Position numbers and translations under genes: made by a program | Notes under the pieces: model-generated | The model's database searches: none | Seen by the model: only the letters and a program-made list of their open reading frames with translations | What the model was told of the DNA's origin: nothing | Part shown: piece by piece, positions 1-62,735 of the stretch | How the letters are laid out: each line of letters starts with the position of its first letter | Position numbering within the stretch: position 1 is the stretch's first letter | Assembly (NCBI GenBank): GCA_902802375.1 | Contig: CADCLS010000007.1 | Coordinates: 1 to 62,735, forward strand | From: Oscillospiraceae bacterium | GTDB taxonomy: Bacteria > Bacillota > Clostridia > Oscillospirales > Acutalibacteraceae | Length of the DNA stretch: 62,735 bases | Direction of reading: 5' to 3'

Positions 1-500
1 TGTCGTGCTTCGTCACGAGCCATTTCGTGAACAGTATCATGAATTGCATCGTAGCCGAGTTCCTTTGCGAGCTTCGCAAGTTCGGTTTTGCCTTTTGTAG
101 CGCCGTTCTCTGCATCTACTCGAACACGGAGATTTTCCTTTGTGCTGTCACTTACTACCTCGCCGAGCATTTCTGCAAACTTGGAAGCGTGGTCGGCTTC
201 TTCAAAAGCCGCCTTTTCCCAATAAAGGCCTATTTCCGGATAGCCCTCACGGAAAGCTACACGAGACATTGCAAGGTACATACCAACTTCACTGCACTCA
301 CCGTTAAAATTCTCACGAAGACCGTCAATAATACGCTGGTCAACACCTTTAGCTACACCTACAACATGCTCTGCCGCCCAGGTTCTTTCACCTGACTGCT
401 CTTCAAACTTAGAAGCCGGTGCATGACAAATCGGGCACTCAGCCGGAGCTTCTTCACCCTCATATACATATCCGCAAACAAGACACACATACTTTTTCAT
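1..500 (-). CDS. Reverse rubrerythrin (rubredoxin plus diiron domain), 3' end cut by window edge
   Basis: The gene starts at 500 and runs off the left edge with about 166 codons visible. The first 35 residues are a rubredoxin fold with two CxxC pairs (CLVCGY and CPICHA). A ferritin-like diiron helical region follows, with ExxH-type ligands ([13 protein letters not shown]). Rubredoxin placed before the diiron domain is the reverse rubrerythrin arrangement. Such proteins reduce hydrogen peroxide with electrons from NADH via rubredoxin reductase, and protect clostridial cytoplasm from oxygen. A GGAGG lies upstream of the ATG. It diverges from rex, the NADH/NAD+ sensor, which fits redox-linked control, although no clear Rex site was found between them. 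The full family length is about 180 residues, so little is missing. Confidence 0.88.
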
Positions 501-530
501 TGTTTTTACCTCCATTTTTTTACTATTTTG

Positions 531-559
531 ATTATATATGCAGCGTAATTTGAAGTCAA
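531..559 (-). promoter_or_regulatory. Promoter of the reverse rubrerythrin gene
   Basis: On the minus strand there is a -35 TTGACT (554-559), a 17-base spacer and a -10 TATAAT (531-536). This is close to a perfect vegetative promoter and points at the start codon at 500. Confidence 0.7.
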
Positions 560-569
560 GCATTTTTTC

Positions 570-598
570 TTGACTTTTAGATTAGATAATACTAAAAT
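570..598 (+). promoter_or_regulatory. Promoter of rex
   Basis: TTGACT (570-575), a 17-base spacer and TAAAAT (593-598) lie 43 bases upstream of the rex start codon. It is divergent from the rubrerythrin promoter; the two -35 boxes are only ten bases apart, so one bound regulator could affect both. Confidence 0.65.
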
Positions 599-640
599 TA
601 TATAGTAATTTTATGCTTCAGGGTTTTGAGGTGAAACGGC

Positions 641-1279
641 ATGACAAAAGGCGCTATATCATCTTTGGTAATTCGCAGAATGCCCCGTTACTATAGATTT
701 TTAGGCGAACTTCAAGAAGAAGGCATTACAAGAATATCTTCGCGTGAGCTTGCAGAGCGTATGAATCTTACCGCGAGCCAGATACGGCAGGATTTCAACT
801 GCTTCGGCGGATTCGGTCAACAGGGTTACGGCTATAATGTAGGCATGTTGCGAGAAGAAATCGCTCATATTTTAGGGGTTGACCGCCCACAAACTGCGAT
901 ACTGATAGGTGTAGGCAACATAGGAAAAGCCGTCGCTAAAAATGTAAACTTTGAGTCCAAAGGTTTTTCGCTCATTGGCTTATTTGATGAAAAAGAATCA
1001 ATAGTAGGTCAGGTTGTTAAAAACACACCTGTAAGGCATATATCAACGCTTGACGAATTTTGCAGAGAAAACAAGCCTTCAACTGCTATTCTTTGCCTTC
1101 CGAAAACAGCTACAAAACCGATAGTAAGTCAGCTTATTAATCTCGGAGTTAAAGGTTTTATGAATTTCACTTCTTATGATATTGCTCTCGATTTTCCAAA
1201 TGCCGTAGTAGAAAATGTGCATTTCGGTGACGGACTTATGACTCTTTCTTACAGACTGCACGAAAAACAGGATAATTAA
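641..1279 (+). CDS. rex: Redox-sensing transcriptional repressor Rex
   Basis: This 212-residue protein has the normal Rex length. Residues 1-60 form a winged helix (SSRELAERMNLTASQIRQD). From residue 88 there is a Rossmann NAD(H) site with GVGNIGKAV at 90-98. Rex binds operator DNA when NAD+ is high and lets go when NADH rises, so it derepresses fermentative and NADH-oxidising genes in anaerobes. A GAGGTG lies before the ATG. It is a single-gene unit closed by a hairpin at 1295-1316. The divergent neighbour is a peroxide-reducing rubrerythrin, a typical Rex-linked function. Identification is secure from sequence; the target genes are inferred. Confidence 0.96.
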   Translation: MTKGAISSLVIRRMPRYYRFLGELQEEGITRISSRELAERMNLTASQIRQDFNCFGGFGQQGYGYNVGMLREEIAHILGVDRPQTAILIGVGNIGKAVAKNVNFESKGFSLIGLFDEKESIVGQVVKNTPVRHISTLDEFCRENKPSTAILCLPKTATKPIVSQLINLGVKGFMNFTSYDIALDFPNAVVENVHFGDGLMTLSYRLHEKQDN

Positions 1280-1294
1280 ATACTATTAAGCGAA

Positions 1295-1316
1295 AAAGCC
1301 GCCGTATGGCGGCTTT
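1295..1316. terminator. Bidirectional terminator between rex and the AbrB-like gene
   Basis: A 9-bp stem (AAAGCCGCC / GGCGGCTTT) with a GTAT loop, preceded by A residues and followed by T residues, so it can work in both directions. It overlaps the stop codon of the leftward AbrB-like gene. Confidence 0.75.
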
Positions 1317-1584
1317 ATTCATTTTTAGGCGGTGCTTCAACTAAGTTATTGAGCTTTTCTATACATTCTTTGCAAACGGTATGTCCTGAAAGCTCTACGC
1401 TATCGGCAACATTATTGCAAAAAATGCAGGTGGGCTGATATTTTCGGAGAATAACGCTATCACCCTCCATATATATTTCAAAACTGTCAACATTGTTTTT
1501 GACATCAAGCTGAGCTCGTATTTCCTTAGGAATTACCACTCTGCCCATTTTATCGACCGCCCTTATCATTCCTGTTGACCTCAT
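1315..1584 (-). CDS. AbrB/SpoVT-type regulator with C-terminal zinc-ribbon-like tail
   Basis: This 89-residue protein has an AbrB-type swapped-hairpin DNA-binding domain at residues 1-50 (GMIRAVDKMGRVVIPKEIR). The tail has two CxxC motifs (CIFC and CKEC) 18 residues apart that could bind one zinc. Transition-state regulators of this family control the shift from growth to stationary phase and sporulation. Most AbrB proteins instead carry a second AbrB-like or GAF domain, so the short metal-binding tail is a distinct subtype. It is the last gene of the long leftward train. An AAGGAG-type site precedes the ATG. The DNA target and any sensing role of the cysteines are unknown. Confidence 0.85.
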   Translation of the reverse strand: MRSTGMIRAVDKMGRVVIPKEIRAQLDVKNNVDSFEIYMEGDSVILRKYQPTCIFCNNVADSVELSGHTVCKECIEKLNNLVEAPPKNE

Positions 1585-1596
1585 ATTTCACACTCC

Positions 1597-2268
1597 TTAA
1601 TTTATTGACCAATCTATCGGTTTTTGACCGCTTCCTGTCAAAATTTCATTAGCTTTTGAAAAATGCCGACATCCAAAGAAACCTCCATATGCAGACAACG
1701 GACTCGGATGTACGCAAATAAGCTTCTTGTGTATATCGTTTACTATAAGTTCGCCTTTTTGTCTTGCGGCGGCGCCCCAGAGCAGGAATACAACCGGCGT
1801 TTTTTTACGGTTAAGCTCGGAAATAACTCTATCGGTAAATAGCTCCCAGCCTTTACCTTTATGACTGTTAGCTTGTCCCTCTCGCACTGTAAGCACAGAG
1901 TTTAGCATTAAAACGCCCTGCTTTGCCCAAGAAGTGAGATAACCGTAATGCTCAGGTACGCTTATACCCAAATCACTTTTAAGCTCTGCAAATATGTTTT
2001 TGAGTGAAGGTGGCGGTTCAATGCCCGGCTTTACCGAAAAACAAAGACCGTGAGCCTGACCTGCGCCGTGGTACGGGTCCTGCCCTATTATTACCACCCT
2101 TGTGTTTTCAAAAGAAGTATATTTTAAGGCGTTAAAAATATCGTACATATCAGGGAAAATGTGGTGCGTAGAATACTCTTTTTTCAAAAATTCGCGCAAC
2201 TGCTTATAATAAGGTTTTTCAAATTCGTCTTTAAGTATTTCATCCCAGTCGTTACCGATACTTACCAT
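1597..2268 (-). CDS. ung: Uracil-DNA glycosylase (family 1)
   Basis: A 223-residue enzyme that removes uracil from DNA after cytosine deamination or dUTP incorporation. The water-activating motif GQDPYHG is at residues 62-68 (catalytic Asp near 64), and the uracil-recognition segment HPSPLSAY is near residue 187. Length and motifs fit family 1 Ung. It lies between the AbrB-like gene and the histidine-phosphatase gene with gaps of about ten bases, so it is probably co-transcribed with them. mutS and mutL lie farther up the same strand. Confidence 0.95.
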   Translation of the reverse strand: MVSIGNDWDEILKDEFEKPYYKQLREFLKKEYSTHHIFPDMYDIFNALKYTSFENTRVVIIGQDPYHGAGQAHGLCFSVKPGIEPPPSLKNIFAELKSDLGISVPEHYGYLTSWAKQGVLMLNSVLTVREGQANSHKGKGWELFTDRVISELNRKKTPVVFLLWGAAARQKGELIVNDIHKKLICVHPSPLSAYGGFFGCRHFSKANEILTGSGQKPIDWSIN

Positions 2269-2277
2269 ACTAACTCC

Positions 2278-2883
2278 TTATATTATGTCATAAACCTCTA
2301 TAATACCGCTTGAATGGTAAAGTGACGGTGTAACACACACCGAATATCCTCTGCCGTTATCACTCTGCCACTCAACCGACTTTCTTCTCGGCACCGCACA
2401 GCTTGACAACAACATCATAATCGCGCCTCCATGCATAATAACCGCCGAACTGCTTACTCCGTTTTTCATCATATCCTCAACTACGGCGCGAAAGCCCATA
2501 GCAAGGCGTTTGATAAAGTTATCAGTAGTTTCTCCTCCCGGAGGTGCGGGAATTTTGCCGGAGGTCCAAAGCGCAAAGTTTTCATCCTTTTCAAGCTCAT
2601 TTGCGGTTTTTCCTTCAAAATCACCGAAATCGTACTCGGCAAGCTCGTCTATAATCTTATAATCAGTATCGGGATAGATAATCTCCGCCGTCTGTTTACA
2701 CCGGAGCATCGGCGAGGTATAAAGTCGCTCTATATCGGGATAATCAACGGTATCTTTAAGCATTCTAAGCTCATCCACACCCTCGTCGCATACAGGCAAA
2801 TCCGTACGATTGCCTACATACTGCCCTTTTATATTCGCCTCGGTTATCCCATGGCGGATAAGATGTATTTTATAAGTTTTCAT
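2278..2883 (-). CDS. Histidine phosphatase family protein (phosphoglycerate-mutase-like)
   Basis: A 201-residue branch-1 histidine phosphatase. The phospho-accepting RHG triad is at the N-terminus (LIRHGITEAN), SPMLRCKQTAEI is the phosphate-pocket segment, and a second histidine lies in MHGG near residue 150. Members of this size include alpha-ribazole phosphatase (CobC) and broad-specificity phosphatases. No cobalamin gene lies nearby, so the substrate is left open. The gene overlaps the hemW 3' end by about 14 bases and so depends on coupled translation. Confidence 0.8.
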   Translation of the reverse strand: MKTYKIHLIRHGITEANIKGQYVGNRTDLPVCDEGVDELRMLKDTVDYPDIERLYTSPMLRCKQTAEIIYPDTDYKIIDELAEYDFGDFEGKTANELEKDENFALWTSGKIPAPPGGETTDNFIKRLAMGFRAVVEDMMKNGVSSSAVIMHGGAIMMLLSSCAVPRRKSVEWQSDNGRGYSVCVTPSLYHSSGIIEVYDII

Positions 2884-3964
2884 ATATTAACTCCGTAATA
2901 ATGCTGTTTGAAACAAGCATTCCTTCGTCTGTCAAAGATATTCTGCCGTCTTTAAGCTTTATAAATCCGGCTTTTTGAAGCTCTTTCGCTTTTTCAGTGA
3001 TATCGCCGGAAAAAAAATTTATATTTACACCCTCGGAAAGTCTCAAACCAAGCATAATGCGCTCGAGGCGGTCGCCTCCAACACCGTCAGGTATCGGCTC
3101 ATTTCCGTTTATAAAACCTTTAATATCACGCGGATAGTAAAACCTTTTTCCTAAAAGAAAAGAGTGCGCCGAGGGACCTATTCCTAAATACTCATCACAC
3201 CGCCAATATTTTAAGTTATGACGGCTTATTTTCCCCTTTCTCGCAAAATTCGAGATTTCATAATGCTCAAATCCGTTGCGTTTCAGTTCTTTACAAACCG
3301 TCAAATACTGAACTGCGGTATCATCCTCACCGGGAAGTTTCAATCTTTCTCTCATACTGTAAAAAGCGGTGTTTTGCTCAATTTTAAGTATGTATGCCGA
3401 TATATGTTCAGGATTTAGCCCGCAAATAAAGTTTATATCTTCCTGTAAAGACTTACAATCACTTTCAGGTAATGCTATCATAATATCCAAAGATATATTA
3501 TCAAAACCGATTTCACGCGCTTTTTTAACCGCCGCTTTTGCCATACTCACAGTATGGCGTCTACCGAGCAGTTTAAGCTTCTCGTCACTGCCCGACTGAA
3601 TACCAAAAGAAAGCCGGTTTACTCCGGCTTTCTTTGCCGATTCCAAAAATTCAAAGCTGCAGTTCGGGTTGCATTCGGCGGTAATTTCGGCGTCAGTCGT
3701 GACATTAAAGCTTTCCCTTACTGCCGACAAAATCAAGATAATATCACTTTTCAAAACCGACGGTGTGCCACCGCCTAAGTAAATGGTATCTACACGGCTT
3801 TCTACCTTTGAGCCCCAAGCTTTAATTTCTCTTATAAGCGCCGTAAGATAGTCACTATATACTTTTTCGTGTAAGCAAGCCGAATAAAAATCACAGTAAA
3901 GACATTTTTTCTCGCAAAACGGTATATGGATATAAAGCCCTATGGTATCAGGCAAGTATTTCAC
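2870..3964 (-). CDS. hemW: Radical SAM haem chaperone HemW
   Basis: A 364-residue radical SAM protein with the cluster motif CEKKCLYC (Cys17, 21, 24) followed by DF. HemN has a fourth cysteine there, so this pattern points to HemW rather than the oxygen-independent coproporphyrinogen oxidase. GGGTPS is the SAM-binding glycine motif, and the C-terminal 60 residues form the usual winged domain. HemW inserts haem into membrane proteins. The listed start is a GTG; a TTG at 3955 with AGGTGA five bases before it is an alternative. The start lies inside the 3' end of pduL. No haem biosynthesis gene is seen nearby. Confidence 0.88.
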   Translation of the reverse strand: MKYLPDTIGLYIHIPFCEKKCLYCDFYSACLHEKVYSDYLTALIREIKAWGSKVESRVDTIYLGGGTPSVLKSDIILILSAVRESFNVTTDAEITAECNPNCSFEFLESAKKAGVNRLSFGIQSGSDEKLKLLGRRHTVSMAKAAVKKAREIGFDNISLDIMIALPESDCKSLQEDINFICGLNPEHISAYILKIEQNTAFYSMRERLKLPGEDDTAVQYLTVCKELKRNGFEHYEISNFARKGKISRHNLKYWRCDEYLGIGPSAHSFLLGKRFYYPRDIKGFINGNEPIPDGVGGDRLERIMLGLRLSEGVNINFFSGDITEKAKELQKAGFIKLKDGRISLTDEGMLVSNSIITELIYENL

Positions 3965-4520
3965 CTATAACCGTGCCTTTAATAGCGGCGGCATTTGACT
4001 CATCGGTATCAATATGCATAGCAAGCGCATAGTTTTTGCTTACTCTTACAACCACATCGTCAAAAATAAGTGATCTACCCTCGGTAGGTATCTTTACGCT
4101 TACTATCTGCTTGTCTGCAAGACCGTATTTTTCAGCATCCGCAGGGGTAGCGTGAATATGCCTCTTTGCGGCAATAACGCCTTCTTTAAGCTCCACTTCG
4201 CCACAAGGACCTACAAGCTTGCAAACGCCTGAGCCTTCAACATCACCCGATTCACGAATGGGCGCTATAGCGCCTACGGTACGGGCATCGGTCAAAGACA
4301 GCTCAACCTGGTCTGCTGAACGGCAGGGACCTAAAATCGAAGCTTTAAGCGAGCCTTTTTCACCTACTATTGTGACCTTCTCTTCACAAGCAAACTGACC
4401 CGGTTGCGAAAGGTCTTTTTTATTTGTAAGCTTATGACCTTTACCGAAAAGGATTTCGAGCGTTTCTTCTGTTACATGCACATGGCGTGCAGATACTTCT
4501 ACCAATACTTCTTTTTTCAT
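3948..4520 (-). CDS. pduL: Phosphate propanoyltransferase / phosphotransacylase PduL
   Basis: A 190-residue protein with the two tandem beta-barrel halves of PduL and its zinc-binding histidines (ARHVHVT near residue 13 and AKRHIHAT near 118). PduL exchanges CoA and phosphate on acyl groups, making acyl phosphate for ATP formation by a kinase. No N-terminal encapsulation peptide and no microcompartment shell genes are visible, so this copy probably works in the cytosol, perhaps as the acetyl-/propionyl-CoA phosphotransacylase of fermentation. It sits directly after the transketolase pair in the same operon and overlaps hemW. Confidence 0.92.
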   Translation of the reverse strand: MKKEVLVEVSARHVHVTEETLEILFGKGHKLTNKKDLSQPGQFACEEKVTIVGEKGSLKASILGPCRSADQVELSLTDARTVGAIAPIRESGDVEGSGVCKLVGPCGEVELKEGVIAAKRHIHATPADAEKYGLADKQIVSVKIPTEGRSLIFDDVVVRVSKNYALAMHIDTDESNAAAIKGTVIGEILA

Positions 4521-4537
4521 ATTTATATCTCCTCTTG

Positions 4538-5485
4538 TTACTTTTTAAGATTAATAGCAGATTTTGCTTTTTCGGCTATGTCTTTTGCGCGAAGTCCAAA
4601 CTCGTCAAGTAGTTTTCCGGCAGGGCCTGAATATCCAAATCTATCATACACACCGAGCTTAATCACGGGGACCGGGCATTCTTCGCATACAAGCTCAGAT
4701 ACCGCACCGCCAAGTCCTCCTATTACCGAATGCTCCTCAGCAGTCACTATAGCGCCGGTCTCTCGTGCGGCGGCAAGTACTGCTTCTTTATCGATAGGCT
4801 TAATTGTTGCCATATTGATAACTCTCGCTTCTATGCCCTCATCTTTTAATATTTGGTGTGCCTTAAGCGCCTCACTTACCATAAGACCCGTAGCAATTAT
4901 GGACACATCCGTGCCCTCACGCAACACACTTGCCTTTCCTATCTGGAATTTATAGTCATCACCGAAAATCACAGGCACGGCATATCTGCCAAAGCGCATA
5001 TAAACCGGACCGTCGTGGTCTATGGCGGCAAATATGGCTTTCTTTGCTTCTGTATCGTCAGCAGGATTTATAACCGTCATATTAGGTAGCGTACGCATAA
5101 GTGCTATATCCTCAAGACACTGGTGTGTAGCTCCGTCTTCACCCACAGAAATTCCGGCGTGAGTTGCACCAATTACAACATGAAGATTCGGATAACATAT
5201 TGAGTTTCTTATTTGTTCAAACGCTCTGCCTGCCGCAAACATTGCAAATGAACTTACGAAAACGCGCTTACCTGTTGCCGCAATTCCTGCGGCAATACTC
5301 ATCATATTCTGTTCAGCAATACCGCAATCATAAAACCTGTCCGGGAAAGCCGCTTTGAATTTGCCGGTTTGTGTTGCGGCGGCAAGGTCGGCATCCAAAA
5401 CTATAAAATCGTTCCTTTGTTTTCCAAGCTCTACAAGCGCCTCGCCGTAACTTGCGCGAGTTGCAACTGTTTTAATATCTGCCAT
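4538..5485 (-). CDS. Transketolase, C-terminal subunit
   Basis: This is the second half of a split transketolase, with the pyrimidine-binding domain first (VLDADLAAATQTG, the CGIAEQNM segment) and the C-terminal domain after it. With the N-terminal subunit it makes one thiamine-diphosphate enzyme that moves two-carbon units in the non-oxidative pentose phosphate pathway. An open frame reaches back to 5503. The ATG at 5485 is preferred because AGGAGAGG lies seven bases before it, giving 315 residues. The 5503 reading would start inside the stop region of the upstream subunit. The strict pairing of the two genes supports one heteromeric enzyme. Confidence 0.93.
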   Translation of the reverse strand: MADIKTVATRASYGEALVELGKQRNDFIVLDADLAAATQTGKFKAAFPDRFYDCGIAEQNMMSIAAGIAATGKRVFVSSFAMFAAGRAFEQIRNSICYPNLHVVIGATHAGISVGEDGATHQCLEDIALMRTLPNMTVINPADDTEAKKAIFAAIDHDGPVYMRFGRYAVPVIFGDDYKFQIGKASVLREGTDVSIIATGLMVSEALKAHQILKDEGIEARVINMATIKPIDKEAVLAAARETGAIVTAEEHSVIGGLGGAVSELVCEECPVPVIKLGVYDRFGYSGPAGKLLDEFGLRAKDIAEKAKSAINLKK

Positions 5486-5499
5486 TTCTATTCCTCTCC

Positions 5500-6336
5500 T
5501 CATTGTAACTCATCAAGTGCTGCTTTAAGCTCTTTGATTGCAATTTCATATTGCTCATCGTTTGGTGCTGTTCCGTGCCAGTTAACCTTATTTTCCATAA
5601 ACGACACGCCTTTGCCCTTAGTTGTTTTAGCAATAATAGCGGTTGGCTTATCTGAATACTTGGCTTTTTCTACTGCCGCCTCAATTTGTTCAAAATCGTG
5701 GCCGTCTATCTCTATAACATCCCAGCCAAACGCCTCAAACTTTTTATCAACCGGACGCGCGGAATTCACCTCTTCAATCGTGCCGTCTATCTGTAAACCG
5801 TTAAGGTCAACAAACGCAGTTAAGTTTGAAAGGCCCTTGTTTGCGGCAAACATCGCCGCTTCCCAAACCTGACCTTCTTCTATCTCTCCGTCGCCTAAAA
5901 CTGCATAAACGCGGTATTTATCGCCAAAATGCTTTGCAGACAGTGCCATTCCTACCGCCGCTGAAATTCCTTGACCAAGAGAGCCAGTTGACATATCAAC
6001 GCCCGGAATATGCTTCATATCCGGATGACCTTGCAAAAATGAACCTGTTTGACGGAGGCTCAAAAGCTCGCTTTTATCAAAGTAGCCTCGCTCGGCAAGT
6101 GTGGCATAAAGCGCAGGCGCCGCGTGACCCTTTGAAAGCACAAATCTGTCTCTGTCAGGTTTTTTGGGGATTTGAGGGTCAATATTCATTTCCTTAAAAT
6201 AAAGATATGTAAGAATATCAGCGCACGAAAGCGAGCCTCCCGGATGACCGGATTTCGCGGCGTGCACACCGCGAATAATACCCACTCTTATCTTAAGAGC
6301 CGTCTTTTCAAGGCTTAATTTGGTTTGCTTGTCCAT
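5500..6336 (-). CDS. Transketolase, N-terminal subunit
   Basis: A 278-residue thiamine-diphosphate-binding subunit. The [13 protein letters not shown] segment followed by [14 protein letters not shown] matches the GDG-(X)n-N metal/diphosphate motif, and [13 protein letters not shown] near residue 26 is the transketolase N-terminal signature. It pairs with the gene immediately downstream. A GGAGGAG precedes the ATG, and the start overlaps the end of the HAD hydrolase gene by 29 bases. Clostridia commonly split transketolase in this way. Confidence 0.95.
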
Positions 6337-7162
6337 TTTTTATAATCTCCTCCAAATATTCTATAAAATCGGCAACGGCACCGTTTTTCACAGAACCAAC
6401 AGTCACCATAGCCTCATTTTTTACATCATCAGGCGATTCGCACGGTACGGCGCTTATATCCGCGGCAGAAAGCATCTCAACATCGTTATAATAATCGCCT
6501 ATTGCAAAATATCCGCCTTTTTTAATGCTTAGAATTTTGCAAAGCTCACCTAAAGCCGCCGCTTTTGAAACACCGAAAGGTATCTGTTCAAGGTAATTCT
6601 GCCTGATACCGCCTATATATGTGCTGGTTTTATAAAAAACACTCTCGTCGGAATACTTTTCTGACATTTTTAGAAGTATGTCATACTGTTCTTCATCTTC
6701 GAGAAAATATATCACTTTGTTGATATTGTCCTCTGATGCGGTCTTAAAGTCCGTAAACTTTGCCATCATACTCTCATACTGCTCATGCAAATCCGTAGCT
6801 TTACTTCTTGAAGGCACATATAGCCCGTTTGCCGTATGCATTTCTATACCGATATTAAGTGTATCAACCGCCTGTTTAATCATACTAAGCGAACTTTTCG
6901 GCAGAACCTTTTCACTAATTGCACTTTTATTTTCAAAATCGTATATAACACATCCGTTTGAAAGCACTGACGGTGATATACATCTGATTTTTGAAGTTAC
7001 ATCCTTTAGCGCTACCGAAGTTCTCCCGGTCGAAAGTGCGAACTTACCGCCTTCACTTACAAAATATTTTATTTTTTCTATGTTCCTTTGCGGTATATAG
7101 TTGTCAAAAAGCAATGTGCCATCTATATCACAGGCTAAAAGACAACCGTCAAACATTCCCAT
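6308..7162 (-). CDS. HAD-superfamily hydrolase, Cof type
   Basis: The catalytic motif DIDGTLL lies near the N-terminus, TGR is motif II, and [10 protein letters not shown] near the C-terminus is motif IV, as in Cof/SupH-type sugar and cofactor phosphatases with a large cap domain. The open frame extends to 7249, but the extra residues look non-homologous and lie inside rluD. Starting at the ATG at 7162 gives about 284 residues and has GGAGG twelve bases upstream; 7156 is another possible start. It overlaps rluD by 14 bases. The substrate cannot be told from sequence. Confidence 0.85.
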
Positions 7163-8066
7163 TTTTACGGCAAACCTCCAAAAAGCTCTTAAAATAATCA
7201 GGCAATTCGCTTTCAAATTCCAAATACTTGCCCGTTGAAGGATGAACAAACCCTATTTTTTTTGCGTGAAGACACTGGCCCGAAAGACTCTTTATAACCC
7301 TTTTAGGACCGTAAACATCGTCTCCCGCTACCGGGTGCCCAATATATGCCATATGCACTCTTATCTGGTGCGTTCTTCCGGTCTCAAGACGGCATCTTAT
7401 ATGAGTAAATCCACCAAATCTTTCAAGCACGGTAAAATGCGTTACGGCAGACTTTGAATTCTTATCGGTTACAGCCATTTGTTTGCGCTTTACAGGGTGC
7501 CTGCCTATCGGTGCATTTACCGTGCCGCTATCATCCTTTATATTTCCGTAAACCATCGCTTCGTACTCGCGTGTAAGACTATGCGCTTTTATCTGCGCCG
7601 CAAGGCAGTTGTGCGCCTTATCGTTTTTAGCCACAAGCAAAAGACCGCTTGTGTTTTTATCTATCCTATGTAAAATGCCGGGTCTTAAAACTCCGCCTAT
7701 TCCCGAAAGGCTATCACCGCAATGGAAAAGCACTGCATTAACGAGTGTGTTTTCATAATTGCCTGCGGCAGGATGAACCACCATACCCTTAGGTTTATTA
7801 ACAACCAAAAGGTCGTCGTCCTCATAAATGATATCAAGAGGAATATCCTGCGCTTCGGCACGGTACGGCACCGCTTCCGGGATATCAACGCTCACGACAT
7901 CTTCAAAATGAAGCTTTATGCTCTTATCAGCCGTTTTTCCGTTTACAGTGACATTACCTGAGCTAATAAGTCCTGCCGCACGCGAACGGCTTATCTCTTC
8001 TCTTGACGCCACAAAAACATCAAGTCTCTCGCCGTTACCCTCGTATTTGTAAACACTTACACTCAT
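7149..8066 (-). CDS. rluD: Pseudouridine synthase, RluA/RluD family
   Basis: A 305-residue protein with an N-terminal S4 RNA-binding domain (residues about 10-55) and a RluA-type catalytic domain whose key aspartate is in HRIDKNTSG. HQIRVHMAYIGHPV is the second family signature. It isomerises uridine to pseudouridine in RNA; RluD itself acts on helix 69 of 23S rRNA, but RluA-family members with other targets look alike, so the symbol is tentative. It follows lspA with a four-base overlap, an order found in many Firmicutes. Confidence 0.88.
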   Translation of the reverse strand: MSVSVYKYEGNGERLDVFVASREEISRSRAAGLISSGNVTVNGKTADKSIKLHFEDVVSVDIPEAVPYRAEAQDIPLDIIYEDDDLLVVNKPKGMVVHPAAGNYENTLVNAVLFHCGDSLSGIGGVLRPGILHRIDKNTSGLLLVAKNDKAHNCLAAQIKAHSLTREYEAMVYGNIKDDSGTVNAPIGRHPVKRKQMAVTDKNSKSAVTHFTVLERFGGFTHIRCRLETGRTHQIRVHMAYIGHPVAGDDVYGPKRVIKSLSGQCLHAKKIGFVHPSTGKYLEFESELPDYFKSFLEVCRKNGNV

Positions 8067-8584
8067 TTTTCCTCGTACGCTGATTCTTTTCTGTGGCTCT
8101 TCTGCTTTGCCTCACGCCAAAGGTCAATTAAAAAATACAATACCAAAAGGCCGGCGCCTAAAACTATCGCGCAATCAGCAATATTGAAAACCGGAAACTG
8201 CGGCCAAAACGAAAAGTGCAGGAAATCCACTACCGAACCGCCTCTTAAAACTCTATCAATCATATTTCCTATACCGCCGGAAAGCACCAGTATCATAGCC
8301 CAAAAAAGCAGTTTGTTTTTTGTGCCGTACTTTAGTATTAGTGCGATACAAATTAACATTACCACCGCAGTAATGCTTATAAGTAACCATGTGCGGTCAC
8401 TGAGCATACCCCAAGCGGCACCGCTGTTTTTAACATAAGTTATATCGAGTACTTTGGGTATAAATATATGCGACTCGGCAAGAGCATAATTTCCGGCTAT
8501 ATAATACTTTGTATACTGATCAAGCGCAATTACCGCCATACCGCAAATTACAGCAATTATATATGTTACCACTCTTTTCACCAC
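8063..8584 (-). CDS. lspA: Signal peptidase II (prolipoprotein signal peptidase)
   Basis: A 173-residue polytopic membrane protease with four predicted membrane helices. The two catalytic aspartates are in GGIGNMIDRV and FNIADCAIV, and NSGAAWGM is the conserved lipobox-pocket segment. It cuts the signal peptide of diacylglyceryl-modified lipoproteins. Translation starts at a GTG overlapping the divIVA stop (8584, or the next GTG at 8581). Its position between divIVA and rluD is a common Firmicute arrangement. Confidence 0.95.
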   Translation of the reverse strand: MVKRVVTYIIAVICGMAVIALDQYTKYYIAGNYALAESHIFIPKVLDITYVKNSGAAWGMLSDRTWLLISITAVVMLICIALILKYGTKNKLLFWAMILVLSGGIGNMIDRVLRGGSVVDFLHFSFWPQFPVFNIADCAIVLGAGLLVLYFLIDLWREAKQKSHRKESAYEEK

Positions 8585-9375
8585 TATTCGTTTTCGTCGT
8601 CAATTGTGTTGATAATAAATCCGCTCGGTTCTTCTTTCGCTTGTTCGCTTGAAGAGCTGATAACTGTATCAAAGGCATCAGCTTGCCTGATTTCGGGCTC
8701 TTCTTTTTGAACAGGAGCCGCTTCAAGGCTCTTTATGAATTCTTCTTTATCCAAAAGCTCGTCGACATTCAAATCGACCGCGGCTGCTATCTCCTCGGGA
8801 GTTGCAGGGATGCTCTCGGGCATCTTTGCAATAAGCTCAAGATGGCTCTTATACTTATCCATAATCTCAGCTTTGAAGGCGGCGGTTTCAAGCTTTAAGC
8901 GATTATAAAGCTGAATTTGTTTTTCCACGGTATTCTTAGTTGCCTCGGAAATCCTATCGCGGTTTTCCTTTGCTTCTTCTATAATCTTATCAAGCGCTTC
9001 GCGAGCAACCCTTTTACGCTCTTCGGCTTTTTTATCAAACGCATCTGAGAGCTCTTTCTCGCGTGTTTTGAAGCCATCAAGATTATTCTTCGCATCCTCA
9101 ATTATAGCCGCGCTCTTTTCCTTCGCCTCTGATACTATTCTATCGGCAAGTTTCTGTGCTTGAAGTAAAACACTTTGTATACTGCCTTCGGATGTTTTGC
9201 TATCCTCAAGCTTTGCCTCAAGCTCGTGAATTTTCGCACTCATTTCGCGCACCGTACGCTCATAATTCTCGTAATCGGATTCTACCTTATCGAGGAAAAC
9301 ATCCACCTCTTCGCGACGGTATCCGTTTACCTGTTTTGAAAAGGTTACTTCTCTTACATCCTTAGTAGTTAACAT
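8584..9375 (-). CDS. divIVA: DivIVA-domain protein
   Basis: A 263-residue protein. The N-terminal membrane-curvature-sensing region is clear (FSKQVNGYRREEVDVFLDKVE, residues about 12-32), followed by a long coiled coil (about 35-180) and an acidic tail that is probably disordered. DivIVA collects at negatively curved membrane at division sites and poles and recruits division or sporulation factors. It follows sepF, as in the ylm region of the division cluster in Firmicutes. The coiled coil is longer than in the 164-residue Bacillus protein, which is common in clostridia. Confidence 0.9.
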   Translation of the reverse strand: MLTTKDVREVTFSKQVNGYRREEVDVFLDKVESDYENYERTVREMSAKIHELEAKLEDSKTSEGSIQSVLLQAQKLADRIVSEAKEKSAAIIEDAKNNLDGFKTREKELSDAFDKKAEERKRVAREALDKIIEEAKENRDRISEATKNTVEKQIQLYNRLKLETAAFKAEIMDKYKSHLELIAKMPESIPATPEEIAAAVDLNVDELLDKEEFIKSLEAAPVQKEEPEIRQADAFDTVISSSSEQAKEEPSGFIINTIDDENE

Positions 9376-9405
9376 ATCTATCCTCCAAAACCGATTTATT
9401 TAATA

Positions 9406-9852
9406 TCAGAAATAAATCTTTCCTTCGTCAAAATCCTCAAGTGACAGCTCACCTGCAACGCCTACGCCGTGTGCCGCAATTAAAAAGGTGTTCTTTGCAA
9501 CCTTTTTCATATTGCCGCCGTTGGCATAGCAAGCGCCGCTTAAAAAGTCAACCATTCTGCGGGCAACCTCGCTTGAAGCATCCTCTAAATTCAGAACGAC
9601 CGTCTTACCGGAATTGAGGTGGTCTGCAACAGAAGGCATATCGTCAAACCTATCGGGCTTAACAAGTACAACCTGTACCTGTGAGCCTGCCTGAGCAGGT
9701 GCCGTTTTTGATTTAATAATGCGCGGTTCGCGCTTTACCGGCATTTCCTCTCTTGAAGGTTTTGCCTCATTCTCCTCACCGACAATCTCATTTTCGCCTT
9801 CGTCATCCTCCGGAATTGTCATAATGTTTTTAATGCTGTCCCAAAGTCCCAT
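9406..9852 (-). CDS. sepF: Cell division protein SepF
   Basis: SepF anchors and bundles FtsZ filaments. The N-terminal amphipathic membrane helix (MGLWDSIKNIM) is followed by an acidic linker and the SepF core from about residue 60 (VLVKPDRFDD, VVLNLEDASSEVARRMVDFLSG). The open frame begins at a GTG at 9861 inside the ribosome-binding site. The ATG at 9852, with AAGGAG eight bases before it, restores the normal N-terminus and gives about 148 residues. It lies between yggS and divIVA; the ylmG and ylmH genes often found there are absent. Confidence 0.95.
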   Translation of the reverse strand: MGLWDSIKNIMTIPEDDEGENEIVGEENEAKPSREEMPVKREPRIIKSKTAPAQAGSQVQVVLVKPDRFDDMPSVADHLNSGKTVVLNLEDASSEVARRMVDFLSGACYANGGNMKKVAKNTFLIAAHGVGVAGELSLEDFDEGKIYF

Positions 9853-9880
9853 TCTTAACACTCCTTAATTTATTAAAAAC

Positions 9881-10597
9881 TTATTTATTTGTGTAATTTC
9901 GTTTTCCGAAAAGCGCCGTGCCGAGCCTAACCATAGTAGCTCCGCACTCAATAGCGCTTTCAAAATCGTCCGACATACCCATAGATAAAATATCTATATT
10001 GCTATTATCTATTTTTTGAGCCGTGATGTCAATAAACAGTTTGCGCATAATCTCGAAAAATTTGATGTTTTCCTGAGGTGCCTCACAAACCGGCGGTATA
10101 GCCATTAGTCCACGGACGCAAATGCCTTGCATTAAAGCTATATCAGATACCGCCTGTGCGGCTGCTTCAGGCGAAAATCCGTATTTGTTATCCTCTCCGC
10201 CGACATTGATTTCCACAAGTACTTTGCTTGTAATGCCCCGTTTTATCGACTGCTTTGCTATCTCACGCGCCAAATGCAGAGAGTCAACCGAATGAATAAG
10301 CTCAACTTTACCTATTATATCCTTAACCTTATTGGTTTGCAAGTGACCGATAAAATGCTTATGTACCGGAAGGTAATACGGCTCTTTTGAGAGAAACTCC
10401 TGAACTCTGTTTTCTCCTATATACTCAATACCGCTTTTAATAGCGTGATTAATAACATCGGCGTCAACCGTCTTAGTAGCGGCAAGAAGGGTAATATCCT
10501 GAGGCTTTCTGCCGGATTTTACCGCGGCGGCGGAAATTCTTTCTTTTATTTGTCGGTAATTTTCGTCAAATATCTCAACCGATGACCTTTCCATCAT
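9881..10597 (-). CDS. yggS: PLP homeostasis protein (YggS/YlmE family)
   Basis: A 238-residue single-domain alanine-racemase-fold protein that binds pyridoxal phosphate through the lysine in LLAATKTVDADVI near residue 40. IGHLQTNK and SMGMSDDFESAIECGATMVRLG are strong family signatures. It buffers the cellular PLP pool rather than acting as a racemase. ATG codons at 10597 and 10594 are both possible starts. It overlaps the HlyD-like gene and precedes sepF, the conserved order near the division cluster. Confidence 0.93.
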   Translation of the reverse strand: MMERSSVEIFDENYRQIKERISAAAVKSGRKPQDITLLAATKTVDADVINHAIKSGIEYIGENRVQEFLSKEPYYLPVHKHFIGHLQTNKVKDIIGKVELIHSVDSLHLAREIAKQSIKRGITSKVLVEINVGGEDNKYGFSPEAAAQAVSDIALMQGICVRGLMAIPPVCEAPQENIKFFEIMRKLFIDITAQKIDNSNIDILSMGMSDDFESAIECGATMVRLGTALFGKRNYTNK

Positions 10598-11780
10598 AAA
10601 GCCCCTTCCCTTTTACTACTACTTCATCATAAAGCCTTAGCACCTTATTCTCACTAAACTGCTGTTCGCAAATTATGAAATCCTCAGTACTGTAAATCAC
10701 ATTCACCGGAACAAATTTAAGTCTCATTCCCGAAATGGTATAAACGCCGGTGACGCCGTCTACAACTCTAAGGCTCTTCTTGAGTAGCTTCAGACCCTTA
10801 TACACCTTGTTTACCACGGTTATGTTTCCGCTTCGCATAACGGCGAGGTCTCCGTTCATCTGTTGACAAGAGAATATAACTACCGCCCTGTCATCAGAAG
10901 ATGATATATTGATACATTTCACCTTAACATCAAGCTCAGGCGCAGATTTAACCGAAGTCTTTATTTTGATTTCATCGTCAACCTTATATTTAAGACTATC
11001 GCTCACGCCCATTTCCGCGGCAATATACCACTCGTAATCTGAAACGATTTTACCTATCGCATCGTCCGGCACTTTTTCGGGTTTTATACTGTTTAGGTAA
11101 TCGGGCGTATAAACCATAAGGTCAGATACACCCAGAGAATTCTCAAATCCGTCGGTTGACGAAACAAAATAACCCGATACATCAGCTACTACTCTGGCTG
11201 TTGCCGACGGTATTGAAGAATTAAGCGTTTTTAATTCTTCTTGAAGCGCCGTTTTCCTTTCGGAAAAATCAGTAAGCTCGCCGGTCAGTGCCTGACGACG
11301 GTTTATACTCATAAGAAGCTGTTCAGTCGTGTCACTCACACCGTCATAATCACCGTCGGCACAAGAACGAATTACCGCGTTCAAGGCACTGTTCACTTTA
11401 GAATTTATAAGCTCCATATCCGCCGCCTGGACATTATTGTATTCTTCGATTTGACTGATACTTTTAAGCTCATTTTCCACCGCATGCATACGACTGATTT
11501 TGCCTGAAACTGCAGGGTCTGAATAAATCTCTGCTATCGTTCCGCCTTTTGCGGCACGGGTGCCGTCAGTCGTGATATAATGGAGAGTTCCCTTGGCGGA
11601 ATTTGTTATAATCTTTTCATTTCTTATTATAATCGCCTTAGCCGAAACACCTGAGACTACCTCGAAGTACTCGGCCGGAAGTGTGGAAATAGGTTTGTAA
11701 AGCGAGGAATAAAGCTGATGCGCTACAAAGACTAATAAAAGTATTCCTAAAAAGATTTTTAGTCCCATATGCTCACGCAT
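10575..11780 (-). CDS. HlyD-like single-pass membrane protein
   Basis: A 401-residue protein with an N-terminal membrane segment (residues about 6-24) and an extracellular part. The latter contains two lipoyl/barrel-sandwich-like halves (YFEVVSGVSAKAIIIRNE and the region before residue 200) interrupted by a helical coiled-coil stretch (about 85-190), then a beta-rich C-terminus. This resembles membrane-fusion proteins, but no partner ABC or RND exporter is encoded nearby. In clostridia such proteins often sit beside yggS-sepF, hinting at a wall or division role; that is inference. GGAGG lies eight bases before the ATG at 11780, and the start overlaps miaA. Confidence 0.65.
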   Translation of the reverse strand: MREHMGLKIFLGILLLVFVAHQLYSSLYKPISTLPAEYFEVVSGVSAKAIIIRNEKIITNSAKGTLHYITTDGTRAAKGGTIAEIYSDPAVSGKISRMHAVENELKSISQIEEYNNVQAADMELINSKVNSALNAVIRSCADGDYDGVSDTTEQLLMSINRRQALTGELTDFSERKTALQEELKTLNSSIPSATARVVADVSGYFVSSTDGFENSLGVSDLMVYTPDYLNSIKPEKVPDDAIGKIVSDYEWYIAAEMGVSDSLKYKVDDEIKIKTSVKSAPELDVKVKCINISSSDDRAVVIFSCQQMNGDLAVMRSGNITVVNKVYKGLKLLKKSLRVVDGVTGVYTISGMRLKFVPVNVIYSTEDFIICEQQFSENKVLRLYDEVVVKGKGLYDGKVIG

Positions 11781-12708
11781 TTTTTTCTTCCTCCATTTTT
11801 ATTACTTCTATACACTTATTAAAAACATCATCGGTTTCATCAATATATATCCAGTTTATGCGGCCGTCTTTCCTAAACCAGGTAAGCTGGCGTTTGGCAT
11901 ACCTTCGGGTTGACTGTTTCAATAGCTCTACTGCACCCTCAAGCGTTTGTTCTCCACTAAAATAACTGAAAAACTCCTTATGCCCTATTGCCTGCGCCGC
12001 ACCGTTTTGTGACTTTTTTGAATATGCCGCACGCGCCTCTGCTAAAAGTCCTTTTTCAATCATTTTATCAACGCGTGCATTTATACGCTCGTAAAGCTTT
12101 TGGCGATTGCTGAAATCAAGTCCTATCATAACGGGTAAAAACGGCGGAGGCTGTGTCCTTGAGCGCCTGTTTTGCTCGGTTTTTGTAATCCCTGATGTTT
12201 CGTATATTTCGAGCGCGCGTATAATCCTTCGCCTATCTTTTATATTAAGGCTTTCAGCCGCATTTTCATCGATTTTACGCAGTTTCTCAAGCATTTTTTC
12301 TGCGCCTGAATTATCAAATTCTTTTTCGAGCTTTTCCCTGATAGCAATATCGGTTTTCACAGGTAAAAACCTCACATTATCTGAGAGAGCGTTTATATAA
12401 AGCCCTGTGCCGCCGGCTATTATCGGAGTTTTGCCGACTGATAAATACTTATCTATTTCATTTCGGGCACATTCGGCATAGTCTGCCACTGTATAGGTTT
12501 CGCCGTAAGGCAAAAATTCTATCATACTGTGCGGCACACCCTGCATTTCGTCGTCCGGCGCCGCAGAAGCAATATGCATATCTTTATATATCTGCATAGA
12601 ATCGGCTGAAATGACGCCCGAAGAATAATGCTTTGCAAGTTTTACTGCAAGCTCGGTTTTGCCTGATGCAGTAGGTCCCACAACAAATATAACCATAGGT
12701 TTTTTCAT
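11773..12708 (-). CDS. miaA: tRNA dimethylallyltransferase
   Basis: A 311-residue enzyme that adds a dimethylallyl group to A37 of tRNAs reading UNN codons. The P-loop GPTASGKTE is at residues 10-18, with ISADSMQIYKDM and GGTGLYINAL as further signatures. MiaB, encoded upstream in the same operon, later methylthiolates this base, so the full ms2i6A pathway is in one operon. The start overlaps the mutL stop by four bases. Confidence 0.96.
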   Translation of the reverse strand: MKKPMVIFVVGPTASGKTELAVKLAKHYSSGVISADSMQIYKDMHIASAAPDDEMQGVPHSMIEFLPYGETYTVADYAECARNEIDKYLSVGKTPIIAGGTGLYINALSDNVRFLPVKTDIAIREKLEKEFDNSGAEKMLEKLRKIDENAAESLNIKDRRRIIRALEIYETSGITKTEQNRRSRTQPPPFLPVMIGLDFSNRQKLYERINARVDKMIEKGLLAEARAAYSKKSQNGAAQAIGHKEFFSYFSGEQTLEGAVELLKQSTRRYAKRQLTWFRKDGRINWIYIDETDDVFNKCIEVIKMEEEKNA

Positions 12709-14549
12709 TGTATTCTACCAAACCGCTTTTCAAGCTCACTGCGTTTCATTTCAAAGGCTACAGGTCTGCCATGAGGACAGTAAAATACATCCTTACTCGA
12801 AAGCACTTCATTTGCAAGACTTAAAAGCTCTTCGCGCGATGAAATATATCCTGCCTTCGTTGCGGCTTTACAGGCAACCGTGTGAAGTATATCGTCGATA
12901 AGCGAAAGCTCTTTACCGCCGAAGGCAAGCTTTTCCGCCGCTTCAATTACTATATCAGATACATCCTCATTTTTAAGTGCCGCAGGGACAGCGCGTACTA
13001 TCACCGTCTCATTCCCGAAATCTTCAAGCTCTATTCCCGCTTTAAGAAGCGTCCCCTCGTTTTCAAGTACTGCGGAATACTGCCTTGCCGACATTTTTAC
13101 AGTGACGGGAGATAAAAGCTGTTGACTTTCGATTTGGGTTTCGTTTTTTAAGCGGTTGAAAATAATACGCTCGTGACAAGCGTGTTTATCAAGAATAAAA
13201 ACGCTCTCCCCTTTTTGCACTATTATATAGGTCTTAAACGCTTCGCCTATAAGAATTACGCCCTCTGTTATAGGGTTTTCTTCAATAGGTGTTACCGCAT
13301 TTTCTTTTATCTCAGGTTTAGTATATCGAGGAGTAAAATCAGACTTTTTCTCAAATCTGCTTTCTCTGTTCTGAACTTCTTTTACAAATTCTTTTCTTAA
13401 AAAGAAAGGTATATTATCTTCGTTTAATCTTGTATTTTTAAGCGGTTCTTTTTTAGTAGGTGTATCCAACTCCGCCGACATCTGCTTAAATCGGTTTGTA
13501 TCCATATTAGCAAAGAATTCGCTTTTCTTTTCATTATTGATTGTGAACTGAGGTCGTTCATCCGAGGTAAGAATCGCGCTCTTGACGGCGGCGTATACCG
13601 CAGAAAAAACCGCCTTTTCATCGGCAAAACGAACTTCTGTTTTCGCCGGATGAACATTAACATCAACCTGATCATACGGCATATCCAAAAACAAAACAAA
13701 CGCCGGAAATTTACCAACCATAACACTGTTTTTATATGCCTGCTCAGCCGCCGCAATAACGGTTTTGGAAATTACAAGGCGGCGGTTAAGGTATATATAC
13801 TGGCCGTTTCTGGACGCTCTGCAAGCAAACGGTGCCGAGCAAAATCCCGTAACCCTAATCACTGTGTTATCGCCTTTTACCTGGAGCAAATTATTTGTAA
13901 ACTCCCTGCCTAAAACGCTGTATATCGTAGATTTAAGGTCCCCGACGGCAGGGCTTACAAAAATCTGCTTACCGTCGCGTATAAACTTAAAAGACACATC
14001 GGGATTTGATATAGCCGCACGCTCAACAACCGCCGCTACCGCCGCACCCTCGGTAGAGTCCTTTTTAAGAAATTTCATTCTTGCCGGTGTATTATAGAAA
14101 ATATCCCTGACGATTATAGTAGTGCCTTTAGGGCAACCGGACTCTTCGAATAAAGTTTCTTTTCCTCCCTCGATACAATAGTGACTTCCGTATTCTTCAT
14201 CCTCGGCGTGAGTGAGCATCTCTACCCGTGATACTGCCGCCGTAGCCGCAAGAGCCTCACCTCTGAAACCTAAGGTGCTTATTTTGTCAAGGTCTGCTTT
14301 GGATTTTATTTTGCTTGTGGCATGACGGAGGAATGCCGTTTTTACATCCGCTGCCGATATACCGCAACCGTCATCCGTTATGCGGATATAAGTAATGCCG
14401 CCCCGTTCTATTTCAACGGTAATGCGTTTGGCGCCCGCGTCAAGCGAGTTTTCTATCATTTCCTTTATGGCGGAAGCCGGTCTTTCCACTACTTCGCCTG
14501 CGGCGATAAGCTCGGAAAGCTCCTGAGAAAGCACATTAATATGCGGCAT
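12705..14549 (-). CDS. mutL: DNA mismatch repair protein MutL
   Basis: A 614-residue MutL. The GHKL ATPase motifs are complete (EMIENSLDAGA, DDGCGI, GFRGEAL). A flexible linker follows at about 330-430, then the C-terminal endonuclease domain with ACKAATKAG and CPHGRP motifs. The metal-binding endonuclease motif is usually DQHAxxExxxxE; here it reads DKHACHERIIFN, so the last glutamate is replaced by asparagine, although the key aspartate, histidine and first glutamate remain. It is downstream of mutS with a 19-base gap. There is no MutH in such bacteria, so MutL is expected to nick DNA itself. Confidence 0.97.
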   Translation of the reverse strand: MPHINVLSQELSELIAAGEVVERPASAIKEMIENSLDAGAKRITVEIERGGITYIRITDDGCGISAADVKTAFLRHATSKIKSKADLDKISTLGFRGEALAATAAVSRVEMLTHAEDEEYGSHYCIEGGKETLFEESGCPKGTTIIVRDIFYNTPARMKFLKKDSTEGAAVAAVVERAAISNPDVSFKFIRDGKQIFVSPAVGDLKSTIYSVLGREFTNNLLQVKGDNTVIRVTGFCSAPFACRASRNGQYIYLNRRLVISKTVIAAAEQAYKNSVMVGKFPAFVLFLDMPYDQVDVNVHPAKTEVRFADEKAVFSAVYAAVKSAILTSDERPQFTINNEKKSEFFANMDTNRFKQMSAELDTPTKKEPLKNTRLNEDNIPFFLRKEFVKEVQNRESRFEKKSDFTPRYTKPEIKENAVTPIEENPITEGVILIGEAFKTYIIVQKGESVFILDKHACHERIIFNRLKNETQIESQQLLSPVTVKMSARQYSAVLENEGTLLKAGIELEDFGNETVIVRAVPAALKNEDVSDIVIEAAEKLAFGGKELSLIDDILHTVACKAATKAGYISSREELLSLANEVLSSKDVFYCPHGRPVAFEMKRSELEKRFGRIQ

Positions 14550-14568
14550 TTTAACCCTCCTTTTTTCG

Positions 14569-17166
14569 TTATACCGATTTTGCTTTTTTCACAATATCAA
14601 ACAATAAGCTCATAGCCTCAATAGGCGTAAGAGTGTTTACATCAATAGCTTTTAATTCGTCAAGTATTTCTGTGGCGCAGGCGTTCTCAAGGGATATTTG
14701 TGAGCTTCCCTCTTTTACAACCTTATATGTGACCACACCGTTTTCAACAGTGGTTTTAAGTATATCTTTTGCACGCTTAATAACGGTATCAGGTATGCCG
14801 CCGAGTTTTGCTACTTCTATACCGTAGCTGTCATCCGCTCCTCCGGGTACTATACGGCGTAAAAAGATAATATCGTCACCGCGTTTTTTTACCGCGATGT
14901 TATAATTCTTAATGCCATCAAACTCATTTTCCATTTCTGTAAGCTCATGGTAATGAGTGGCAAAAAGGGATTTAGCACCAAGGGCTTTTTTATCGTTTAC
15001 AAATTCGAGTACAGCTCTTGCTATTGCCATACCGTCAAAGGTGGATGTACCTCTGCCTATTTCGTCAAAGATTATAAGACTTTTCTTTGTGGCGCTTTTT
15101 AGTATCTCTGCTACCTCGGTCATTTCCACCATAAATGTTGACTGACCGGACGACAGGTCGTCCGACGCGCCGACACGGGTATAAACCGCGTCTACCACGC
15201 CTATCTGCGCCCTCTTTGCAGGTACAAATGAGCCTATCTGTGCCATAAGCGTGATAAGCGCTACCTGCCTCATATATGTAGATTTACCCGCCATATTAGG
15301 ACCGGTAATAATCGCCGAACGGTCGGTAGTGTTATTAAGAAAAGTATCATTTGCAACAAACGGGAAATTGATATGCTTTTCAACTACCGGGTGTCTGCCG
15401 TCCTCAATTCTTATTGTGTCAGAAGCGTCAACAAGAGGTCTGCAATAATCGTTTTCTTCAGCTACTTGAGCGAGAGAGCACAAAACATCAAGCTTTGCAA
15501 TGGCCGCGGCAGTTCGTCTTACAACCGCATCCCTCGCCGCTACCTGCTCTCTGATACTATTGTACATTTCATATTCGATTGCATAGTCGCGGTCCTTGGC
15601 GTTAAGCAATCTGTTTTCAAGCTCTTTCAGTTCTTCTGTAACAAACCTCTCGGCTCCTACTAAGGTCTGCCGTCTTATATATTCCTCCGGCACTCTATCG
15701 AGGAATGAATTTGTAACCTCTATATAATAACCGAAAACTCGGTTATATCTCACACGGAGGGTTTTAATGCCTGTCCTTTCTCGCTCGCGAGACTCGATAT
15801 CCTTTATCCTCGCGCTTCCGCCCTTCATATCCTCGCGAAGCTCATCCACTTCACTGCTGTACCCTTTAAGTATAATGCCGCCCTCGCGAACCATATTAGA
15901 AGCTTCTGGGTCTATTGCGGCGTCTATCAGCGAAACGATATCCTCTAATGTATCAATATCATCTCTTATTGACACAAGCAACTTACTTTTAACACTCTCA
16001 AGCGCCGATTTTATAAGAGGAAACATACGCGCAGTGTTTGCAATGTTTATAAGGTCCTTAGGTCCTGCCGTGGAATATACAACGCGCGTCATTGTGCGGT
16101 CTACATCATGAACGCTCGACATATACTCTCTTAGTTCTCCTCTGAGAATACTTTGAGATAAAAGCTCCTCTATCGCATTCTGCCTTTTTGCAATCTCCGA
16201 AATGGAAATAAGCGGCTGTAAAATAACACCCTTAAGGAGTCTTTTACCCATAGCAGTTTTGGTTTTATCAAGAACGCTAAGCAGCGACCCCCTTCTCGAC
16301 GACGAGCGCATAGTTGATATTAGCTCAAGGTTTCGTGTAGCGGTCATATCAAGGCGCATATACTCTTTATCACCGTAAATATCAACGCTTTTAACGGTGA
16401 TTTCACTGCCTTTGCCGTTTTCTTTTATGTATTGCAGCGTGGCCCCTAAGGCGCTTTGCATAGCGCTGTTTGATTTTATTCCCAAATTTTCAGGGCTCAC
16501 TACACCGAAGTTTTCACAAATAATGTTCTGCGTCGAATAATCTGAAAACTGCCCTTCTTGCCGCACAGTTACAGAGCCTTCGAATTTCACCCTTAAAAAC
16601 TCCGAAAGCTTTGCCTGCATTTTCTCGGTGAGCAGAAGCTCTTTGGGCGTAAACCGCATAAGCTCGCTTTCGGCTCTGAAAATCGCGTCACTTCCTGAAA
16701 CCTCGGTAAGCTTACAGTCACCCGTTGAGGCGTCCGCAAAACAGATACCTATTCCTGTATCATTTTCAAAAACACATGCAAGATAGTTGTTGCTTCCTTC
16801 TTCAAGCATATCGCCGTCAATAACCGTGCCGGGTGTGATTATCCGAACCACATCGCGCCGAACAAGCTTTTTAGCCTTACCGGGGTCCTCCGTTTGCTCA
16901 CAGACCGCAACCTTATATCCACGCTCCACAAGTCGCGCAATATAAGCCTCACAGCTATGGTACGGCACGCCGCACATCGGCGCCCTTTCTTCCATTCCGC
17001 AATCCTTGCCTGTGAGGGTTAAATCAAGCTCCTTTGACGCGGTAATTGCATCGTCAAAAAACATCTCATAGAAGTCACCGAGCCTGAAAAACAGAATTGC
17101 ATCGGCATTTGCTTCTTTAATTTGCATATACTGCTGCATCATCGGCGATAATTCCGATACAACCAT
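14569..17166 (-). CDS. mutS: DNA mismatch repair protein MutS
   Basis: An 865-residue protein of normal length. The N-terminal mismatch-binding domain has the Phe-x-Glu motif (FYEMF near residue 31, after FFRLGD). Connector, lever and clamp domains follow. The ABC-type ATPase in the last third has Walker A GPNMAGKST, the Walker B DEIGRGT region and the ATHYHEL segment. It recognises mismatches and recruits MutL, the next gene. The order miaB-ylbF-mutS-mutL-miaA is typical of clostridia. Confidence 0.97.
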   Translation of the reverse strand: MVVSELSPMMQQYMQIKEANADAILFFRLGDFYEMFFDDAITASKELDLTLTGKDCGMEERAPMCGVPYHSCEAYIARLVERGYKVAVCEQTEDPGKAKKLVRRDVVRIITPGTVIDGDMLEEGSNNYLACVFENDTGIGICFADASTGDCKLTEVSGSDAIFRAESELMRFTPKELLLTEKMQAKLSEFLRVKFEGSVTVRQEGQFSDYSTQNIICENFGVVSPENLGIKSNSAMQSALGATLQYIKENGKGSEITVKSVDIYGDKEYMRLDMTATRNLELISTMRSSSRRGSLLSVLDKTKTAMGKRLLKGVILQPLISISEIAKRQNAIEELLSQSILRGELREYMSSVHDVDRTMTRVVYSTAGPKDLINIANTARMFPLIKSALESVKSKLLVSIRDDIDTLEDIVSLIDAAIDPEASNMVREGGIILKGYSSEVDELREDMKGGSARIKDIESRERERTGIKTLRVRYNRVFGYYIEVTNSFLDRVPEEYIRRQTLVGAERFVTEELKELENRLLNAKDRDYAIEYEMYNSIREQVAARDAVVRRTAAAIAKLDVLCSLAQVAEENDYCRPLVDASDTIRIEDGRHPVVEKHINFPFVANDTFLNNTTDRSAIITGPNMAGKSTYMRQVALITLMAQIGSFVPAKRAQIGVVDAVYTRVGASDDLSSGQSTFMVEMTEVAEILKSATKKSLIIFDEIGRGTSTFDGMAIARAVLEFVNDKKALGAKSLFATHYHELTEMENEFDGIKNYNIAVKKRGDDIIFLRRIVPGGADDSYGIEVAKLGGIPDTVIKRAKDILKTTVENGVVTYKVVKEGSSQISLENACATEILDELKAIDVNTLTPIEAMSLLFDIVKKAKSV

Positions 17167-17193
17167 AGGAATCCCCCTTAAATGTAAATTTTA

Positions 17194-17601
17194 TCAGTGA
17201 CAGCCTCCACAGCTATCGCAAGAGCCTGAGCAGGAATGCGTTTGTGGCTCGACTGTTTTCGGGTCTGCGCCGTCAACGCACTGCATAATAACACTGTTCA
17301 CATCGTTAAGAAGACTGTCAAGGTCAGCCTTTGAGGAGTTATATTCCACCATACTGTCCTTAGACATAATATCGGTATAAACACGGCGTAGCTCTTCGTT
17401 TAATTCCTGAACCTTTGCTTCATCTCTTGTTTCAGCCGTCATAACCTCGTCAAGGTTCATTCTGACCATATTAAATTTGCCGATAAGCTCTTGGAGCTCT
17501 GCGTCCTTATCATTTGCGAGCTTTGCTTTTGCATAGCGCAGAAAACGCTCGTCTTCCTGAATAGACTCACCTAAATTTCTTACTGCATCAAGTACTGTCA
17601 T
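17194..17601 (-). CDS. YlbF/YmcA-family protein with cysteine-rich tail
   Basis: A 135-residue helical protein of the YlbF/YmcA family. In Bacillus these form, with YaaT, an iron-sulphur-containing complex that influences RNase Y, sporulation and competence. Residues 1-110 are the helical domain. The last 15 residues hold a dense cysteine cluster (CSGSCDSCGGCH) with five cysteines... counted within that motif as Cys-x3-Cys-x2-Cys-x2-Cys, plus a final histidine, likely metal or Fe-S ligands. A YaaT homologue is not visible in this window. It lies between miaB and mutS, a conserved position. Confidence 0.82.
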   Translation of the reverse strand: MTVLDAVRNLGESIQEDERFLRYAKAKLANDKDAELQELIGKFNMVRMNLDEVMTAETRDEAKVQELNEELRRVYTDIMSKDSMVEYNSSKADLDSLLNDVNSVIMQCVDGADPKTVEPQTHSCSGSCDSCGGCH

Positions 17602-17616
17602 TTTTATTCCTCTTTT

Positions 17617-18999
17617 CTAAATCCTCTCACCGGATAAACATTCCCCGGCATTTGTTATTATTACATCTGCAAATTTGCCGATTATATTTTGGTCTCCTGC
17701 AAATTTTACATTAAGCTGATGCTCGTCCTTACCGAAAACCAAGCCTCCTGAATATTCTTCGCATAACACTCTTACAGTTCTTCCTACCATACTTTCGAGC
17801 ACTTTTTTCCCTTCGCGCTCTTGAAGACGCAGGAGTCTCTCAAACCGCCTGCCTTTTTGCTCACGAGTGACGCCATCCGGCATAACCGCGGCAGGCGTGC
17901 CGTCACGCTTTGAATATATGAAAGTGAAAAGCGCCGAAAAGCCCACCTTGCTCACAAGCTCAAGCGTTTTCTCGAAATCCTCTTCGCTTTCATCCGGAAA
18001 ACCTACTATGACATCGCTTGTGAAGGTTATATCCGGCATAAGCTCGCGCGCAGTTTTTATGATTTGAAGATAGCTTTCCATTGTGTACTTGCGGTTCATA
18101 CGCTTTAGCACCGCATTACTTCCCGACTGAAACGGCAAATGCAAATGCCTTTCAACCTTCTCACATTCTTTAATACTCAAAAGAAGCTCATCTGTACAGT
18201 CCTTTGGATTTGAGGTCATAAACTTAATCCTGAAGTCCCCCGGTATATCGTTTATTTTTCTGAGGAGCTTTGCAAAATTTATATCCTCATCAAGCCCTTT
18301 GCCGTAAGAATTTACATTCTGACCTAAAAGCATTATTTCCTTAAATCCGTCTTTTATCATTTGGCGTGCTTCGCTCAGTATCGCTTCACTTGTTCGAGAA
18401 CGCTCGCGCCCTCTGACATAAGGCACTATACAGTAACTGCAGAAATTATCACAGCCGTACATTATCGGGATAAAGCCCTTAAAGCCACCGTCCTGAAACA
18501 CCGGTACGCCCTCTGGAATTTCCGAATTATCAAGGGTGAGTTCTATAATTCTGCGCTCGCCCGTAAGCTTTCTGTAAATAAACTCAGGGAGCCTATGCCC
18601 TACCTGAGTGCCGAAAATAATGTCTACATACGGATAGCTTTTTGAAAAACGCTCTGCGTTTTTCTCCTGCTGCACCATACAACCGCAAACTGCTAAAATA
18701 AGAGAGGGGTTCTTCTCTTTGAATTTCTTTATACTGCCGACATTCCCCCAAACTCTATCCTCCGCATGCTCACGCACCGCGCAGGTGTTAAAGAGTACAA
18801 AATCGGCGCCGTCCGGCTTATCGGTAAGCTCATATCCCATACTAACGAGCAACCCCTTAAGGTGCTGGGAATCGCTCACATTCTGCTGGCAGCCGTATGT
18901 AGTAACGCAGGCTTTAGGCGTGTTCACCTTACGGATTTTCAGCAGCTCTTGGACGCGGCTTAAATAAACTGACTGCTCCGCCGCATTATATGTGTTCAA
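17617..18999 (-). CDS. miaB: tRNA-2-methylthio-N6-dimethylallyladenosine synthase
   Basis: A 460-residue radical SAM methylthiotransferase. The N-terminal UPF0004 domain carries the auxiliary-cluster cysteines (TYGCQQN and CGCMVQ regions). The radical SAM motif is in YGCDNFCSYCIVP near residue 180, and a TRAM domain lies at the C-terminus. It adds a methylthio group to i6A37 made by MiaA, encoded in the same train. It is the first gene of the leftward train and has a consensus promoter upstream. Length and motifs separate it from MtaB and RimO, although those paralogues are similar. Confidence 0.95.
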   Translation of the reverse strand: MNTYNAAEQSVYLSRVQELLKIRKVNTPKACVTTYGCQQNVSDSQHLKGLLVSMGYELTDKPDGADFVLFNTCAVREHAEDRVWGNVGSIKKFKEKNPSLILAVCGCMVQQEKNAERFSKSYPYVDIIFGTQVGHRLPEFIYRKLTGERRIIELTLDNSEIPEGVPVFQDGGFKGFIPIMYGCDNFCSYCIVPYVRGRERSRTSEAILSEARQMIKDGFKEIMLLGQNVNSYGKGLDEDINFAKLLRKINDIPGDFRIKFMTSNPKDCTDELLLSIKECEKVERHLHLPFQSGSNAVLKRMNRKYTMESYLQIIKTARELMPDITFTSDVIVGFPDESEEDFEKTLELVSKVGFSALFTFIYSKRDGTPAAVMPDGVTREQKGRRFERLLRLQEREGKKVLESMVGRTVRVLCEEYSGGLVFGKDEHQLNVKFAGDQNIIGKFADVIITNAGECLSGERI

Positions 19000-19032
19000 T
19001 AAACTGCCCCTCTCTTAGATTTATATAGAGAT

Positions 19033-19061
19033 ATTATACTTTATTCGGGATACTATTGCAA
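19033..19061 (-). promoter_or_regulatory. Promoter of the miaB operon
   Basis: Minus-strand TTGCAA (19056-19061), 17-base spacer and TATAAT (19033-19038), 34 bases upstream of miaB. No comparable intergenic promoter is evident downstream over the next 17 kb of leftward genes, so this may drive much of that train, with internal promoters possible. Confidence 0.65.
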
Positions 19062-19096
19062 GAGATAAATATACTTTTTTTACGCGGCAAACACGC

Positions 19097-19125
19097 TTGA
19101 CAAAAAATATGCCGATTGCTATAAT
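19097..19125 (+). promoter_or_regulatory. Promoter of the cation exchanger gene
   Basis: TTGACA (19097-19102), 17-base spacer, TATAAT (19120-19125): a perfect vegetative consensus, divergent from the miaB promoter. Confidence 0.75.
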
Positions 19126-19161
19126 TTTTCAGTACATTCAATGAGATTTACGGAGGTAATT

Positions 19162-20124
19162 ATGTTAAAAGCAGTAATATTATTTGCCATAGGTCTCGTC
19201 TTGCTTATAAAAGGCGGAGACTGGTTTGTTGACGGAAGCGTAGGGATTTCTCACAGGTTCAAAGTACCCGAAATACTCATAGGTGCAACGGTAGTATCTA
19301 TAGGCACAACATTGCCTGAAACTATGGTATCAGCCACATCCGCTGTATCAGGGCACGGTCAGATAGCCTACGGAAACGCAATAGGCTCGATTATATGCAA
19401 CACTTCTCTTATAGCCGCTTTAACTATTGCGATAAAGCCTTCTTTTACCGATAAACGCGCGCTTAAAATGCCGGTTGCCTTCTTCTTTATATCGGCAGTC
19501 TTTTACGCTGCAATCGCTTATATATTCGGCTCATTCAGCCGAATATCGGGTATAGCACTGATTGCGATTTTCGCACTTTATATGTTTTTATCGGTAAAAA
19601 GTGCAGTTTCCGGCGGAAAGGAAACCGAGCCAACGGAAGAACAGACTGAAAGCAGTACCGTAAAGGATATTGTTTGGCTAATCGTAGGTGCGGCGCTTAT
19701 AGCCGTAGGCGCGAGGCTTCTCGTTGATAACGGCACGATAATCGCAAAGAGCCTCGGCGTTCCGGAATCGGTAATAGGTCTCACATTCGTAGCGCTCGGA
19801 ACATCACTTCCGGAGCTTGTAACGGCTATAACGGCGCTCACAAAAGGTCACGGCGCGCTCTCACTCGGAAATATAATAGGCGCGAATTTATTTAATCTCG
19901 TCCTCGTTTCCGGGCTTTCAACAGCGCTGTCCCCGTTTGCCGTACCGGCAGATAATAAGCTTTTCGGCATCGCCTCATCACTTGTTGTCGATATCCCCGT
20001 AATGTTCGCGGTTATGCTTTTACTTACCGTTCCTGCTTTGATTAAAGGCAAGCTCTACAGAGCGCAAGGTATCGCCTTACTTTTGATTTATACTGCATTT
20101 TGTGCATTTCAGTTTTTAATTTAG
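19162..20124 (+). CDS. Calcium/sodium antiporter of the CaCA family (YrbG-like)
   Basis: An integral membrane exchanger with two inverted repeats of five helices. Each carries the alpha-repeat motif (GATVVSIGTTLPE and GLTFVALGTSLPE), whose glutamates bind the cation. A loop rich in glutamate and threonine separates the halves near residue 160. The open frame begins at 19141, but GGAGG sits five bases before the ATG at 19162, so 320 residues are preferred. It is probably transcribed alone from a consensus promoter and is ended by a strong hairpin. Whether Ca2+ is exchanged for Na+, K+ or H+ cannot be told. Confidence 0.9.
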   Translation: MLKAVILFAIGLVLLIKGGDWFVDGSVGISHRFKVPEILIGATVVSIGTTLPETMVSATSAVSGHGQIAYGNAIGSIICNTSLIAALTIAIKPSFTDKRALKMPVAFFFISAVFYAAIAYIFGSFSRISGIALIAIFALYMFLSVKSAVSGGKETEPTEEQTESSTVKDIVWLIVGAALIAVGARLLVDNGTIIAKSLGVPESVIGLTFVALGTSLPELVTAITALTKGHGALSLGNIIGANLFNLVLVSGLSTALSPFAVPADNKLFGIASSLVVDIPVMFAVMLLLTVPALIKGKLYRAQGIALLLIYTAFCAFQFLI

Positions 20125-20150
20125 AAAAAAACATTTTTTTACATATTTTT

Positions 20151-20186
20151 CACGCCTGCCGCGACAAATTTCACGCGGCAGGCGTG
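20151..20186 (+). terminator. Terminator after the cation exchanger
   Basis: A perfect 13-bp inverted repeat (CACGCCTGCCGCG / CGCGGCAGGCGTG) with a ten-base loop, followed by TTATTATAATT. The T-rich tail also resembles a -10 element for spoIIGA just downstream. Confidence 0.75.
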
Positions 20187-20216
20187 TTATTATAATTACG
20201 GCAGGAGTGAGAGACT

Positions 20217-21035
20217 ATGGTTATTTATGCCGATATTTTGATTATTACAAATTTTATTGTCGATTATTTCTTGCTTTCAGTAACCGGGAAAATAACTAAA
20301 AGACTTCCGAGGTTATCAAGGCGCATTCTCTCAGCTCTTTTTGCGGCATCGGGTGCGCTTATAATCTTTTTACCCGAGCAAAACGCGGTTTTAAGGCTTT
20401 TGTTCAGGCTACTGTTCAGCATTCTGATTTGCCTTATAAATTTCGGATATGAAAGTGTGAGAAGACTCATATTTTCAGCATTGGTATTTTTGGCGGTTAC
20501 AACCTGTTTTGCCGGCAGTATGATAGCGTTTTGGTACATATTCAGTCCACCGGGTATGGTTATAAACAACTCGGTTGTTTACTTCGATATATCGCCGATT
20601 TTTCTCATAGTTTTTTCTGTAATAGGTTTTCTGATTTTCACGCTTTTTTCTTTTATTTTCGGGCAAAAATCGAAAGTGGCAAAAAGGTGCTCGGTAACCG
20701 TCACTTTTCACGGCAGAACCGCCGAATTTAACGCCATTATAGATAGTGGAAATTCACTTACAGACAGCTTCACCGGCAGACCCGTAATTATAGCCGACAA
20801 AAAAGAAGCCGTTGCCCGATTCGGTGAACTTTCGCCCGAAATTTATAAGGACAAATACCGCGCCATACCCTGCGGCACTGTATCTGGCACAAGTGTTCTT
20901 GACGGCTTCAGGTGTGACGCCGCCAGGATAACAACAGAGGATAAAACCTTTAATTTAAGCGAGCCGATACTCGCAATTTCAAAAACCCCACTTACGGACT
21001 GCGAAGCGATAGTAAATCCATTGGACTGCACTTGA
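20217..21035 (+). CDS. spoIIGA: Sigma-E processing peptidase SpoIIGA
   Basis: A 272-residue membrane-embedded aspartic protease. Residues 1-150 contain five predicted membrane helices. The cytosolic protease domain has the [10 protein letters not shown] motif near residue 180 with the catalytic aspartate. It cuts the pro-sequence from pro-sigma-E in the mother cell after a signal from SpoIIR. GGAGTG precedes the ATG. sigE follows 13 bases later, the invariant order in spore formers, so this is direct evidence of sporulation. Confidence 0.94.
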
Positions 21036-21048
21036 CGGAGGAATATTT

Positions 21049-21738
21049 ATGCTGAAAAATCTCATATTCAAAATTTTAATAAAGCTGGCTTTTCTGCAAC
21101 CCAACTACTATATAAACGGCCCTGAAACACTACCGGAGCCGCTGAGCGCCGAGGAGGAAAAAGCACTGCTTGAAAAAGGTGACGAAGAGTCTAAAAGCCG
21201 ACTTATAGTACATAACTTAAGACTTGTCGTGTATATCGCGAAAAAATTTGAGGGTTGCCCGACGGCGACAGAGGACCTTATTTCAATCGGCACAATAGGG
21301 CTTATCAAGGCGGTCAACACATTTTGCCAAGACAAGAACATTAAGCTTGCAACTTATGCATCGCGATGCATAGAAAACGAAATACTTATGCATTTGCGTA
21401 AATGTGCCGCCAGGAAATGTGAAGTCTCAATAGATGAGCCTCTTAATACCGATTGGGACGGAAACGAGCTTCTCCTATCAGATGTTCTCGGCAGCGACAG
21501 CGACGAAATATCAAGAGGCATAGAGCAAGAGGACGAACGGCGTATGCTAAACTCCGTCGTATCCCGTCTGCCCGCGCGTGAAAGGCAGATAATGGAAATG
21601 CGGTTTGGTATGAACGGCTATGATGAATACACGCAAAAGCAGGTGGCGGATACCCTGGGTATCTCACAGTCCTACATATCCCGTCTCGAAAAACGAATAA
21701 TTGTTAAGCTAAAAAAACAGATTGAAAAAGTGGTATAA
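21049..21738 (+). CDS. sigE: RNA polymerase sporulation sigma factor SigE (pro-form)
   Basis: A 229-residue sigma-70 factor. The first 25 or so residues are the hydrophobic pro-sequence removed by SpoIIGA. Region 2 ([18 protein letters not shown]) and region 4 with its helix-turn-helix ([22 protein letters not shown]) are intact. It directs early mother-cell transcription. GGAGG is found just upstream. Many clostridia have sigG right after sigE; here a DUF1294 gene follows instead. Confidence 0.96.
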
Positions 21739-21765
21739 ACGGTGTAAAATCTAATCGGTGATTTT

Positions 21766-22056
21766 GTGAAAGATTTTATCCTTGCCTATTTTATTTCTAT
21801 AAACATATTATCGGGGATAGTCTGTTGTATTGATAAGCGCAAAGCTATACGGCACAGTTGGCGAATAAGCGAAAAATCGCTTTGGATTTTATCTCTTTTA
21901 GGCGGAAGTGTGGGTATGTATCTTACAATGCATATCATCCGTCATAAAACGCTTCATAAGCGCTTTATGATAGGACTTCCTGCCTTAATTATTCTGCAAA
22001 TAGTAATGATTTTAATATTGACAAAATTTAATCCCGGTCATATAATTATGATGTAA
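21766..22056 (+). CDS. DUF1294 membrane protein
   Basis: A 96-residue protein with three predicted membrane segments and the DUF1294 signature (DKRKAIRHSWRISEKSLW, then LLGGSVGMYLTM and RHKTLHKRF). The function is unknown; short paralogues occur across bacteria, sometimes fused to a cold-shock domain. It begins at a GTG with only a weak ribosome-binding site. The 3' end contains the promoter of the FMN riboswitch, so the gene and the riboswitch unit overlap. Confidence 0.82.
   Translation: MKDFILAYFISINILSGIVCCIDKRKAIRHSWRISEKSLWILSLLGGSVGMYLTMHIIRHKTLHKRFMIGLPALIILQIVMILILTKFNPGHIIMM
22018..22046 (+). promoter_or_regulatory. Promoter of the FMN-riboswitch ribU unit
   Basis: TTGACA (22018-22023), 17-base spacer and TATAAT (22041-22046), lying inside the 3' end of the DUF1294 gene and starting the riboswitch transcript at about 22053. 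Confidence 0.75.
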
Positions 22057-22163
22057 TCTTCGGGGCGAGGTGCAATTCCTCACCGGCAGTTATAGTCTGC
22101 GAGCCTATTTGGTTGATTCGGTGAAATTCCGAAACCGACGGTAAAGTCCGGATGGAAGAAGAT
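22056..22163 (+). ncRNA. FMN riboswitch (RFN element)
   Basis: It begins with ATCTTCGGGGCGAGG and ends with GGATGGAAGAAGAT, whose ends pair as the closing P1 helix. The inner conserved segments are present: CCTCACCGGCAGTTATAG, GCGAGCC, TGATTCGGTGAAATTCCGA, and CCGACGGTAAAGTCC. It binds flavin mononucleotide and turns off the downstream riboflavin importer through the terminator at 22183. Confidence 0.96.
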
Positions 22164-22182
22164 GGCGTTATTTGACCATTTT

Positions 22183-22213
22183 GCGTTCCCGAAAACGGGA
22201 ACGCTTATTTTTT
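22183..22213 (+). terminator. Expression-platform terminator of the FMN riboswitch
   Basis: A 9-bp stem GCGTTCCCG / CGGGAACGC with an AAAA loop (22183-22204), followed by TTATTTTTTT. It lies just before ribU, so FMN binding should cause premature termination. Confidence 0.9.
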
Positions 22214-22226
22214 TGAGGGTGATTTT

Positions 22227-22820
22227 ATGAAAAAAATAAATTTGCGCGCATTTGCGGTAACTGCGATAATGGGCGCGGTAGGTTTTATACTTATGCTTCT
22301 TGAATTTCCGCTTCCGTTTATTATTCCCTCTTTTATCAAGCTTGATTTTTCAGAAATACCTGCTCTAATCACTGCCTTTGCACTCGGTCCCTGGTACGCT
22401 GTGGCAGTGTGCCTTATTAAAAATCTACTGCATCTTTTTATGACCTCATCAGCCGGAGTGGGCGAGCTTTCGAATTTCCTTTTAGGCGCGGTATTTGTTA
22501 TAGTTTGCGGATACATTTACAAATACAACAAATCACGCAAAACCGCACTTATTTCATGCCTTATAGGCGCCGGTGTTATGGCGATAATGAGCGTCATTAT
22601 TAACTACTTTGCGGTCTACCCTGCTTATGTAAAGCTTTACGGAATGCCTATGGAAGCCATTATAGGTATGTATAAAGCCATACTTCCGAGTGCCGACACT
22701 CTCGTTAAGGCACTGCTGATTTTCAATCTTCCGTTCACCTTCTTAAAGGGTGTTATCGATTCCGCGGTATGTTTTGCGGTTTACAAAAGTTTATCGCCTA
22801 TTATCAAAAATAATAGTTGA
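22227..22820 (+). CDS. ribU: Riboflavin ECF transporter substrate-binding subunit RibU
   Basis: A 197-residue integral membrane S-component with six predicted helices. Features match RibU: the N-terminal FAVTAIMGAVGF helix, the KLDFSEIPALITAFALGPW region and IKNLLHL. It binds riboflavin and works with a shared EcfA-A'-T energising module encoded elsewhere. The FMN riboswitch directly upstream independently supports riboflavin as the substrate. No flavin biosynthesis genes are nearby. The stop codon overlaps the promoter of the next unit. Confidence 0.95.
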   Translation: MKKINLRAFAVTAIMGAVGFILMLLEFPLPFIIPSFIKLDFSEIPALITAFALGPWYAVAVCLIKNLLHLFMTSSAGVGELSNFLLGAVFVIVCGYIYKYNKSRKTALISCLIGAGVMAIMSVIINYFAVYPAYVKLYGMPMEAIIGMYKAILPSADTLVKALLIFNLPFTFLKGVIDSAVCFAVYKSLSPIIKNNS

Positions 22821-22844
22821 CAAATAGTAATTCAGTGGTAGAAT
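22817..22844 (+). promoter_or_regulatory. Promoter of the methionine (metK) operon
   Basis: TTGACA (22817-22822), 16-base spacer, TAGAAT (22839-22844). The -35 overlaps the ribU stop codon. Transcription would begin just before the SAM riboswitch. Confidence 0.6.
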
Positions 22845-22863
22845 ATTATTAATTTAATAATAG

Positions 22864-22958
22864 TCCTTATCAAGAGTGACGGAGGGTACAGGCCCTGTGA
22901 AGTCCGGCAACCTGTTTTTTCAAGGTGCCAAATCCTGCGGATTATCCGAAAGATGAGG
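22864..22958 (+). ncRNA. SAM-I riboswitch (S-box)
   Basis: The closing helix pairs CCTTATC (22864-22870) with GATGAGG (22952-22958). The S-box core is present: CAAGAGTGACGGAGGG, GGCCCTGTGAAGTCCGGCAACC, AAGGTGCCAAATCC and CGGATTATCCGAAAGATG. It senses S-adenosylmethionine. CGAAAGA at 22947-22953, overlapping the 3' strand of the closing helix, can pair with TCTTTCG in either of two downstream terminators, which gives a plausible antiterminator. Confidence 0.95.
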
Positions 22959-22964
22959 TTTTAT

Positions 22965-22989
22965 ACCGCTCTTTCGAGGGCGGTTTATT
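22965..22989 (+). terminator. First SAM-riboswitch terminator hairpin
   Basis: Stem ACCGCTCT / AGGGCGGT with a TTCG loop, then TTTATTATTT. The core of 19 bases (22966-22984) is repeated exactly at 23041-23059. Confidence 0.75.
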
Positions 22990-23040
22990 ATTTGCTGATA
23001 ACGCGGCATTAAAGTAAGAATTGACCGGGAATCGGGTTTC

Positions 23041-23070
23041 CCGCTCTTTCGAGGGCGGTATTGTTTTTTT
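23041..23070 (+). terminator. Second, identical terminator hairpin before metK
   Basis: An exact copy of the 19-base hairpin core at 22966, followed by a stronger T run (TTGTTTTTTT). Two identical terminators after one aptamer is unusual; see findings. Confidence 0.8.
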
Positions 23071-23094
23071 ATAATCAGGGGGAGAAAAATTAAG

Positions 23095-24285
23095 ATGTCA
23101 AAAATGCTTTTTACTTCCGAGTCGGTGACAGAGGGTCATCCCGATAAAGTGTGCGATAAAGTCAGCGACGCTATACTTGACGCAATCCTTGCTAAAGATA
23201 AAAACGCTCGTGTAGCCTGCGAGAGCTTCTGCACTACCGGAATTATAAATGTTATGGGCGAGATAACAACAACCGCTCAGATAAACATAGAGCAGATTGT
23301 TCGGAAAACTATATGCGATATAGGATATGATAACGACAATTTAGGGTTTAACGGTAATACCTGCCGTGTTGTCGTGAATATAGATGAACAGTCGCCCGAT
23401 ATTGCTATGGGTGTTGATAATTCTCTTGAATACAAGGGTGGCAAGGAGGATATTTATAACCTAACGGGGGCCGGCGACCAGGGTATGATGTTTGGGTTTG
23501 CCTCAAACGAAACGCCTGAGCTTATGCCCTTGCCTGTGGCTTTATCACACAGGCTTTCAAAGCGACTTACAGATGTTAGAAAAACGGGAGAGCTTAAGTA
23601 TTTAAGACCTGACGGTAAAACCCAGGTTACTGTGGAATACATAGACAATAAGCCTCAAAGAGTGAGTGCTGTTGTGGTGTCAGCTCAGCACAGCGAGGAT
23701 GTAGAGCTCGAAACCTTAAGAAAAGACATTCTCGAAAATGTTATAAAACCGATTATTCCAAAAGAGTTGTTTGACGAAGAGACATCAGTTTACATAAATC
23801 CGACCGGCAGATTTGTTTTAGGCGGTCCGGCAGGAGATACCGGGCTTACCGGCAGAAAGATAATAGTTGATACATACGGCGGTATGGCACGCCACGGCGG
23901 CGGCGCATTTTCCGGCAAGGACCCGACAAAGGTTGACCGCAGTGCCGCTTATGCCGCAAGATATGTTGCAAAAAATATCGTAGCGGCAGGTGTCGCCGAT
24001 AAATGCGAAATAGAGCTTGCCTACGCAATAGGCGTTGCCTCACCGGTATCCGTTATGGTAGATACATTCGGCACAGGTATTTGCGATGATGAAATAATTG
24101 CGGAGGTTGTAAAAAAGGTGTTTGATTTGCGTCCGGCGGCGATAATAGATAAGTTAAATCTCCGCCGCCCGATATACTCTAAAACCTCAAATTACGGTCA
24201 TTTCGGCAGAATTGACGACGACTTTACTTGGGAAAAAACCGATAAGGCCGAAATAATTAAATCTCAACTTACGGGGGTTATATAA
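23095..24285 (+). CDS. metK: S-adenosylmethionine synthetase
   Basis: A 396-residue enzyme making S-adenosylmethionine from methionine and ATP. Signatures include the N-terminal [12 protein letters not shown], the ATP-binding [12 protein letters not shown], and [19 protein letters not shown]. Length is normal. GGGGGAG precedes the ATG. It is the first gene after a SAM riboswitch, so its product represses its own operon. Its stop overlaps the start of nfnA. Confidence 0.97.
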
Positions 24286-25112
24286 TGTTTAAGATAGTCG
24301 ATAAAAAGGCGCTTAACAGCGCTGTTACATCCCTTACAATAGACGCACCCTTTATTGCAAAGAAGGCGAAGGCCGGTCAGTTTGTAATAGTGAGAATTGA
24401 CGAAAAGGGCGAGCGCATACCGCTTACTGTTTCTGATTTTGATAAAGACGCCGGCACTTTAACAATAGTAGTTCAAGCGGTAGGCTTTACCACAAAGAAG
24501 CTCGTGAAGCTTAATGTTGGTGACTGCATTTTAGATGTGGTAGGGCCACTTGGGATGCCTACTGAATTCGGAACGCCTAAAAAAGCCATTATCATAGGCG
24601 GAGGCGTTGGTTGTGCTATAGCTTATCCGCAGGCAAAAACACTTCATAATATGGGCGTTGATGTAACGGTTATTGCAGGTTTCCGTTCTAAGGATATAGT
24701 TATACTTGAAGAGGAAATGAAAGCGGTAAGCAATAATCTTTACATTACTACAGATGACGGCAGCTACGGCGAAAAAGGTCTTGTCACCGATGTGCTGAAA
24801 AGACTACTCGACAATGGCGGTTATGACCTTGTAATTGCGATAGGTCCGGTTATAATGATGAAGTTTGTAGCGCTTACCACAAAACCATATTCTGTAAAAA
24901 CTATCGTAAGCCTGAACCCTATTATGATAGACGGCACCGGTATGTGCGGCGGATGTCGCGTAAAAGTTGGGGGAGAAACCAAGTTTGCCTGTGTTGACGG
25001 ACCCGATTTTGACGGTCATTTAGTTGACTTTGATGAGCTTATGCGTCGCAATTCCCTTTTCCGCGAGGAAGAGGCTCACGCCTGCAGATTGGAGGAGAAA
25101 AACAATGGCTGA
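24285..25112 (+). CDS. nfnA: Sulfide/dihydroorotate-dehydrogenase-like FAD/NAD-binding subunit (NfnA/SudB type)
   Basis: A 275-residue flavoprotein. It has an FAD-binding barrel (residues about 1-95, RIPLTVSDFD), an NAD-binding Rossmann domain (IIGGGVGCAIAYPQAK) and a C-terminal [2Fe-2S] site (GTGMCGGCRV then FACVDGPDFDGH). With the next gene it forms an enzyme known either as electron-bifurcating NADH-dependent ferredoxin:NADP+ oxidoreductase (Nfn) or as sulfide dehydrogenase. It overlaps metK and nfnB and so belongs to the SAM-controlled operon. The symbol is by family resemblance. Confidence 0.88.
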   Translation: MFKIVDKKALNSAVTSLTIDAPFIAKKAKAGQFVIVRIDEKGERIPLTVSDFDKDAGTLTIVVQAVGFTTKKLVKLNVGDCILDVVGPLGMPTEFGTPKKAIIIGGGVGCAIAYPQAKTLHNMGVDVTVIAGFRSKDIVILEEEMKAVSNNLYITTDDGSYGEKGLVTDVLKRLLDNGGYDLVIAIGPVIMMKFVALTTKPYSVKTIVSLNPIMIDGTGMCGGCRVKVGGETKFACVDGPDFDGHLVDFDELMRRNSLFREEEAHACRLEEKNNG

Positions 25113-26490
25113 TATGACTCCTATTAAAACAAAAATGCCCGAGCAGGAACCAACAGTCAGAAATAAAAATTTCTATGAGGTATCGCTCGGATATACTGCT
25201 GAAATGGCGGTAAAAGAAGCAAACAGATGCTTAAACTGCAAACATCGTCCCTGTGTTTCAGGTTGCCCCGTAAATGTTCAAATTCCCGATTTTATAGCTC
25301 TTGTTGCAAAGGGCGATTTTGAGGGTGCATACGAGGTTATCAAGGCTACCAATTCCCTCCCGGCGGTTTGCGGAAGAGTGTGTCCGCAAGAGCTTCAATG
25401 CGAGGGAAAATGCGTTCGCGGTATTAAGGGAGAAAGCGTAGGTATCGGCAGACTCGAAAGATTTGTAGCCGACTATCACCGCGAACACGGGAAAGATAAA
25501 TCGGTTAACATAAAGCCCAACGGCAAAAAGGTCGCAGTAATAGGCGCAGGACCTGCCGGTCTTACCTGTGCCGGTGACCTCGCACGGCTCGGGTATTCGG
25601 TAACCGTTTTTGAGGCGTTCCATACTGCCGGCGGTGTACTTGTATACGGTATACCTGAGTTCAGACTGCCAAAATCGGTAGTAGCCGCCGAGGTTGAAAC
25701 ACTTAAAACCTTGGGCGTAAACATAATGACCGATATGGTTATCGGCAAAGTGCTTACCATTGACGAAATTAAAGAAATGGGCTTTGAGGCAATATTTATC
25801 GGCTCCGGCGCCGGTCTTCCGATGTTTATGGGTATTGAGGGCGAAGATGCATTAGGCGTTTACTCGGCAAATGAATTCTTAACGCGCATAAACCTTATGA
25901 AAGCCTATGTTGACGGTTATGATACACCTATCAAGAAGGTAAAAAGTGTAGCTGTTGTGGGCGGCGGTAATGTTGCTATGGACGCGGCAAGGTGTGCAAA
26001 ACGGCTCGGTGCTGAAAATGTTTATGTTGTATATCGCAGAGGCGAGGAAGAAATGCCGGCGCGCCGTGAGGAGGTTCATCACGCAAAAGAGGAAGAAATA
26101 GAGTTTAAGTTCCTTTGTAACCCAACCCGTGTACTTACTGACGAAAATTACAGAGTTACCGGCATTGAATGTATAAAAATGCAGTTAGGCGAGCCTGATG
26201 CCTCAGGCAGAAGAAGACCTGAAAAAATTGAGGGCAGTGAATTCGTGATAGATGTAGACGCAGTTATAATGTCACTCGGTACTTCGCCAAATCCGCTTAT
26301 AAGAAACACTGCAAAAGGTCTTGATGTAACGCCGCGAGGATGTATTATAGTGGACGAAGATATGATGACTACAATCGACGGCGTTTATGCCGGAGGGGAC
26401 GCCGTATCAGGTGCGGCGACGGTTATAAGCGCTATGGGTGCAGGAAAGCGCGCCGCAGCGGCTATTGATAAGAGACTTCAAAAAGAATAA
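25105..26490 (+). CDS. nfnB: NADPH-dependent glutamate-synthase-like subunit (NfnB/SudA type)
   Basis: An iron-sulphur flavoprotein. The N-terminal domain carries cysteines for two [4Fe-4S] clusters (CLNCKHRPCVSGCP and CGRVCPQELQCEGKC). Two Rossmann motifs follow for FAD (VIGAGPAGLTCAGDLA) and NADPH (VVGGGNVAMDAARCA). The open frame starts at 25024, but the ATG at 25105 has GGAGG nine bases before it and begins the normal N-terminus, giving about 461 residues. It resembles GltD but pairs with NfnA. In this operon it could supply NADPH or handle sulphide for methionine synthesis. Confidence 0.9.
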   Translation: MADMTPIKTKMPEQEPTVRNKNFYEVSLGYTAEMAVKEANRCLNCKHRPCVSGCPVNVQIPDFIALVAKGDFEGAYEVIKATNSLPAVCGRVCPQELQCEGKCVRGIKGESVGIGRLERFVADYHREHGKDKSVNIKPNGKKVAVIGAGPAGLTCAGDLARLGYSVTVFEAFHTAGGVLVYGIPEFRLPKSVVAAEVETLKTLGVNIMTDMVIGKVLTIDEIKEMGFEAIFIGSGAGLPMFMGIEGEDALGVYSANEFLTRINLMKAYVDGYDTPIKKVKSVAVVGGGNVAMDAARCAKRLGAENVYVVYRRGEEEMPARREEVHHAKEEEIEFKFLCNPTRVLTDENYRVTGIECIKMQLGEPDASGRRRPEKIEGSEFVIDVDAVIMSLGTSPNPLIRNTAKGLDVTPRGCIIVDEDMMTTIDGVYAGGDAVSGAATVISAMGAGKRAAAAIDKRLQKE

Positions 26491-26507
26491 TAAAAGAGGT
26501 AATAACT

Positions 26508-27791
26508 ATGAGTGAAAGAAAAATCGGAACAAAGTGCGTACAAGGCGGATATACACCTAAAAACGGTGAACCGCGCCAAATACCAATTATACAAAGTACC
26601 ACATTCAAATATGATACGAGCGAGGATATGGGCAAGCTGTTTGATTTGGAAGCAAGCGGATATTTTTATACCCGTCTTCAAAACCCGACCAACGACTATG
26701 TTGCCGCAAAGATTTGCGAGCTTGAGGGCGGAACTGCGGCTATGCTTACTTCGTCCGGTCAGGCGGCGTCTTTCTTTTCGGTGTTCAATATTGCCTCTGC
26801 CGGCGACCATATAGTTTCCTCTTCTACAATTTACGGCGGAACCTATAATCTTTTTGCCGTAACAATGAAGCGTATGGGTATAGAGTTTACATTTGTTAAG
26901 CCTGACTGTACCGACGAAGAATTAGAGGCGGCATTCAAGCCTAACACCAAAGCGGTATTCGGTGAGACTATCGCAAACCCGGCTCTTGCAGTACTCGATA
27001 TTGAGCGCTTCAGCACTGCGGCACACGCTCATGGCGTACCGCTTATAGTGGATAACACCTTTGCAACGCCTGTAAACTGCAGACCTATTGAATGGGGCGC
27101 AGATATTGTAATACATTCCACCACAAAGTATATGGACGGTCACGGTGCAGGTGTCGGCGGATGTATAGTAGACTCAGGAAAATTTGACTGGACAAAATAC
27201 CCTGATAAATTCCCCGGTCTTTGCACGCCTGACGAAAGCTATCACGGCATAACCTATACCGAGAAGTTCGGTCTTGCCGGTGCGTTCATCACGAAAGCTA
27301 CCGCACAGCTTATGCGTGATTTCGGCTCAATACAGTCACCTCAAAACGCATTTCTTTTGAATTTAGGACTTGAAAGCTTGCATCTGCGTATGAAAAAGCA
27401 TTGTGAAAACGGTATGGCGGTTGCAAAATTCCTTAAAAATCATCCGAAGGTTTCCTGGGTAAGCTACCCGTCACTTGAAGGAGATAAATGGTATGACCTT
27501 GCAAACAAGTATCTGCCGGACGGTAGTTGTGGCGTAGTATCTTTCGGTGTTAAAGGCGGCAGAAAAGCGGCGGAAAAATTTATGAAAAGCTTGCGCCTTG
27601 CGGCTATCGAAACTCATGTTGCAGACGCACGCACCTGCTGTTTACATCCCGCAAGTGCGACTCACAGGCAGATGAATGACGACGAGCTCGCCGCCGCCGG
27701 AATTTCGCCCGACCTTGTTCGCTTCTCCTGTGGAATTGAAAGCAGTGAGGACCTGATAGCCGATATAAGTCAGGCGCTCGAAAAAGAATAA
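26508..27791 (+). CDS. metY: O-acetylhomoserine sulfhydrylase (MetY)
   Basis: A 427-residue PLP enzyme of the Cys/Met metabolism family. The PLP lysine is in [11 protein letters not shown] near residue 207, and the family segment TSSGQAASF lies near residue 83. It combines O-acetylhomoserine with sulphide to make homocysteine directly. Its length and long C-terminal insert separate it from cystathionine gamma-synthase (about 380 residues). MetA, which makes the substrate, is the next gene. Confidence 0.94.
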
Positions 27792-27804
27792 AGAGGCGAT
27801 AAAA

Positions 27805-28722
27805 ATGCCTATAAAAATTCCAAATGATTTACCGGCTGTAAAAACGCTTGAAGGCGAAAATATATTTGTTATGACTGAAAAGCGCGCCATAACTCAGGAT
27901 ATAAGACCGCTTGAAATTCTTCTTCTTAATCTTATGCCCAAGAAAATAGAAACGGAGACTCAGCTTTCCCGGCTTCTCGGCAACTCGCCGCTTCAAGTCA
28001 ACTTAACTCTTATTCACACAAAAAGCCATGAATCAAAAAACACACCGGCTGAACATCTTTTCACCTTTTATAAAACATTTGAAGATATAAAGGACAAAAC
28101 CTTTGACGGTATGATTATAACCGGTGCGCCGGTAGAACAAATGGCATTTGAAGAGGTAGAGTATTGGGAAGAACTGTGTGAGATTATGGAGTGGAGTAAA
28201 ACCCATGTTCACAGTACTCTTCATATATGCTGGGGTGCTCAAGCAGGGCTTTATTATCACTTTGGAATAAAAAAACATTTGCTTGATAAAAAGCTTTTCG
28301 GCGTTTTTCCGCACACCGTTGATTACAAAAAATCAATTCTTTTCCGCGGATTTGACGATGTTTTTTATGTTCCTCAATCCCGTTATACAACGGTTGATAC
28401 AAATGATGTAAAAGCAGTATCCGAGCTTAAAATTCTCGCGTCCAGCGAGCGATGCGGCGTGTATGCCGTATCAAATAAAGGCGGTAGTCAGATATTCATA
28501 ACCGGGCACAGTGAGTATGACGCTGACACTCTCAAAAACGAATATCTGCGTGACATTGCCGCCGGTCTTAATACTGCAATGCCCGAGAATTATTTTAAGA
28601 ATGACAACCCTCAAAAGCCGCCGGTGGTTTCGTGGCGAGCGCATGCAAATTTGCTCTTTTGCAACTGGCTTAACTATTTTGTATACCAAACTACGCCTTA
28701 CGATATCGGTAAAATTAAATAA
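27805..28722 (+). CDS. metA: Homoserine O-acetyltransferase of the MetA family
   Basis: A 305-residue MetA-family enzyme with its cysteine nucleophile in [15 protein letters not shown]. MetA enzymes use acetyl- or succinyl-CoA. The selectivity position follows GAP-V: here the segment reads TGAPVEQM, with glutamate where the E. coli succinyltransferase has glycine. In characterised Bacillus MetA that glutamate gives acetyl-CoA preference, so acetyl transfer is predicted despite the common succinyltransferase name. This agrees with the neighbouring metY. It is the last gene of the operon. Confidence 0.93.
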
Positions 28723-28724
28723 AA

Positions 28725-28759
28725 AAGAAGAGAGTACAGAAATGTGCTCTCTTCTTTTT
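28725..28759. terminator. Bidirectional terminator between metA and the polysaccharide deacetylase
   Basis: A long stem of AGAAGAGAGTACA and its near-complement with a GAAA tetraloop (28739-28742), flanked by A residues on the left and T residues on the right. It serves two convergent genes. Confidence 0.85.
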
Positions 28760-30011
28760 AGTTATTTATTCTTTGATGAACTGTCGGACTGTCGACGGTC
28801 AGCGGTGCAAATGAATAGCCGTTGTTAATTCCCCAAATTATTATGTTTTCAACGGCGTTTACGCTGAAGCTCTTTATATCGTGCTGCAAAACCACCGCCG
28901 CCGTTTTGCCTCTGATACCGTTAATCACATTGGTGTAAACGCCTTGCGTAGTACGAACTCCGCCTGCGTCACCGCTTACAACATTCCAATCAAAATACTT
29001 ATATCCGTTTTCCTCAACTGCCTTTGTCAGGCGCGTCATTATTCCGTTACAGTATTTCCTGCTTACTGTATTTGACGAACCGCCCGGGAAACGAAGGATA
29101 TTAGTATATGACCCCGTCTGTTGGCGGATAATCTCGTTCATGGCATTAAAATCTTCGAAGAATGCTTCTTCGCTTTTATATATCTGAGAGTAATTGTGTG
29201 TAAGCGAATGTATGCCGATACTATGACCCTCTTTTGCGGCACGGGCTATCAGCGACCTGTCTCCCCTGCCGGTCACAAAAAATGTTGCCTTCACGCCGTA
29301 CTTTGCAAGTACATTCAAAAGCGTAGCTGTATAAGGACCGGGTCCGTCATCAAATGTGAGATAAATAACGCCTTTACCACCTTTGGGTGCAGAACCGGTC
29401 GATGCTGACGGAGCTTTTATAACTACCGGCTTTGGTTTTTCTTTAACGGTAATCTCTCTTTTAGCGGTCGCTACATTTCCGTTTTTATCCGCAACAGTAT
29501 ATATTATCTCTTTTTTTCCGGCAGACGAAGTATCGACTGCACTCGCATTCACATTTGAAGTCAAATCCCCGTCAACCGAATCGGCGGCAGAAAAACCAGG
29601 CTCCACATATTTCTCGCCCACATAAATAAACTCTTTTTTATAGTCCTTTAGCGTAATTACAGGCGGCGTTGTATCCACCACTTTAACTGTGCGAACGCCA
29701 AAGCTCTCAGCACCTGCTTTTTTTGCCGACCACGAAAGCTTATATGTGCCGACTGTATTGGTATCAACCTCTCCTAAGCGCTTTATCTCAATCTTTTTGC
29801 CGGATTTGTAAAAAATCTTACCCACTAAGAAAGCGTCAACCTCAGGCGGAATATACTCCTGTCCACATTCTACAGTATCGGTCTCTCCGGTGGGAACGCT
29901 GAACTGTACATTAAACCTATTAAGGCGAAAAATTAATCCTGCCGTCACAATAAACAGTGCAAGCACCGCAATTAAAACAGTAGGAATAAGCCTTATACCC
30001 CTTATTTTCAT
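28758..30011 (-). CDS. Membrane-anchored polysaccharide deacetylase with Ig-like domain
   Basis: A 417-residue surface protein. A single membrane segment is at residues 8-30. An extracellular linker with one Ig-like domain of the DUF5011 type follows (about 110-195, TPPVITL to AKREITV), then a carbohydrate esterase family 4 catalytic domain (about 215-400). Catalytic features are present: TFDDGPG with the metal aspartates, HSLTH as the histidine pair and FPGGSS. It probably removes acetyl groups from peptidoglycan or another amino sugar polymer outside the cell. It is a single leftward gene with its own promoter. Confidence 0.9.
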   Translation of the reverse strand: MKIRGIRLIPTVLIAVLALFIVTAGLIFRLNRFNVQFSVPTGETDTVECGQEYIPPEVDAFLVGKIFYKSGKKIEIKRLGEVDTNTVGTYKLSWSAKKAGAESFGVRTVKVVDTTPPVITLKDYKKEFIYVGEKYVEPGFSAADSVDGDLTSNVNASAVDTSSAGKKEIIYTVADKNGNVATAKREITVKEKPKPVVIKAPSASTGSAPKGGKGVIYLTFDDGPGPYTATLLNVLAKYGVKATFFVTGRGDRSLIARAAKEGHSIGIHSLTHNYSQIYKSEEAFFEDFNAMNEIIRQQTGSYTNILRFPGGSSNTVSRKYCNGIMTRLTKAVEENGYKYFDWNVVSGDAGGVRTTQGVYTNVINGIRGKTAAVVLQHDIKSFSVNAVENIIIWGINNGYSFAPLTVDSPTVHQRINN

Positions 30012-30048
30012 TTACATCCCCTATGATAAATATAATTTAACTATTATA

Positions 30049-30077
30049 ATTATACCACCGAAAAAATTTTTTATCAA
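30049..30077 (-). promoter_or_regulatory. Promoter of the polysaccharide deacetylase
   Basis: Minus-strand TTGATA (30072-30077), 17-base spacer, TATAAT (30049-30054), upstream of the start at 30011. Confidence 0.6.
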
Positions 30078-30141
30078 TATATATTGTTTATAATCCGTAT
30101 ATTCTACAATCTAATTCTTCCTATTATCTTATATTATAGCG

Positions 30142-30178
30142 AAATAGCCCTGAGAAACAAATATCAGGGCTATTTTTT
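30142..30178. terminator. Hairpin ending the surface-glycan operon
   Basis: A perfect 12-bp stem AAATAGCCCTGA / TCAGGGCTATTT with a ten-base loop. T residues are stronger on the plus strand than on the minus strand, although the only gene ending here (stop at 30184) is leftward. Confidence 0.6.
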
Positions 30179-30183
30179 GATTA

Positions 30184-31320
30184 TTATATTTTTCTGTGTA
30201 ACTTTCGGCAAAACAGTTTTTTTATAATCCTTGCAATCTGAATTATAAATTCTACGGTTATAAGCGATAATGAAAACATCATTAGCGTGACAACAATTTG
30301 GTATCCCAACGTTCCAATACTGCCCACTCCGAAGAAATCCAATACTTTTAACTTCAAAGGATTTATAAATGTAGAATTAACGAACACCATATGTACCAGG
30401 TATATGTAAAATGTCCTGCTGCCTAAATAGCTTAATACTTTTGATAATATACGGCTTTTATTCCAAAGCGAGGATAGCCCATAAATAAAAACAATTAACG
30501 AAACAACCGAGGCAAACGCATATGATGTAAACCAAAACAACGGTTCTTGCGATGGCGGCTCTCTTTTGAGAAAAGCGTACTGTATATATGCCCTGCCGCA
30601 AACCGCACAGCACAATATGATAAACGCAACCAATGACAGCTTCTTTTTACCATTGTACCTATTGAGATTACGGTATAATATATCTCCGGTTAAAACAAAT
30701 ATTGAAGCCGCCAGAGCACCTCTGAAAGTATGATGAGAAAACTCAAATAATTCATTATTTACAATATCGTTTATGACAAGCGCCGAGAAAAAAACGATAA
30801 GGGCCTTTATGTCTCCATATTTTGCGTTTAGTATGTATTCCCGTATGCCTTTAAGTGCAGGAAATATAAGTATAACCATAACATATACATACAGATACCA
30901 AAAATGCGACGCGCCGTTCACACCGTTTTCCCATTTTAAAAGACTTCTCAAAAGCAATTTATATTCTTCTGCCGTATGTGACATACTATCGACTATACTA
31001 TTGTTCGCACCTATTAAAAAATCGTAAAAAAAGAACCCGATAGCAGAACAAATAAACAGTGGCAAAACTATTCTGCTCACCAATCGGCAAACATGCTTCT
31101 TATAACTACTCCTGAAATAAAAAAAGCCTAATATCATCCAGAAAATAGCCACACCGTCACCCACAAGGCAAGAGATTAAAACCCGTGCTTTGCCGATACT
31201 GTCTCCTACATTCATAGGAAGTTTAATATGTGTGCCAATTACCATTAAAATCGCAATAACGCGAAGAAGTTCGACAGTAACATCTTTTCTTTGGAGGTTC
31301 TTCATATCAGTTGAGTTCAA
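30184..31320 (-). CDS. Membrane acyltransferase, acyltransferase-3 family
   Basis: A 378-residue protein with about ten predicted membrane helices. It begins with VTVELLRVIAILMVIGTHI, the family start with the arginine and catalytic-type histidine. Such proteins O-acylate surface sugars. It is the last gene of a leftward operon with gtrA, a GT2 glycosyltransferase and a large membrane protein, so it probably acts on the same glycan. The acyl donor and acceptor are unknown. The coding strand is AT-rich compared with the metabolic genes around it. Confidence 0.8.
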   Translation of the reverse strand: MNSTDMKNLQRKDVTVELLRVIAILMVIGTHIKLPMNVGDSIGKARVLISCLVGDGVAIFWMILGFFYFRSSYKKHVCRLVSRIVLPLFICSAIGFFFYDFLIGANNSIVDSMSHTAEEYKLLLRSLLKWENGVNGASHFWYLYVYVMVILIFPALKGIREYILNAKYGDIKALIVFFSALVINDIVNNELFEFSHHTFRGALAASIFVLTGDILYRNLNRYNGKKKLSLVAFIILCCAVCGRAYIQYAFLKREPPSQEPLFWFTSYAFASVVSLIVFIYGLSSLWNKSRILSKVLSYLGSRTFYIYLVHMVFVNSTFINPLKLKVLDFFGVGSIGTLGYQIVVTLMMFSLSLITVEFIIQIARIIKKLFCRKLHRKI

Positions 31321-31322
31321 TA

Positions 31323-31751
31323 TCAGTCTCCCGTTTCATCATTCATTTTGCAATTCGGTCTCTCTAAAAAAACCTTTCTTGTTACAAAGTTATAAACCAT
31401 AACAATAGCGGTGGCGCCGATTTTTACCAAAAGATAATTAATCGCTAAAATATCCACTCCCAGCCACATAAGAAGCTCGGTAAGTCCCAAACCGACCACG
31501 CTTGAAATCACAAATATTATAAAATCACGATTTCTGTTATTATCCGGGTTTACATTAAAAACAAAGCGAACACTCAAAATATAATTTGCAATCACCGAAA
31601 CAAAAAATGATATTCCGGCAGACAGCAAATAATGTAAATGTAAATAATCGGTTAAAAGGTGCAATATCGAAATATCAATAATAAAACACACTACACCTAC
31701 TCCGCCGAATTTAATCAACTGAACAATAAGACTCTTAAAATTATAAATCAT
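31323..31751 (-). CDS. GtrA-family membrane protein
   Basis: A small protein with four predicted membrane helices (IKFGGVGVVCFIIDISILHLL, FFVSVIANYILSVRFVF and two more) matching GtrA, the proposed flippase of undecaprenyl-linked sugars. The open frame begins at 31787. The ATG at 31751, with GGAG ten bases upstream, gives about 142 residues and the normal N-terminus. It overlaps the end of the GT2 gene by 11 bases, so the two are translationally coupled, as for gtrA/gtrB pairs. Confidence 0.87.
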   Translation of the reverse strand: MIYNFKSLIVQLIKFGGVGVVCFIIDISILHLLTDYLHLHYLLSAGISFFVSVIANYILSVRFVFNVNPDNNRNRDFIIFVISSVVGLGLTELLMWLGVDILAINYLLVKIGATAIVMVYNFVTRKVFLERPNCKMNDETGD

Positions 31752-32676
31752 TTCGGAATTTCTCCAAAAGCTGAAGACGGAATTCATATTCGCGCCTTTC
31801 TTTTTGAATAATAGCGTCCAATATCATTCCGCTGAAAAAAGCAAGCAAGGCGGCGATGAGCATAAAGCCGCAAGCGATAAGCGTAGGAAAGCGCACTACA
31901 AGTCCTGTCTTAATAAAAGGTACTAGCACGAGAGGAATGAAAAAAGCAACAGCTATTAATAATAGCAAAGCCGCTAAGGACGAGAAGAAGCTAAAGGGCT
32001 TATAGTTTTTCCATAAACGGACTATTGTAGCAATAACCTTAACGCCGTCAGATATGGTATTAAGCTTTGATTCACTGCCCTGTGGTCGGTCTTTATACTC
32101 GACAATTATGTTTTCAATAGACATATTTTTATCTATTGCATGAATAGTCATTTCAGTTTCAATTTCAAATCCCTTCGATAAAACCGGAAATGATTTTACA
32201 AAACGGTAACCGAAAGCTCGGTAGCCCGTCATAATATCCTGTATATCGCTTGAAAAAATCGAATTGATACTGTACCTTACTATTCTGTTTCCGAAATTAT
32301 GAAACGGTCTCTTATTCTCAGAAAAATATGTTGAAGAAAGACGGTCGCCCACAACCATATCAACATTCTTTTCAAGAACGCAATCCACCATTTCCCGTGC
32401 GGAAGAAGCAGGATAAGTATCATCTCCGTCAACCATAATATAACATTCAGCGTCAATTTCCCTGAACATTCTTCTGATTACATTGCCCTTACCCTGCTTA
32501 CGCTCGTATCTGACTACTGCGCCGGCTCTTTTTGCAATCTCAGCCGTCAAATCCGTTGAATTGTTATCATAAACATATATTACTGCCTCGGGCAATTGTG
32601 ATTTGAAATCCGTAACAACCTTTTCAATGGTTTTGCTTTCATTGTAGCAGGGAATCAAAACAGCAATCTTATCCAT
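31741..32676 (-). CDS. Glycosyltransferase family 2, GtrB/dolichyl-phosphate-sugar-synthase-like
   Basis: A 311-residue protein with a GT-A domain at residues 1-220: VLIPCYNESKTIEKV at the N-terminus, DNNSTD, and MVDGDDTYP as the metal-binding DxD region. Two C-terminal membrane helices follow (about 228-290). This layout fits enzymes that load a sugar onto undecaprenyl phosphate on the inner face of the membrane. The gtrA gene overlaps it. The sugar is unknown. Confidence 0.88.
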   Translation of the reverse strand: MDKIAVLIPCYNESKTIEKVVTDFKSQLPEAVIYVYDNNSTDLTAEIAKRAGAVVRYERKQGKGNVIRRMFREIDAECYIMVDGDDTYPASSAREMVDCVLEKNVDMVVGDRLSSTYFSENKRPFHNFGNRIVRYSINSIFSSDIQDIMTGYRAFGYRFVKSFPVLSKGFEIETEMTIHAIDKNMSIENIIVEYKDRPQGSESKLNTISDGVKVIATIVRLWKNYKPFSFFSSLAALLLLIAVAFFIPLVLVPFIKTGLVVRFPTLIACGFMLIAALLAFFSGMILDAIIQKERREYEFRLQLLEKFRNDL

Positions 32677-32682
32677 ATTTAA

Positions 32683-34476
32683 TTACACTTCCTTTTCGTA
32701 TTTAGACGAGCAAAAACAGATTAATAGCGGTGTTACAAGATATAACGGATATACATATCGGTAAAGAACGACCGGTCCAAGCAATAATGTCCCTATAAAT
32801 AAGAGAACAAACAAAACAGGTATCAAATGTCTGTATTGCTTTTTATACAATTTATATGCAAAAACAATAAGAGCACACCAAAGCGGTAATGCAGAACTGA
32901 AAAGAATTGAAACCACCGGAAGTTTTTGATAACTATTGTTATATGAAAATGAAGCTAAGAGCTTATTAAGCATTCCAAATCCTTTTGTCGGCGTCTGCTT
33001 TAACAATAAATATTTTGTTTCATCAAACGGCACTAATACACCCGTAGGATAGTATTCCCAATATGGGTGATAAGCTTTTACATCACGGTAATTCATATCA
33101 GGATACCAATATCCTACAGTAAGCCTTGCAAAAGCATCTATATAAGCGGACGGGCATTTCAGTCCAACCCTTGTCCATAAGCTGATGAACTTCATAGGGT
33201 CGCTTTTAACCTTTTCAGTATCAAGAGATCCCTTAAACCGATCAGCAATACCCGCGTCATTATTGTACTGCTCGTATTTGCCTATATAAGATTTTATGGA
33301 ATTGATTTCTTCTTGAGTCAACTCATTATAATTATATACTGCCGCCCGTGACAACTGCATACACGGAACACTCATCATTTCCCTGAGCGAATTTCCGGGC
33401 ACAACATTAAATATCATTGAAACGGATTTGTTATACACACTAAGCAATACTATAAACGCCAGGGAAATAGTTATTAACTGCTTTTTATACTTCCATAACG
33501 CTATAAGCGTGATAAACAGAATTAAAACAACAAGGTATTTACCCTGACTTCTGAAAATCGACACAAAAAAGAATCCGGCAGTTAAAGCAATATTAAATCT
33601 TACAGATTTAAGGTGTGCAGGATGCTCTGCAAGTATTAAAATAAGCATTGTAGTCAACGCAAAAAATGCGGAAAACAAAATATCTTTCGTTGCAGAAATT
33701 GCCATAATAGGATTAGTAGGCAAAAACATAAACAAAAGTAATATCACAATACTGAACCTGTTTTTTATTTTTTTTGAAATATAAAAAGTGTATATAGCAG
33801 AAAGGGTCGCCGATAGAAAGAGCATTTGAAAAACAGAGTAGCAACACATTCCCGCTTCATATCCGCCTAAGAGCTCACCTATTGTTATAACAAAAAATCC
33901 AAGTAGATAAGTATGTGCTATGGGATGTTGCAGATTAAAAGTGCCGGAACGGTAAAAATTAATTTGATATACACTGTCATATCCGTAAACTCCGGGGTAA
34001 GAAGCTAAAAGAACGGGAACCCACGCAAAAAAAATCAAGCACCAAATAATAAAAAATCTTTTTTTGTCAGTCATACTCAGAGGTTTTCGCGGCGATGTGC
34101 GAGATATCGACGGCAAATAATTAAAACACATATTAACTAACGCACAAAAAACAGGTGAAAATACAATAATCAGTGCCCATGTCTTAAACTGTGTTATATT
34201 TGCAAAACCATTTATATATATATTCCTACCGAATATCATAAACGCAGAAAATATAAACCCTAAGATGTAAGAAAAAATCAAACATTTTTTGTCGATTTTT
34301 TTAAGAGAAAAATTCAAAAGGAAAAAATAACCCAAAAAAATAAGTACCGAAAAAACACTGTTACTTAAAGAAAAGTTTGTGAGATGGTCTTTAAGAATAT
34401 ACGGTGTGCACACAGCAGAAGCTAATGCAACCGCAGCATTTACAGTTTTCAGTATAATTGATTTTGCGTTTTGCAT
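32683..34476 (-). CDS. Large polytopic membrane protein, DUF6020/GT-C-like
   Basis: A 597-residue protein with about a dozen predicted membrane helices. The motif GVYGYDSVYQINFYRSG then LQHPIAHTYLLG (near residues 165-195) is typical of a clostridial membrane family (DUF6020) related to GT-C transferases that use lipid-linked sugars. It is first in the operon with GT2 and gtrA, the position taken by the specific glucosyltransferase in gtrABC modules. I infer that it transfers the lipid-linked sugar to an outside acceptor. It is AT-rich relative to its neighbours. Confidence 0.7.
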   Translation of the reverse strand: MQNAKSIILKTVNAAVALASAVCTPYILKDHLTNFSLSNSVFSVLIFLGYFFLLNFSLKKIDKKCLIFSYILGFIFSAFMIFGRNIYINGFANITQFKTWALIIVFSPVFCALVNMCFNYLPSISRTSPRKPLSMTDKKRFFIIWCLIFFAWVPVLLASYPGVYGYDSVYQINFYRSGTFNLQHPIAHTYLLGFFVITIGELLGGYEAGMCCYSVFQMLFLSATLSAIYTFYISKKIKNRFSIVILLLFMFLPTNPIMAISATKDILFSAFFALTTMLILILAEHPAHLKSVRFNIALTAGFFFVSIFRSQGKYLVVLILFITLIALWKYKKQLITISLAFIVLLSVYNKSVSMIFNVVPGNSLREMMSVPCMQLSRAAVYNYNELTQEEINSIKSYIGKYEQYNNDAGIADRFKGSLDTEKVKSDPMKFISLWTRVGLKCPSAYIDAFARLTVGYWYPDMNYRDVKAYHPYWEYYPTGVLVPFDETKYLLLKQTPTKGFGMLNKLLASFSYNNSYQKLPVVSILFSSALPLWCALIVFAYKLYKKQYRHLIPVLFVLLFIGTLLLGPVVLYRYVYPLYLVTPLLICFCSSKYEKEV

Positions 34477-34531
34477 GATATTCTTAATTTCTCCTAGCGA
34501 TAGTTTAATTGTAACTAATAATATTTACTAA

Positions 34532-34565
34532 CCCACACGCAGTCAAATTTCAGGCTGCGTGTGGG
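34532..34565 (-). terminator. Terminator after the GPH symporter gene
   Basis: An 11-bp stem CCCACACGCAG / CTGCGTGTGGG with a 12-base loop. The T run on the minus strand is weak. Confidence 0.6.
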
Positions 34566-34598
34566 GGAAGTAATACTGTTTGATTTACTGTTGTTTAA

Positions 34599-35987
34599 TC
34601 ACTTTTCTTTATGGCTTTTGATTTTGCTGATTATATCCTTTTCGTTATAAAACAGGAATAATATCGCGCCAAGCAAGCAAAACGCAGTAGCAACTCCGGC
34701 GGCTATGCGGTAAGGCACTTGAGCATTATTCTTAAAGGTAGTAAGGGCGGTTGCAGTAATAGATGTATAAACCACCATTGATATTGCCTGACCCATTTTC
34801 ATAGCAAATGTACGGGCGGCAAAGAACATACCGCTTCGGTCCTCACCCGTCTCAAGTGTATTAAGCTCAGATACATCGGCAACGCACGCCTGAGGCAAAA
34901 TGCCAAGTATTGCCATAGGAATACCGGCGGAAACCGCAACAAGTATTCCCCAAACCATACCGGTGCCGGACAGAGCAGTTATAAGAAATACCGCAGAGTA
35001 AGTAAAGAAACCTATTACTATTATCGGCTTTTTACCGAATTTCGGCGCTAACATATTCACAACCGGATAAAGGCACAATGAGAATGCCGTCATAATAACA
35101 GTAAGTAAAAATGTTTTATCGGACGATATACCCATAATTCTTGTTTCAAAGTCTGCAAGACCGGTCTGGAAAAGGGTTACGGCAAAGAAATAAATAACAT
35201 CCGCATAAACAAAGTGGCGGAACTGCTTGTTCCCAAATGTCTTTACAAGAGATGAAAAAGCGGGTGTTTTAACCGGTTTGCTTTCAATATATCTTCTCTC
35301 GTTAATAAAGAGCGCCGGAACAAGCATAGAAATAGCAGCAACGCCGCACATAATTCCTATACCCATTTTTATCGCGTTTTCCTGACTGCCGGCAATGCCC
35401 TCAAGCATACCCGAAAGCGACGGTACAAGCGTTGCAAGTGAAAAGCCTGCTATGTATGTGAACGAAATATAGGTAGATACATTTATACGGTGCTTCTGAG
35501 TATCACCAAGCTCTGCGATAAGAGCGTTATACGGTGTGCAGTAAATAGTCATAAACAAGTAAAAAAGAATAAGAAGCGCAAACATAAGGGTATTGTTCAG
35601 CGTGATATTCGCGGTTTGAGGTACTATAAATATTGCTACGGTACAAACCGCAAAAGGTATCGCCACTGCCCTTAAGAACGGTATTCTTCTGCCGCCCTTG
35701 AAATTCGCCCTGTCAGACCAGGAGGCTACAAGCGGGTCAGTCACAGCGTCAAATATACGGCCTACTGCAGTGATAAGGCCGAAAAGCGTAATAGACGCTA
35801 TAATAGGTGACTGCGTTATAAATTCACCAAATATGCCGTTTGTCTCACCCTCTGCGTGAGTGCCTGTATAAAGGTGAACAAGCCAAGTGGAGATTATGCC
35901 TGAAAGCAAGCTCCAACCGAACTGACCTACAGCAAAAATCCATAAAAGGCCGTTAGTAATCGGTTTTTTTGCGGTCGTGTTACTCAT
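34599..35987 (-). CDS. MFS symporter of the glycoside-pentoside-hexuronide (GPH) family
   Basis: A 462-residue transporter with twelve predicted membrane helices. The GPH motif DAVTDPLVASWSDR lies after helix 2. These proteins import glycosides, pentoses or uronates with Na+ or H+. No glycosidase lies beside it to hint at the substrate. It has its own promoter and terminator and so looks monocistronic. Confidence 0.87.
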   Translation of the reverse strand: MSNTTAKKPITNGLLWIFAVGQFGWSLLSGIISTWLVHLYTGTHAEGETNGIFGEFITQSPIIASITLFGLITAVGRIFDAVTDPLVASWSDRANFKGGRRIPFLRAVAIPFAVCTVAIFIVPQTANITLNNTLMFALLILFYLFMTIYCTPYNALIAELGDTQKHRINVSTYISFTYIAGFSLATLVPSLSGMLEGIAGSQENAIKMGIGIMCGVAAISMLVPALFINERRYIESKPVKTPAFSSLVKTFGNKQFRHFVYADVIYFFAVTLFQTGLADFETRIMGISSDKTFLLTVIMTAFSLCLYPVVNMLAPKFGKKPIIVIGFFTYSAVFLITALSGTGMVWGILVAVSAGIPMAILGILPQACVADVSELNTLETGEDRSGMFFAARTFAMKMGQAISMVVYTSITATALTTFKNNAQVPYRIAAGVATAFCLLGAILFLFYNEKDIISKIKSHKEK

Positions 35988-36042
35988 ATAATCTACTCCT
36001 TTTTAATGCGTGAATACGGCAACTTTCATAACCGTTGTTAAT

Positions 36043-36071
36043 ATTATAACATATTTTTTATCAGTTTTCAA
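36043..36071 (-). promoter_or_regulatory. Promoter of the GPH symporter
   Basis: Minus-strand TTGAAA (36066-36071), 17-base spacer, TATAAT (36043-36048). An imperfect inverted repeat (TTGTTA...TAACAT) covers the -10 and could hold an operator. Confidence 0.6.
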
Positions 36072-36091
36072 CATTAAAAAGCATGCGCATA

Positions 36092-36493
36092 TTATGCACT
36101 CATTTTCCCGTAATACTCTGCTGTTTTTTTTGCAAATTCGGGGGTTACGCCAAAATATTCGGCAAGTGAGTATATATCGCCGTAGCCGTGCTTTAACGCC
36201 CAAAAAAATTTGGACTTCGGTATGAGCTTTTTTATTGCCCATATGTCTGCTCTTCGTTCGTGCTTGCCTCGCACATCAAACGGTGAATACAAATTATAAA
36301 AACTCATTGTTTCACAATGACCCAGCTCGTGAGCTAAACACACGCGCTCATCAGCACCACCGAGTTTTCCGTCAAGTCCCACAAAAAGGCGCGAATCAAT
36401 GCAAAGCGATACCGATTTGTTTTTATCAAGCGAAAATCGGTCCACGGTAATACCGTCACGCTCAGCTATGCGATAAAGTTCGTTTGTTTTCAT
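36092..36493 (-). CDS. ImmA/IrrE-family metallopeptidase
   Basis: A 133-residue protein with the zinc-protease motif HELGH (in CLAHELGHCE) near residue 51 and a downstream glutamate region (HERRADIWA), the ImmA pattern. In integrative elements such as ICEBs1, ImmA cleaves the neighbouring XRE repressor to induce the element. It overlaps the XRE gene upstream by four bases, so the pair is co-translated. The peptidase may therefore destroy the repressor that binds the operator array at 36836-36955. Confidence 0.9.
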   Translation of the reverse strand: MKTNELYRIAERDGITVDRFSLDKNKSVSLCIDSRLFVGLDGKLGGADERVCLAHELGHCETMSFYNLYSPFDVRGKHERRADIWAIKKLIPKSKFFWALKHGYGDIYSLAEYFGVTPEFAKKTAEYYGKMSA

Positions 36494-36810
36494 TTTCTCT
36501 CCTTAATATAATGTGCATATCTCTTAACCTCTTCCCACATCTCATCGGTAACCTCTCCGTCACCGCCGAAAAGTGCTACCTTCAATTCCATTTCTACCGA
36601 TGCGGAATTATTTCCACCATAAAGATAGTCAACACTCACTCCGAAGTGTTCCGCAATTTTCATAAGCGTTTTGGCAGAAAGGCTTTGTATTCTCCCCTTT
36701 TTGTAGTCCGTAAGTGATGCCCGCGGAATACCGCAAGCCTTGCACATCGCAGTTATATTCGTATTATTTTCTTTGCACATTTTTTCAATTCGCTCATAAA
36801 TTTCAGGCAT
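36490..36810 (-). CDS. XRE-family repressor
   Basis: A 106-residue protein with a Cro/C1-type helix-turn-helix at residues 1-65 (NITAMCKACGIPRASLTDYKKGR, SAKTLMKIAEHFGVSVDYLYG) and a short acidic C-terminus. The open frame reaches 36921, but the ATG at 36810 has GGGGAG nine bases before it and begins the normal domain. The longer reading would run through the operators. It is probably autoregulated by the four palindromes upstream and removed by ImmA. Confidence 0.9.
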   Translation of the reverse strand: MPEIYERIEKMCKENNTNITAMCKACGIPRASLTDYKKGRIQSLSAKTLMKIAEHFGVSVDYLYGGNNSASVEMELKVALFGGDGEVTDEMWEEVKRYAHYIKERK

Positions 36811-36835
36811 ATAATTACACTCCCCAAAAAATAAT

Positions 36836-36955
36836 TTACTAAAATCAGTAAATTTTATCTTGACATTTACTGTTTTTCGTAATATAATATGCTTGTAGTT
36901 ACGAAATCCAGTAAATTTCATCCCTTACTGCAGATTATATTACATAATTTCGTAA
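36836..36955. promoter_or_regulatory. Four-operator array of the XRE switch
   Basis: Four copies of the 16-base palindrome TTAC-N8-GTAA: O1 36836-36851, O2 36867-36882, O3 36899-36914, O4 36940-36955. Centres are 31, 32 and 41 bases apart, close to 3, 3 and 4 helical turns, so all would face the same side of the DNA. O2 and O4 exactly occupy the -10/-35 spacers of the two opposing promoters. Confidence 0.8.
36860..36888 (+). promoter_or_regulatory. Rightward promoter of the switch
   Basis: TTGACA (36860-36865), 17-base spacer occupied by operator O2, TATAAT (36883-36888). It is a perfect consensus and drives the zinc-ribbon gene at 36989. Confidence 0.85.
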
Positions 36956-36962
36956 TTGTCAA
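36934..36962 (-). promoter_or_regulatory. Leftward promoter of the switch
   Basis: Minus-strand TTGACA (36957-36962), 17-base spacer holding operator O4, TATAAT (36934-36939). It drives XRE-ImmA. The two promoters face each other, so each transcript runs through the other promoter. Confidence 0.85.
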
Positions 36963-36988
36963 GGATAATTAAAGGAGGAACAAATAAT

Positions 36989-37381
36989 ATGTACTATTGT
37001 ACGGACTGTAAAATTTTTGTTGAAGACCCGAAGTTCAAAAACTTAAAAATAGAGGGCAGAAAAGGTAAACGGGCGTTATGTCCTATATGCTCAGGTGCGC
37101 TAACCGAGAACACTCCGTTATACTGCCGCTATTGCGGCACAAAGCTTTCAGGAACTGAGGCGGACGGTTTTTGCACAGAAACCTGCCGCAGGCTTGGGCG
37201 TCGACTTTGGACTAAGGAAATGCGGCGCCGCAAAAAAATCAAAGACGACCCCATTGCGCGAGTACTTCGTATGCTTACATCATACAACAGAGAGCACAAC
37301 ACAAGATACAGCTACGGTCAGTTTGTTTCACTTGTACTGCCGAAAATCGAAAGGAGAGCAAGAAAGATATATGGGTATTGA
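36989..37381 (+). CDS. Zinc-ribbon protein of an accessory element
   Basis: About 130 residues from the ATG at 36989, which follows AGGAGG. Six CxxC/CxxxC-type cysteine motifs crowd the first 65 residues (CTDC, CPIC, CRYCGT, CTETC), suggesting two or three zinc sites. A basic stretch (RRLWTKEMRRRKKIK) and a helical C-terminus follow. I do not recognise a named family; the pattern suits a nucleic-acid-binding phage-type protein. It is transcribed from the repressed rightward promoter and overlaps the next gene. Confidence 0.65.
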   Translation: MYYCTDCKIFVEDPKFKNLKIEGRKGKRALCPICSGALTENTPLYCRYCGTKLSGTEADGFCTETCRRLGRRLWTKEMRRRKKIKDDPIARVLRMLTSYNREHNTRYSYGQFVSLVLPKIERRARKIYGY

Positions 37382-37685
37382 TGAAAACCGTGAAGCATTA
37401 AAAAAATACAGAATACTCATTTCAAAAATATCAAGGCTTAAAAATATGATTTTAATGTGTCCTGAAAACGAGAAGCAGTACTCAAACGAAATAAAAGATT
37501 GTATTGCAGCGCGTGACAATATAGAAAAAGCAATAAATAAGGTCGATGGCGGAATTCTAACCGAAATTCTATCGCTTAAGTATATGTGCGGTAAAACACT
37601 TGAAGAAATTGCTCTTGATATTTGTTACAGTAAACGACAAACCGAAAGACTGCACCTGAAAGCACTAAGTAGCATTAAGGTTTAG
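37371..37685 (+). CDS. Sigma-70 region-4-like (ArpU-type) small regulator
   Basis: A protein of about 104 residues from the ATG at 37371. An earlier open frame from 37194 lies within the zinc-ribbon gene and is not preferred. The N-terminal half is helical. The C-terminal half has a helix-turn-helix resembling sigma region 4 (SLKYMCGKTLEEIALDICYSKRQTERLHLKAL). Such small proteins occur late in phage and element regulons as transcription activators. Overlap with the zinc-ribbon gene (11 bases) shows one operon. The role is inferred. Confidence 0.6.
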   Translation: MGIDENREALKKYRILISKISRLKNMILMCPENEKQYSNEIKDCIAARDNIEKAINKVDGGILTEILSLKYMCGKTLEEIALDICYSKRQTERLHLKALSSIKV

Positions 37686-37721
37686 CTAATACAAGGTGTA
37701 TCCTACGAGTTTTACCGGAAT

Positions 37722-37748
37722 AAAAAAAGCAGGTTCATCCGAACCTGC
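37722..37748 (-). terminator. Leftward-pointing terminator with no leftward gene
   Basis: An 8-bp stem GCAGGTTC / GAACCTGC with an ATCC loop. The T run (seven T on the minus strand) is on the left, so it would stop leftward transcription, although no leftward gene is seen between it and 38500. Confidence 0.6.
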
Positions 37749-37783
37749 TCGATACATAGAAATAAGCGTGAAAACAAAAGAAA

Positions 37784-37823
37784 ATCGAGTATCCATAACT
37801 CAAGTCCGTTATAAATACTCGAT
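37784..37823. repeat. 40-base imperfect palindrome
   Basis: ATCGAGTAT and ATACTCGAT are the outer arms, and ATAAC and GTTAT the inner arms, with CC/AA opposite each other and an eight-base loop. It lies in the gene-free stretch between the ArpU-like gene and the TnpV unit. It could be an RNA hairpin, a protein-binding site or an element boundary. Confidence 0.55.
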
Positions 37824-37901
37824 ATGTGCCGACGGTTGAAATAGGATTTAAAGATAGGCCGTAAGCAGAGTCAAAGATTATAATATTCATACATTCGACC
37901 C

Positions 37902-37941
37902 ATCGCCTCCTTATTGGTACAATGGTGCCAAAGGAGGCGAT
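37902..37941 (+). promoter_or_regulatory. Hairpin enclosing the ribosome-binding site of the next gene
   Basis: An 11-bp stem ATCGCCTCCTT (37902-37912) / AAGGAGGCGAT (37931-37941), with an inner near-complementary pair TTGGTAC / GTGCCA. The 3' arm contains the AAGGAGG ribosome-binding site of the small gene at 37947, so folding would block its translation. Confidence 0.65.
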
Positions 37942-37946
37942 ATTTT

Positions 37947-38117
37947 ATGCTTGATCAAAGACGAATTATAGAACTAATGGATTTTGAGTGGCGACTATTG
38001 GTTGGATGCCTCAATACGGCGAGGTCAGCATATCTTGATGAAGGCAAACCGATTGAAGATGTCAATACTTTGCTAATCAAGGTAATGAATGCCAAACTAA
38101 AGAAAGTGAGGATTTGA
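37947..38117 (+). CDS. Small protein upstream of tnpV, unknown function
   Basis: A 56-residue protein beginning MLDQRRIIELMDFEWRLLV, mainly helical with a basic C-terminus. AAGGAGG lies ten bases before the ATG. An open frame from 37914 exists but would begin within the hairpin. I do not recognise it. It ends four bases before the TnpV start and is probably co-transcribed with it. Small partner genes of this kind often precede tnpV in clostridial elements; that is inference from arrangement. Confidence 0.55.
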   Translation: MLDQRRIIELMDFEWRLLVGCLNTARSAYLDEGKPIEDVNTLLIKVMNAKLKKVRI

Positions 38118-38119
38118 TT

Positions 38120-38488
38120 ATGGGAAGATTTATTCACGATAAAACTAACGGACTTGATTACGAACTTGTGGGCGATTATTATTTGCCGTGCCTCAAAGCA
38201 CCAGAATCGCCCAGAGTCGGTAGATTTGGGCTTATGTATCTTGACAATCTTCGAAATCATAAAAGAGTTACATATTCTGGGCTTATGCTTTCGGGGAAAC
38301 TAAAAGAACAGGTTGAAATTGTTGACTGCCAGGCGGAAGAAATGTTTTCTCGGCTGGTAGATAGAATGAAACAAGCAGAAGGAATTACCGAACAGCTCAA
38401 AACTACAAACCAGATGGAATGGGTGCGCCGTATGAACTCAATCCGCAACCGTGCTGAAGAGTCAGTTCTGGATGGCATCATATACTAA
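38120..38488 (+). CDS. TnpV-like transposon-encoded protein
   Basis: A 122-residue protein matching the TnpV pattern found on Tn4451-like and other clostridial mobile elements: a start segment YELVGDYYLPCL, then GRFGLMYLDNLRNHKRVTYSGLMLSGKL, and the ending TTNQMEWVRRMNSIRNRAEESVL. The biochemical role of TnpV is not established. It begins at the ATG at 38120, after GTGAGG. No transposase or recombinase is seen here, so this is probably a remnant or satellite of an element. Confidence 0.8.
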   Translation: MGRFIHDKTNGLDYELVGDYYLPCLKAPESPRVGRFGLMYLDNLRNHKRVTYSGLMLSGKLKEQVEIVDCQAEEMFSRLVDRMKQAEGITEQLKTTNQMEWVRRMNSIRNRAEESVLDGIIY

Positions 38489-38499
38489 TAAGCAAAATA

Positions 38500-38520
38500 G
38501 CGGGGAGAGGATCTCCCCGC
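38500..38520. terminator. Hairpin after tnpV
   Basis: A perfect 9-bp stem GCGGGGAGA / TCTCCCCGC with a three-base loop, between the converging tnpV and RHS fragment. T runs are weak on both sides. Confidence 0.55.
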
Positions 38521-38524
38521 ATCT

Positions 38525-40732
38525 TCATAGAGACCGTCCCAAATATTGTGTAACGGTTTCGATAAGCAATTGACCTAAGGCATCATAAGTATACTCAGTA
38601 GTACCATCAACCGAATCAACAACTCGTGTAATACGCTCTTCCTCATCATATTCGTATGAGATAGTGCGACCGCCGGAAAAGACAATCTGACTTACAAGCT
38701 GCGTGGTGGGACTGGATTTGAGCTTTTCTGCGTTTCTGTGCTCTTCTGTTACATCTCCGGCATGGTAACTAAACTGGCGTGATACAAAGCCGGTGCCAAG
38801 CTGAAGCTCATCAAACACTTTTCTACCGAAAGAATCGGTTTTACTGTGAGCAGTAATTGTTTTTCCGCCTGCATTGAATTTTACAACGGTATTATCATCA
38901 TTATTCTCATAGTATATTGTTTGAACCGAGCCATCCTTAGGCGAAATTACTTTCTTCGTCATCTTGCCGTCGGTATCGTAGTAGTAATTAACCGTATTAA
39001 CAGGAGATTTCGAAATCACAATTTCTTCAGAAAGTACAATATCGCTTTCCGTAGAGCGAAGAAGTTTTTCTTCTTCGTATTCATAATTATACTCTTTCGC
39101 ACTTAAAATGTCAATTGAGCGAACAATATTACCTTTGCCGTCGTAGACATATTTGTAGTGTGCGGTAATATTATCATTTGAATCAAACCATTTTTCCGAA
39201 ATCATTTGACCGATGCCGTTGTAAGCAGCTTTCATTTTATCGCCGTTTGCGTAGGCGATCTCTTTGAGTCTGCCGTTGCCGGATTTATAGGTATAACGCA
39301 CAAGTTTTTCTGATTTACCGTTAATTCCGATAGATTCAAGATTATGGTAAGCATTGTAGTTGAGTACATACTTTAATCCGTCGCCGCGAACGATTTCGGT
39401 CATATTATCGAACGCGTCATAATCATAAGAAACATTGGCAAGCTCGGTGTTCTCGCAATCCTTACTAATAACCTTTGTTGTCTTCCCGGAAGCATCATAT
39501 TCATAGGCGGTTTTATTCCCGCAACGGTCGGTTATTTCCTCGTTGCGTGAAGTGTCCTCATCAACGGTATAATGGGTATTATTGCCTCTTGCATCGGTTT
39601 CTCTAATGAGGTCATTACCGGCATTTTCAGCACAATTGCAATCAGGAGTATAGCCAAACGAGCGATAAATAGTTCCAAATTCACCATCAGTGAAGGTGGT
39701 CTCGGTAATTGTATTACCAAAAGCATCCTTTACCTCATTAAAGGTAGGTGTAGTATTGGTGGTCTCGGTGTTATCTTCACTCTCACCTGTGCTCTCCACT
39801 ACAAAGTCAGAAGCGGAAAGACCGGTTTCAAGGTTATTGCGAACAAGCTGAATATCATCAAAGTATGCTATGCCTGTGTTGTAACCGTAATCACAATACA
39901 CACGCACATTGTTGATAGTACGGTACTTGCTCTTTGCAAACTGAATCGATGCAAACTGCCATTCTTCCGTGCAAGGTGAGAAGTCTGCAGTAAATGTTTC
40001 ATTACCATACTCTCTGTAATAGGTATCGTAATAGTACACTACTGCACGAAGTCTGAAGGTAGGCGCAACAACACCATCACGCTCGTGATTCGGCAGACCG
40101 TAGCCCTTAGCCCAACCGGAAAGAGTAAAGGTCTCACGGGTAGAACGAGTTTTTTTCACCGTCACATTCTGATATGCATAACGATCGGATTCCAGGTTAC
40201 CTGTCATCATAAGGGATCGGCTCATATTGAATCGAGTGCCGCTTGTGTAAGAAACGCCCGAGGTCATGTTCCAACCAGTGCTACGCTCAAAGTTGCCGTT
40301 TTCAAGCATATTGTAAGAGTTGGCGTAAGGATTGTTTTCAAGCTGTGCACCATCCACATCGACAGAGCCTCTGCCGCTGATCATAATCTCAACCTTAACG
40401 CTTTGAGCCGATGCAATTTCAAACGGAGCAATAAGGCGAACATATTCAGAACCTACCGCCGTAAGATGTTCGCTTTCTGCCAGAACGTTATCCGAAGTAT
40501 CGGTTACACGAATAAACACACCGGGCTTGTTGCTGCCACTGAATGCGCCGTCAATCTTCACATATACGGAGAAAGTGTACTCACCTGAAGGCAGAGTATT
40601 AGATACCTGATAAATACCATTGAGGTCATCATCCTGTCCGTAGTTACGGATCCAGCAGGTCTTACCGCCGAACTTGGAGTAAGAATCATTGCTATAGTTA
40701 CTTACAGTAAAGCCACTGCAGTTACAAGGCAT
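38525..40732 (-). pseudogene. Fragment of a large RHS/YD-repeat surface protein
   Basis: The reading frame codes 735 residues: two carbohydrate-binding-like beta-sandwich modules (about 1-310), a threonine-rich linker, then YD repeats (for example AYEYDASGKTTKV, VLNYNAYHNLESI, EYTYDALGQL). Full-length WapA/RHS proteins are several times longer, with a signal peptide at the front and a toxin tip at the end. Here there is no signal peptide, no ribosome-binding site at the first ATG, and an in-frame stop six codons before it. The C-terminus stops within a repeat and is replaced by residues encoded by an IS-like end. It is best read as an internal fragment. Confidence 0.75.
38530..38554. mobile_element. 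Possible vestigial end of an IS256-family insertion sequence
   Basis: GAGACCGTCCCAAATATTG followed by TGTAAC resembles terminal repeats of IS256-family elements (G-rich start, then TGTGTAA). It forms the last codons of the RHS fragment. No matching second end or transposase was found, so only one end would remain. The match is from memory of family consensus. Confidence 0.4.
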
Positions 40733-40789
40733 ACTAGACCAGTAGGGCTATGAAAATAGTTATGAAAGAAATAATATACAACTAAGCAA

Positions 40790-40812
40790 AGCGGCGGAAA
40801 TTCCGCCGCTTA
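40790..40812. terminator. Terminator of the leftward nitrogen operon
   Basis: A perfect 10-bp stem AAGCGGCGGA / TCCGCCGCTT with a three-base loop, 16 bases after the ANTAR stop codon. The minus-strand T run is short (TTTGCTT). Confidence 0.65.
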
Positions 40813-40827
40813 AACTATTGTCCGTAT

Positions 40828-41412
40828 TTATCCGTAGGTTTTTATGATTTCTTCCGCAATTTGTTTGCGTGAAACACAACGGTCCATCGCTTGTTTTTCT
40901 ATGTATCTGTGAGCATCCTGCTCGGTCATTTTAAGTTCGCTTATCAATAACCATTTTGCGCGGTTGACAATACGGATTTCATTCATTTTTTCCTCTATCG
41001 AGAGTGTCTTCTTTTCAGTTTTTCTTATTCGTTCACGTGCACTTATAAGCCAGCCGGAAGCAATGTCCATTACCGCTCTTGATATCGGCTTTTGCAGTAA
41101 AAACACGCCGTGCTCGGCGAGCTTATCGTATGCGTCTTCGTATTGTTCGGCTCTTGCCAAAAACAAGACGACTGTGTTATAAGAACTGACCGTATCAATA
41201 GCAAAACGAAGACCGTAATCATCGGGAAGCGGAGAATTTATTATTACAATATCAAAATCCCGTTCGCTAATCGCCCGTTTTGCCGCACTTATGTTATTTA
41301 CCGTGTTGACAGGAGAAAATAAAGGAACGGAAAATATTTCGGGTATCGCACTATTGAATTTTTCTGCGGCTGATACGATAAGCACGCTATACACCTGTTC
41401 TTTCAGGCTCAA
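40828..41412 (-). CDS. ANTAR-domain antitermination regulator with degenerate receiver
   Basis: A 194-residue protein. Residues 1-120 form a receiver-like domain. The phospho-acceptor aspartate position carries asparagine (VIINSPLPDDYG), so phosphorylation is unlikely, as in AmiR-type proteins; the conserved lysine is kept (LLQKPIS). A coiled coil (about 125-145) leads into a C-terminal ANTAR domain (NRAKWLLISELKMTEQDAHRYIEKQAM). ANTAR proteins bind paired hexaloop RNA hairpins and prevent terminator formation. Exactly such loops lie in both leaders at 47664-47982. It starts at a TTG with GGGGG upstream and is the last gene of the leftward operon after glnA. Confidence 0.92.
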   Translation of the reverse strand: MSLKEQVYSVLIVSAAEKFNSAIPEIFSVPLFSPVNTVNNISAAKRAISERDFDIVIINSPLPDDYGLRFAIDTVSSYNTVVLFLARAEQYEDAYDKLAEHGVFLLQKPISRAVMDIASGWLISARERIRKTEKKTLSIEEKMNEIRIVNRAKWLLISELKMTEQDAHRYIEKQAMDRCVSRKQIAEEIIKTYG

Positions 41413-41447
41413 AACCGTTCCCCCTTTCTCAAATAATCAATAAAAAA

Positions 41448-42659
41448 TCATTTGGCACAATAAATATCGAGTATTGCTTTTGGAATATGTTTTTTAATAA
41501 AATCGTCATTCTGCGCGGTACGCTTTGCCTCATCAATGCTTTCGGGAAGCTTATGCAAATACCGCATATTTTTTTCATCCGCCTTATAAACATTGATGTC
41601 TATCGGCTCGGGCATCTCCTTGTTGTGCTTCATACCGTAAAGTCCCGACCAAATGAGCAGTGCAAATGCAATATACGGATTAGCCGCCGGATCGGGCGAA
41701 CGCAGTTCTATGCGGCGGTATTCATCCTGTGCCGCCGGAATGCGTATAAGCCCGGAGCGGTTTTCGTTATCCCACGAAACATATTTGGGCGCTTTCTGTT
41801 TTCCTAAGCGATTATAGGAAGCCTCACACGGGTTGAAAAACAGCGTCATCGGTATTGCTTTTTCGAGTATTCCCGAAAGCAACAAGTTGTAATTGACGGT
41901 TGACTCATTTTTCTTTACAGAGCAGTTGATATGAAAGCCGTTGCCTGCGGTATTTTGGAGTGGCTTTGGAGAAAAGTCAGCGAAGAGACCGTTTCTGCGA
42001 GCAACAGTTTTTACAACCGTTTGAAATGTCATAACATTGTCTGCGGCAGTAAGTGCATCAGAAAATCGGAAATCGATTTCATTTTGTCCGGGGCCTTCCT
42101 CGTGGTGTGAACTTTCAGGGGATATCCCCATTTGTTCAAGAGTGAGGCAAATCTCACGGCGCACATTCTCGCCCTTGTCCTCGGGAGCTATATCCATATA
42201 ACCGGCATGGTCATATGGAATTTTTGTCGGATTGTTTTTTTCGTCAAGCTCCATAAGGTAAAACTCTTGCTCCGCGCCGAAATAGAAGGTGTATCCGGCG
42301 TCTTTCGCGTCGGCTATCGCCTTTTTAAGAAGTCCACGGCTGTCGCACTCAAAAGGGGTGCCGTCAGGATAGGTTATACTGCAAAACATTCGCACAACTT
42401 TGCCGTGCTCAGGACGCCACGGAAGCCATGTGAGCGTTTCCGGCTCAGGATGCAGGAATAGATCCGAGTGTGTTTCATCACCGAAGCCTGTTATCGCGGA
42501 CGCGTCAAAAGCGATGCCGTACTTAAAAGCGCGCGGCAATTCATCCGGCATAATTGAAACATTTTTCTGTTTGCCAAACACATCGCAGAAGGCAAGACGG
42601 ATGAATTTTACATCCTCTTCCGCGACATACTGCATAACCTCTTCTTTTGAGTAATTCAT
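41448..42659 (-). CDS. glnA: Glutamine synthetase, short type I-like form
   Basis: A 403-residue GS. N-terminal beta-grasp signature VKFIRLAFCDVFGKQKNV; catalytic-domain signatures FGAEQEFYLMELD, GPGQNEIDFRF (ammonia and glutamate site), GNGFHINCSV (ATP site) and RIELRSPDPAANPYIAFA. It makes glutamine from glutamate, ammonia and ATP. It is about 40 residues shorter than the classical enzyme, and the usual adenylylation-loop region is not evident, so control is probably not by adenylylation. It sits between the glutamate-synthase genes and the ANTAR gene, and a second, unrelated GS (type III) is encoded divergently. Confidence 0.93.
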   Translation of the reverse strand: MNYSKEEVMQYVAEEDVKFIRLAFCDVFGKQKNVSIMPDELPRAFKYGIAFDASAITGFGDETHSDLFLHPEPETLTWLPWRPEHGKVVRMFCSITYPDGTPFECDSRGLLKKAIADAKDAGYTFYFGAEQEFYLMELDEKNNPTKIPYDHAGYMDIAPEDKGENVRREICLTLEQMGISPESSHHEEGPGQNEIDFRFSDALTAADNVMTFQTVVKTVARRNGLFADFSPKPLQNTAGNGFHINCSVKKNESTVNYNLLLSGILEKAIPMTLFFNPCEASYNRLGKQKAPKYVSWDNENRSGLIRIPAAQDEYRRIELRSPDPAANPYIAFALLIWSGLYGMKHNKEMPEPIDINVYKADEKNMRYLHKLPESIDEAKRTAQNDDFIKKHIPKAILDIYCAK

Positions 42660-42669
42660 ATTGTCCTCC

Positions 42670-43389
42670 TCAGTTGGCTACATATAACTGCTTATATGGA
42701 TTTTTACTGTTTGGTGTAACAATTGTAAAAGGTGAATTCATAATACCGTCGACATTATCGCCGAATAAACGGCAGTATTTTGCAACATATTTTTTGATTT
42801 CTTTAAGTTCCTTTTGTGTAGCGGGTTTTGCGGATACCTGATTCGGAAAGATAATACCGGCACAATCCGACCGTAGTATCATTTTTCCTCCGTGCATACC
42901 GGTGCACGGAAAATTGCCGACTATTTTTCCGTTTGTGTTTTCGAGACCCAATACAACGATTACGCCGCCTGCCTGGTATTCGCCTAAAAAACTGCCTGCT
43001 CTGCCGCCTATAACCATAACCGGTATTTTTTCTTTATACGCTTTCATATGTATTCCGGCACGGTATCCGGCGTTGCCTTTTACATAAATACTTCCGCCGC
43101 GCATAGCGTAACCCGCGGCGTCGCCTGTATTTCCGTGAATAACGATTTCGCCGGCGTTCATCGTGTCGCCTACGGCGTCCTGCGCGTTGCCGCGCACAAT
43201 GATTTTGCCGCCGTTCAAGTAAGCTCCGAGCGCGTTCCCCGGAACACCGTTTACGATAACGGTTTTATCCGACATACCCGCCGCAATAAACCGCTGACCG
43301 ATAACGTCCGTCAGCGTAACGCTTTTTCCGGCTTTTCTGATAGCCTCGTTTATAGCCGGAAATTCCATCGGTTTTGTATTTACCGTCAT
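42670..43389 (-). CDS. Glutamate synthase GXGXG-domain subunit (GltB C-terminal domain)
   Basis: A right-handed beta-helix protein with repeated G-x-x-G-x-x-x-G turns (for example NALGAYLNGGKIIVRGNAQDA and GDAAGYAMRGGSIYVKGN), matching the last domain of GltB. In standard glutamate synthase this domain is structural. Here it is a separate subunit, as in archaeal-type split enzymes. The open frame begins at a GTG at 43401, but GGAGGT lies ten bases before the ATG at 43389, giving 239 residues. It follows the FAD oxidoreductase with a single-base gap. Confidence 0.9.
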   Translation of the reverse strand: MTVNTKPMEFPAINEAIRKAGKSVTLTDVIGQRFIAAGMSDKTVIVNGVPGNALGAYLNGGKIIVRGNAQDAVGDTMNAGEIVIHGNTGDAAGYAMRGGSIYVKGNAGYRAGIHMKAYKEKIPVMVIGGRAGSFLGEYQAGGVIVVLGLENTNGKIVGNFPCTGMHGGKMILRSDCAGIIFPNQVSAKPATQKELKEIKKYVAKYCRLFGDNVDGIMNSPFTIVTPNSKNPYKQLYVAN

Positions 43390-43390
43390 A

Positions 43391-44623
43391 TTATACCACA
43401 CCTCCGAACATTTTTCTACGAATTTCTTTTTTGTATATCATATTTGTCGCGGCTTTTTTTGTGAGTTCAAAATCAATTGTATCAAGCGGCGTTTTTTCGC
43501 GGATAAGAGAGGTGTAAATTCCGGCGCGGTCTGTGGCGCCTAAGAGAATAAAACCTATTAAACGGTTATCTTTTATAAAAAACCGTTTAAGTGAAGCGTC
43601 ATCCTTTTCTTCTGTCATTTCGCCGTCATAATTTCCGGCGGTCATAATGTGATAACCGAAAAAGCCGATTGAGTTCATCAGTATTGCGTTATTAAACGTC
43701 TTTTCGCCGCCCGCCATGTTGACACCGGCTGTATATCCGCCTATATAGGCGTTTGGCAGAATTGCCAGCACGCGGTTTGCACCGAATGACGAGTCATGCC
43801 CCTCGGCACAGTCGCCCGCCGAAAAAACGCCTTTTATATCGGTTTCCATTTTTTCGTTTACGATAATACCGCGGTTTACACTGCCGCCGGCGTTTTTAAT
43901 AAGCGAGGTGTTTGCGCGAACGCCTACCGCCAAAACCAAAATATCAAATTCCACCGTTTTGCCGCTTTTCATATACGCGGTGTTTTTATCAAACCGTACG
44001 GCGGTATCAGCTAACATAAACTTGACGCCGCTTTTCTCCAAATGCTTTTGAACAATACCGGCACAGTCGGAATCAAGAATACTTGAAAGTACACGGTCCG
44101 CCAAATCGCAAACCGTTATACTTTTAACTCTGTCGCGGATTCCCTCGGCACATTTAAGACCTATAAGCCCGGCGCCTATTATTAAAACGCGCGATTCTTT
44201 TGAAATGGCGGACTCAAGCGCAAGCATATCGTCAAGAGTCATGAAAGAAAACTTGTTATCCACTGTATCCAGCCCTTCAAACGGCGGTATAAACGGATCG
44301 GAGCCGGCGGCAACACAAAGTGCGTCATAGGTTATACTTCTGCCGTTGTCCAGCAGTACGGTTTGATATTTTTGATTTATTGAATCAGCGCGTACACCGT
44401 AAATCACTTTGCATTTGTTATCCTTATAAAACGAATTGTCTCTGTATTTCATCTTTTCAAGGTCGGTTTTACCCTCAAGATAATATGAAATTAAAGGGCG
44501 GCTGTAAACCGGATGCTTTTCTTTTGATATAATGGTTATCTCGCCGGATTTATCAATAGAGCGTATCCCCTCGATACATCCGACGGCGGCAGTGCCGTTG
44601 CCGACAATTACATACTGTTTCAC
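43391..44623 (-). CDS. NAD(P)/FAD-dependent oxidoreductase of the split glutamate synthase
   Basis: A 410-residue pyridine-nucleotide oxidoreductase of the nitrite-reductase/NADH-oxidase class: FAD motif YVIVGNGTAAVGCIEG at residue 3, NAD motif VLIIGAGLIGLKCAEG near 142, and GVFSAGDCAEG near 268. It lacks the redox CxxC of disulphide reductases. It probably feeds electrons from NAD(P)H via the neighbouring ferredoxin to the FMN core subunit, in place of GltD. It overlaps the ferredoxin gene by four bases. The partner assignment is from gene order. Confidence 0.85.
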   Translation of the reverse strand: MKQYVIVGNGTAAVGCIEGIRSIDKSGEITIISKEKHPVYSRPLISYYLEGKTDLEKMKYRDNSFYKDNKCKVIYGVRADSINQKYQTVLLDNGRSITYDALCVAAGSDPFIPPFEGLDTVDNKFSFMTLDDMLALESAISKESRVLIIGAGLIGLKCAEGIRDRVKSITVCDLADRVLSSILDSDCAGIVQKHLEKSGVKFMLADTAVRFDKNTAYMKSGKTVEFDILVLAVGVRANTSLIKNAGGSVNRGIIVNEKMETDIKGVFSAGDCAEGHDSSFGANRVLAILPNAYIGGYTAGVNMAGGEKTFNNAILMNSIGFFGYHIMTAGNYDGEMTEEKDDASLKRFFIKDNRLIGFILLGATDRAGIYTSLIREKTPLDTIDFELTKKAATNMIYKKEIRRKMFGGVV

Positions 44624-45060
44624 TCTTCTTCGTCCCTTTCCTCGTATACTATTGCCTTGTTAGGGCAACCCTCGACGCACGCGGGTTGCCCGCAGTTGTT
44701 TTCAAGGCATAGTTCGCATTTCTGCATGGTTCCGTTTTCACCGGGTGCAAGTGCACCGTAAGGACACACAAGAACACAGGTAAGGCACCCTACGCATTTA
44801 TTGCGGTCTATTTTTACAACACCGTCCACCTTGGAGATAGCGCCCGCGATACAGCTTTTAACACATATCGGGTCGGTGCAGTGTCGGCAGGACACGGCAA
44901 AGCATATTTTATCTCCGTCTTCCACATGAATGCGCGGAAAAATTTTTTTATCTTTGAGGGCATACGCCATATCGCTTAAACCTGAATTGGCAAAAGCACA
45001 GTTATATTCACATAAGTGGCAACCGAGACACCATTCTTCATTTACATATACACGCTTCAT
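44620..45060 (-). CDS. Four-cluster ferredoxin-type electron-transfer subunit (HycB-like)
   Basis: A 146-residue protein with cysteine motifs for up to four [4Fe-4S] clusters: CLGCHLCEYNC, CRHCTDPICVKSC, CVGCLTCVLVC and CELCLENNC...CVEGC. Such subunits wire flavoproteins to redox partners. Lying between the FAD oxidoreductase and the FMN core of glutamate synthase, with overlaps of a few bases on one side, it probably carries the electrons between them. Confidence 0.88.
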   Translation of the reverse strand: MKRVYVNEEWCLGCHLCEYNCAFANSGLSDMAYALKDKKIFPRIHVEDGDKICFAVSCRHCTDPICVKSCIAGAISKVDGVVKIDRNKCVGCLTCVLVCPYGALAPGENGTMQKCELCLENNCGQPACVEGCPNKAIVYEERDEEE

Positions 45061-45063
45061 TTT

Positions 45064-46569
45064 TCATTCCCCCGCGTGAGAAATACCGAGTATTTCGAGT
45101 TCTTTTGAGTTTAGTCCGACGCCGCGAAGCATCAACCTGTTGCCGCGAAGGGCTTCAATGGAATTTATACCCATTCCGCCCATGATTTCTTTAATTTCAT
45201 GTTGCCATGCTGTCATCAGGTTGCAAAGGCGCTCAGCACCCATATCGGGATTAAGCCGCTTTACAAGGTCGGGGCGCTGTGTGGCAATACCCCAGTTGCA
45301 TTTGCCTGACTGACAGGTTCTGCAAAGGTGACAGCCGAGAGCGAGCAAGGCCGCAGTGGCGATATAGCAGGCATCAGCACCAAGGGCTACCGCCTTTACA
45401 ACATCCGCGGAACTGCGTATAGAGCCGCCAACGACTAATGACACATTGTTTCTTATTCCTTCTTCGCGAAGTCTGCTGTCAACGGCGGCGAGGGCGAGTT
45501 CAATGGGAATTCCAACATTATCGCGTATTCTCGTAGGCGCGGCGCCCGTGCCGCCACGAAAGCCGTCTATCGCAATAATATCCGCGCCGCTTCGGGCAAT
45601 TCCGCTGGCTATGGCGGCAATGTTATGCACCGCGGCAACTTTCACTATTACCGGCTTTTTATACTGCGTTGCCTCTTTCAGTGAGAAAACGAGCTGCCGT
45701 AAATCTTCAATCGAGTAAATATCGTGGTGAGGCGCGGGGGAGATTGCGTCCGACCCTTCGGGTATCATACGAGTTTTTGATACATCGCCAACGATTTTAG
45801 CCCCCGGCAAATGACCGCCGATACCCGGCTTCGCACCTTGCCCCATTTTAATTTCAATAGCGGCTCCCGCGCTCAAATAATCCTCGTGAACGCCGAAACG
45901 GCCCGAAGCCACCTGAACGATTGTATTCGTACCGTATCGGTAAAAATCCTCATGCAAACCACCCTCGCCGGTGTTATAAAGAATGCCGAGTTCGGTTGCC
46001 GCGAGCGCAAGTGAGGCGTGTGCGTTGTAACTTATCGAGCCGTAACTCATAGCGGAGAACATCAGCGGCATTGAAAGTTCAATTTGAGGCGAGAGCGTGC
46101 AGTCGATTTTTCCGCTTTTATCACGGGTAATAGTGTTGGGCTTTTTACCCAAAAACACCTTGGTTTCCATTGGCTCTCTAAGCGGGTCAATGGGTGGATT
46201 TGTTACTTGCGAGGCGTTAAGCAAAATCTTATCCCAGTAAACAGGTAGCGGTTTGGGATTTCCCATTGAAGATAACAACACGCCGCCGCTTGAAGCCTGC
46301 TTGTATATTTCTTTTATTGTATCGTTTTGCCAATTTGCGTTTTCGCGAAGCAGGCAGTCGCTCTTAACTATTTTAAGTGCTCTTGTCGGGCATAAAGATA
46401 CGCACCGCTGACAATTAACGCATTTGCTTTCGTCACTTACCATAACCCCGCGTTCGGTGCTGAATGTATGGACCTCGTTTGCACACTGTCGCTCGCACAC
46501 TCTGCAGGAAATACATCTGTCCGTATTCCTTACAACTTCAAATTCGGGATATATAAAATTCACAGCCAT
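45064..46569 (-). CDS. gltB: Glutamate synthase FMN-binding core subunit with N-terminal ferredoxin domain
   Basis: A 501-residue protein. The first 75 residues hold two [4Fe-4S] motifs (CISCRVCERQC and CVNCQRCVSLC). The rest is the glutamate-synthase TIM barrel with FMN site (SYGSISYNAHASLALAA, GQGAKPGIGGHLPG, GFRGGTGAAP) and a [3Fe-4S]-type motif (CHLCRTCQSGKCNWG). It reduces 2-iminoglutarate, made from 2-oxoglutarate and ammonia, to glutamate. The amidotransferase domain is a separate protein encoded just upstream and overlapping by one base. Confidence 0.93.
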   Translation of the reverse strand: MAVNFIYPEFEVVRNTDRCISCRVCERQCANEVHTFSTERGVMVSDESKCVNCQRCVSLCPTRALKIVKSDCLLRENANWQNDTIKEIYKQASSGGVLLSSMGNPKPLPVYWDKILLNASQVTNPPIDPLREPMETKVFLGKKPNTITRDKSGKIDCTLSPQIELSMPLMFSAMSYGSISYNAHASLALAATELGILYNTGEGGLHEDFYRYGTNTIVQVASGRFGVHEDYLSAGAAIEIKMGQGAKPGIGGHLPGAKIVGDVSKTRMIPEGSDAISPAPHHDIYSIEDLRQLVFSLKEATQYKKPVIVKVAAVHNIAAIASGIARSGADIIAIDGFRGGTGAAPTRIRDNVGIPIELALAAVDSRLREEGIRNNVSLVVGGSIRSSADVVKAVALGADACYIATAALLALGCHLCRTCQSGKCNWGIATQRPDLVKRLNPDMGAERLCNLMTAWQHEIKEIMGGMGINSIEALRGNRLMLRGVGLNSKELEILGISHAGE

Positions 46570-47663
46570 CAGAATTTTCCCTCTTTCACTTTAACTATTA
46601 CCGGTTCGCCGCCGGCGGGCGACCAGATATTTTCGGCTTCCGGCTCCATTACCCTTATCGCCGCTTCTTCGCTTGCTATAAATACCTTGTCATCTTTTTC
46701 TCCCACTACCATAGAACGAAGCTTCAGCCGGTCGTTGAGCGCCATAAGTCCGCCCTCGAATCCCAAAACGATTGAAAACGGTCCGGTTACAAGCAGATTC
46801 GGAAATACAGTTCGCAAGTATTTATGCTTTTCTTCGTCGTATTTATCTGTTTTGCTCTCAATGGTACTCCAGAACGGCGCCGCAATCACGCTTGCCGCCT
46901 CGCCGAGCGTCAGCCCTTGCCGGCGCACAAGATAATCGAGTATGTATGTTATGACTTCCGTATCGGTCTGCAAATTGCATTTGTAGCCGAACATTTCAAT
47001 AAAACGGCGGTTGGCGTCGTAAGATGATATTTCTCCGTTATGCACTACCGAATAATCAAGCAGCGTAAACGGATGCGCGCCGCCCCACCAGCCGGGGGTA
47101 TTTGTGGGGTATCTGCCGTGAGAAGTCCAACTGTAACCCTCGTATTCGTCAAGCTTATAAAATTTGCCTACGTCCTCGGGAAATCCCACCGCCTTGAATG
47201 TTCCCATATTTTTACCGCTTGAAAATACATAAGCGCCTCTCATTTCGGTATTGATTTTCACAACCGTCCTCGCGACAAACTCTTTTTCATCAAGCTGCAA
47301 ATCGGCAAGCACCGATTTTAAGGGCGTTACAAAATACCGCCATATAATCGGCTCGTCTGTAATTTCGGGGATTTTCCGCGTGGGGATTATTTCGCCCTTT
47401 ACAATTTCAAAATGTTCTTTTAGAAAAGCTTCGCACTTTTTTCTTGTGTCCCTGCAGTCAAAAAACATATGAAAAGCGTAAAAATCCTTATAGTCCGGAT
47501 AAATGCCGTATGCCGCAAAACCGCCGCCGAGTCCGTTTGAACGGTCGTGCATGGGCTCCATTGCCTTTATGATCTTTTCCCCGGTCATCATTTTGCCGGC
47601 TTTGGATATGACCGCCGCAATGGCGCAGCCGGACGGTATCCTGATTTCTCCCTCTCTTTTCAT
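46569..47663 (-). CDS. Glutamate synthase class II glutamine amidotransferase subunit
   Basis: An Ntn-type glutaminase domain as a separate protein of about 364 residues. The presumed nucleophile is the cysteine in RIPSGCAIAAV near residue 13. In most class II enzymes Cys is residue 1 after Met removal, so a short propeptide of about 12 residues would have to be cut off. SHGRYPTNTPGWWGGAHPF and VVHNGEISSYDANRRF are the glutamine-site motifs. A GTG at 47672 is possible, but the ATG at 47663 is better placed after AGAAGG. It is first in the leftward operon. Confidence 0.9.
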   Translation of the reverse strand: MKREGEIRIPSGCAIAAVISKAGKMMTGEKIIKAMEPMHDRSNGLGGGFAAYGIYPDYKDFYAFHMFFDCRDTRKKCEAFLKEHFEIVKGEIIPTRKIPEITDEPIIWRYFVTPLKSVLADLQLDEKEFVARTVVKINTEMRGAYVFSSGKNMGTFKAVGFPEDVGKFYKLDEYEGYSWTSHGRYPTNTPGWWGGAHPFTLLDYSVVHNGEISSYDANRRFIEMFGYKCNLQTDTEVITYILDYLVRRQGLTLGEAASVIAAPFWSTIESKTDKYDEEKHKYLRTVFPNLLVTGPFSIVLGFEGGLMALNDRLKLRSMVVGEKDDKVFIASEEAAIRVMEPEAENIWSPAGGEPVIVKVKEGKF

Positions 47664-47694
47664 CCTTTTCACCTTCTAAAATAAATAAAAAAAG

Positions 47695-47738
47695 AGCGCC
47701 CGTTTTTACGCGGAATAATCCGCATAAAAATGAACGCC
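47695..47738 (-). terminator. Leader terminator of the glutamate synthase operon
   Basis: Minus-strand stem: GGCGTTC pairs with GGGCGCT, continuing through TTTTTAT/GTAAAAA and GCGGA/TCCGC around a TTAT loop, then CTTTTTTTATTTATTTT. Its 5' arm is the loop and 3' arm of the hexaloop hairpin at 47729-47748, so the two cannot coexist. Confidence 0.8.
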
Positions 47739-47748
47739 TTTGCTCATT
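47729..47748 (-). ncRNA. ANTAR-type hexaloop hairpin at the 5' end of the glutamate synthase leader
   Basis: Minus-strand hairpin AATGAGC-[AAAGGC]-GTTCATT: seven pairs (one G-U) around a hexaloop with A at position 1 and G at position 4, the ANTAR-binding signature. It begins at about the predicted transcription start. Confidence 0.75.
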
Positions 47749-47754
47749 GCGCTT

Positions 47755-47783
47755 ATTATACGCGCGAAAAATCGGTTTGTCAA
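47755..47783 (-). promoter_or_regulatory. Promoter of the leftward glutamate synthase operon
   Basis: Minus-strand TTGACA (47778-47783), 17-base spacer, TATAAT (47755-47760): perfect consensus. The predicted start is at about 47748, leaving an 85-base leader before the coding region. Confidence 0.85.
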
Positions 47784-47811
47784 GAAAAAATAAAAAATTT
47801 TCAAAAAACAC

Positions 47812-47840
47812 TTGACAAATGAAAACAGCGGTTGTATAAT
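47812..47840 (+). promoter_or_regulatory. Promoter of the rightward type III glutamine synthetase operon
   Basis: TTGACA (47812-47817), 17-base spacer, TATAAT (47835-47840): perfect consensus, back to back with the leftward promoter. The predicted start is at about 47847. Confidence 0.87.
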
Positions 47841-47850
47841 ACGCCACATA

Positions 47851-47868
47851 AAAGGCAACGGCGTCTTT
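47851..47868 (+). ncRNA. ANTAR hexaloop hairpin P1 of the glutamine synthetase leader
   Basis: AAAGGC-[AACGGC]-GTCTTT: six pairs around a hexaloop with A1 and G4. It starts about four bases after the predicted transcription start. The loop and 3' arm can instead pair with 47878-47893 in a 15-bp stem (47857-47893), a competing structure like the terminator that competes with P2. Confidence 0.78.
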
Positions 47869-47912
47869 AAGTTTTTTACTTAACGGTGCCGTTATCTCAT
47901 TTTAATAAGGAA

Positions 47913-47930
47913 AAAGGCAAAGGCGTCTTT
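47913..47930 (+). ncRNA. ANTAR hexaloop hairpin P2 of the glutamine synthetase leader
   Basis: AAAGGC-[AAAGGC]-GTCTTT, the same stem as P1 and a loop differing at one base. It is 62 bases downstream of P1 and shares 12 bases with the terminator at 47919. Confidence 0.8.
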
Positions 47931-47962
47931 CGTAATTTTACGAAGGGCGCTTTTTCTTTTTT
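47919..47962 (+). terminator. Leader terminator of the glutamine synthetase operon
   Basis: A 16-bp stem (47919-47934 with 47939-47954, ATTT loop) followed by a T run broken by a single C. The 5' arm contains the P2 loop and 3' arm, so formation of P2 prevents termination. Confidence 0.88.
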
Positions 47963-47982
47963 CGCAAAAGGAGTTTTGGATT

Positions 47983-50079
47983 ATGAAAACGGTAAAAGAT
48001 TATTTCGGAAGTTTGGTTTTTGATGACAGAGTGATGAAAGCAACTCTTTCGGCTAAGGTTTATGCCTCGCTTAAAAAGACCATTGACGAAGGCGCGGCGC
48101 TTGATATAGGCGTTGCCAACGCCGTTGCCGCCGCTATGAAAGACTGGGCGATAGAAAAGGGCGCCACACATTTTACTCACTGGTTCCAGCCGCTCACCGG
48201 CATCACCGCCGAAAAGCACGACAGTTTTATTACGCCCTCTCCCGACGGCGGCGTGATTATGGAGTTTTCGGGTAAGGAGCTGATAAAGGGCGAGCCGGAC
48301 GCGTCAAGCTTTCCGTCCGGCGGACTTCGCGCCACCTTTGAGGCGCGCGGTTATACGGCGTGGGACCCGACCTCTTACGCTTTTATAAAGGGAAAGACGC
48401 TTTGTATTCCTACGGCGTTTTGCTCATACGGCGGTCACGCACTCGATAAAAAAACGCCGCTTTTGCGCTCAATGGAGGCGTTGAGTCATCAGGCGCTCCG
48501 TGTTTTACGCCTTTTCGGAAACACGAGTGTAAAAAGAATTGTATCTTCAGTAGGCCCAGAGCAGGAATACTTCCTTATAACCAAAGAAATGTATGACAGG
48601 CGCCCTGATTTGCGCTTTACCGGCAGAACGCTTTTCGGCTCAAAACCGCCAAAGGGTCAGGAAATGGATGACCACTATTTCGGCGTTATAAAGCCTCGCG
48701 TTGCCGCCTATATGGAAGAACTCAATGAGGAACTTTGGAAGCTCGGCATTCTTGCTAAAACCGAGCATAACGAAGTAGCGCCGGCACAGCATGAACTCGC
48801 ACCTATTTATACTACTACCAATGTAGCCACAGACCATAACCAGCTCACAATGGAAATTATGCAGAAAATTGCCGCGAAGCACGGACTTGTCTGCCTGCTG
48901 CACGAAAAACCGTTTGCAGGAGTCAACGGCTCGGGCAAGCATAACAACTGGTCAATTTCTACTGATGAGGGACAAAATCTTTTATCACCCGGCGATACAC
49001 CCTACCAAAACGCACAGTTTTTGCTGTTTCTGTGCGCGGTCATTAAAGCGGTTGACGATTATCAGGATCTTCTGCGTATCTCGGTAGCCACTGCCGGAAA
49101 CGACCACAGACTCGGTGCAAACGAGGCGCCGCCGGCAGTGATTTCCATATTCTTAGGCGACGAATTAAATGCGGTTTTAGAGGCGATTGAAACCGATACT
49201 CCGTATAAGGGCACGGAAAAAACGCAGATGAAATTAGGCGTTGATGTGCTGCCTAAATTTAACCGCGATACCACAGACCGCAACCGTACCTCGCCCTTTG
49301 CCTTTACCGGCAACAAGTTTGAATTTCGTATGCTCGGCTCTTCAAACTCTATCGCCTGCGCGAACATTATGCTCAATAGCGCGGTTGCAGAAAGCCTTAA
49401 AATCTATGCGGACAGATTAGAGGGTGCAGAAGATTTTGAAACCGCACTTCACGATATGATAAAGAAGACCATTAAAGACCACAAACGCATTATTTTTAAC
49501 GGCAACGGTTACGATGACGCGTGGATAAAAGAGGCGACCGAAAAGCGCGGGCTCCTTAACTACCGCACCACCGCCGACTGCATGCCGCACTTGCTCGATA
49601 AAAAGAATGTTGATATGCTAACATCTCACAAGGTTTTCTCGGTAGCAGAACTTAATTCCCGTTGTGAAATTATGCTCGAAAACTACTGCAAGTCGGTAAC
49701 TATCGAGGCAAATACAATGGTCGATATGGCGAAAACCGAGATAGCGCCGGCGGTAGAGCGTTTTACGGCAGATATTGCCAAAAATGCCGCCGCAAAGCGC
49801 GCGGTATCGCCGAACATTCCCTGTGAATACGAAACAGGTCTTGTTTCAAAACTTTCAGACCTTACGGATAAAATAGAAAAATACGCTGACGGATTAAAGG
49901 ATGCAGTTGTCACTCTCGGCAACGCACAGGATATTATTGAAGAATCCGAAATGATTAGGGATAACATTTTGCCTGAAATGTGTGAATTGCGTGTCGCCTG
50001 CGACGAGGCGGAAACGCTTACCGCAAAGTCTTACTGGCCATATCCCTCTTATGCGGATATACTTTTCAGCGTAAAATAA
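47983..50079 (+). CDS. glnN: Glutamine synthetase type III
   Basis: A 698-residue GSIII of normal length. It has the type III N-terminal region ([16 protein letters not shown]), catalytic signatures [39 protein letters not shown] (ATP loop) and [14 protein letters not shown], and a long C-terminal region. It makes glutamine from ammonia and glutamate and forms a dodecamer unrelated in order to type I. AAAAGGAG precedes the ATG. It heads the rightward operon behind the ANTAR-controlled leader and is followed by the ammonium transporter. Confidence 0.96.
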
Positions 50080-50093
50080 TAGAGGTGTTTTAA

Positions 50094-51848
50094 ATGATTA
50101 TGGAAGAACTTATTAAATTAATTAAAGAAACCGCTACGAGCGAAGTTTTCGGCGTGTGGTTTCTCATCGGCGCAGCGCTTGTTTTCTTTATGCAAGCCGG
50201 GTTTGCTATGGTGGAAACCGGCTTTACCAGAGCCAAAAACGCCGGAAATATAATAATGAAAAATCTTATGGATTTCTGCATTGGTACTGTTATGTTCGTT
50301 CTGCTGGGTTTTTCGCTGATGATGGCAGAGGACTATCTTCTCGGTTTTATCGGCGTTCCGAATTTCAAGATATTAACCGATTTCGGACAATTCTTAAAAA
50401 GCGGAAACGCACCGTCATTCGTATTTAACCTTGTTTTCTGTGCAACGGCGGCGACTATAGTTTCCGGCGCTATGGCGGAAAGGACAAAATTTATTTCCTA
50501 CTGCATTTATTCGGGTGTAATATCACTTTTCGTCTATCCGATTGAAGCAGGTTGGGTATGGAACAGTAAAGGGTGGCTTGTAAACTTAGGCTTCCACGAT
50601 TTTGCCGGAAGCGCCGCGATACACTCGGTAGGCGGAATAACGGCGCTTATCGGCGCCATTATGGTAGGACCCCGCCTTGGCAAATACATAAAAGACGAAA
50701 GTAAAAAGGTAAAGAAAGTAAATGCCATTCCCGGTCACTCAATAACACTCGGCGCGCTGGGTTGCTTTATTCTTTGGTTCGGTTGGTACGGCTTTAACGG
50801 CGCCGCCGCTTGGGATAATAATTCCCTTGCCTCAATTTTCGTTACCACCACGATAGCCCCTGCGGTCGCCACTTGTGTAACGATGATTTTCACTTGGATT
50901 AAAAACGGCAAGCCGGATGTTTCAATGTGTATAAACGCTTCTCTTGCCGGTCTTGTGGGTATAACCGCCGGTTGTGATGCGCTGGACGCCGTAGGATCAA
51001 CCGTTGTTGGTATTGTTTCGGGTTTCCTTGTAGTATTTGTTGTTGAATTCCTTGATATAAAACTTCATATAGATGACCCTGTAGGCGCCGTGGGTGTTCA
51101 TCTTGCAAATGGCGTTTGGGGAACTGTGGCAGTAGGCTTGCTTGCTAACCCAGCCGCTCCCGCCGGACTTAAAGGACTTTTCTACACCGGCAGTTTCCGC
51201 CTTTTAGGCGTTCAGCTCTTAGGAATTACGGCAATTCTTTTGTGGACCGCCGCTATGATGACCGCAACATTCCTTATTATTAAAAAGACCATAGGACTTC
51301 GGGTTACTGTCGAAGAAGAAATTAAAGGCCTCGACAAAACCGAGCACGGACTTCCGAGCGCATACGCCGATTTCGTTCCGGCAGTCGAAAGCATTGATTA
51401 CGGTTATGAAAACGCCGTGGCGGTAACCGGTGAAACGCCCGTATCGGAGGCAATACCGGTTAAAAAAGTGCCTGCATTTGATGAGAGCGTGCCGAAGCTT
51501 ACAAAGATAGAAATTATCTGCAAAGAACCGCGCTTCGAGGCTCTTAAAAACGCGATGATGGATATAGGAATAACCGGTATGACGGTATCGCACGTATTAG
51601 GCTGCGGAGCGCAAAAAGGTCAGCCGGAATATTACCGCGGCGTCGAGGTGGAAGCAAATCTCTTGCCTAAAATTCAGGTAGATATCGTTGTAAGCAAGGT
51701 GCCGGTCAGAAGCGTTATAGAAACTGCAAAGAAGGTGCTTTACACCGGGCATATCGGTGACGGAAAGATATTTGTTTACGATGTTGAAAACGCCGTAAAG
51801 GTGCGTACGGGCGAAGAAGGTTACGACGCTTTACAAGACGTGGAGTAA
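50094..51848 (+). CDS. Ammonium transporter fused to a PII signalling domain (Amt-PII)
   Basis: A 584-residue protein. Residues about 15-405 are an Amt channel with eleven predicted helices (FFMQAGFAMVETGFTRAKN at helix 1, AGWVWNSKGWL, the twin-histidine helices FAGSAAIHSVGG and AVGVHLANGVWGT). A linker of about 60 residues leads to a PII/GlnK-like domain from about 463 (LTKIEIICKEPRFEALKNAM, then DGKIFVYDVENAVKVRTGEEG). The usual uridylylation tyrosine of the PII T-loop is not evident. The fusion puts sensor and channel in one chain. GAGGTG precedes the ATG; it is 14 bases after glnN. Confidence 0.93.
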   Translation: MIMEELIKLIKETATSEVFGVWFLIGAALVFFMQAGFAMVETGFTRAKNAGNIIMKNLMDFCIGTVMFVLLGFSLMMAEDYLLGFIGVPNFKILTDFGQFLKSGNAPSFVFNLVFCATAATIVSGAMAERTKFISYCIYSGVISLFVYPIEAGWVWNSKGWLVNLGFHDFAGSAAIHSVGGITALIGAIMVGPRLGKYIKDESKKVKKVNAIPGHSITLGALGCFILWFGWYGFNGAAAWDNNSLASIFVTTTIAPAVATCVTMIFTWIKNGKPDVSMCINASLAGLVGITAGCDALDAVGSTVVGIVSGFLVVFVVEFLDIKLHIDDPVGAVGVHLANGVWGTVAVGLLANPAAPAGLKGLFYTGSFRLLGVQLLGITAILLWTAAMMTATFLIIKKTIGLRVTVEEEIKGLDKTEHGLPSAYADFVPAVESIDYGYENAVAVTGETPVSEAIPVKKVPAFDESVPKLTKIEIICKEPRFEALKNAMMDIGITGMTVSHVLGCGAQKGQPEYYRGVEVEANLLPKIQVDIVVSKVPVRSVIETAKKVLYTGHIGDGKIFVYDVENAVKVRTGEEGYDALQDVE

Positions 51849-51859
51849 GGAGTTCTCTT

Positions 51860-53443
51860 ATGTGTTCAGTTATAGGTTATTGCGGCAGGATTTCAGATGA
51901 AGCCGCATTCAGAAAAGGGTTCGCCGAGACTAAGTCTCGCGGACCCGACGATACAAGAATTATAGATACCGGAAGCGGCGTATTAGGCTTTCACAGACTT
52001 TCTATTATGGGACTTAACGAATCAGGTATGCAACCGTTTGAAAAAGACGGTTGCTTTGCCGTGTGTAACGGTGAGCTTTACGGCTTTCAAAATCAAAAAG
52101 AATTGCTTAAAGCCAAAGGCTATGAGTTTAAAAGCGAAAGTGATTGCGAGATAATTCTGCCACTTTATTTTGAATACGGTACGGATATGTTTTCTATGTT
52201 AGACGCCGAATTTGCCTGCATAATATATGACGGCGGGAGTAACGGGTGGATAGCCGCGCGCGACCCGATAGGCATTCGTCCGCTTTATTACGGATATGAC
52301 TGCAAGGGAATCATCGTTTTTGCAAGCGAAGCAAAAAATCTTGTGGGGCTTTGTGAAAAGATTATGCCGTTTCCGCCGGGACATTATTATAAAGACGGCA
52401 AGTTTACTTGCTATAACGATATATCGAGAGCGGAGGGTGTATGCGGTGATGACCTTGAAACCGCCTGCAAAAACATCAGAGAAAAGTTAGTATCAGGTGT
52501 AAAAAAGCGGCTTGTAGCGGATGCGAAGGTAGGCTTCCTGCTTTCGGGCGGTCTTGATTCCTCACTTGTATGCGCTATTGCGGCAAGGGAAAGCAATAAG
52601 CCGATAAAGACCTTTGCAATAGGTATGAGCGAGGACGCTATCGACCTTAAATATGCCCGTCAGGTAGCTGATTTCATCGGTGCAGACCATACCGAGGTAT
52701 ATATGACGCCGGATGAGGTAATATCATCGCTTGAAGATGTAATACACCTGCTCGGCACTTATGATATCACCACTATCAGAGCTAGTATGGGTATGTATCT
52801 TGTGTGCCGTGCAATTCACGAAAAAACCGATATCCGCGTACTTTTGACAGGTGAAATATCCGATGAACTGTTCGGCTATAAATACACCGATTTTGCACCG
52901 AACGCGCAAGAATTCCAAAGGGAGTCGGAAAAACGGGTTCGTGAGCTTCATATGTACGATGTTCTGCGCGCAGACCGTTGCATTTCGGTAAACTCTCTTG
53001 AAGCGCGTGTGCCGTTCGGCGACCTTGATTTCGCAAAGTATGTTATCAATCTTGACCCGGAAATAAAGATGAATAAATACGGTAAAGGCAAATATCTTTT
53101 GCGCCACGCGTTTGAGGGCTTAGGCTACTTGCCGGACGGCATTTTGTGGCGCGAAAAGGCGGCGTTTTCGGACGCGGTAGGGCACTCAATGGTAGATTAT
53201 CTGAAAGAATACGCCGAAAGCGTTTATACCGACGAACAATTCAAAGCGCAAAGAATAAAATATGAGCATGCGACGCCCTTTACAAAGGAATCATTATTAT
53301 ACAGAGAGATTTTTGAAAAGTATTATCCCGGTCAGTCGGAAATGGTAGTAGATTTCTGGATGCCGAATAAATCTTGGGACGGATGCAATGTAAACGACCC
53401 GTCGGCGCGCGTGCTTTCAAACTACGGCGAAAGTGGAAAATAA
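51860..53443 (+). CDS. asnB: Asparagine synthase (glutamine-hydrolysing)
   Basis: A 527-residue two-domain enzyme. Cys2 is the glutaminase nucleophile (MCSVIGYCGR), with CNGELYGF as the glutamine-site motif. The synthetase domain has the ATP pyrophosphatase motif LSGGLDSSL near residue 230 and LTGEISDELFGYKY. It forms asparagine from aspartate with glutamine nitrogen. AGGAG precedes the ATG. It is placed between an ammonium transporter and glmS in an operon full of glutamine-using enzymes. Confidence 0.95.
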   Translation: MCSVIGYCGRISDEAAFRKGFAETKSRGPDDTRIIDTGSGVLGFHRLSIMGLNESGMQPFEKDGCFAVCNGELYGFQNQKELLKAKGYEFKSESDCEIILPLYFEYGTDMFSMLDAEFACIIYDGGSNGWIAARDPIGIRPLYYGYDCKGIIVFASEAKNLVGLCEKIMPFPPGHYYKDGKFTCYNDISRAEGVCGDDLETACKNIREKLVSGVKKRLVADAKVGFLLSGGLDSSLVCAIAARESNKPIKTFAIGMSEDAIDLKYARQVADFIGADHTEVYMTPDEVISSLEDVIHLLGTYDITTIRASMGMYLVCRAIHEKTDIRVLLTGEISDELFGYKYTDFAPNAQEFQRESEKRVRELHMYDVLRADRCISVNSLEARVPFGDLDFAKYVINLDPEIKMNKYGKGKYLLRHAFEGLGYLPDGILWREKAAFSDAVGHSMVDYLKEYAESVYTDEQFKAQRIKYEHATPFTKESLLYREIFEKYYPGQSEMVVDFWMPNKSWDGCNVNDPSARVLSNYGESGK

Positions 53444-53460
53444 TTTTAGGAGGCTTATTT

Positions 53461-55284
53461 ATGTGTGGAATAGTAGGTTTTACAGGGGCGCAGGAGGCGG
53501 CGCCGATTTTACTCGAAGGTCTTAAAAAGCTTGAATACAGAGGTTACGATTCGGCAGGTATCGCCGTTATGGACGGAAACTCAATTTCAGTAAACAAGGT
53601 GACCGGCAGAATTGCAAATCTTTGTGAGAAAACAGATGACGGCAAGGCGGTGAAAGGCGGCGCCGGTATAGGTCATACCCGGTGGGCAACTCACGGTGCG
53701 CCGACAAGTGAAAACGCGCATCCGCATTTAAGCAATGACGGTAAATTTGCGATAGTTCATAACGGTATAATTGAAAACTATTTGCAACTCAGGGAAAAGC
53801 TTATCGGCGAAGGTTATCATTTTGAGAGCGAAACAGATACGGAGGTTATAGTTCACTTAATTGAAAAATACTATAAAGGAAATGTGCGTGAGGCGCTTAT
53901 TAAAACCACAAATAAACTTCGCGGCTCTTATGCTTTGGGTGTTATTTGCGCTGAAAACCCCGGAACGCTTTACGCCGCAAGAGAGGCAAGTCCGCTAATA
54001 CTGGGACTTGGTACAGACGAAAATTATTTTGCTTCCGATGTTACGGCGCTTGTAGCCCATACAAGAAATGTAATATATCTTGAAGACGGAGAATTTGCAG
54101 AGCTATCTGCCGACAGTATAAAGGTGTTTGATTGTTTGGGCACTGAAATAAACAAAAAGGTTGTCCGTGTTATGTGGGATGTTCAGGCGGCTGAGAAGGG
54201 CGGCTATGAGCATTTTATGATGAAAGAAATAAAGGAACAGCCGGCGGCGGTCAAAGCGACCATAGCGCCGCGGATAAAGGAAGGAAAAGTAGTGTTTGAC
54301 GAGCTCAATATAACCGCAGATAAACTTAAAAGCATAAATAAGATACTGATTACCGCCTGCGGCTCGGCGTATTATGCCGGTTGCGCCGGAAAATATGCGC
54401 TTGAAAAACTGTGTAATATTCCGGTAAGTCTTGAGCTTGCAAGCGAGCTTCGTTACAGTGAGCCGATAATAGATGAACACACACTGCTTATAGTAATTTC
54501 ACAGTCGGGTGAAACGGCGGACACTATCGCCGCTATGAAAGAGTGCAAGCAAAAAGGCGCTACGGTAATCGCCATAGTAAATGTAGTTGGCAGTACGGTT
54601 GCAAAGCTCGCCGATTACACGGTATATACATGGGCAGGCCCCGAAATCGCGGTTGCCACAACAAAGGGATATACCACGCAGGTTACGGTTCTTTATCTGC
54701 TTTCAATTTATTTTGCCGACAAGTTAAATCTTATAAAAGAAGATTACGGCAAGTATGTAAAATCGGTACAGTCATTACCGCGATTTATTCAACAGGCGAT
54801 AGATATGAACCCGCAAATTGAAAAGCTCGCAAAGAAATACCATTCAAGCAAGGCGCTGTTCTTTATCGGCAGGAACACCGATTATGCCGTATCGCTTGAA
54901 GGCGCGCTTAAAATGAAGGAAATTTCATATCTGCACTCCGAAGCCTACGCCGCCGGAGAACTCAAACACGGCACAATAGCGCTTATAGAGGAACATCAGC
55001 CGGTAATAGCACTTTGCTGTAATGAAAACATAATGGAAAAAACGCTCAGCAATATCGTTGAGGTAAAAGCGCGCGGCGCGGAAGTTTTAGCGCTTACTTT
55101 TAAGAATAACACAAAGATTTTATCGGTTGCGGATGACCTTATGTTTATCCCGGAAATTGACCCGATATTTTCGGGTGTGGTAGAAATTGTGCCGCTTCAA
55201 CTGCTGGCATACTTTGTAGCAAAGGAAAACGGCTGCGATATTGATAAACCCAAAAATCTCGCAAAATCTGTAACGGTGGAATGA
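53461..55284 (+). CDS. glmS: Glutamine-fructose-6-phosphate aminotransferase (isomerising)
   Basis: A 608-residue enzyme of normal length. Cys2 ([11 protein letters not shown]) is the glutaminase nucleophile, followed by [11 protein letters not shown] and HNGIIENY. Two sugar-isomerase domains follow ([21 protein letters not shown]), ending in the conserved AKSVTVE. It makes glucosamine-6-phosphate for cell wall synthesis. An open frame begins at 53374, but TAGGAGG lies just before the ATG at 53461. No glmS ribozyme is seen: only 17 bases separate it from asnB. Confidence 0.96.
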
Positions 55285-55285
55285 T

Positions 55286-56818
55286 ATGGATAAAATACTT
55301 GTTTTGGATTTCGGCGGTCAGTATAACATGCTTATTGCGCGCAGAGTCCGCGCTATGAATGTTTACGCGGAAATAAAACCGTATAACAAAATAACGCCTG
55401 AAGAAATCAAAGCCGCCGGTTATAAAGGCGTGATATTCACCGGCGGGCCTAACAGTGTATATGATGAAAAATCACCGCATTATAGTAAAGAAATACTAAA
55501 TCTCGGTATCCCGATTTTAGGCATTTGTTACGGACATCAACTGTTATCTTACCTTGCCGGCGGCGAGATTGTACCTGCAAAGGGCGGCAGTGAATACGGA
55601 AGCACAAAATTAGTCGCTCAAAACTGTACTCTTTTTAAGGGAGTACCGGAAAACAGCGTTTGTTATATGAGCCATACTGATTATGTAAGCCGACTGCCCG
55701 AGGGATTTAAGATTATAGCGCACACTGATAATTGCCCGTGTGCCGCTATGTGTAACGAAAAAGGAAAACTGTACGGTGTTCAGTTTCACCCGGAAGTTAC
55801 CCACACCGAATACGGCAATCAGATACTTAAAAACTTTGTGCTCGGCATTTGCGGATGTGACCGAAATTGGGTAATGAGTGATTTTATCACTCAAACCACC
55901 GAAAGATACAAAAAGGAGCTTGCGGGCAAAAAGGTTCTGCTGGCGCTGTCGGGCGGCGTTGATTCGTCCGTTGCGGCTGTTCTTTTGCATAAGGCGATAG
56001 GAAAAAATCTCTACTGCGTTTTCGTCGACCACGGACTGCTGCGGCAGGGCGAGGGCGATTATGTTGAAAATACAATAGGCAGAAACTTAGGCGTTAATAT
56101 TATCCGCGTGAACGCAAAAGACAGATTTTTAAAACGACTTTCCGGCATTACAGAGCCGGAAGAAAAACGCCATATCATAGGCGAAGAGTTTATACGCGTT
56201 TTTGAAAGTGAGGCAAGAAAACTTGGGAAAATCGATGTTTTGGCACAGGGCACAATTTATCCCGATGTGATCGAAAGCGGAAAGGGCGATTCGGCGGTTA
56301 TAAAGAGCCATCACAATGTTGGCGGACTCCCGGATATTATGAATTTCGAAAGCATTGCCGAACCGCTTCGCGACCTTTTCAAAGATGAAGTAAGAGAAGT
56401 CGGTATACAACTCGGAATACCGAAAGACCTTGTGTTCCGTCAGCCGTTTCCGGGGCCGGGACTCGGCATTCGGGTAATCGGTGAAATCACCGAAGAAAAA
56501 TTAAAGTTGTTAAAGGAAGCCGACGCTATTTTCAGAAGTGAAATAGATAAACTTAGATTTAGTAAGCGACCAAATCAGTATTTTGCCGTGATTACAGATA
56601 CAAAAAGCGTCGGCGTTATGGGCGACGCGCGTACATACGGTTACACGGTAGTCCTGCGCGCTGTAAATACCGACGATTTTATGACAGCGGCGTGGTCACG
56701 CCTGTCCTATGAACTACTCGAAGCGGCAAGCAGTAGGATAACTAACGAAATCAAAGGAATTACCAGAGTGGTTTACGATATAACATCAAAACCGCCCGCA
56801 ACGGTGGAATGGGAGTAA
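55286..56818 (+). CDS. guaA: GMP synthase (glutamine-hydrolysing)
   Basis: A 510-residue enzyme with a class I amidotransferase domain first (nucleophile cysteine in GICYGHQLL near residue 78, His/Glu in [10 protein letters not shown]), then an ATP pyrophosphatase domain ([13 protein letters not shown]) and the C-terminal dimerisation domain ending in PPATVEWE. It converts XMP to GMP with glutamine nitrogen. The gene is one base after the glmS stop. Its ribosome-binding site is weak, so translation may depend on coupling. Confidence 0.96.
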
Positions 56819-58438
<1,620 letters not shown>

Positions 58439-58442
58439 TTTT

Positions 58443-59234
58443 ATGCGTTTTACTAAAATGCAGGGGCTTGGCAACGACTATTTATATGTTTACGGAAATG
58501 TGCCCGAAGAGATCAAAGAGGTCTGTGTCCGGCTTTCCGACCGCCATTTCGGCGCCGGGTCTGACGGTATGATTTTTATATCCCCCTCATCCGTAGCAGA
58601 TTTCAAAATGCGCATTTTCAATGCGGACGGCAGTGAAGCCAAAATGTGCGGCAACGGAATAAGGTGCGTGGGCAAATATGTTTACGAAAAAGGTTATACC
58701 GAAAAAACCAATCTGCGCATTGAAACGCTTTCGGGTATTAAAACCCTAAATTTACGCCTTATCGCCGGCAAGGTAAAACAGGTATCTGTTGATATGGGTA
58801 GAGCAGAGGTGTCCGAAGATATATCTGTTCCGCTTGAAAACGGTGAGATTGTCAGCACCCCGGTATCTGTCGGTAACCCCCACGCTGTTATATTTGTAAA
58901 AAATGCGGAAAATGCTGCAGTTTCCACTATTGGTCCGCAAATGGAGCATAGCGAACTTTTCCCCGGTGGCGTGAATACGGAATTTGCCGAAGTTATAGGG
59001 GAGAACGCAATTCGTATGCGTGTTTGGGAAAGAGGAAGCGGTGTAACTTTAGCTTGCGGCACCGGTGCTTGCGCAGTCGCTTCGGCGGCGGTCAGCAAAG
59101 GTCTGTGTGAATTCGATAAGCCGATTACCATAATGCTTGACGGCGGAACACTTGAAATTACAGTAAACCGCGAATATAAAGTTGCCATGACCGGCCCTGC
59201 CAAAACGGTATATGAGGGGGACATAGTATGTTAA
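58443..59234 (+). CDS. dapF: Diaminopimelate epimerase
   Basis: A 263-residue enzyme with both catalytic cysteines: MCGNGIRC near residue 74 and ACGTGACA near residue 207. It converts LL- to meso-diaminopimelate for lysine and peptidoglycan. It overlaps the next gene, which makes LL-diaminopimelate, so the two steps are adjacent in order. RFTKMQGLGNDYLY at the start is the family N-terminus. Confidence 0.96.
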   Translation: MRFTKMQGLGNDYLYVYGNVPEEIKEVCVRLSDRHFGAGSDGMIFISPSSVADFKMRIFNADGSEAKMCGNGIRCVGKYVYEKGYTEKTNLRIETLSGIKTLNLRLIAGKVKQVSVDMGRAEVSEDISVPLENGEIVSTPVSVGNPHAVIFVKNAENAAVSTIGPQMEHSELFPGGVNTEFAEVIGENAIRMRVWERGSGVTLACGTGACAVASAAVSKGLCEFDKPITIMLDGGTLEITVNREYKVAMTGPAKTVYEGDIVC

Positions 59235-60418
59235 AGCCAAACACCAATTATGCAAGTCTTAAAGACTCTTACCTCTTTTATAATATATCACAAAAAATCA
59301 ATTCACATCTTGAAAAAAATCCGAATGCACACTTGTTAAGGCTCGGTATCGGCGATGTTTCAATGCCTCTCCCGGCCGCTGTTATAAAAGCGTTGCACCA
59401 GGCGGTAGACGATCAGGCGGCGAAGCAAACATTTCACGGATACATGCACGAGTGCGGCGCACCGTTTCTGCGCGACATAATTGCCGCGCATTATCAGAAA
59501 CGCGGCGTTGATATAAACGCCGACGAAGTATTCGTATCAAGCGGGGCGAGCGACGAACTCGGAGACATACTTGATTTATTTGACAAATCCGATACCGCGC
59601 TTATTATGGAACCGGCATATCCGGCTTATGTTGACGCTAACATTATGGCGGGCAGAAAAATAATACATCTTCCCGCAGGAAAAGAAAACGGCTTTTTGCC
59701 GTCGCCTGCGAAAGAGGCAAAAGCTGACATTATTTACATTTGCTCACCGGGTAACCCCACCGGCGCGGTGTTTACACGCAAGCAACTGAAACAGTGGGTG
59801 GATTTTGCCAACGAAAACGGCTCGGTCATTCTTTTTGATGCGGCGTATGAGGCATTTATTGAAGAGAAAGAACTGCCCCGCAGTATTTTTGAGATCGAGG
59901 GGGCGAAAACCTGCGCAATCGAGATCTGCTCCCTTTCCAAAACCGCAGGCTTTACAGGGACTCGTCTTGGCTATACGGTAATTCCAAAGGAACTTTCGTG
60001 CAGCGGTATGAATTTTAACAGGATGTGGGTTCGCAACCGTACTACAAAAACCAACGGCGTTTCTTATATCATCCAAAAGGGCGCCGCTGCTGTTTTTACC
60101 GATGAAGGGCAAGCACAGATAAAAGAAAATATAAATGTTTATAAGCAAAATGCAAAGGTACTCATGCAGGCGCTTGACAAACTCGGAATTTGGTACTGCG
60201 GAGGCAAAAACGCGCCCTATGTATGGATGAAAGTGCCGGATTATTTTGATAGTTGGTCTTTTTTCGATTATCTGCTGAACGAAGCCGGAATAGTAGGCAC
60301 TCCAGGAGCCGGATTTGGGAATTGCGGCGAAGGCTATTTCCGTCTTTCTTCTTTCGGCAGTACGGAGGACACAAAAACGGCGGCGGTACAGATGGTCAGG
60401 TTATTGAAACAGTCATAA
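59228..60418 (+). CDS. dapL: LL-diaminopimelate aminotransferase
   Basis: A 396-residue fold-type I PLP aminotransferase. The PLP lysine is in CSLSKTAGFTGTRLGY near residue 238, with CSPGNPTGAVF and LRLGIGDVSMPLP as DapL-typical segments. It makes LL-diaminopimelate directly from tetrahydrodipicolinate with glutamate as donor, bypassing the acyl intermediates. The ATG at 59228 overlaps the dapF stop. Glutamate from the neighbouring GOGAT is the nitrogen donor, so it still fits the theme of the region. Confidence 0.94.
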   Translation: MLKPNTNYASLKDSYLFYNISQKINSHLEKNPNAHLLRLGIGDVSMPLPAAVIKALHQAVDDQAAKQTFHGYMHECGAPFLRDIIAAHYQKRGVDINADEVFVSSGASDELGDILDLFDKSDTALIMEPAYPAYVDANIMAGRKIIHLPAGKENGFLPSPAKEAKADIIYICSPGNPTGAVFTRKQLKQWVDFANENGSVILFDAAYEAFIEEKELPRSIFEIEGAKTCAIEICSLSKTAGFTGTRLGYTVIPKELSCSGMNFNRMWVRNRTTKTNGVSYIIQKGAAAVFTDEGQAQIKENINVYKQNAKVLMQALDKLGIWYCGGKNAPYVWMKVPDYFDSWSFFDYLLNEAGIVGTPGAGFGNCGEGYFRLSSFGSTEDTKTAAVQMVRLLKQS

Positions 60419-60535
60419 ACGAGTACCATATCTTTTTTACAAGCAGCGAAAAAAATATTTTAGCGGTAACAAACTCACAAAAGACTAAGGAAATATTATT
60501 TTGATAACTGCACGCACTTTTTACATAGCACAGGT

Positions 60536-60564
60536 AAGACCGACGGGAAACCGACGGTCTTTTC
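60536..60564 (+). terminator. Terminator of the rightward nitrogen operon
   Basis: AAGACCG / CGGTCTT with an A-A mismatch and an inner CGG-GAAA-CCG hairpin, followed by TTTTC. It lies about 120 bases after dapL; the stretch between holds nothing else I can name. Confidence 0.75.
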
Positions 60565-60602
60565 TTATGCCAAAAATCAAAGAAAGAAGATGATGCCTAT
60601 GA

Positions 60603-60653
60603 GGGTATCTAATTGAAGATTTTCAGGAGTTCTTGGGTTTCAATTATATTTAA
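60603..60653 (+). pseudogene. Remnant 3' end of a second copy of the following HTH gene
   Basis: The 26 bases at 60618-60643 match 61631-61656 at 24 positions. In frame they code EDFQEFLGF before a stop, against KDFQEFLGF at the end of the intact gene. Only the last dozen or so codons are left. This is the main recognisable content of the gene-poor 60419-60763 stretch apart from the terminator. Confidence 0.6.
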
Positions 60654-60763
60654 TTTAACGCTCACAATATTGTGTCGATGTGCAATTTCTATAATTCAAA
60701 GGGATTTATTTGGGACACTGATTATGTTAAAATAAAGCCATAAAACGCAAGGAGGATAGTTTT

Positions 60764-61663
60764 ATGGCAGAAAAAGTTGAACTGACAAAAGAACAACTGA
60801 CCGAATTGACCGAGTATTTCAAACAAAACGATTTTACTAAAAATATGATGCTTGACCGGAAGTATAATCTAAAACTTGAAGAATCAAAAGTCTTTATAAA
60901 GGCAAAGGAGTTTTTTGGTAAGTATTGGCTCGGCAATTTAAGGCCACTTTGCATAAAGCGGACAATGAAAAACTTTTCAAAAGATTATCATGTCAATTTC
61001 CTCGAAAATGCAGACGCAGATTATATTGCTCAAAGCGTTGCGGAAATCTATTCCGACCCTGAGAAACTCAGCGATGCGATTGACGTTATGTTCGTAATGT
61101 ATAAAGAACCAATCGAAAAAGGTCTTATCGGATACGCCGGTCAGCTCGGCAAGGATGTTAACGATTTGACCGATGACGAAATAATGTATGTTGTGGAGAA
61201 AGTTGCTGAAATTGCAAGTGAGGTCGGCACAAATGTTATTATGCAAGGTCAGCAGGTGCCGGAACTTTTCGGTATTTCTACAAGAATTTCTCAGCACGAA
61301 GACTTTTCAGCTAAACTGTCAGCCGACAAAATCAACTTTCATAAAAAATTGACTCATTCAGATACCAAACTCGGCGCCCCGCTATTTTTCAGCGAATTAT
61401 CAGAAGACGAGGCAACAGACGTTGAGGGTGCAAAGAATTTCTTTGGAAGCAATCCCGGTATGGAAATAAAATATAATTTCTTTCGTGATGAATATGCAAA
61501 AACATTAGACGGAATTGACAAAGAAATCTATTACTTATCTGAGCAGGGATATAAACAAAAAGAAATTGCTAAAAAACTCGGATATAAAAATCACTCTGCC
61601 GTTTCGAAACGAATGAAGAAGATAAATAAAGATTTTCAGGAATTCTTAGGTTTCAAACAATAA
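60764..61663 (+). CDS. Uncharacterised protein with C-terminal helix-turn-helix
   Basis: A 299-residue soluble protein, mostly helical and acidic. I do not recognise the first 230 residues. The last 50 contain a helix-turn-helix like sigma region 4 or a MarR-type reader (YYLSEQGYKQKEIAKKLGYKNHSAVSKRMKKI), so DNA binding is likely. AAGGAGG lies before the ATG. It is flanked by a decayed second copy and by a terminator, and it lies at the start of an accessory region, which suggests a mobile or rapidly changing locus. Confidence 0.6.
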   Translation: MAEKVELTKEQLTELTEYFKQNDFTKNMMLDRKYNLKLEESKVFIKAKEFFGKYWLGNLRPLCIKRTMKNFSKDYHVNFLENADADYIAQSVAEIYSDPEKLSDAIDVMFVMYKEPIEKGLIGYAGQLGKDVNDLTDDEIMYVVEKVAEIASEVGTNVIMQGQQVPELFGISTRISQHEDFSAKLSADKINFHKKLTHSDTKLGAPLFFSELSEDEATDVEGAKNFFGSNPGMEIKYNFFRDEYAKTLDGIDKEIYYLSEQGYKQKEIAKKLGYKNHSAVSKRMKKINKDFQEFLGFKQ

Positions 61664-61669
61664 TTTTTA

Positions 61670-61709
61670 AAGCCGATTGGAGATAAAAATCCAACCGGCT
61701 TATTTTTTT
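61670..61709 (+). terminator. Terminator of the HTH gene
   Basis: AAGCCGaTTGGA / TCCAAcCGGCTT stem with an eight-base loop (61670-61701), then ATTTTTTTG. The remaining 220 bases up to 61928 are AT-rich with no gene I can support. Confidence 0.85.
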
Positions 61710-61927
61710 GCCAAAAATAAAATTTGAATACTGCTACCAATTTTTCGCCAGCTATATGCCGGCATTTTTTTGTGCCTTGAAAAAATTTTTGAGGAAAAAT
61801 AAAAAATTTTTAAATTTGTTGGAACATTTTTGCTTTTTAACCTTGTACTGTATATGAAGGGGGAAAGTGTATTTAAAAATATTTTTTAAAAGCCCAATAA
61901 AAATTATGAAAAGGGAAAATTATTTTC

Positions 61928-62101
61928 TTACACATCAATTCCATCACTCGATTTTACAAATGAAATATATTCTTCCATAGTGATTTCTTTTTTGAGCAGT
62001 TTACGACATAATTCTTTGGCAGCGTCGTCAATAATATATCCTTCCATCTCTGTTGAGAATACGGCATTATTGATTGCTTTTTCTATTTGCTTTTCACCCA
62101 T
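61928..62101 (-). CDS. VbhA-like small antitoxin-type protein
   Basis: A 57-residue acidic helical protein from the ATG at 62101 (AAAGGA upstream); the open frame reaches 62119. The pattern NNAVFSTEMEGYIIDDAAKELC then KKEITMEEYISFV resembles VbhA antitoxins, which hold an inhibitory SxxxE(G/N) motif against Fic toxins; STEMEG fits that motif in part. No Fic gene follows within the window on the leftward side. In clostridial elements such small proteins often stand alone near mobilisation genes. Confidence 0.5.
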   Translation of the reverse strand: MGEKQIEKAINNAVFSTEMEGYIIDDAAKELCRKLLKKEITMEEYISFVKSSDGIDV

Positions 62102-62263
62102 ACATAATATTCCTTTCATCGCTTTGGACTATTATACAATAATTCATTTCATTGCACAATAACTTATAATTCTGTTATAAAATAACTGCTCCCATTTTTT
62201 GTTTAACGGAATTTCAATTCAATTGTTTGAATAATGAATACCGGTACCATTTTATAAATATTT

Positions 62264-62292
62264 CGGTACTTACTCAAAATGAGGAAGTACCG
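62264..62292. repeat. Hairpin 1 of a hairpin array (possible oriT-like site)
   Basis: CGGTACTT-a-CTCA-aaa-TGAG-g-AAGTACCG, twelve pairs with one mismatch. A related, non-palindromic copy of ACTTAC...AAAATGA follows at about 62303-62318. Confidence 0.6.
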
Positions 62293-62352
62293 GAAATTGG
62301 GACTTACAAAAAATGATGGGGTACAAGGAACCGTTTCGAACAAAAGGAGAAA

Positions 62353-62411
62353 AATTGCCCTGTAGTGGCAATTAACATATAAAGCCGGTAAAGCATCAGA
62401 ATGATGCTTTA
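62353..62411. repeat. Hairpins 2 and 3 of the array
   Basis: AATTGCC/GGCAATT (62353-62373) and a perfect 10-bp TAAAGCATCA/TGATGCTTTA with a GAA loop (62389-62411). No coding region spans them that I would support. Confidence 0.55.
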
Positions 62412-62474
62412 GCAGGTGGAGATACTCATTTGACGACAAATAACAAATGAATGTTGCATATAATTGTCTCAATC

Positions 62475-62510
62475 GGTGACGGGACAAAATGTCCCGTCAC
62501 CACTTTTTAT
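62475..62510 (+). terminator. Hairpin 4: strong terminator-like stem
   Basis: A perfect 12-bp stem GGTGACGGGACA / TGTCCCGTCACC with an AAA loop (62475-62501), followed by ACTTTTTATC. Confidence 0.7.
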
Positions 62511-62545
62511 CAAACAAATATTTCAAGATTTATTTGCTACGCTCC

Positions 62546-62570
62546 CCAGTGGGTCATTTTGACCCACTGG
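62546..62570. repeat. Hairpin 5 of the array
   Basis: A perfect 11-bp stem CCAGTGGGTCA / TGACCCACTGG with a TTT loop, followed by AAAATCTTTTG. The remaining 160 bases to the window end hold one more stem (AGCAGAT/ATCTGCT, about 62681-62710) and no supported gene. Confidence 0.6.
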
Positions 62571-62735
62571 AAAATCTTTTGATTCGGCGATGTATTTATG
62601 TGCGTAATCTATACTCTTTTTCTTGAAAGTAATTTGGTAAGTGTTCAAAATGGCGCTGTTGACAAACAGGCAAAAAATAAAGCAGATACACTTTTTATGA
62701 GTGATCTGCTAATGAATATTTGTGTTATTTGAGGC

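Follow-up and report, generated by a model that had tools for sequence, protein, structure and literature searches.

Two divergent nitrogen operons and their leaders

The window, by which we mean the whole 62,735-nucleotide stretch of DNA analysed here, comes from an Oscillospiraceae genome of 1.68 Mb in 24 contigs (99.86% complete, 3.29% contamination). It carries two divergent gene runs, the leftward one encoding a split glutamate synthase, and each run is preceded by a leader with hexaloop hairpins. In the hairpin sequences below, the loop is set in square brackets.

40828-41412, (-): ANTAR protein, pseudo-receiver plus ANTAR domain (PF03861), last gene of the leftward operon
41448-42659, (-): type I glutamine synthetase (glnA)
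42670-47672, (-): glutamate synthase set (GATase class II, FMN/4Fe-4S synthase domain, ferredoxin, FAD/NAD oxidoreductase, GXGXG domain)
47687-47693, (-): U run 3' of the leftward terminator (from sequence)
47691-47741, (-): competing terminator stem of the leftward leader, taking in the hexaloop and 3' arm (predicted structure, covariation)
47748-47729, (-): leftward hexaloop hairpin, AATGAGC[AAAGGC]GTTCATT, in the glutamate synthase leader; starts about at the predicted +1
47755-47783, (-): leftward promoter, TTGACA-17-TATAAT, 12/12 consensus match; its near-fixed distance to the hairpin is kept in homologs
47812-47840, (+): rightward promoter, TTGACA-17-TATAAT, 12/12 consensus match
47851-47868, (+): first rightward hairpin, AAAGGC[AACGGC]GTCTTT (from sequence)
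47857-47893, (+): competing stem of the first rightward module (predicted structure); U tract weak in this species
47913-47930, (+): second rightward hairpin, AAAGGC[AAAGGC]GTCTTT (from sequence)
47919-47964, (+): competing terminator of the second rightward module, with a T-rich tail (predicted structure)
47983-60418, (+): GSIII, AmtB-PII fusion, asnB, glmS, guaA, pyrG, dapF and LL-diaminopimelate aminotransferase, a tightly packed gene run

A sequence-only reading of this DNA had pointed to two perfect back-to-back promoters and to an ANTAR gene at the end of the leftward operon. Both hold: the two strands each carry the full consensus, and the PF03861 match of the gene lies above the cut-off. 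That reading placed the hairpins between the promoters, which was mistaken. By coordinates, the promoter pair is flanked by the leftward hairpin on one side and by the two rightward hairpins on the other, and the hairpins therefore lie outside the pair. The leftward transcript is predicted to start near 47748, about 7 nt past the -10 box. From its spacing, the whole rightward gene run probably forms one transcript. Its ammonium channel AmtB, fused to a PII signalling domain (50094-51848, (+)), might serve the system as a nitrogen sensor. A 735-aa protein (38525-40732, (-)) with repeats that, by eye, resemble YD/RHS is encoded immediately downstream of the ANTAR gene.

An Rfam scan of the window at gathering score returned only an FMN riboswitch (22052-22167, 115 bits) and a SAM riboswitch (22864-22959, 79.8 bits), both on the (+) strand with about 700 nt between them, and no family at the nitrogen leaders. 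Sub-threshold matches at the leaders, the best being freshwater-2 at 36.6 bits against a cut-off of 49.9, were dismissed.

A second version of the locus, diverged from that of the window, lies on contig C1 of the same genome (L003, C1:14000-33000) and includes ANTAR, glnA, glutamate synthase, GSIII, amtB and pyrG. At the protein level, its GATase, GSIII, ANTAR and glnA share 86-90% identity with their counterparts in the window. The cores and loops of its three hairpins are letter-identical to the window, and its inner terminator stems have diverged yet still pair. The copy could be due either to an old duplication or to a contig of a related strain. One other genome (G050) also has two GATase copies. 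Loose matches to the hairpin element elsewhere in the source genome were set aside as chance; the one at 60898 of the window falls inside an ORF.

Each hexaloop hairpin competes with a longer stem

The three loops, AAAGGC, AACGGC and AAAGGC, were found where the sequence-only reading had located them, each with A at position 1 and G at position 4 (A1/G4). In all three hairpins the loop and 3' arm double as the 5' arm of a longer competing stem, and minimum free energy (MFE) folding favors the competing stems, as that reading had supposed. The leftward leader reaches -27.4 kcal/mol, compared to -18.8 kcal/mol with the hairpin forced, and the second rightward module -20.9 compared to -7.0 kcal/mol; the competing stem of the first rightward module is likewise present in the MFE structure. 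Two stems had been described as followed by T runs, and these proved to be the leftward and the second rightward ones. The first rightward stem is poor in this respect, with merely ATCTCATTTTAAT behind it.

We aligned 71 leftward leaders (alignment A1), leaving out 4 of 75 (L036, L037, L038 and L090) for long inserts or cut ends. Across the 22 pairs of the leftward terminator, 90.8% of cells are paired, compared to 35-57% in slid controls. Cells changed on both sides number 199 and the covariation score is 0.451 (0.212 when shuffled), values matched by none of 500 shuffles in either case; pairs with changes on both sides number 14, a value that 35 of the 500 shuffles reached. Loop letters take part in the terminator pairing: a T at loop position 6 faces A in four of seven leaders and G in three (pair 15-64), and an A at position 5 faces U in three of five (pair 14-65).

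The leftward antiterminator hairpin is paired in 90.7% of cells in the same alignment, compared to 30-46% in slid controls, and its four innermost pairs hardly vary. Because the core is nearly invariant, covariation alone cannot prove this helix, and its support comes from invariance and from stem swaps. The 5' arm lies outside the terminator; three of its four core bases (G, A, C) are invariant in 71/71 leaders, whereas the fourth reads G in 67 leaders and A in the other 4. In the rightward leaders of L032, L037 and L038 the stem is swapped and the loop is held on CAGC[AAAGGY]GCTG.

When homologous leaders were folded (loci L012-L027 were skipped, being close to later loci), loop G4 paired into the downstream stem in the MFE structure of 86 of 87 leftward modules with a scored U tract, out of 88 modules. 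The corresponding figures are 42 of 47, out of 48, for first rightward modules and 30 of 30, out of 40, for second rightward modules. The competing stem has a median advantage of 13-14 kcal/mol over the hairpin. Thus, as in the ANTAR RNA motif of Ramesh 2012, the last hairpin is predicted to overlap an intrinsic terminator.

The hexaloop is conserved in homologous leaders

Homologous loci were collected by a GTDB scan with the first leftward protein, from which we took the best 80 of 335 confirmed loci, and 30 further loci came from 99 relatives. Sorted by the letters at loop positions 1 and 4, hexaloop hairpins of the A/G class number 124 in leftward leaders, compared to at most 46 for any other class, and 116 in rightward leaders, compared to at most 28; both counts include near-identical loci. 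The A1/G4 enrichment in the leaders of homologous operons is not chance.

We also searched for the stem alone, with any loop, in leaders of at least 200 nt from the window, the C1 copy and the best 80 of 335 GTDB loci, near-duplicates included; one leader (L061) was too short to count. In this set the leftward hairpin is present in 79/81 leaders, and its loops have A1, A2 and G4 in 79/79 each, whereas position 3 takes all four letters. The stem-only search found no hairpin in the L085 leftward leader. In L066 the strict stem is missing and a variant stem carries the loop AAGGGC; the ANTAR match of this locus is weak and partial, at 33% identity. Rightward modules from the same best 80 of 335 loci, window and C1 copy have A1 in 86/87, A2 in 87/87 and G4 in 87/87. 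All 48 divergent rightward leaders of this set have at least one module, two in 39 and one in 9.

Both leaders of the window carry the A1/G4 hexaloop on a stem of at least 3 bp, as in the motif of Ramesh 2012. The element is also present in a cultured relative, Massiliimalia timonensis (L112). The sequence-only reading had named loss of A1 or G4 in leaders that keep the ANTAR gene as evidence against itself. Among the best 80 of 335 GTDB loci, the window and the C1 copy, both bases are kept in 57/57 leftward leaders with a strict stem and an ANTAR match. Loop letters are mostly AANGRY. In the leftward hairpin, the pair beside the loop-closing pair is a G-U wobble in 67/71 leaders; this wobble and the constant A at loop position 2 are both beyond the published A1/G4 rule. 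A match in the L102 rightward row fell outside the leader and was not used as an example.

The hairpins co-occur with ANTAR genes

Among the 99 relatives, the strict leftward hairpin occurs in 28/41 genomes with an ANTAR gene and in 4/58 without one. The rightward core occurs in 22/41 and 3/58, respectively, and both elements together in 20/41 and 0/58. Reversed-pattern controls matched 6 of these genomes for the leftward and 5 for the rightward element. In a class sample of 343 genomes, which shares a few genomes with the 99 relatives, the strict leftward hairpin was present in 60/185 ANTAR-positive and 8/158 ANTAR-negative genomes (Fisher p 4e-11, kinship ignored), and the reversed leftward pattern in 8/343. 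The strict 16-mer was absent from 125 of the 185 ANTAR-positive genomes in this sample. A less strict pattern with the -10 box in it gave matches in at least 43/99 relatives and at least 123/343 class genomes, and we did not use it for counts because its reversed control also matched often.

The gene neighborhood points the same way. In the best 80 of 335 GTDB loci, the window and the C1 copy, the ANTAR gene lies within 120 nt behind glnA in 56/57 loci and at 130 nt in the remaining one (L076). This clustering of an ANTAR gene with glnA and an upstream glutamate synthase is the arrangement of a NitR-type system. Eight GTDB loci were chosen for having no ANTAR gene in the locus DNA, with the flank at least partly covered; seven of their genomes encode one elsewhere and G101 does not.

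The element was found without a detected ANTAR gene in the eight class genomes and in G001, G054, G065 and G101 (the last through L090). Some of the eight class carriers are at chance level, and others look like real leaders: in G285, G317 and G348 the element precedes proteins resembling glutamate synthase GATase, PurC and AsnB. Strict matches in two ANTAR-negative genomes, G011 and G019, have no scored promoter upstream and are probably chance. The ANTAR-negative carriers may reflect assembly gaps or another binder, and the real-looking ones count against our model unless their assemblies have missed the gene.

Such leaders are what one would expect if the hexaloop were read by something other than an ANTAR protein, for example a different RNA-binding protein or an RNA-bound ligand, and the additional invariant bases (A2 and the 5' arm) that exceed the A1/G4 rule fit this idea as well. 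We nevertheless judge another reader to be quite improbable, given the strong co-occurrence with ANTAR genes, the ANTAR gene within the same operon behind glnA, the agreement of A1/G4 with the published motif and the absence of any Rfam family at gathering score. It is also conceivable that the 5' hairpin merely protects the mRNA end or fixes the level of termination, with no regulator involved. The predicted transcript does begin with this hairpin, which could there block 5'-end decay. However, a generic cap needs no invariant A1, A2 and G4 and would not track ANTAR genes, and we give this explanation hardly any weight.

The ANTAR protein has a pseudo-receiver

The 194-residue protein belongs to the ANTAR family (PF03861, 56.5 bits against a cut-off of 27.3), and its receiver-domain match is weak (25.9 against 30.2). 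Asn59 stands at the position aligned with Asp54 of EutV, the residue on which EutV is phosphorylated, in 54/54 distinct orthologs, so that the phosphoacceptor Asp is absent from the whole set, a point that the sequence-only reading had not noticed. Ser14 is likewise invariant in 54/54, at what we take to be the position of the first acidic pocket residue of receivers. The ortholog set was drawn from 59 matches, of which 4 were skipped as partial or weak and one removed as a duplicate.

Among solved sequences, the protein matched 1s8n, which is Rv1626 (PMC8934654), AmiR, and EutV (6wsh/6ww6). Similar to EutV/EutW of Enterococcus faecalis, the system here combines an A1/G4 hexaloop overlapping an intrinsic terminator with an ANTAR domain that has Met at the Met172 plug (Met176 here). 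Tyr164, which stacks on G4 in EutV, is replaced by His168; Met176 and His168 are each conserved in at least 95% of orthologs, and the EutV numbering used for them assumes that the deposited chain is offset by two residues. AmiR of Pseudomonas aeruginosa shares His at the same loop-contact position and is described as a pseudo-receiver ANTAR protein that is not controlled by phosphorylation (PMC8934654). Our ANTAR protein is likewise a pseudo-receiver. Since such a receiver has no phosphoacceptor Asp, a protein partner or ligand, and not a kinase, probably activates the protein. At the amidase operon AmiR is under the control of AmiC, whereas the leftward genes here gave no match to an AmiC-like family. 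Glutamine synthetase, or the PII domain fused to AmtB, may relay nitrogen status.

One hexaloop per terminator

The ANTAR RNA motif was defined as two hexaloop hairpins, with linkers of 5-12 nt in eut (Ramesh 2012, PMC3369931). Setting a eut linker to 3 or 14 nt drastically reduced induction (PMC3369931), and adding 20 nt abolished antitermination (Walshe 2022, PMC8934654). The structural work on EutV describes one hexaloop as the minimal ANTAR binding site, with two still required for antitermination, and calls for bioinformatic work on single-hexaloop sites (PMC8934654). An actinobacterial survey accepts linkers of 2-25 nt (PMC8164766).

The leaders of Clostridia are outside the linker ranges given in the available text of these three papers. 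The leftward hairpin core begins 9-11 nt past the -10 box in 83 of the 88 leaders for which a promoter was scored (7 of 95 leaders had none), and a transcript starting about 7 nt past the -10 box leaves no space for an upstream hairpin. Hexaloops with a stem of at least 3 bp and a loop starting 6-13 nt upstream of the core were counted in the 88 folded leftward leaders, and none of the 36 was A1/G4. Downstream in the same leaders, A1/G4 accounts for 16 of 390 hexaloops, and just one of the 16 loop classes is rarer. In L250 and L251, what look like upstream hexaloops share letters with a TATACT/TATACA box resembling a -10, with no promoter scored there, and we rejected them as a second hairpin. 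Two rightward modules are present in 42 of 52 distinct leaders with the core, and the spacing between cores is 43-340 nt; three further rightward leaders have the swapped stem only. Two hairpins joined by a short linker were thus seen at neither leader, the leftward one being single and the rightward ones either alone or 43-340 nt apart.

It might still be argued that these are ordinary dual-hexaloop targets whose second hexaloop is a weak hairpin or a distant partner module, in keeping with the studied targets, which are dual (PMC3369931, PMC8934654), and with the two hexaloops of most rightward leaders. This seems unlikely to us because the leftward leader has no room upstream, nearby hexaloops are seldom A1/G4, and the rightward spacing exceeds the linkers tolerated in eut. 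The same EutV work, in which a close second hexaloop was needed (PMC3369931, PMC8934654), counts against our model of one hexaloop per terminator, as does the first rightward stem of this species, which is without a good U tract.

The new part, which the sequence-only reading had missed, is the single hexaloop per terminator in place of a close pair. It mostly lies only a few bases from where transcription is predicted to start, and its priority is subject to the scope of the literature covered. In the literature on ANTAR hexaloops, nitrogen and Clostridium, supplements and most subscription papers excepted, we recognized no report of a single-hexaloop leader beyond PMC8934654. The available text of a premature-terminator survey (PMC2965389) does not contain ANTAR, gltB, glnA or the two enzyme names.

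A model for control of both operons

We consider it likely that both operons are under transcription attenuation read by the ANTAR protein of the leftward operon, in the manner of NitR, with one hexaloop for each terminator. This proposal builds on sequence, predicted structure, conservation, covariation, co-occurrence and gene neighborhood. RNA polymerase would start within a few bases of a 5-7 bp hairpin with a six-base loop, if the transcript start is where we predict it. The active ANTAR protein, presumably under nitrogen limitation, would bind and hold the single loop, which by itself would be sufficient; the loop and 3' arm could then not pair downstream, the terminator would be absent and the operon would be transcribed. 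When the protein is inactive, the much more stable terminator would form and transcription would stop about 60 nt from the start. The direction of control and the nitrogen signal in this scheme are those that we think most plausible. The leftward leader has one module. In the rightward leader there are usually two, one after the other, and most of these have a competing stem of their own; such a tandem arrangement should tighten control.

ANTAR-dependent antitermination at both leaders was the central idea of the sequence-only reading, and the comparative evidence argues for it: A1/G4 is invariant, the terminators covary, ANTAR genes co-occur with the hairpins, and the element precedes many nitrogen or glutamine-using genes. 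Conserved across many Clostridia, the leaders have the look of natural attenuators with a single hexaloop, which opens the sufficiency of one loop to tests with short RNAs and one protein. The missing phosphoacceptor poses a defined question, namely how nitrogen status reaches the ANTAR protein.

The closest known system is NitR of C. saccharobutylicum and C. acetobutylicum, for which the primary paper is reportedly that of Stutz 2007. We compared it through citing papers. There, NitR is an ANTAR antiterminator of GS/GOGAT, as proposed here, and is said to induce these genes under nitrogen limitation in solventogenic clostridia (PMC6316151); nitR is named in C. acetobutylicum, and an ANTAR gene lies in the nitrogen cluster of C. 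thermocellum (PMC4676874). Compared to NitR as these papers present it, the element here is also carried by the divergent GSIII operon and by many glutamine-using genes. A further likeness is with the predicted nitrogen regulons of Desulfotomaculum, which have ANTAR RNAs before glutamate synthase, ammonium transporter and related genes (Ramesh 2012, PMC3369931). That set was found with a dual-hairpin covariance model, as the available text describes it, and the single-hexaloop leaders do not fit such a definition. Since dual-hairpin models are not expected to find leaders of this kind, nitrogen regulons may have escaped notice in many Clostridia.

The element precedes a wider set of nitrogen genes

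In other genomes the element precedes classical gltB, glnA followed by ANTAR, amtB, gdhA, carA, pyrG, purA, purB, purC, asnB, dapF and a gene for a GlnP-like permease. The purB, carA and permease assignments fall below at least one curated cut-off, and purB and carA are cut by the end of the sequence fetched; the sole purB example is in an ANTAR-negative genome (G065). Wherever a promoter was scored, the element core lies 6-20 nt past the -10 box, with the exception of L249 at 29 nt. Among the class-level leaders fetched, 27/30 put the loop into a terminator, compared to 33/150 shuffled tails; the leaders that did not are L229, L230 (contig end) and L248. An earlier, cruder test of these loci gave 19/28 (of 30) because it cut at early T runs, and it has been superseded.

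The sequence-only reading had further suggested a single regulator for both ammonia assimilation and glutamine spending. The gene content supports this view, since asnB, pyrG and dapF, which belong to the rightward run here, carry their own copy of the element elsewhere.

Glutamine synthetase controls GlnR/TnrA in Bacillus. It is tempting to speculate that Clostridia have a class-wide, single-hexaloop nitrogen-economy regulon whose ANTAR protein is set directly by the adjacent glutamine synthetase, an RNA-level counterpart, if true, of the Bacillus control. Such a regulon would join the uptake and assimilation of ammonia to purine, pyrimidine, asparagine and diaminopimelate genes that use glutamine. 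We offer this broader reading tentatively and hold it to be rather doubtful in its full extent.

In L128, L129 and L130 the same attenuator precedes a large classical GltB, unlike the split enzyme of the window. With the attenuator before both types of enzyme, the leader has been either kept or regained across the change of enzyme.
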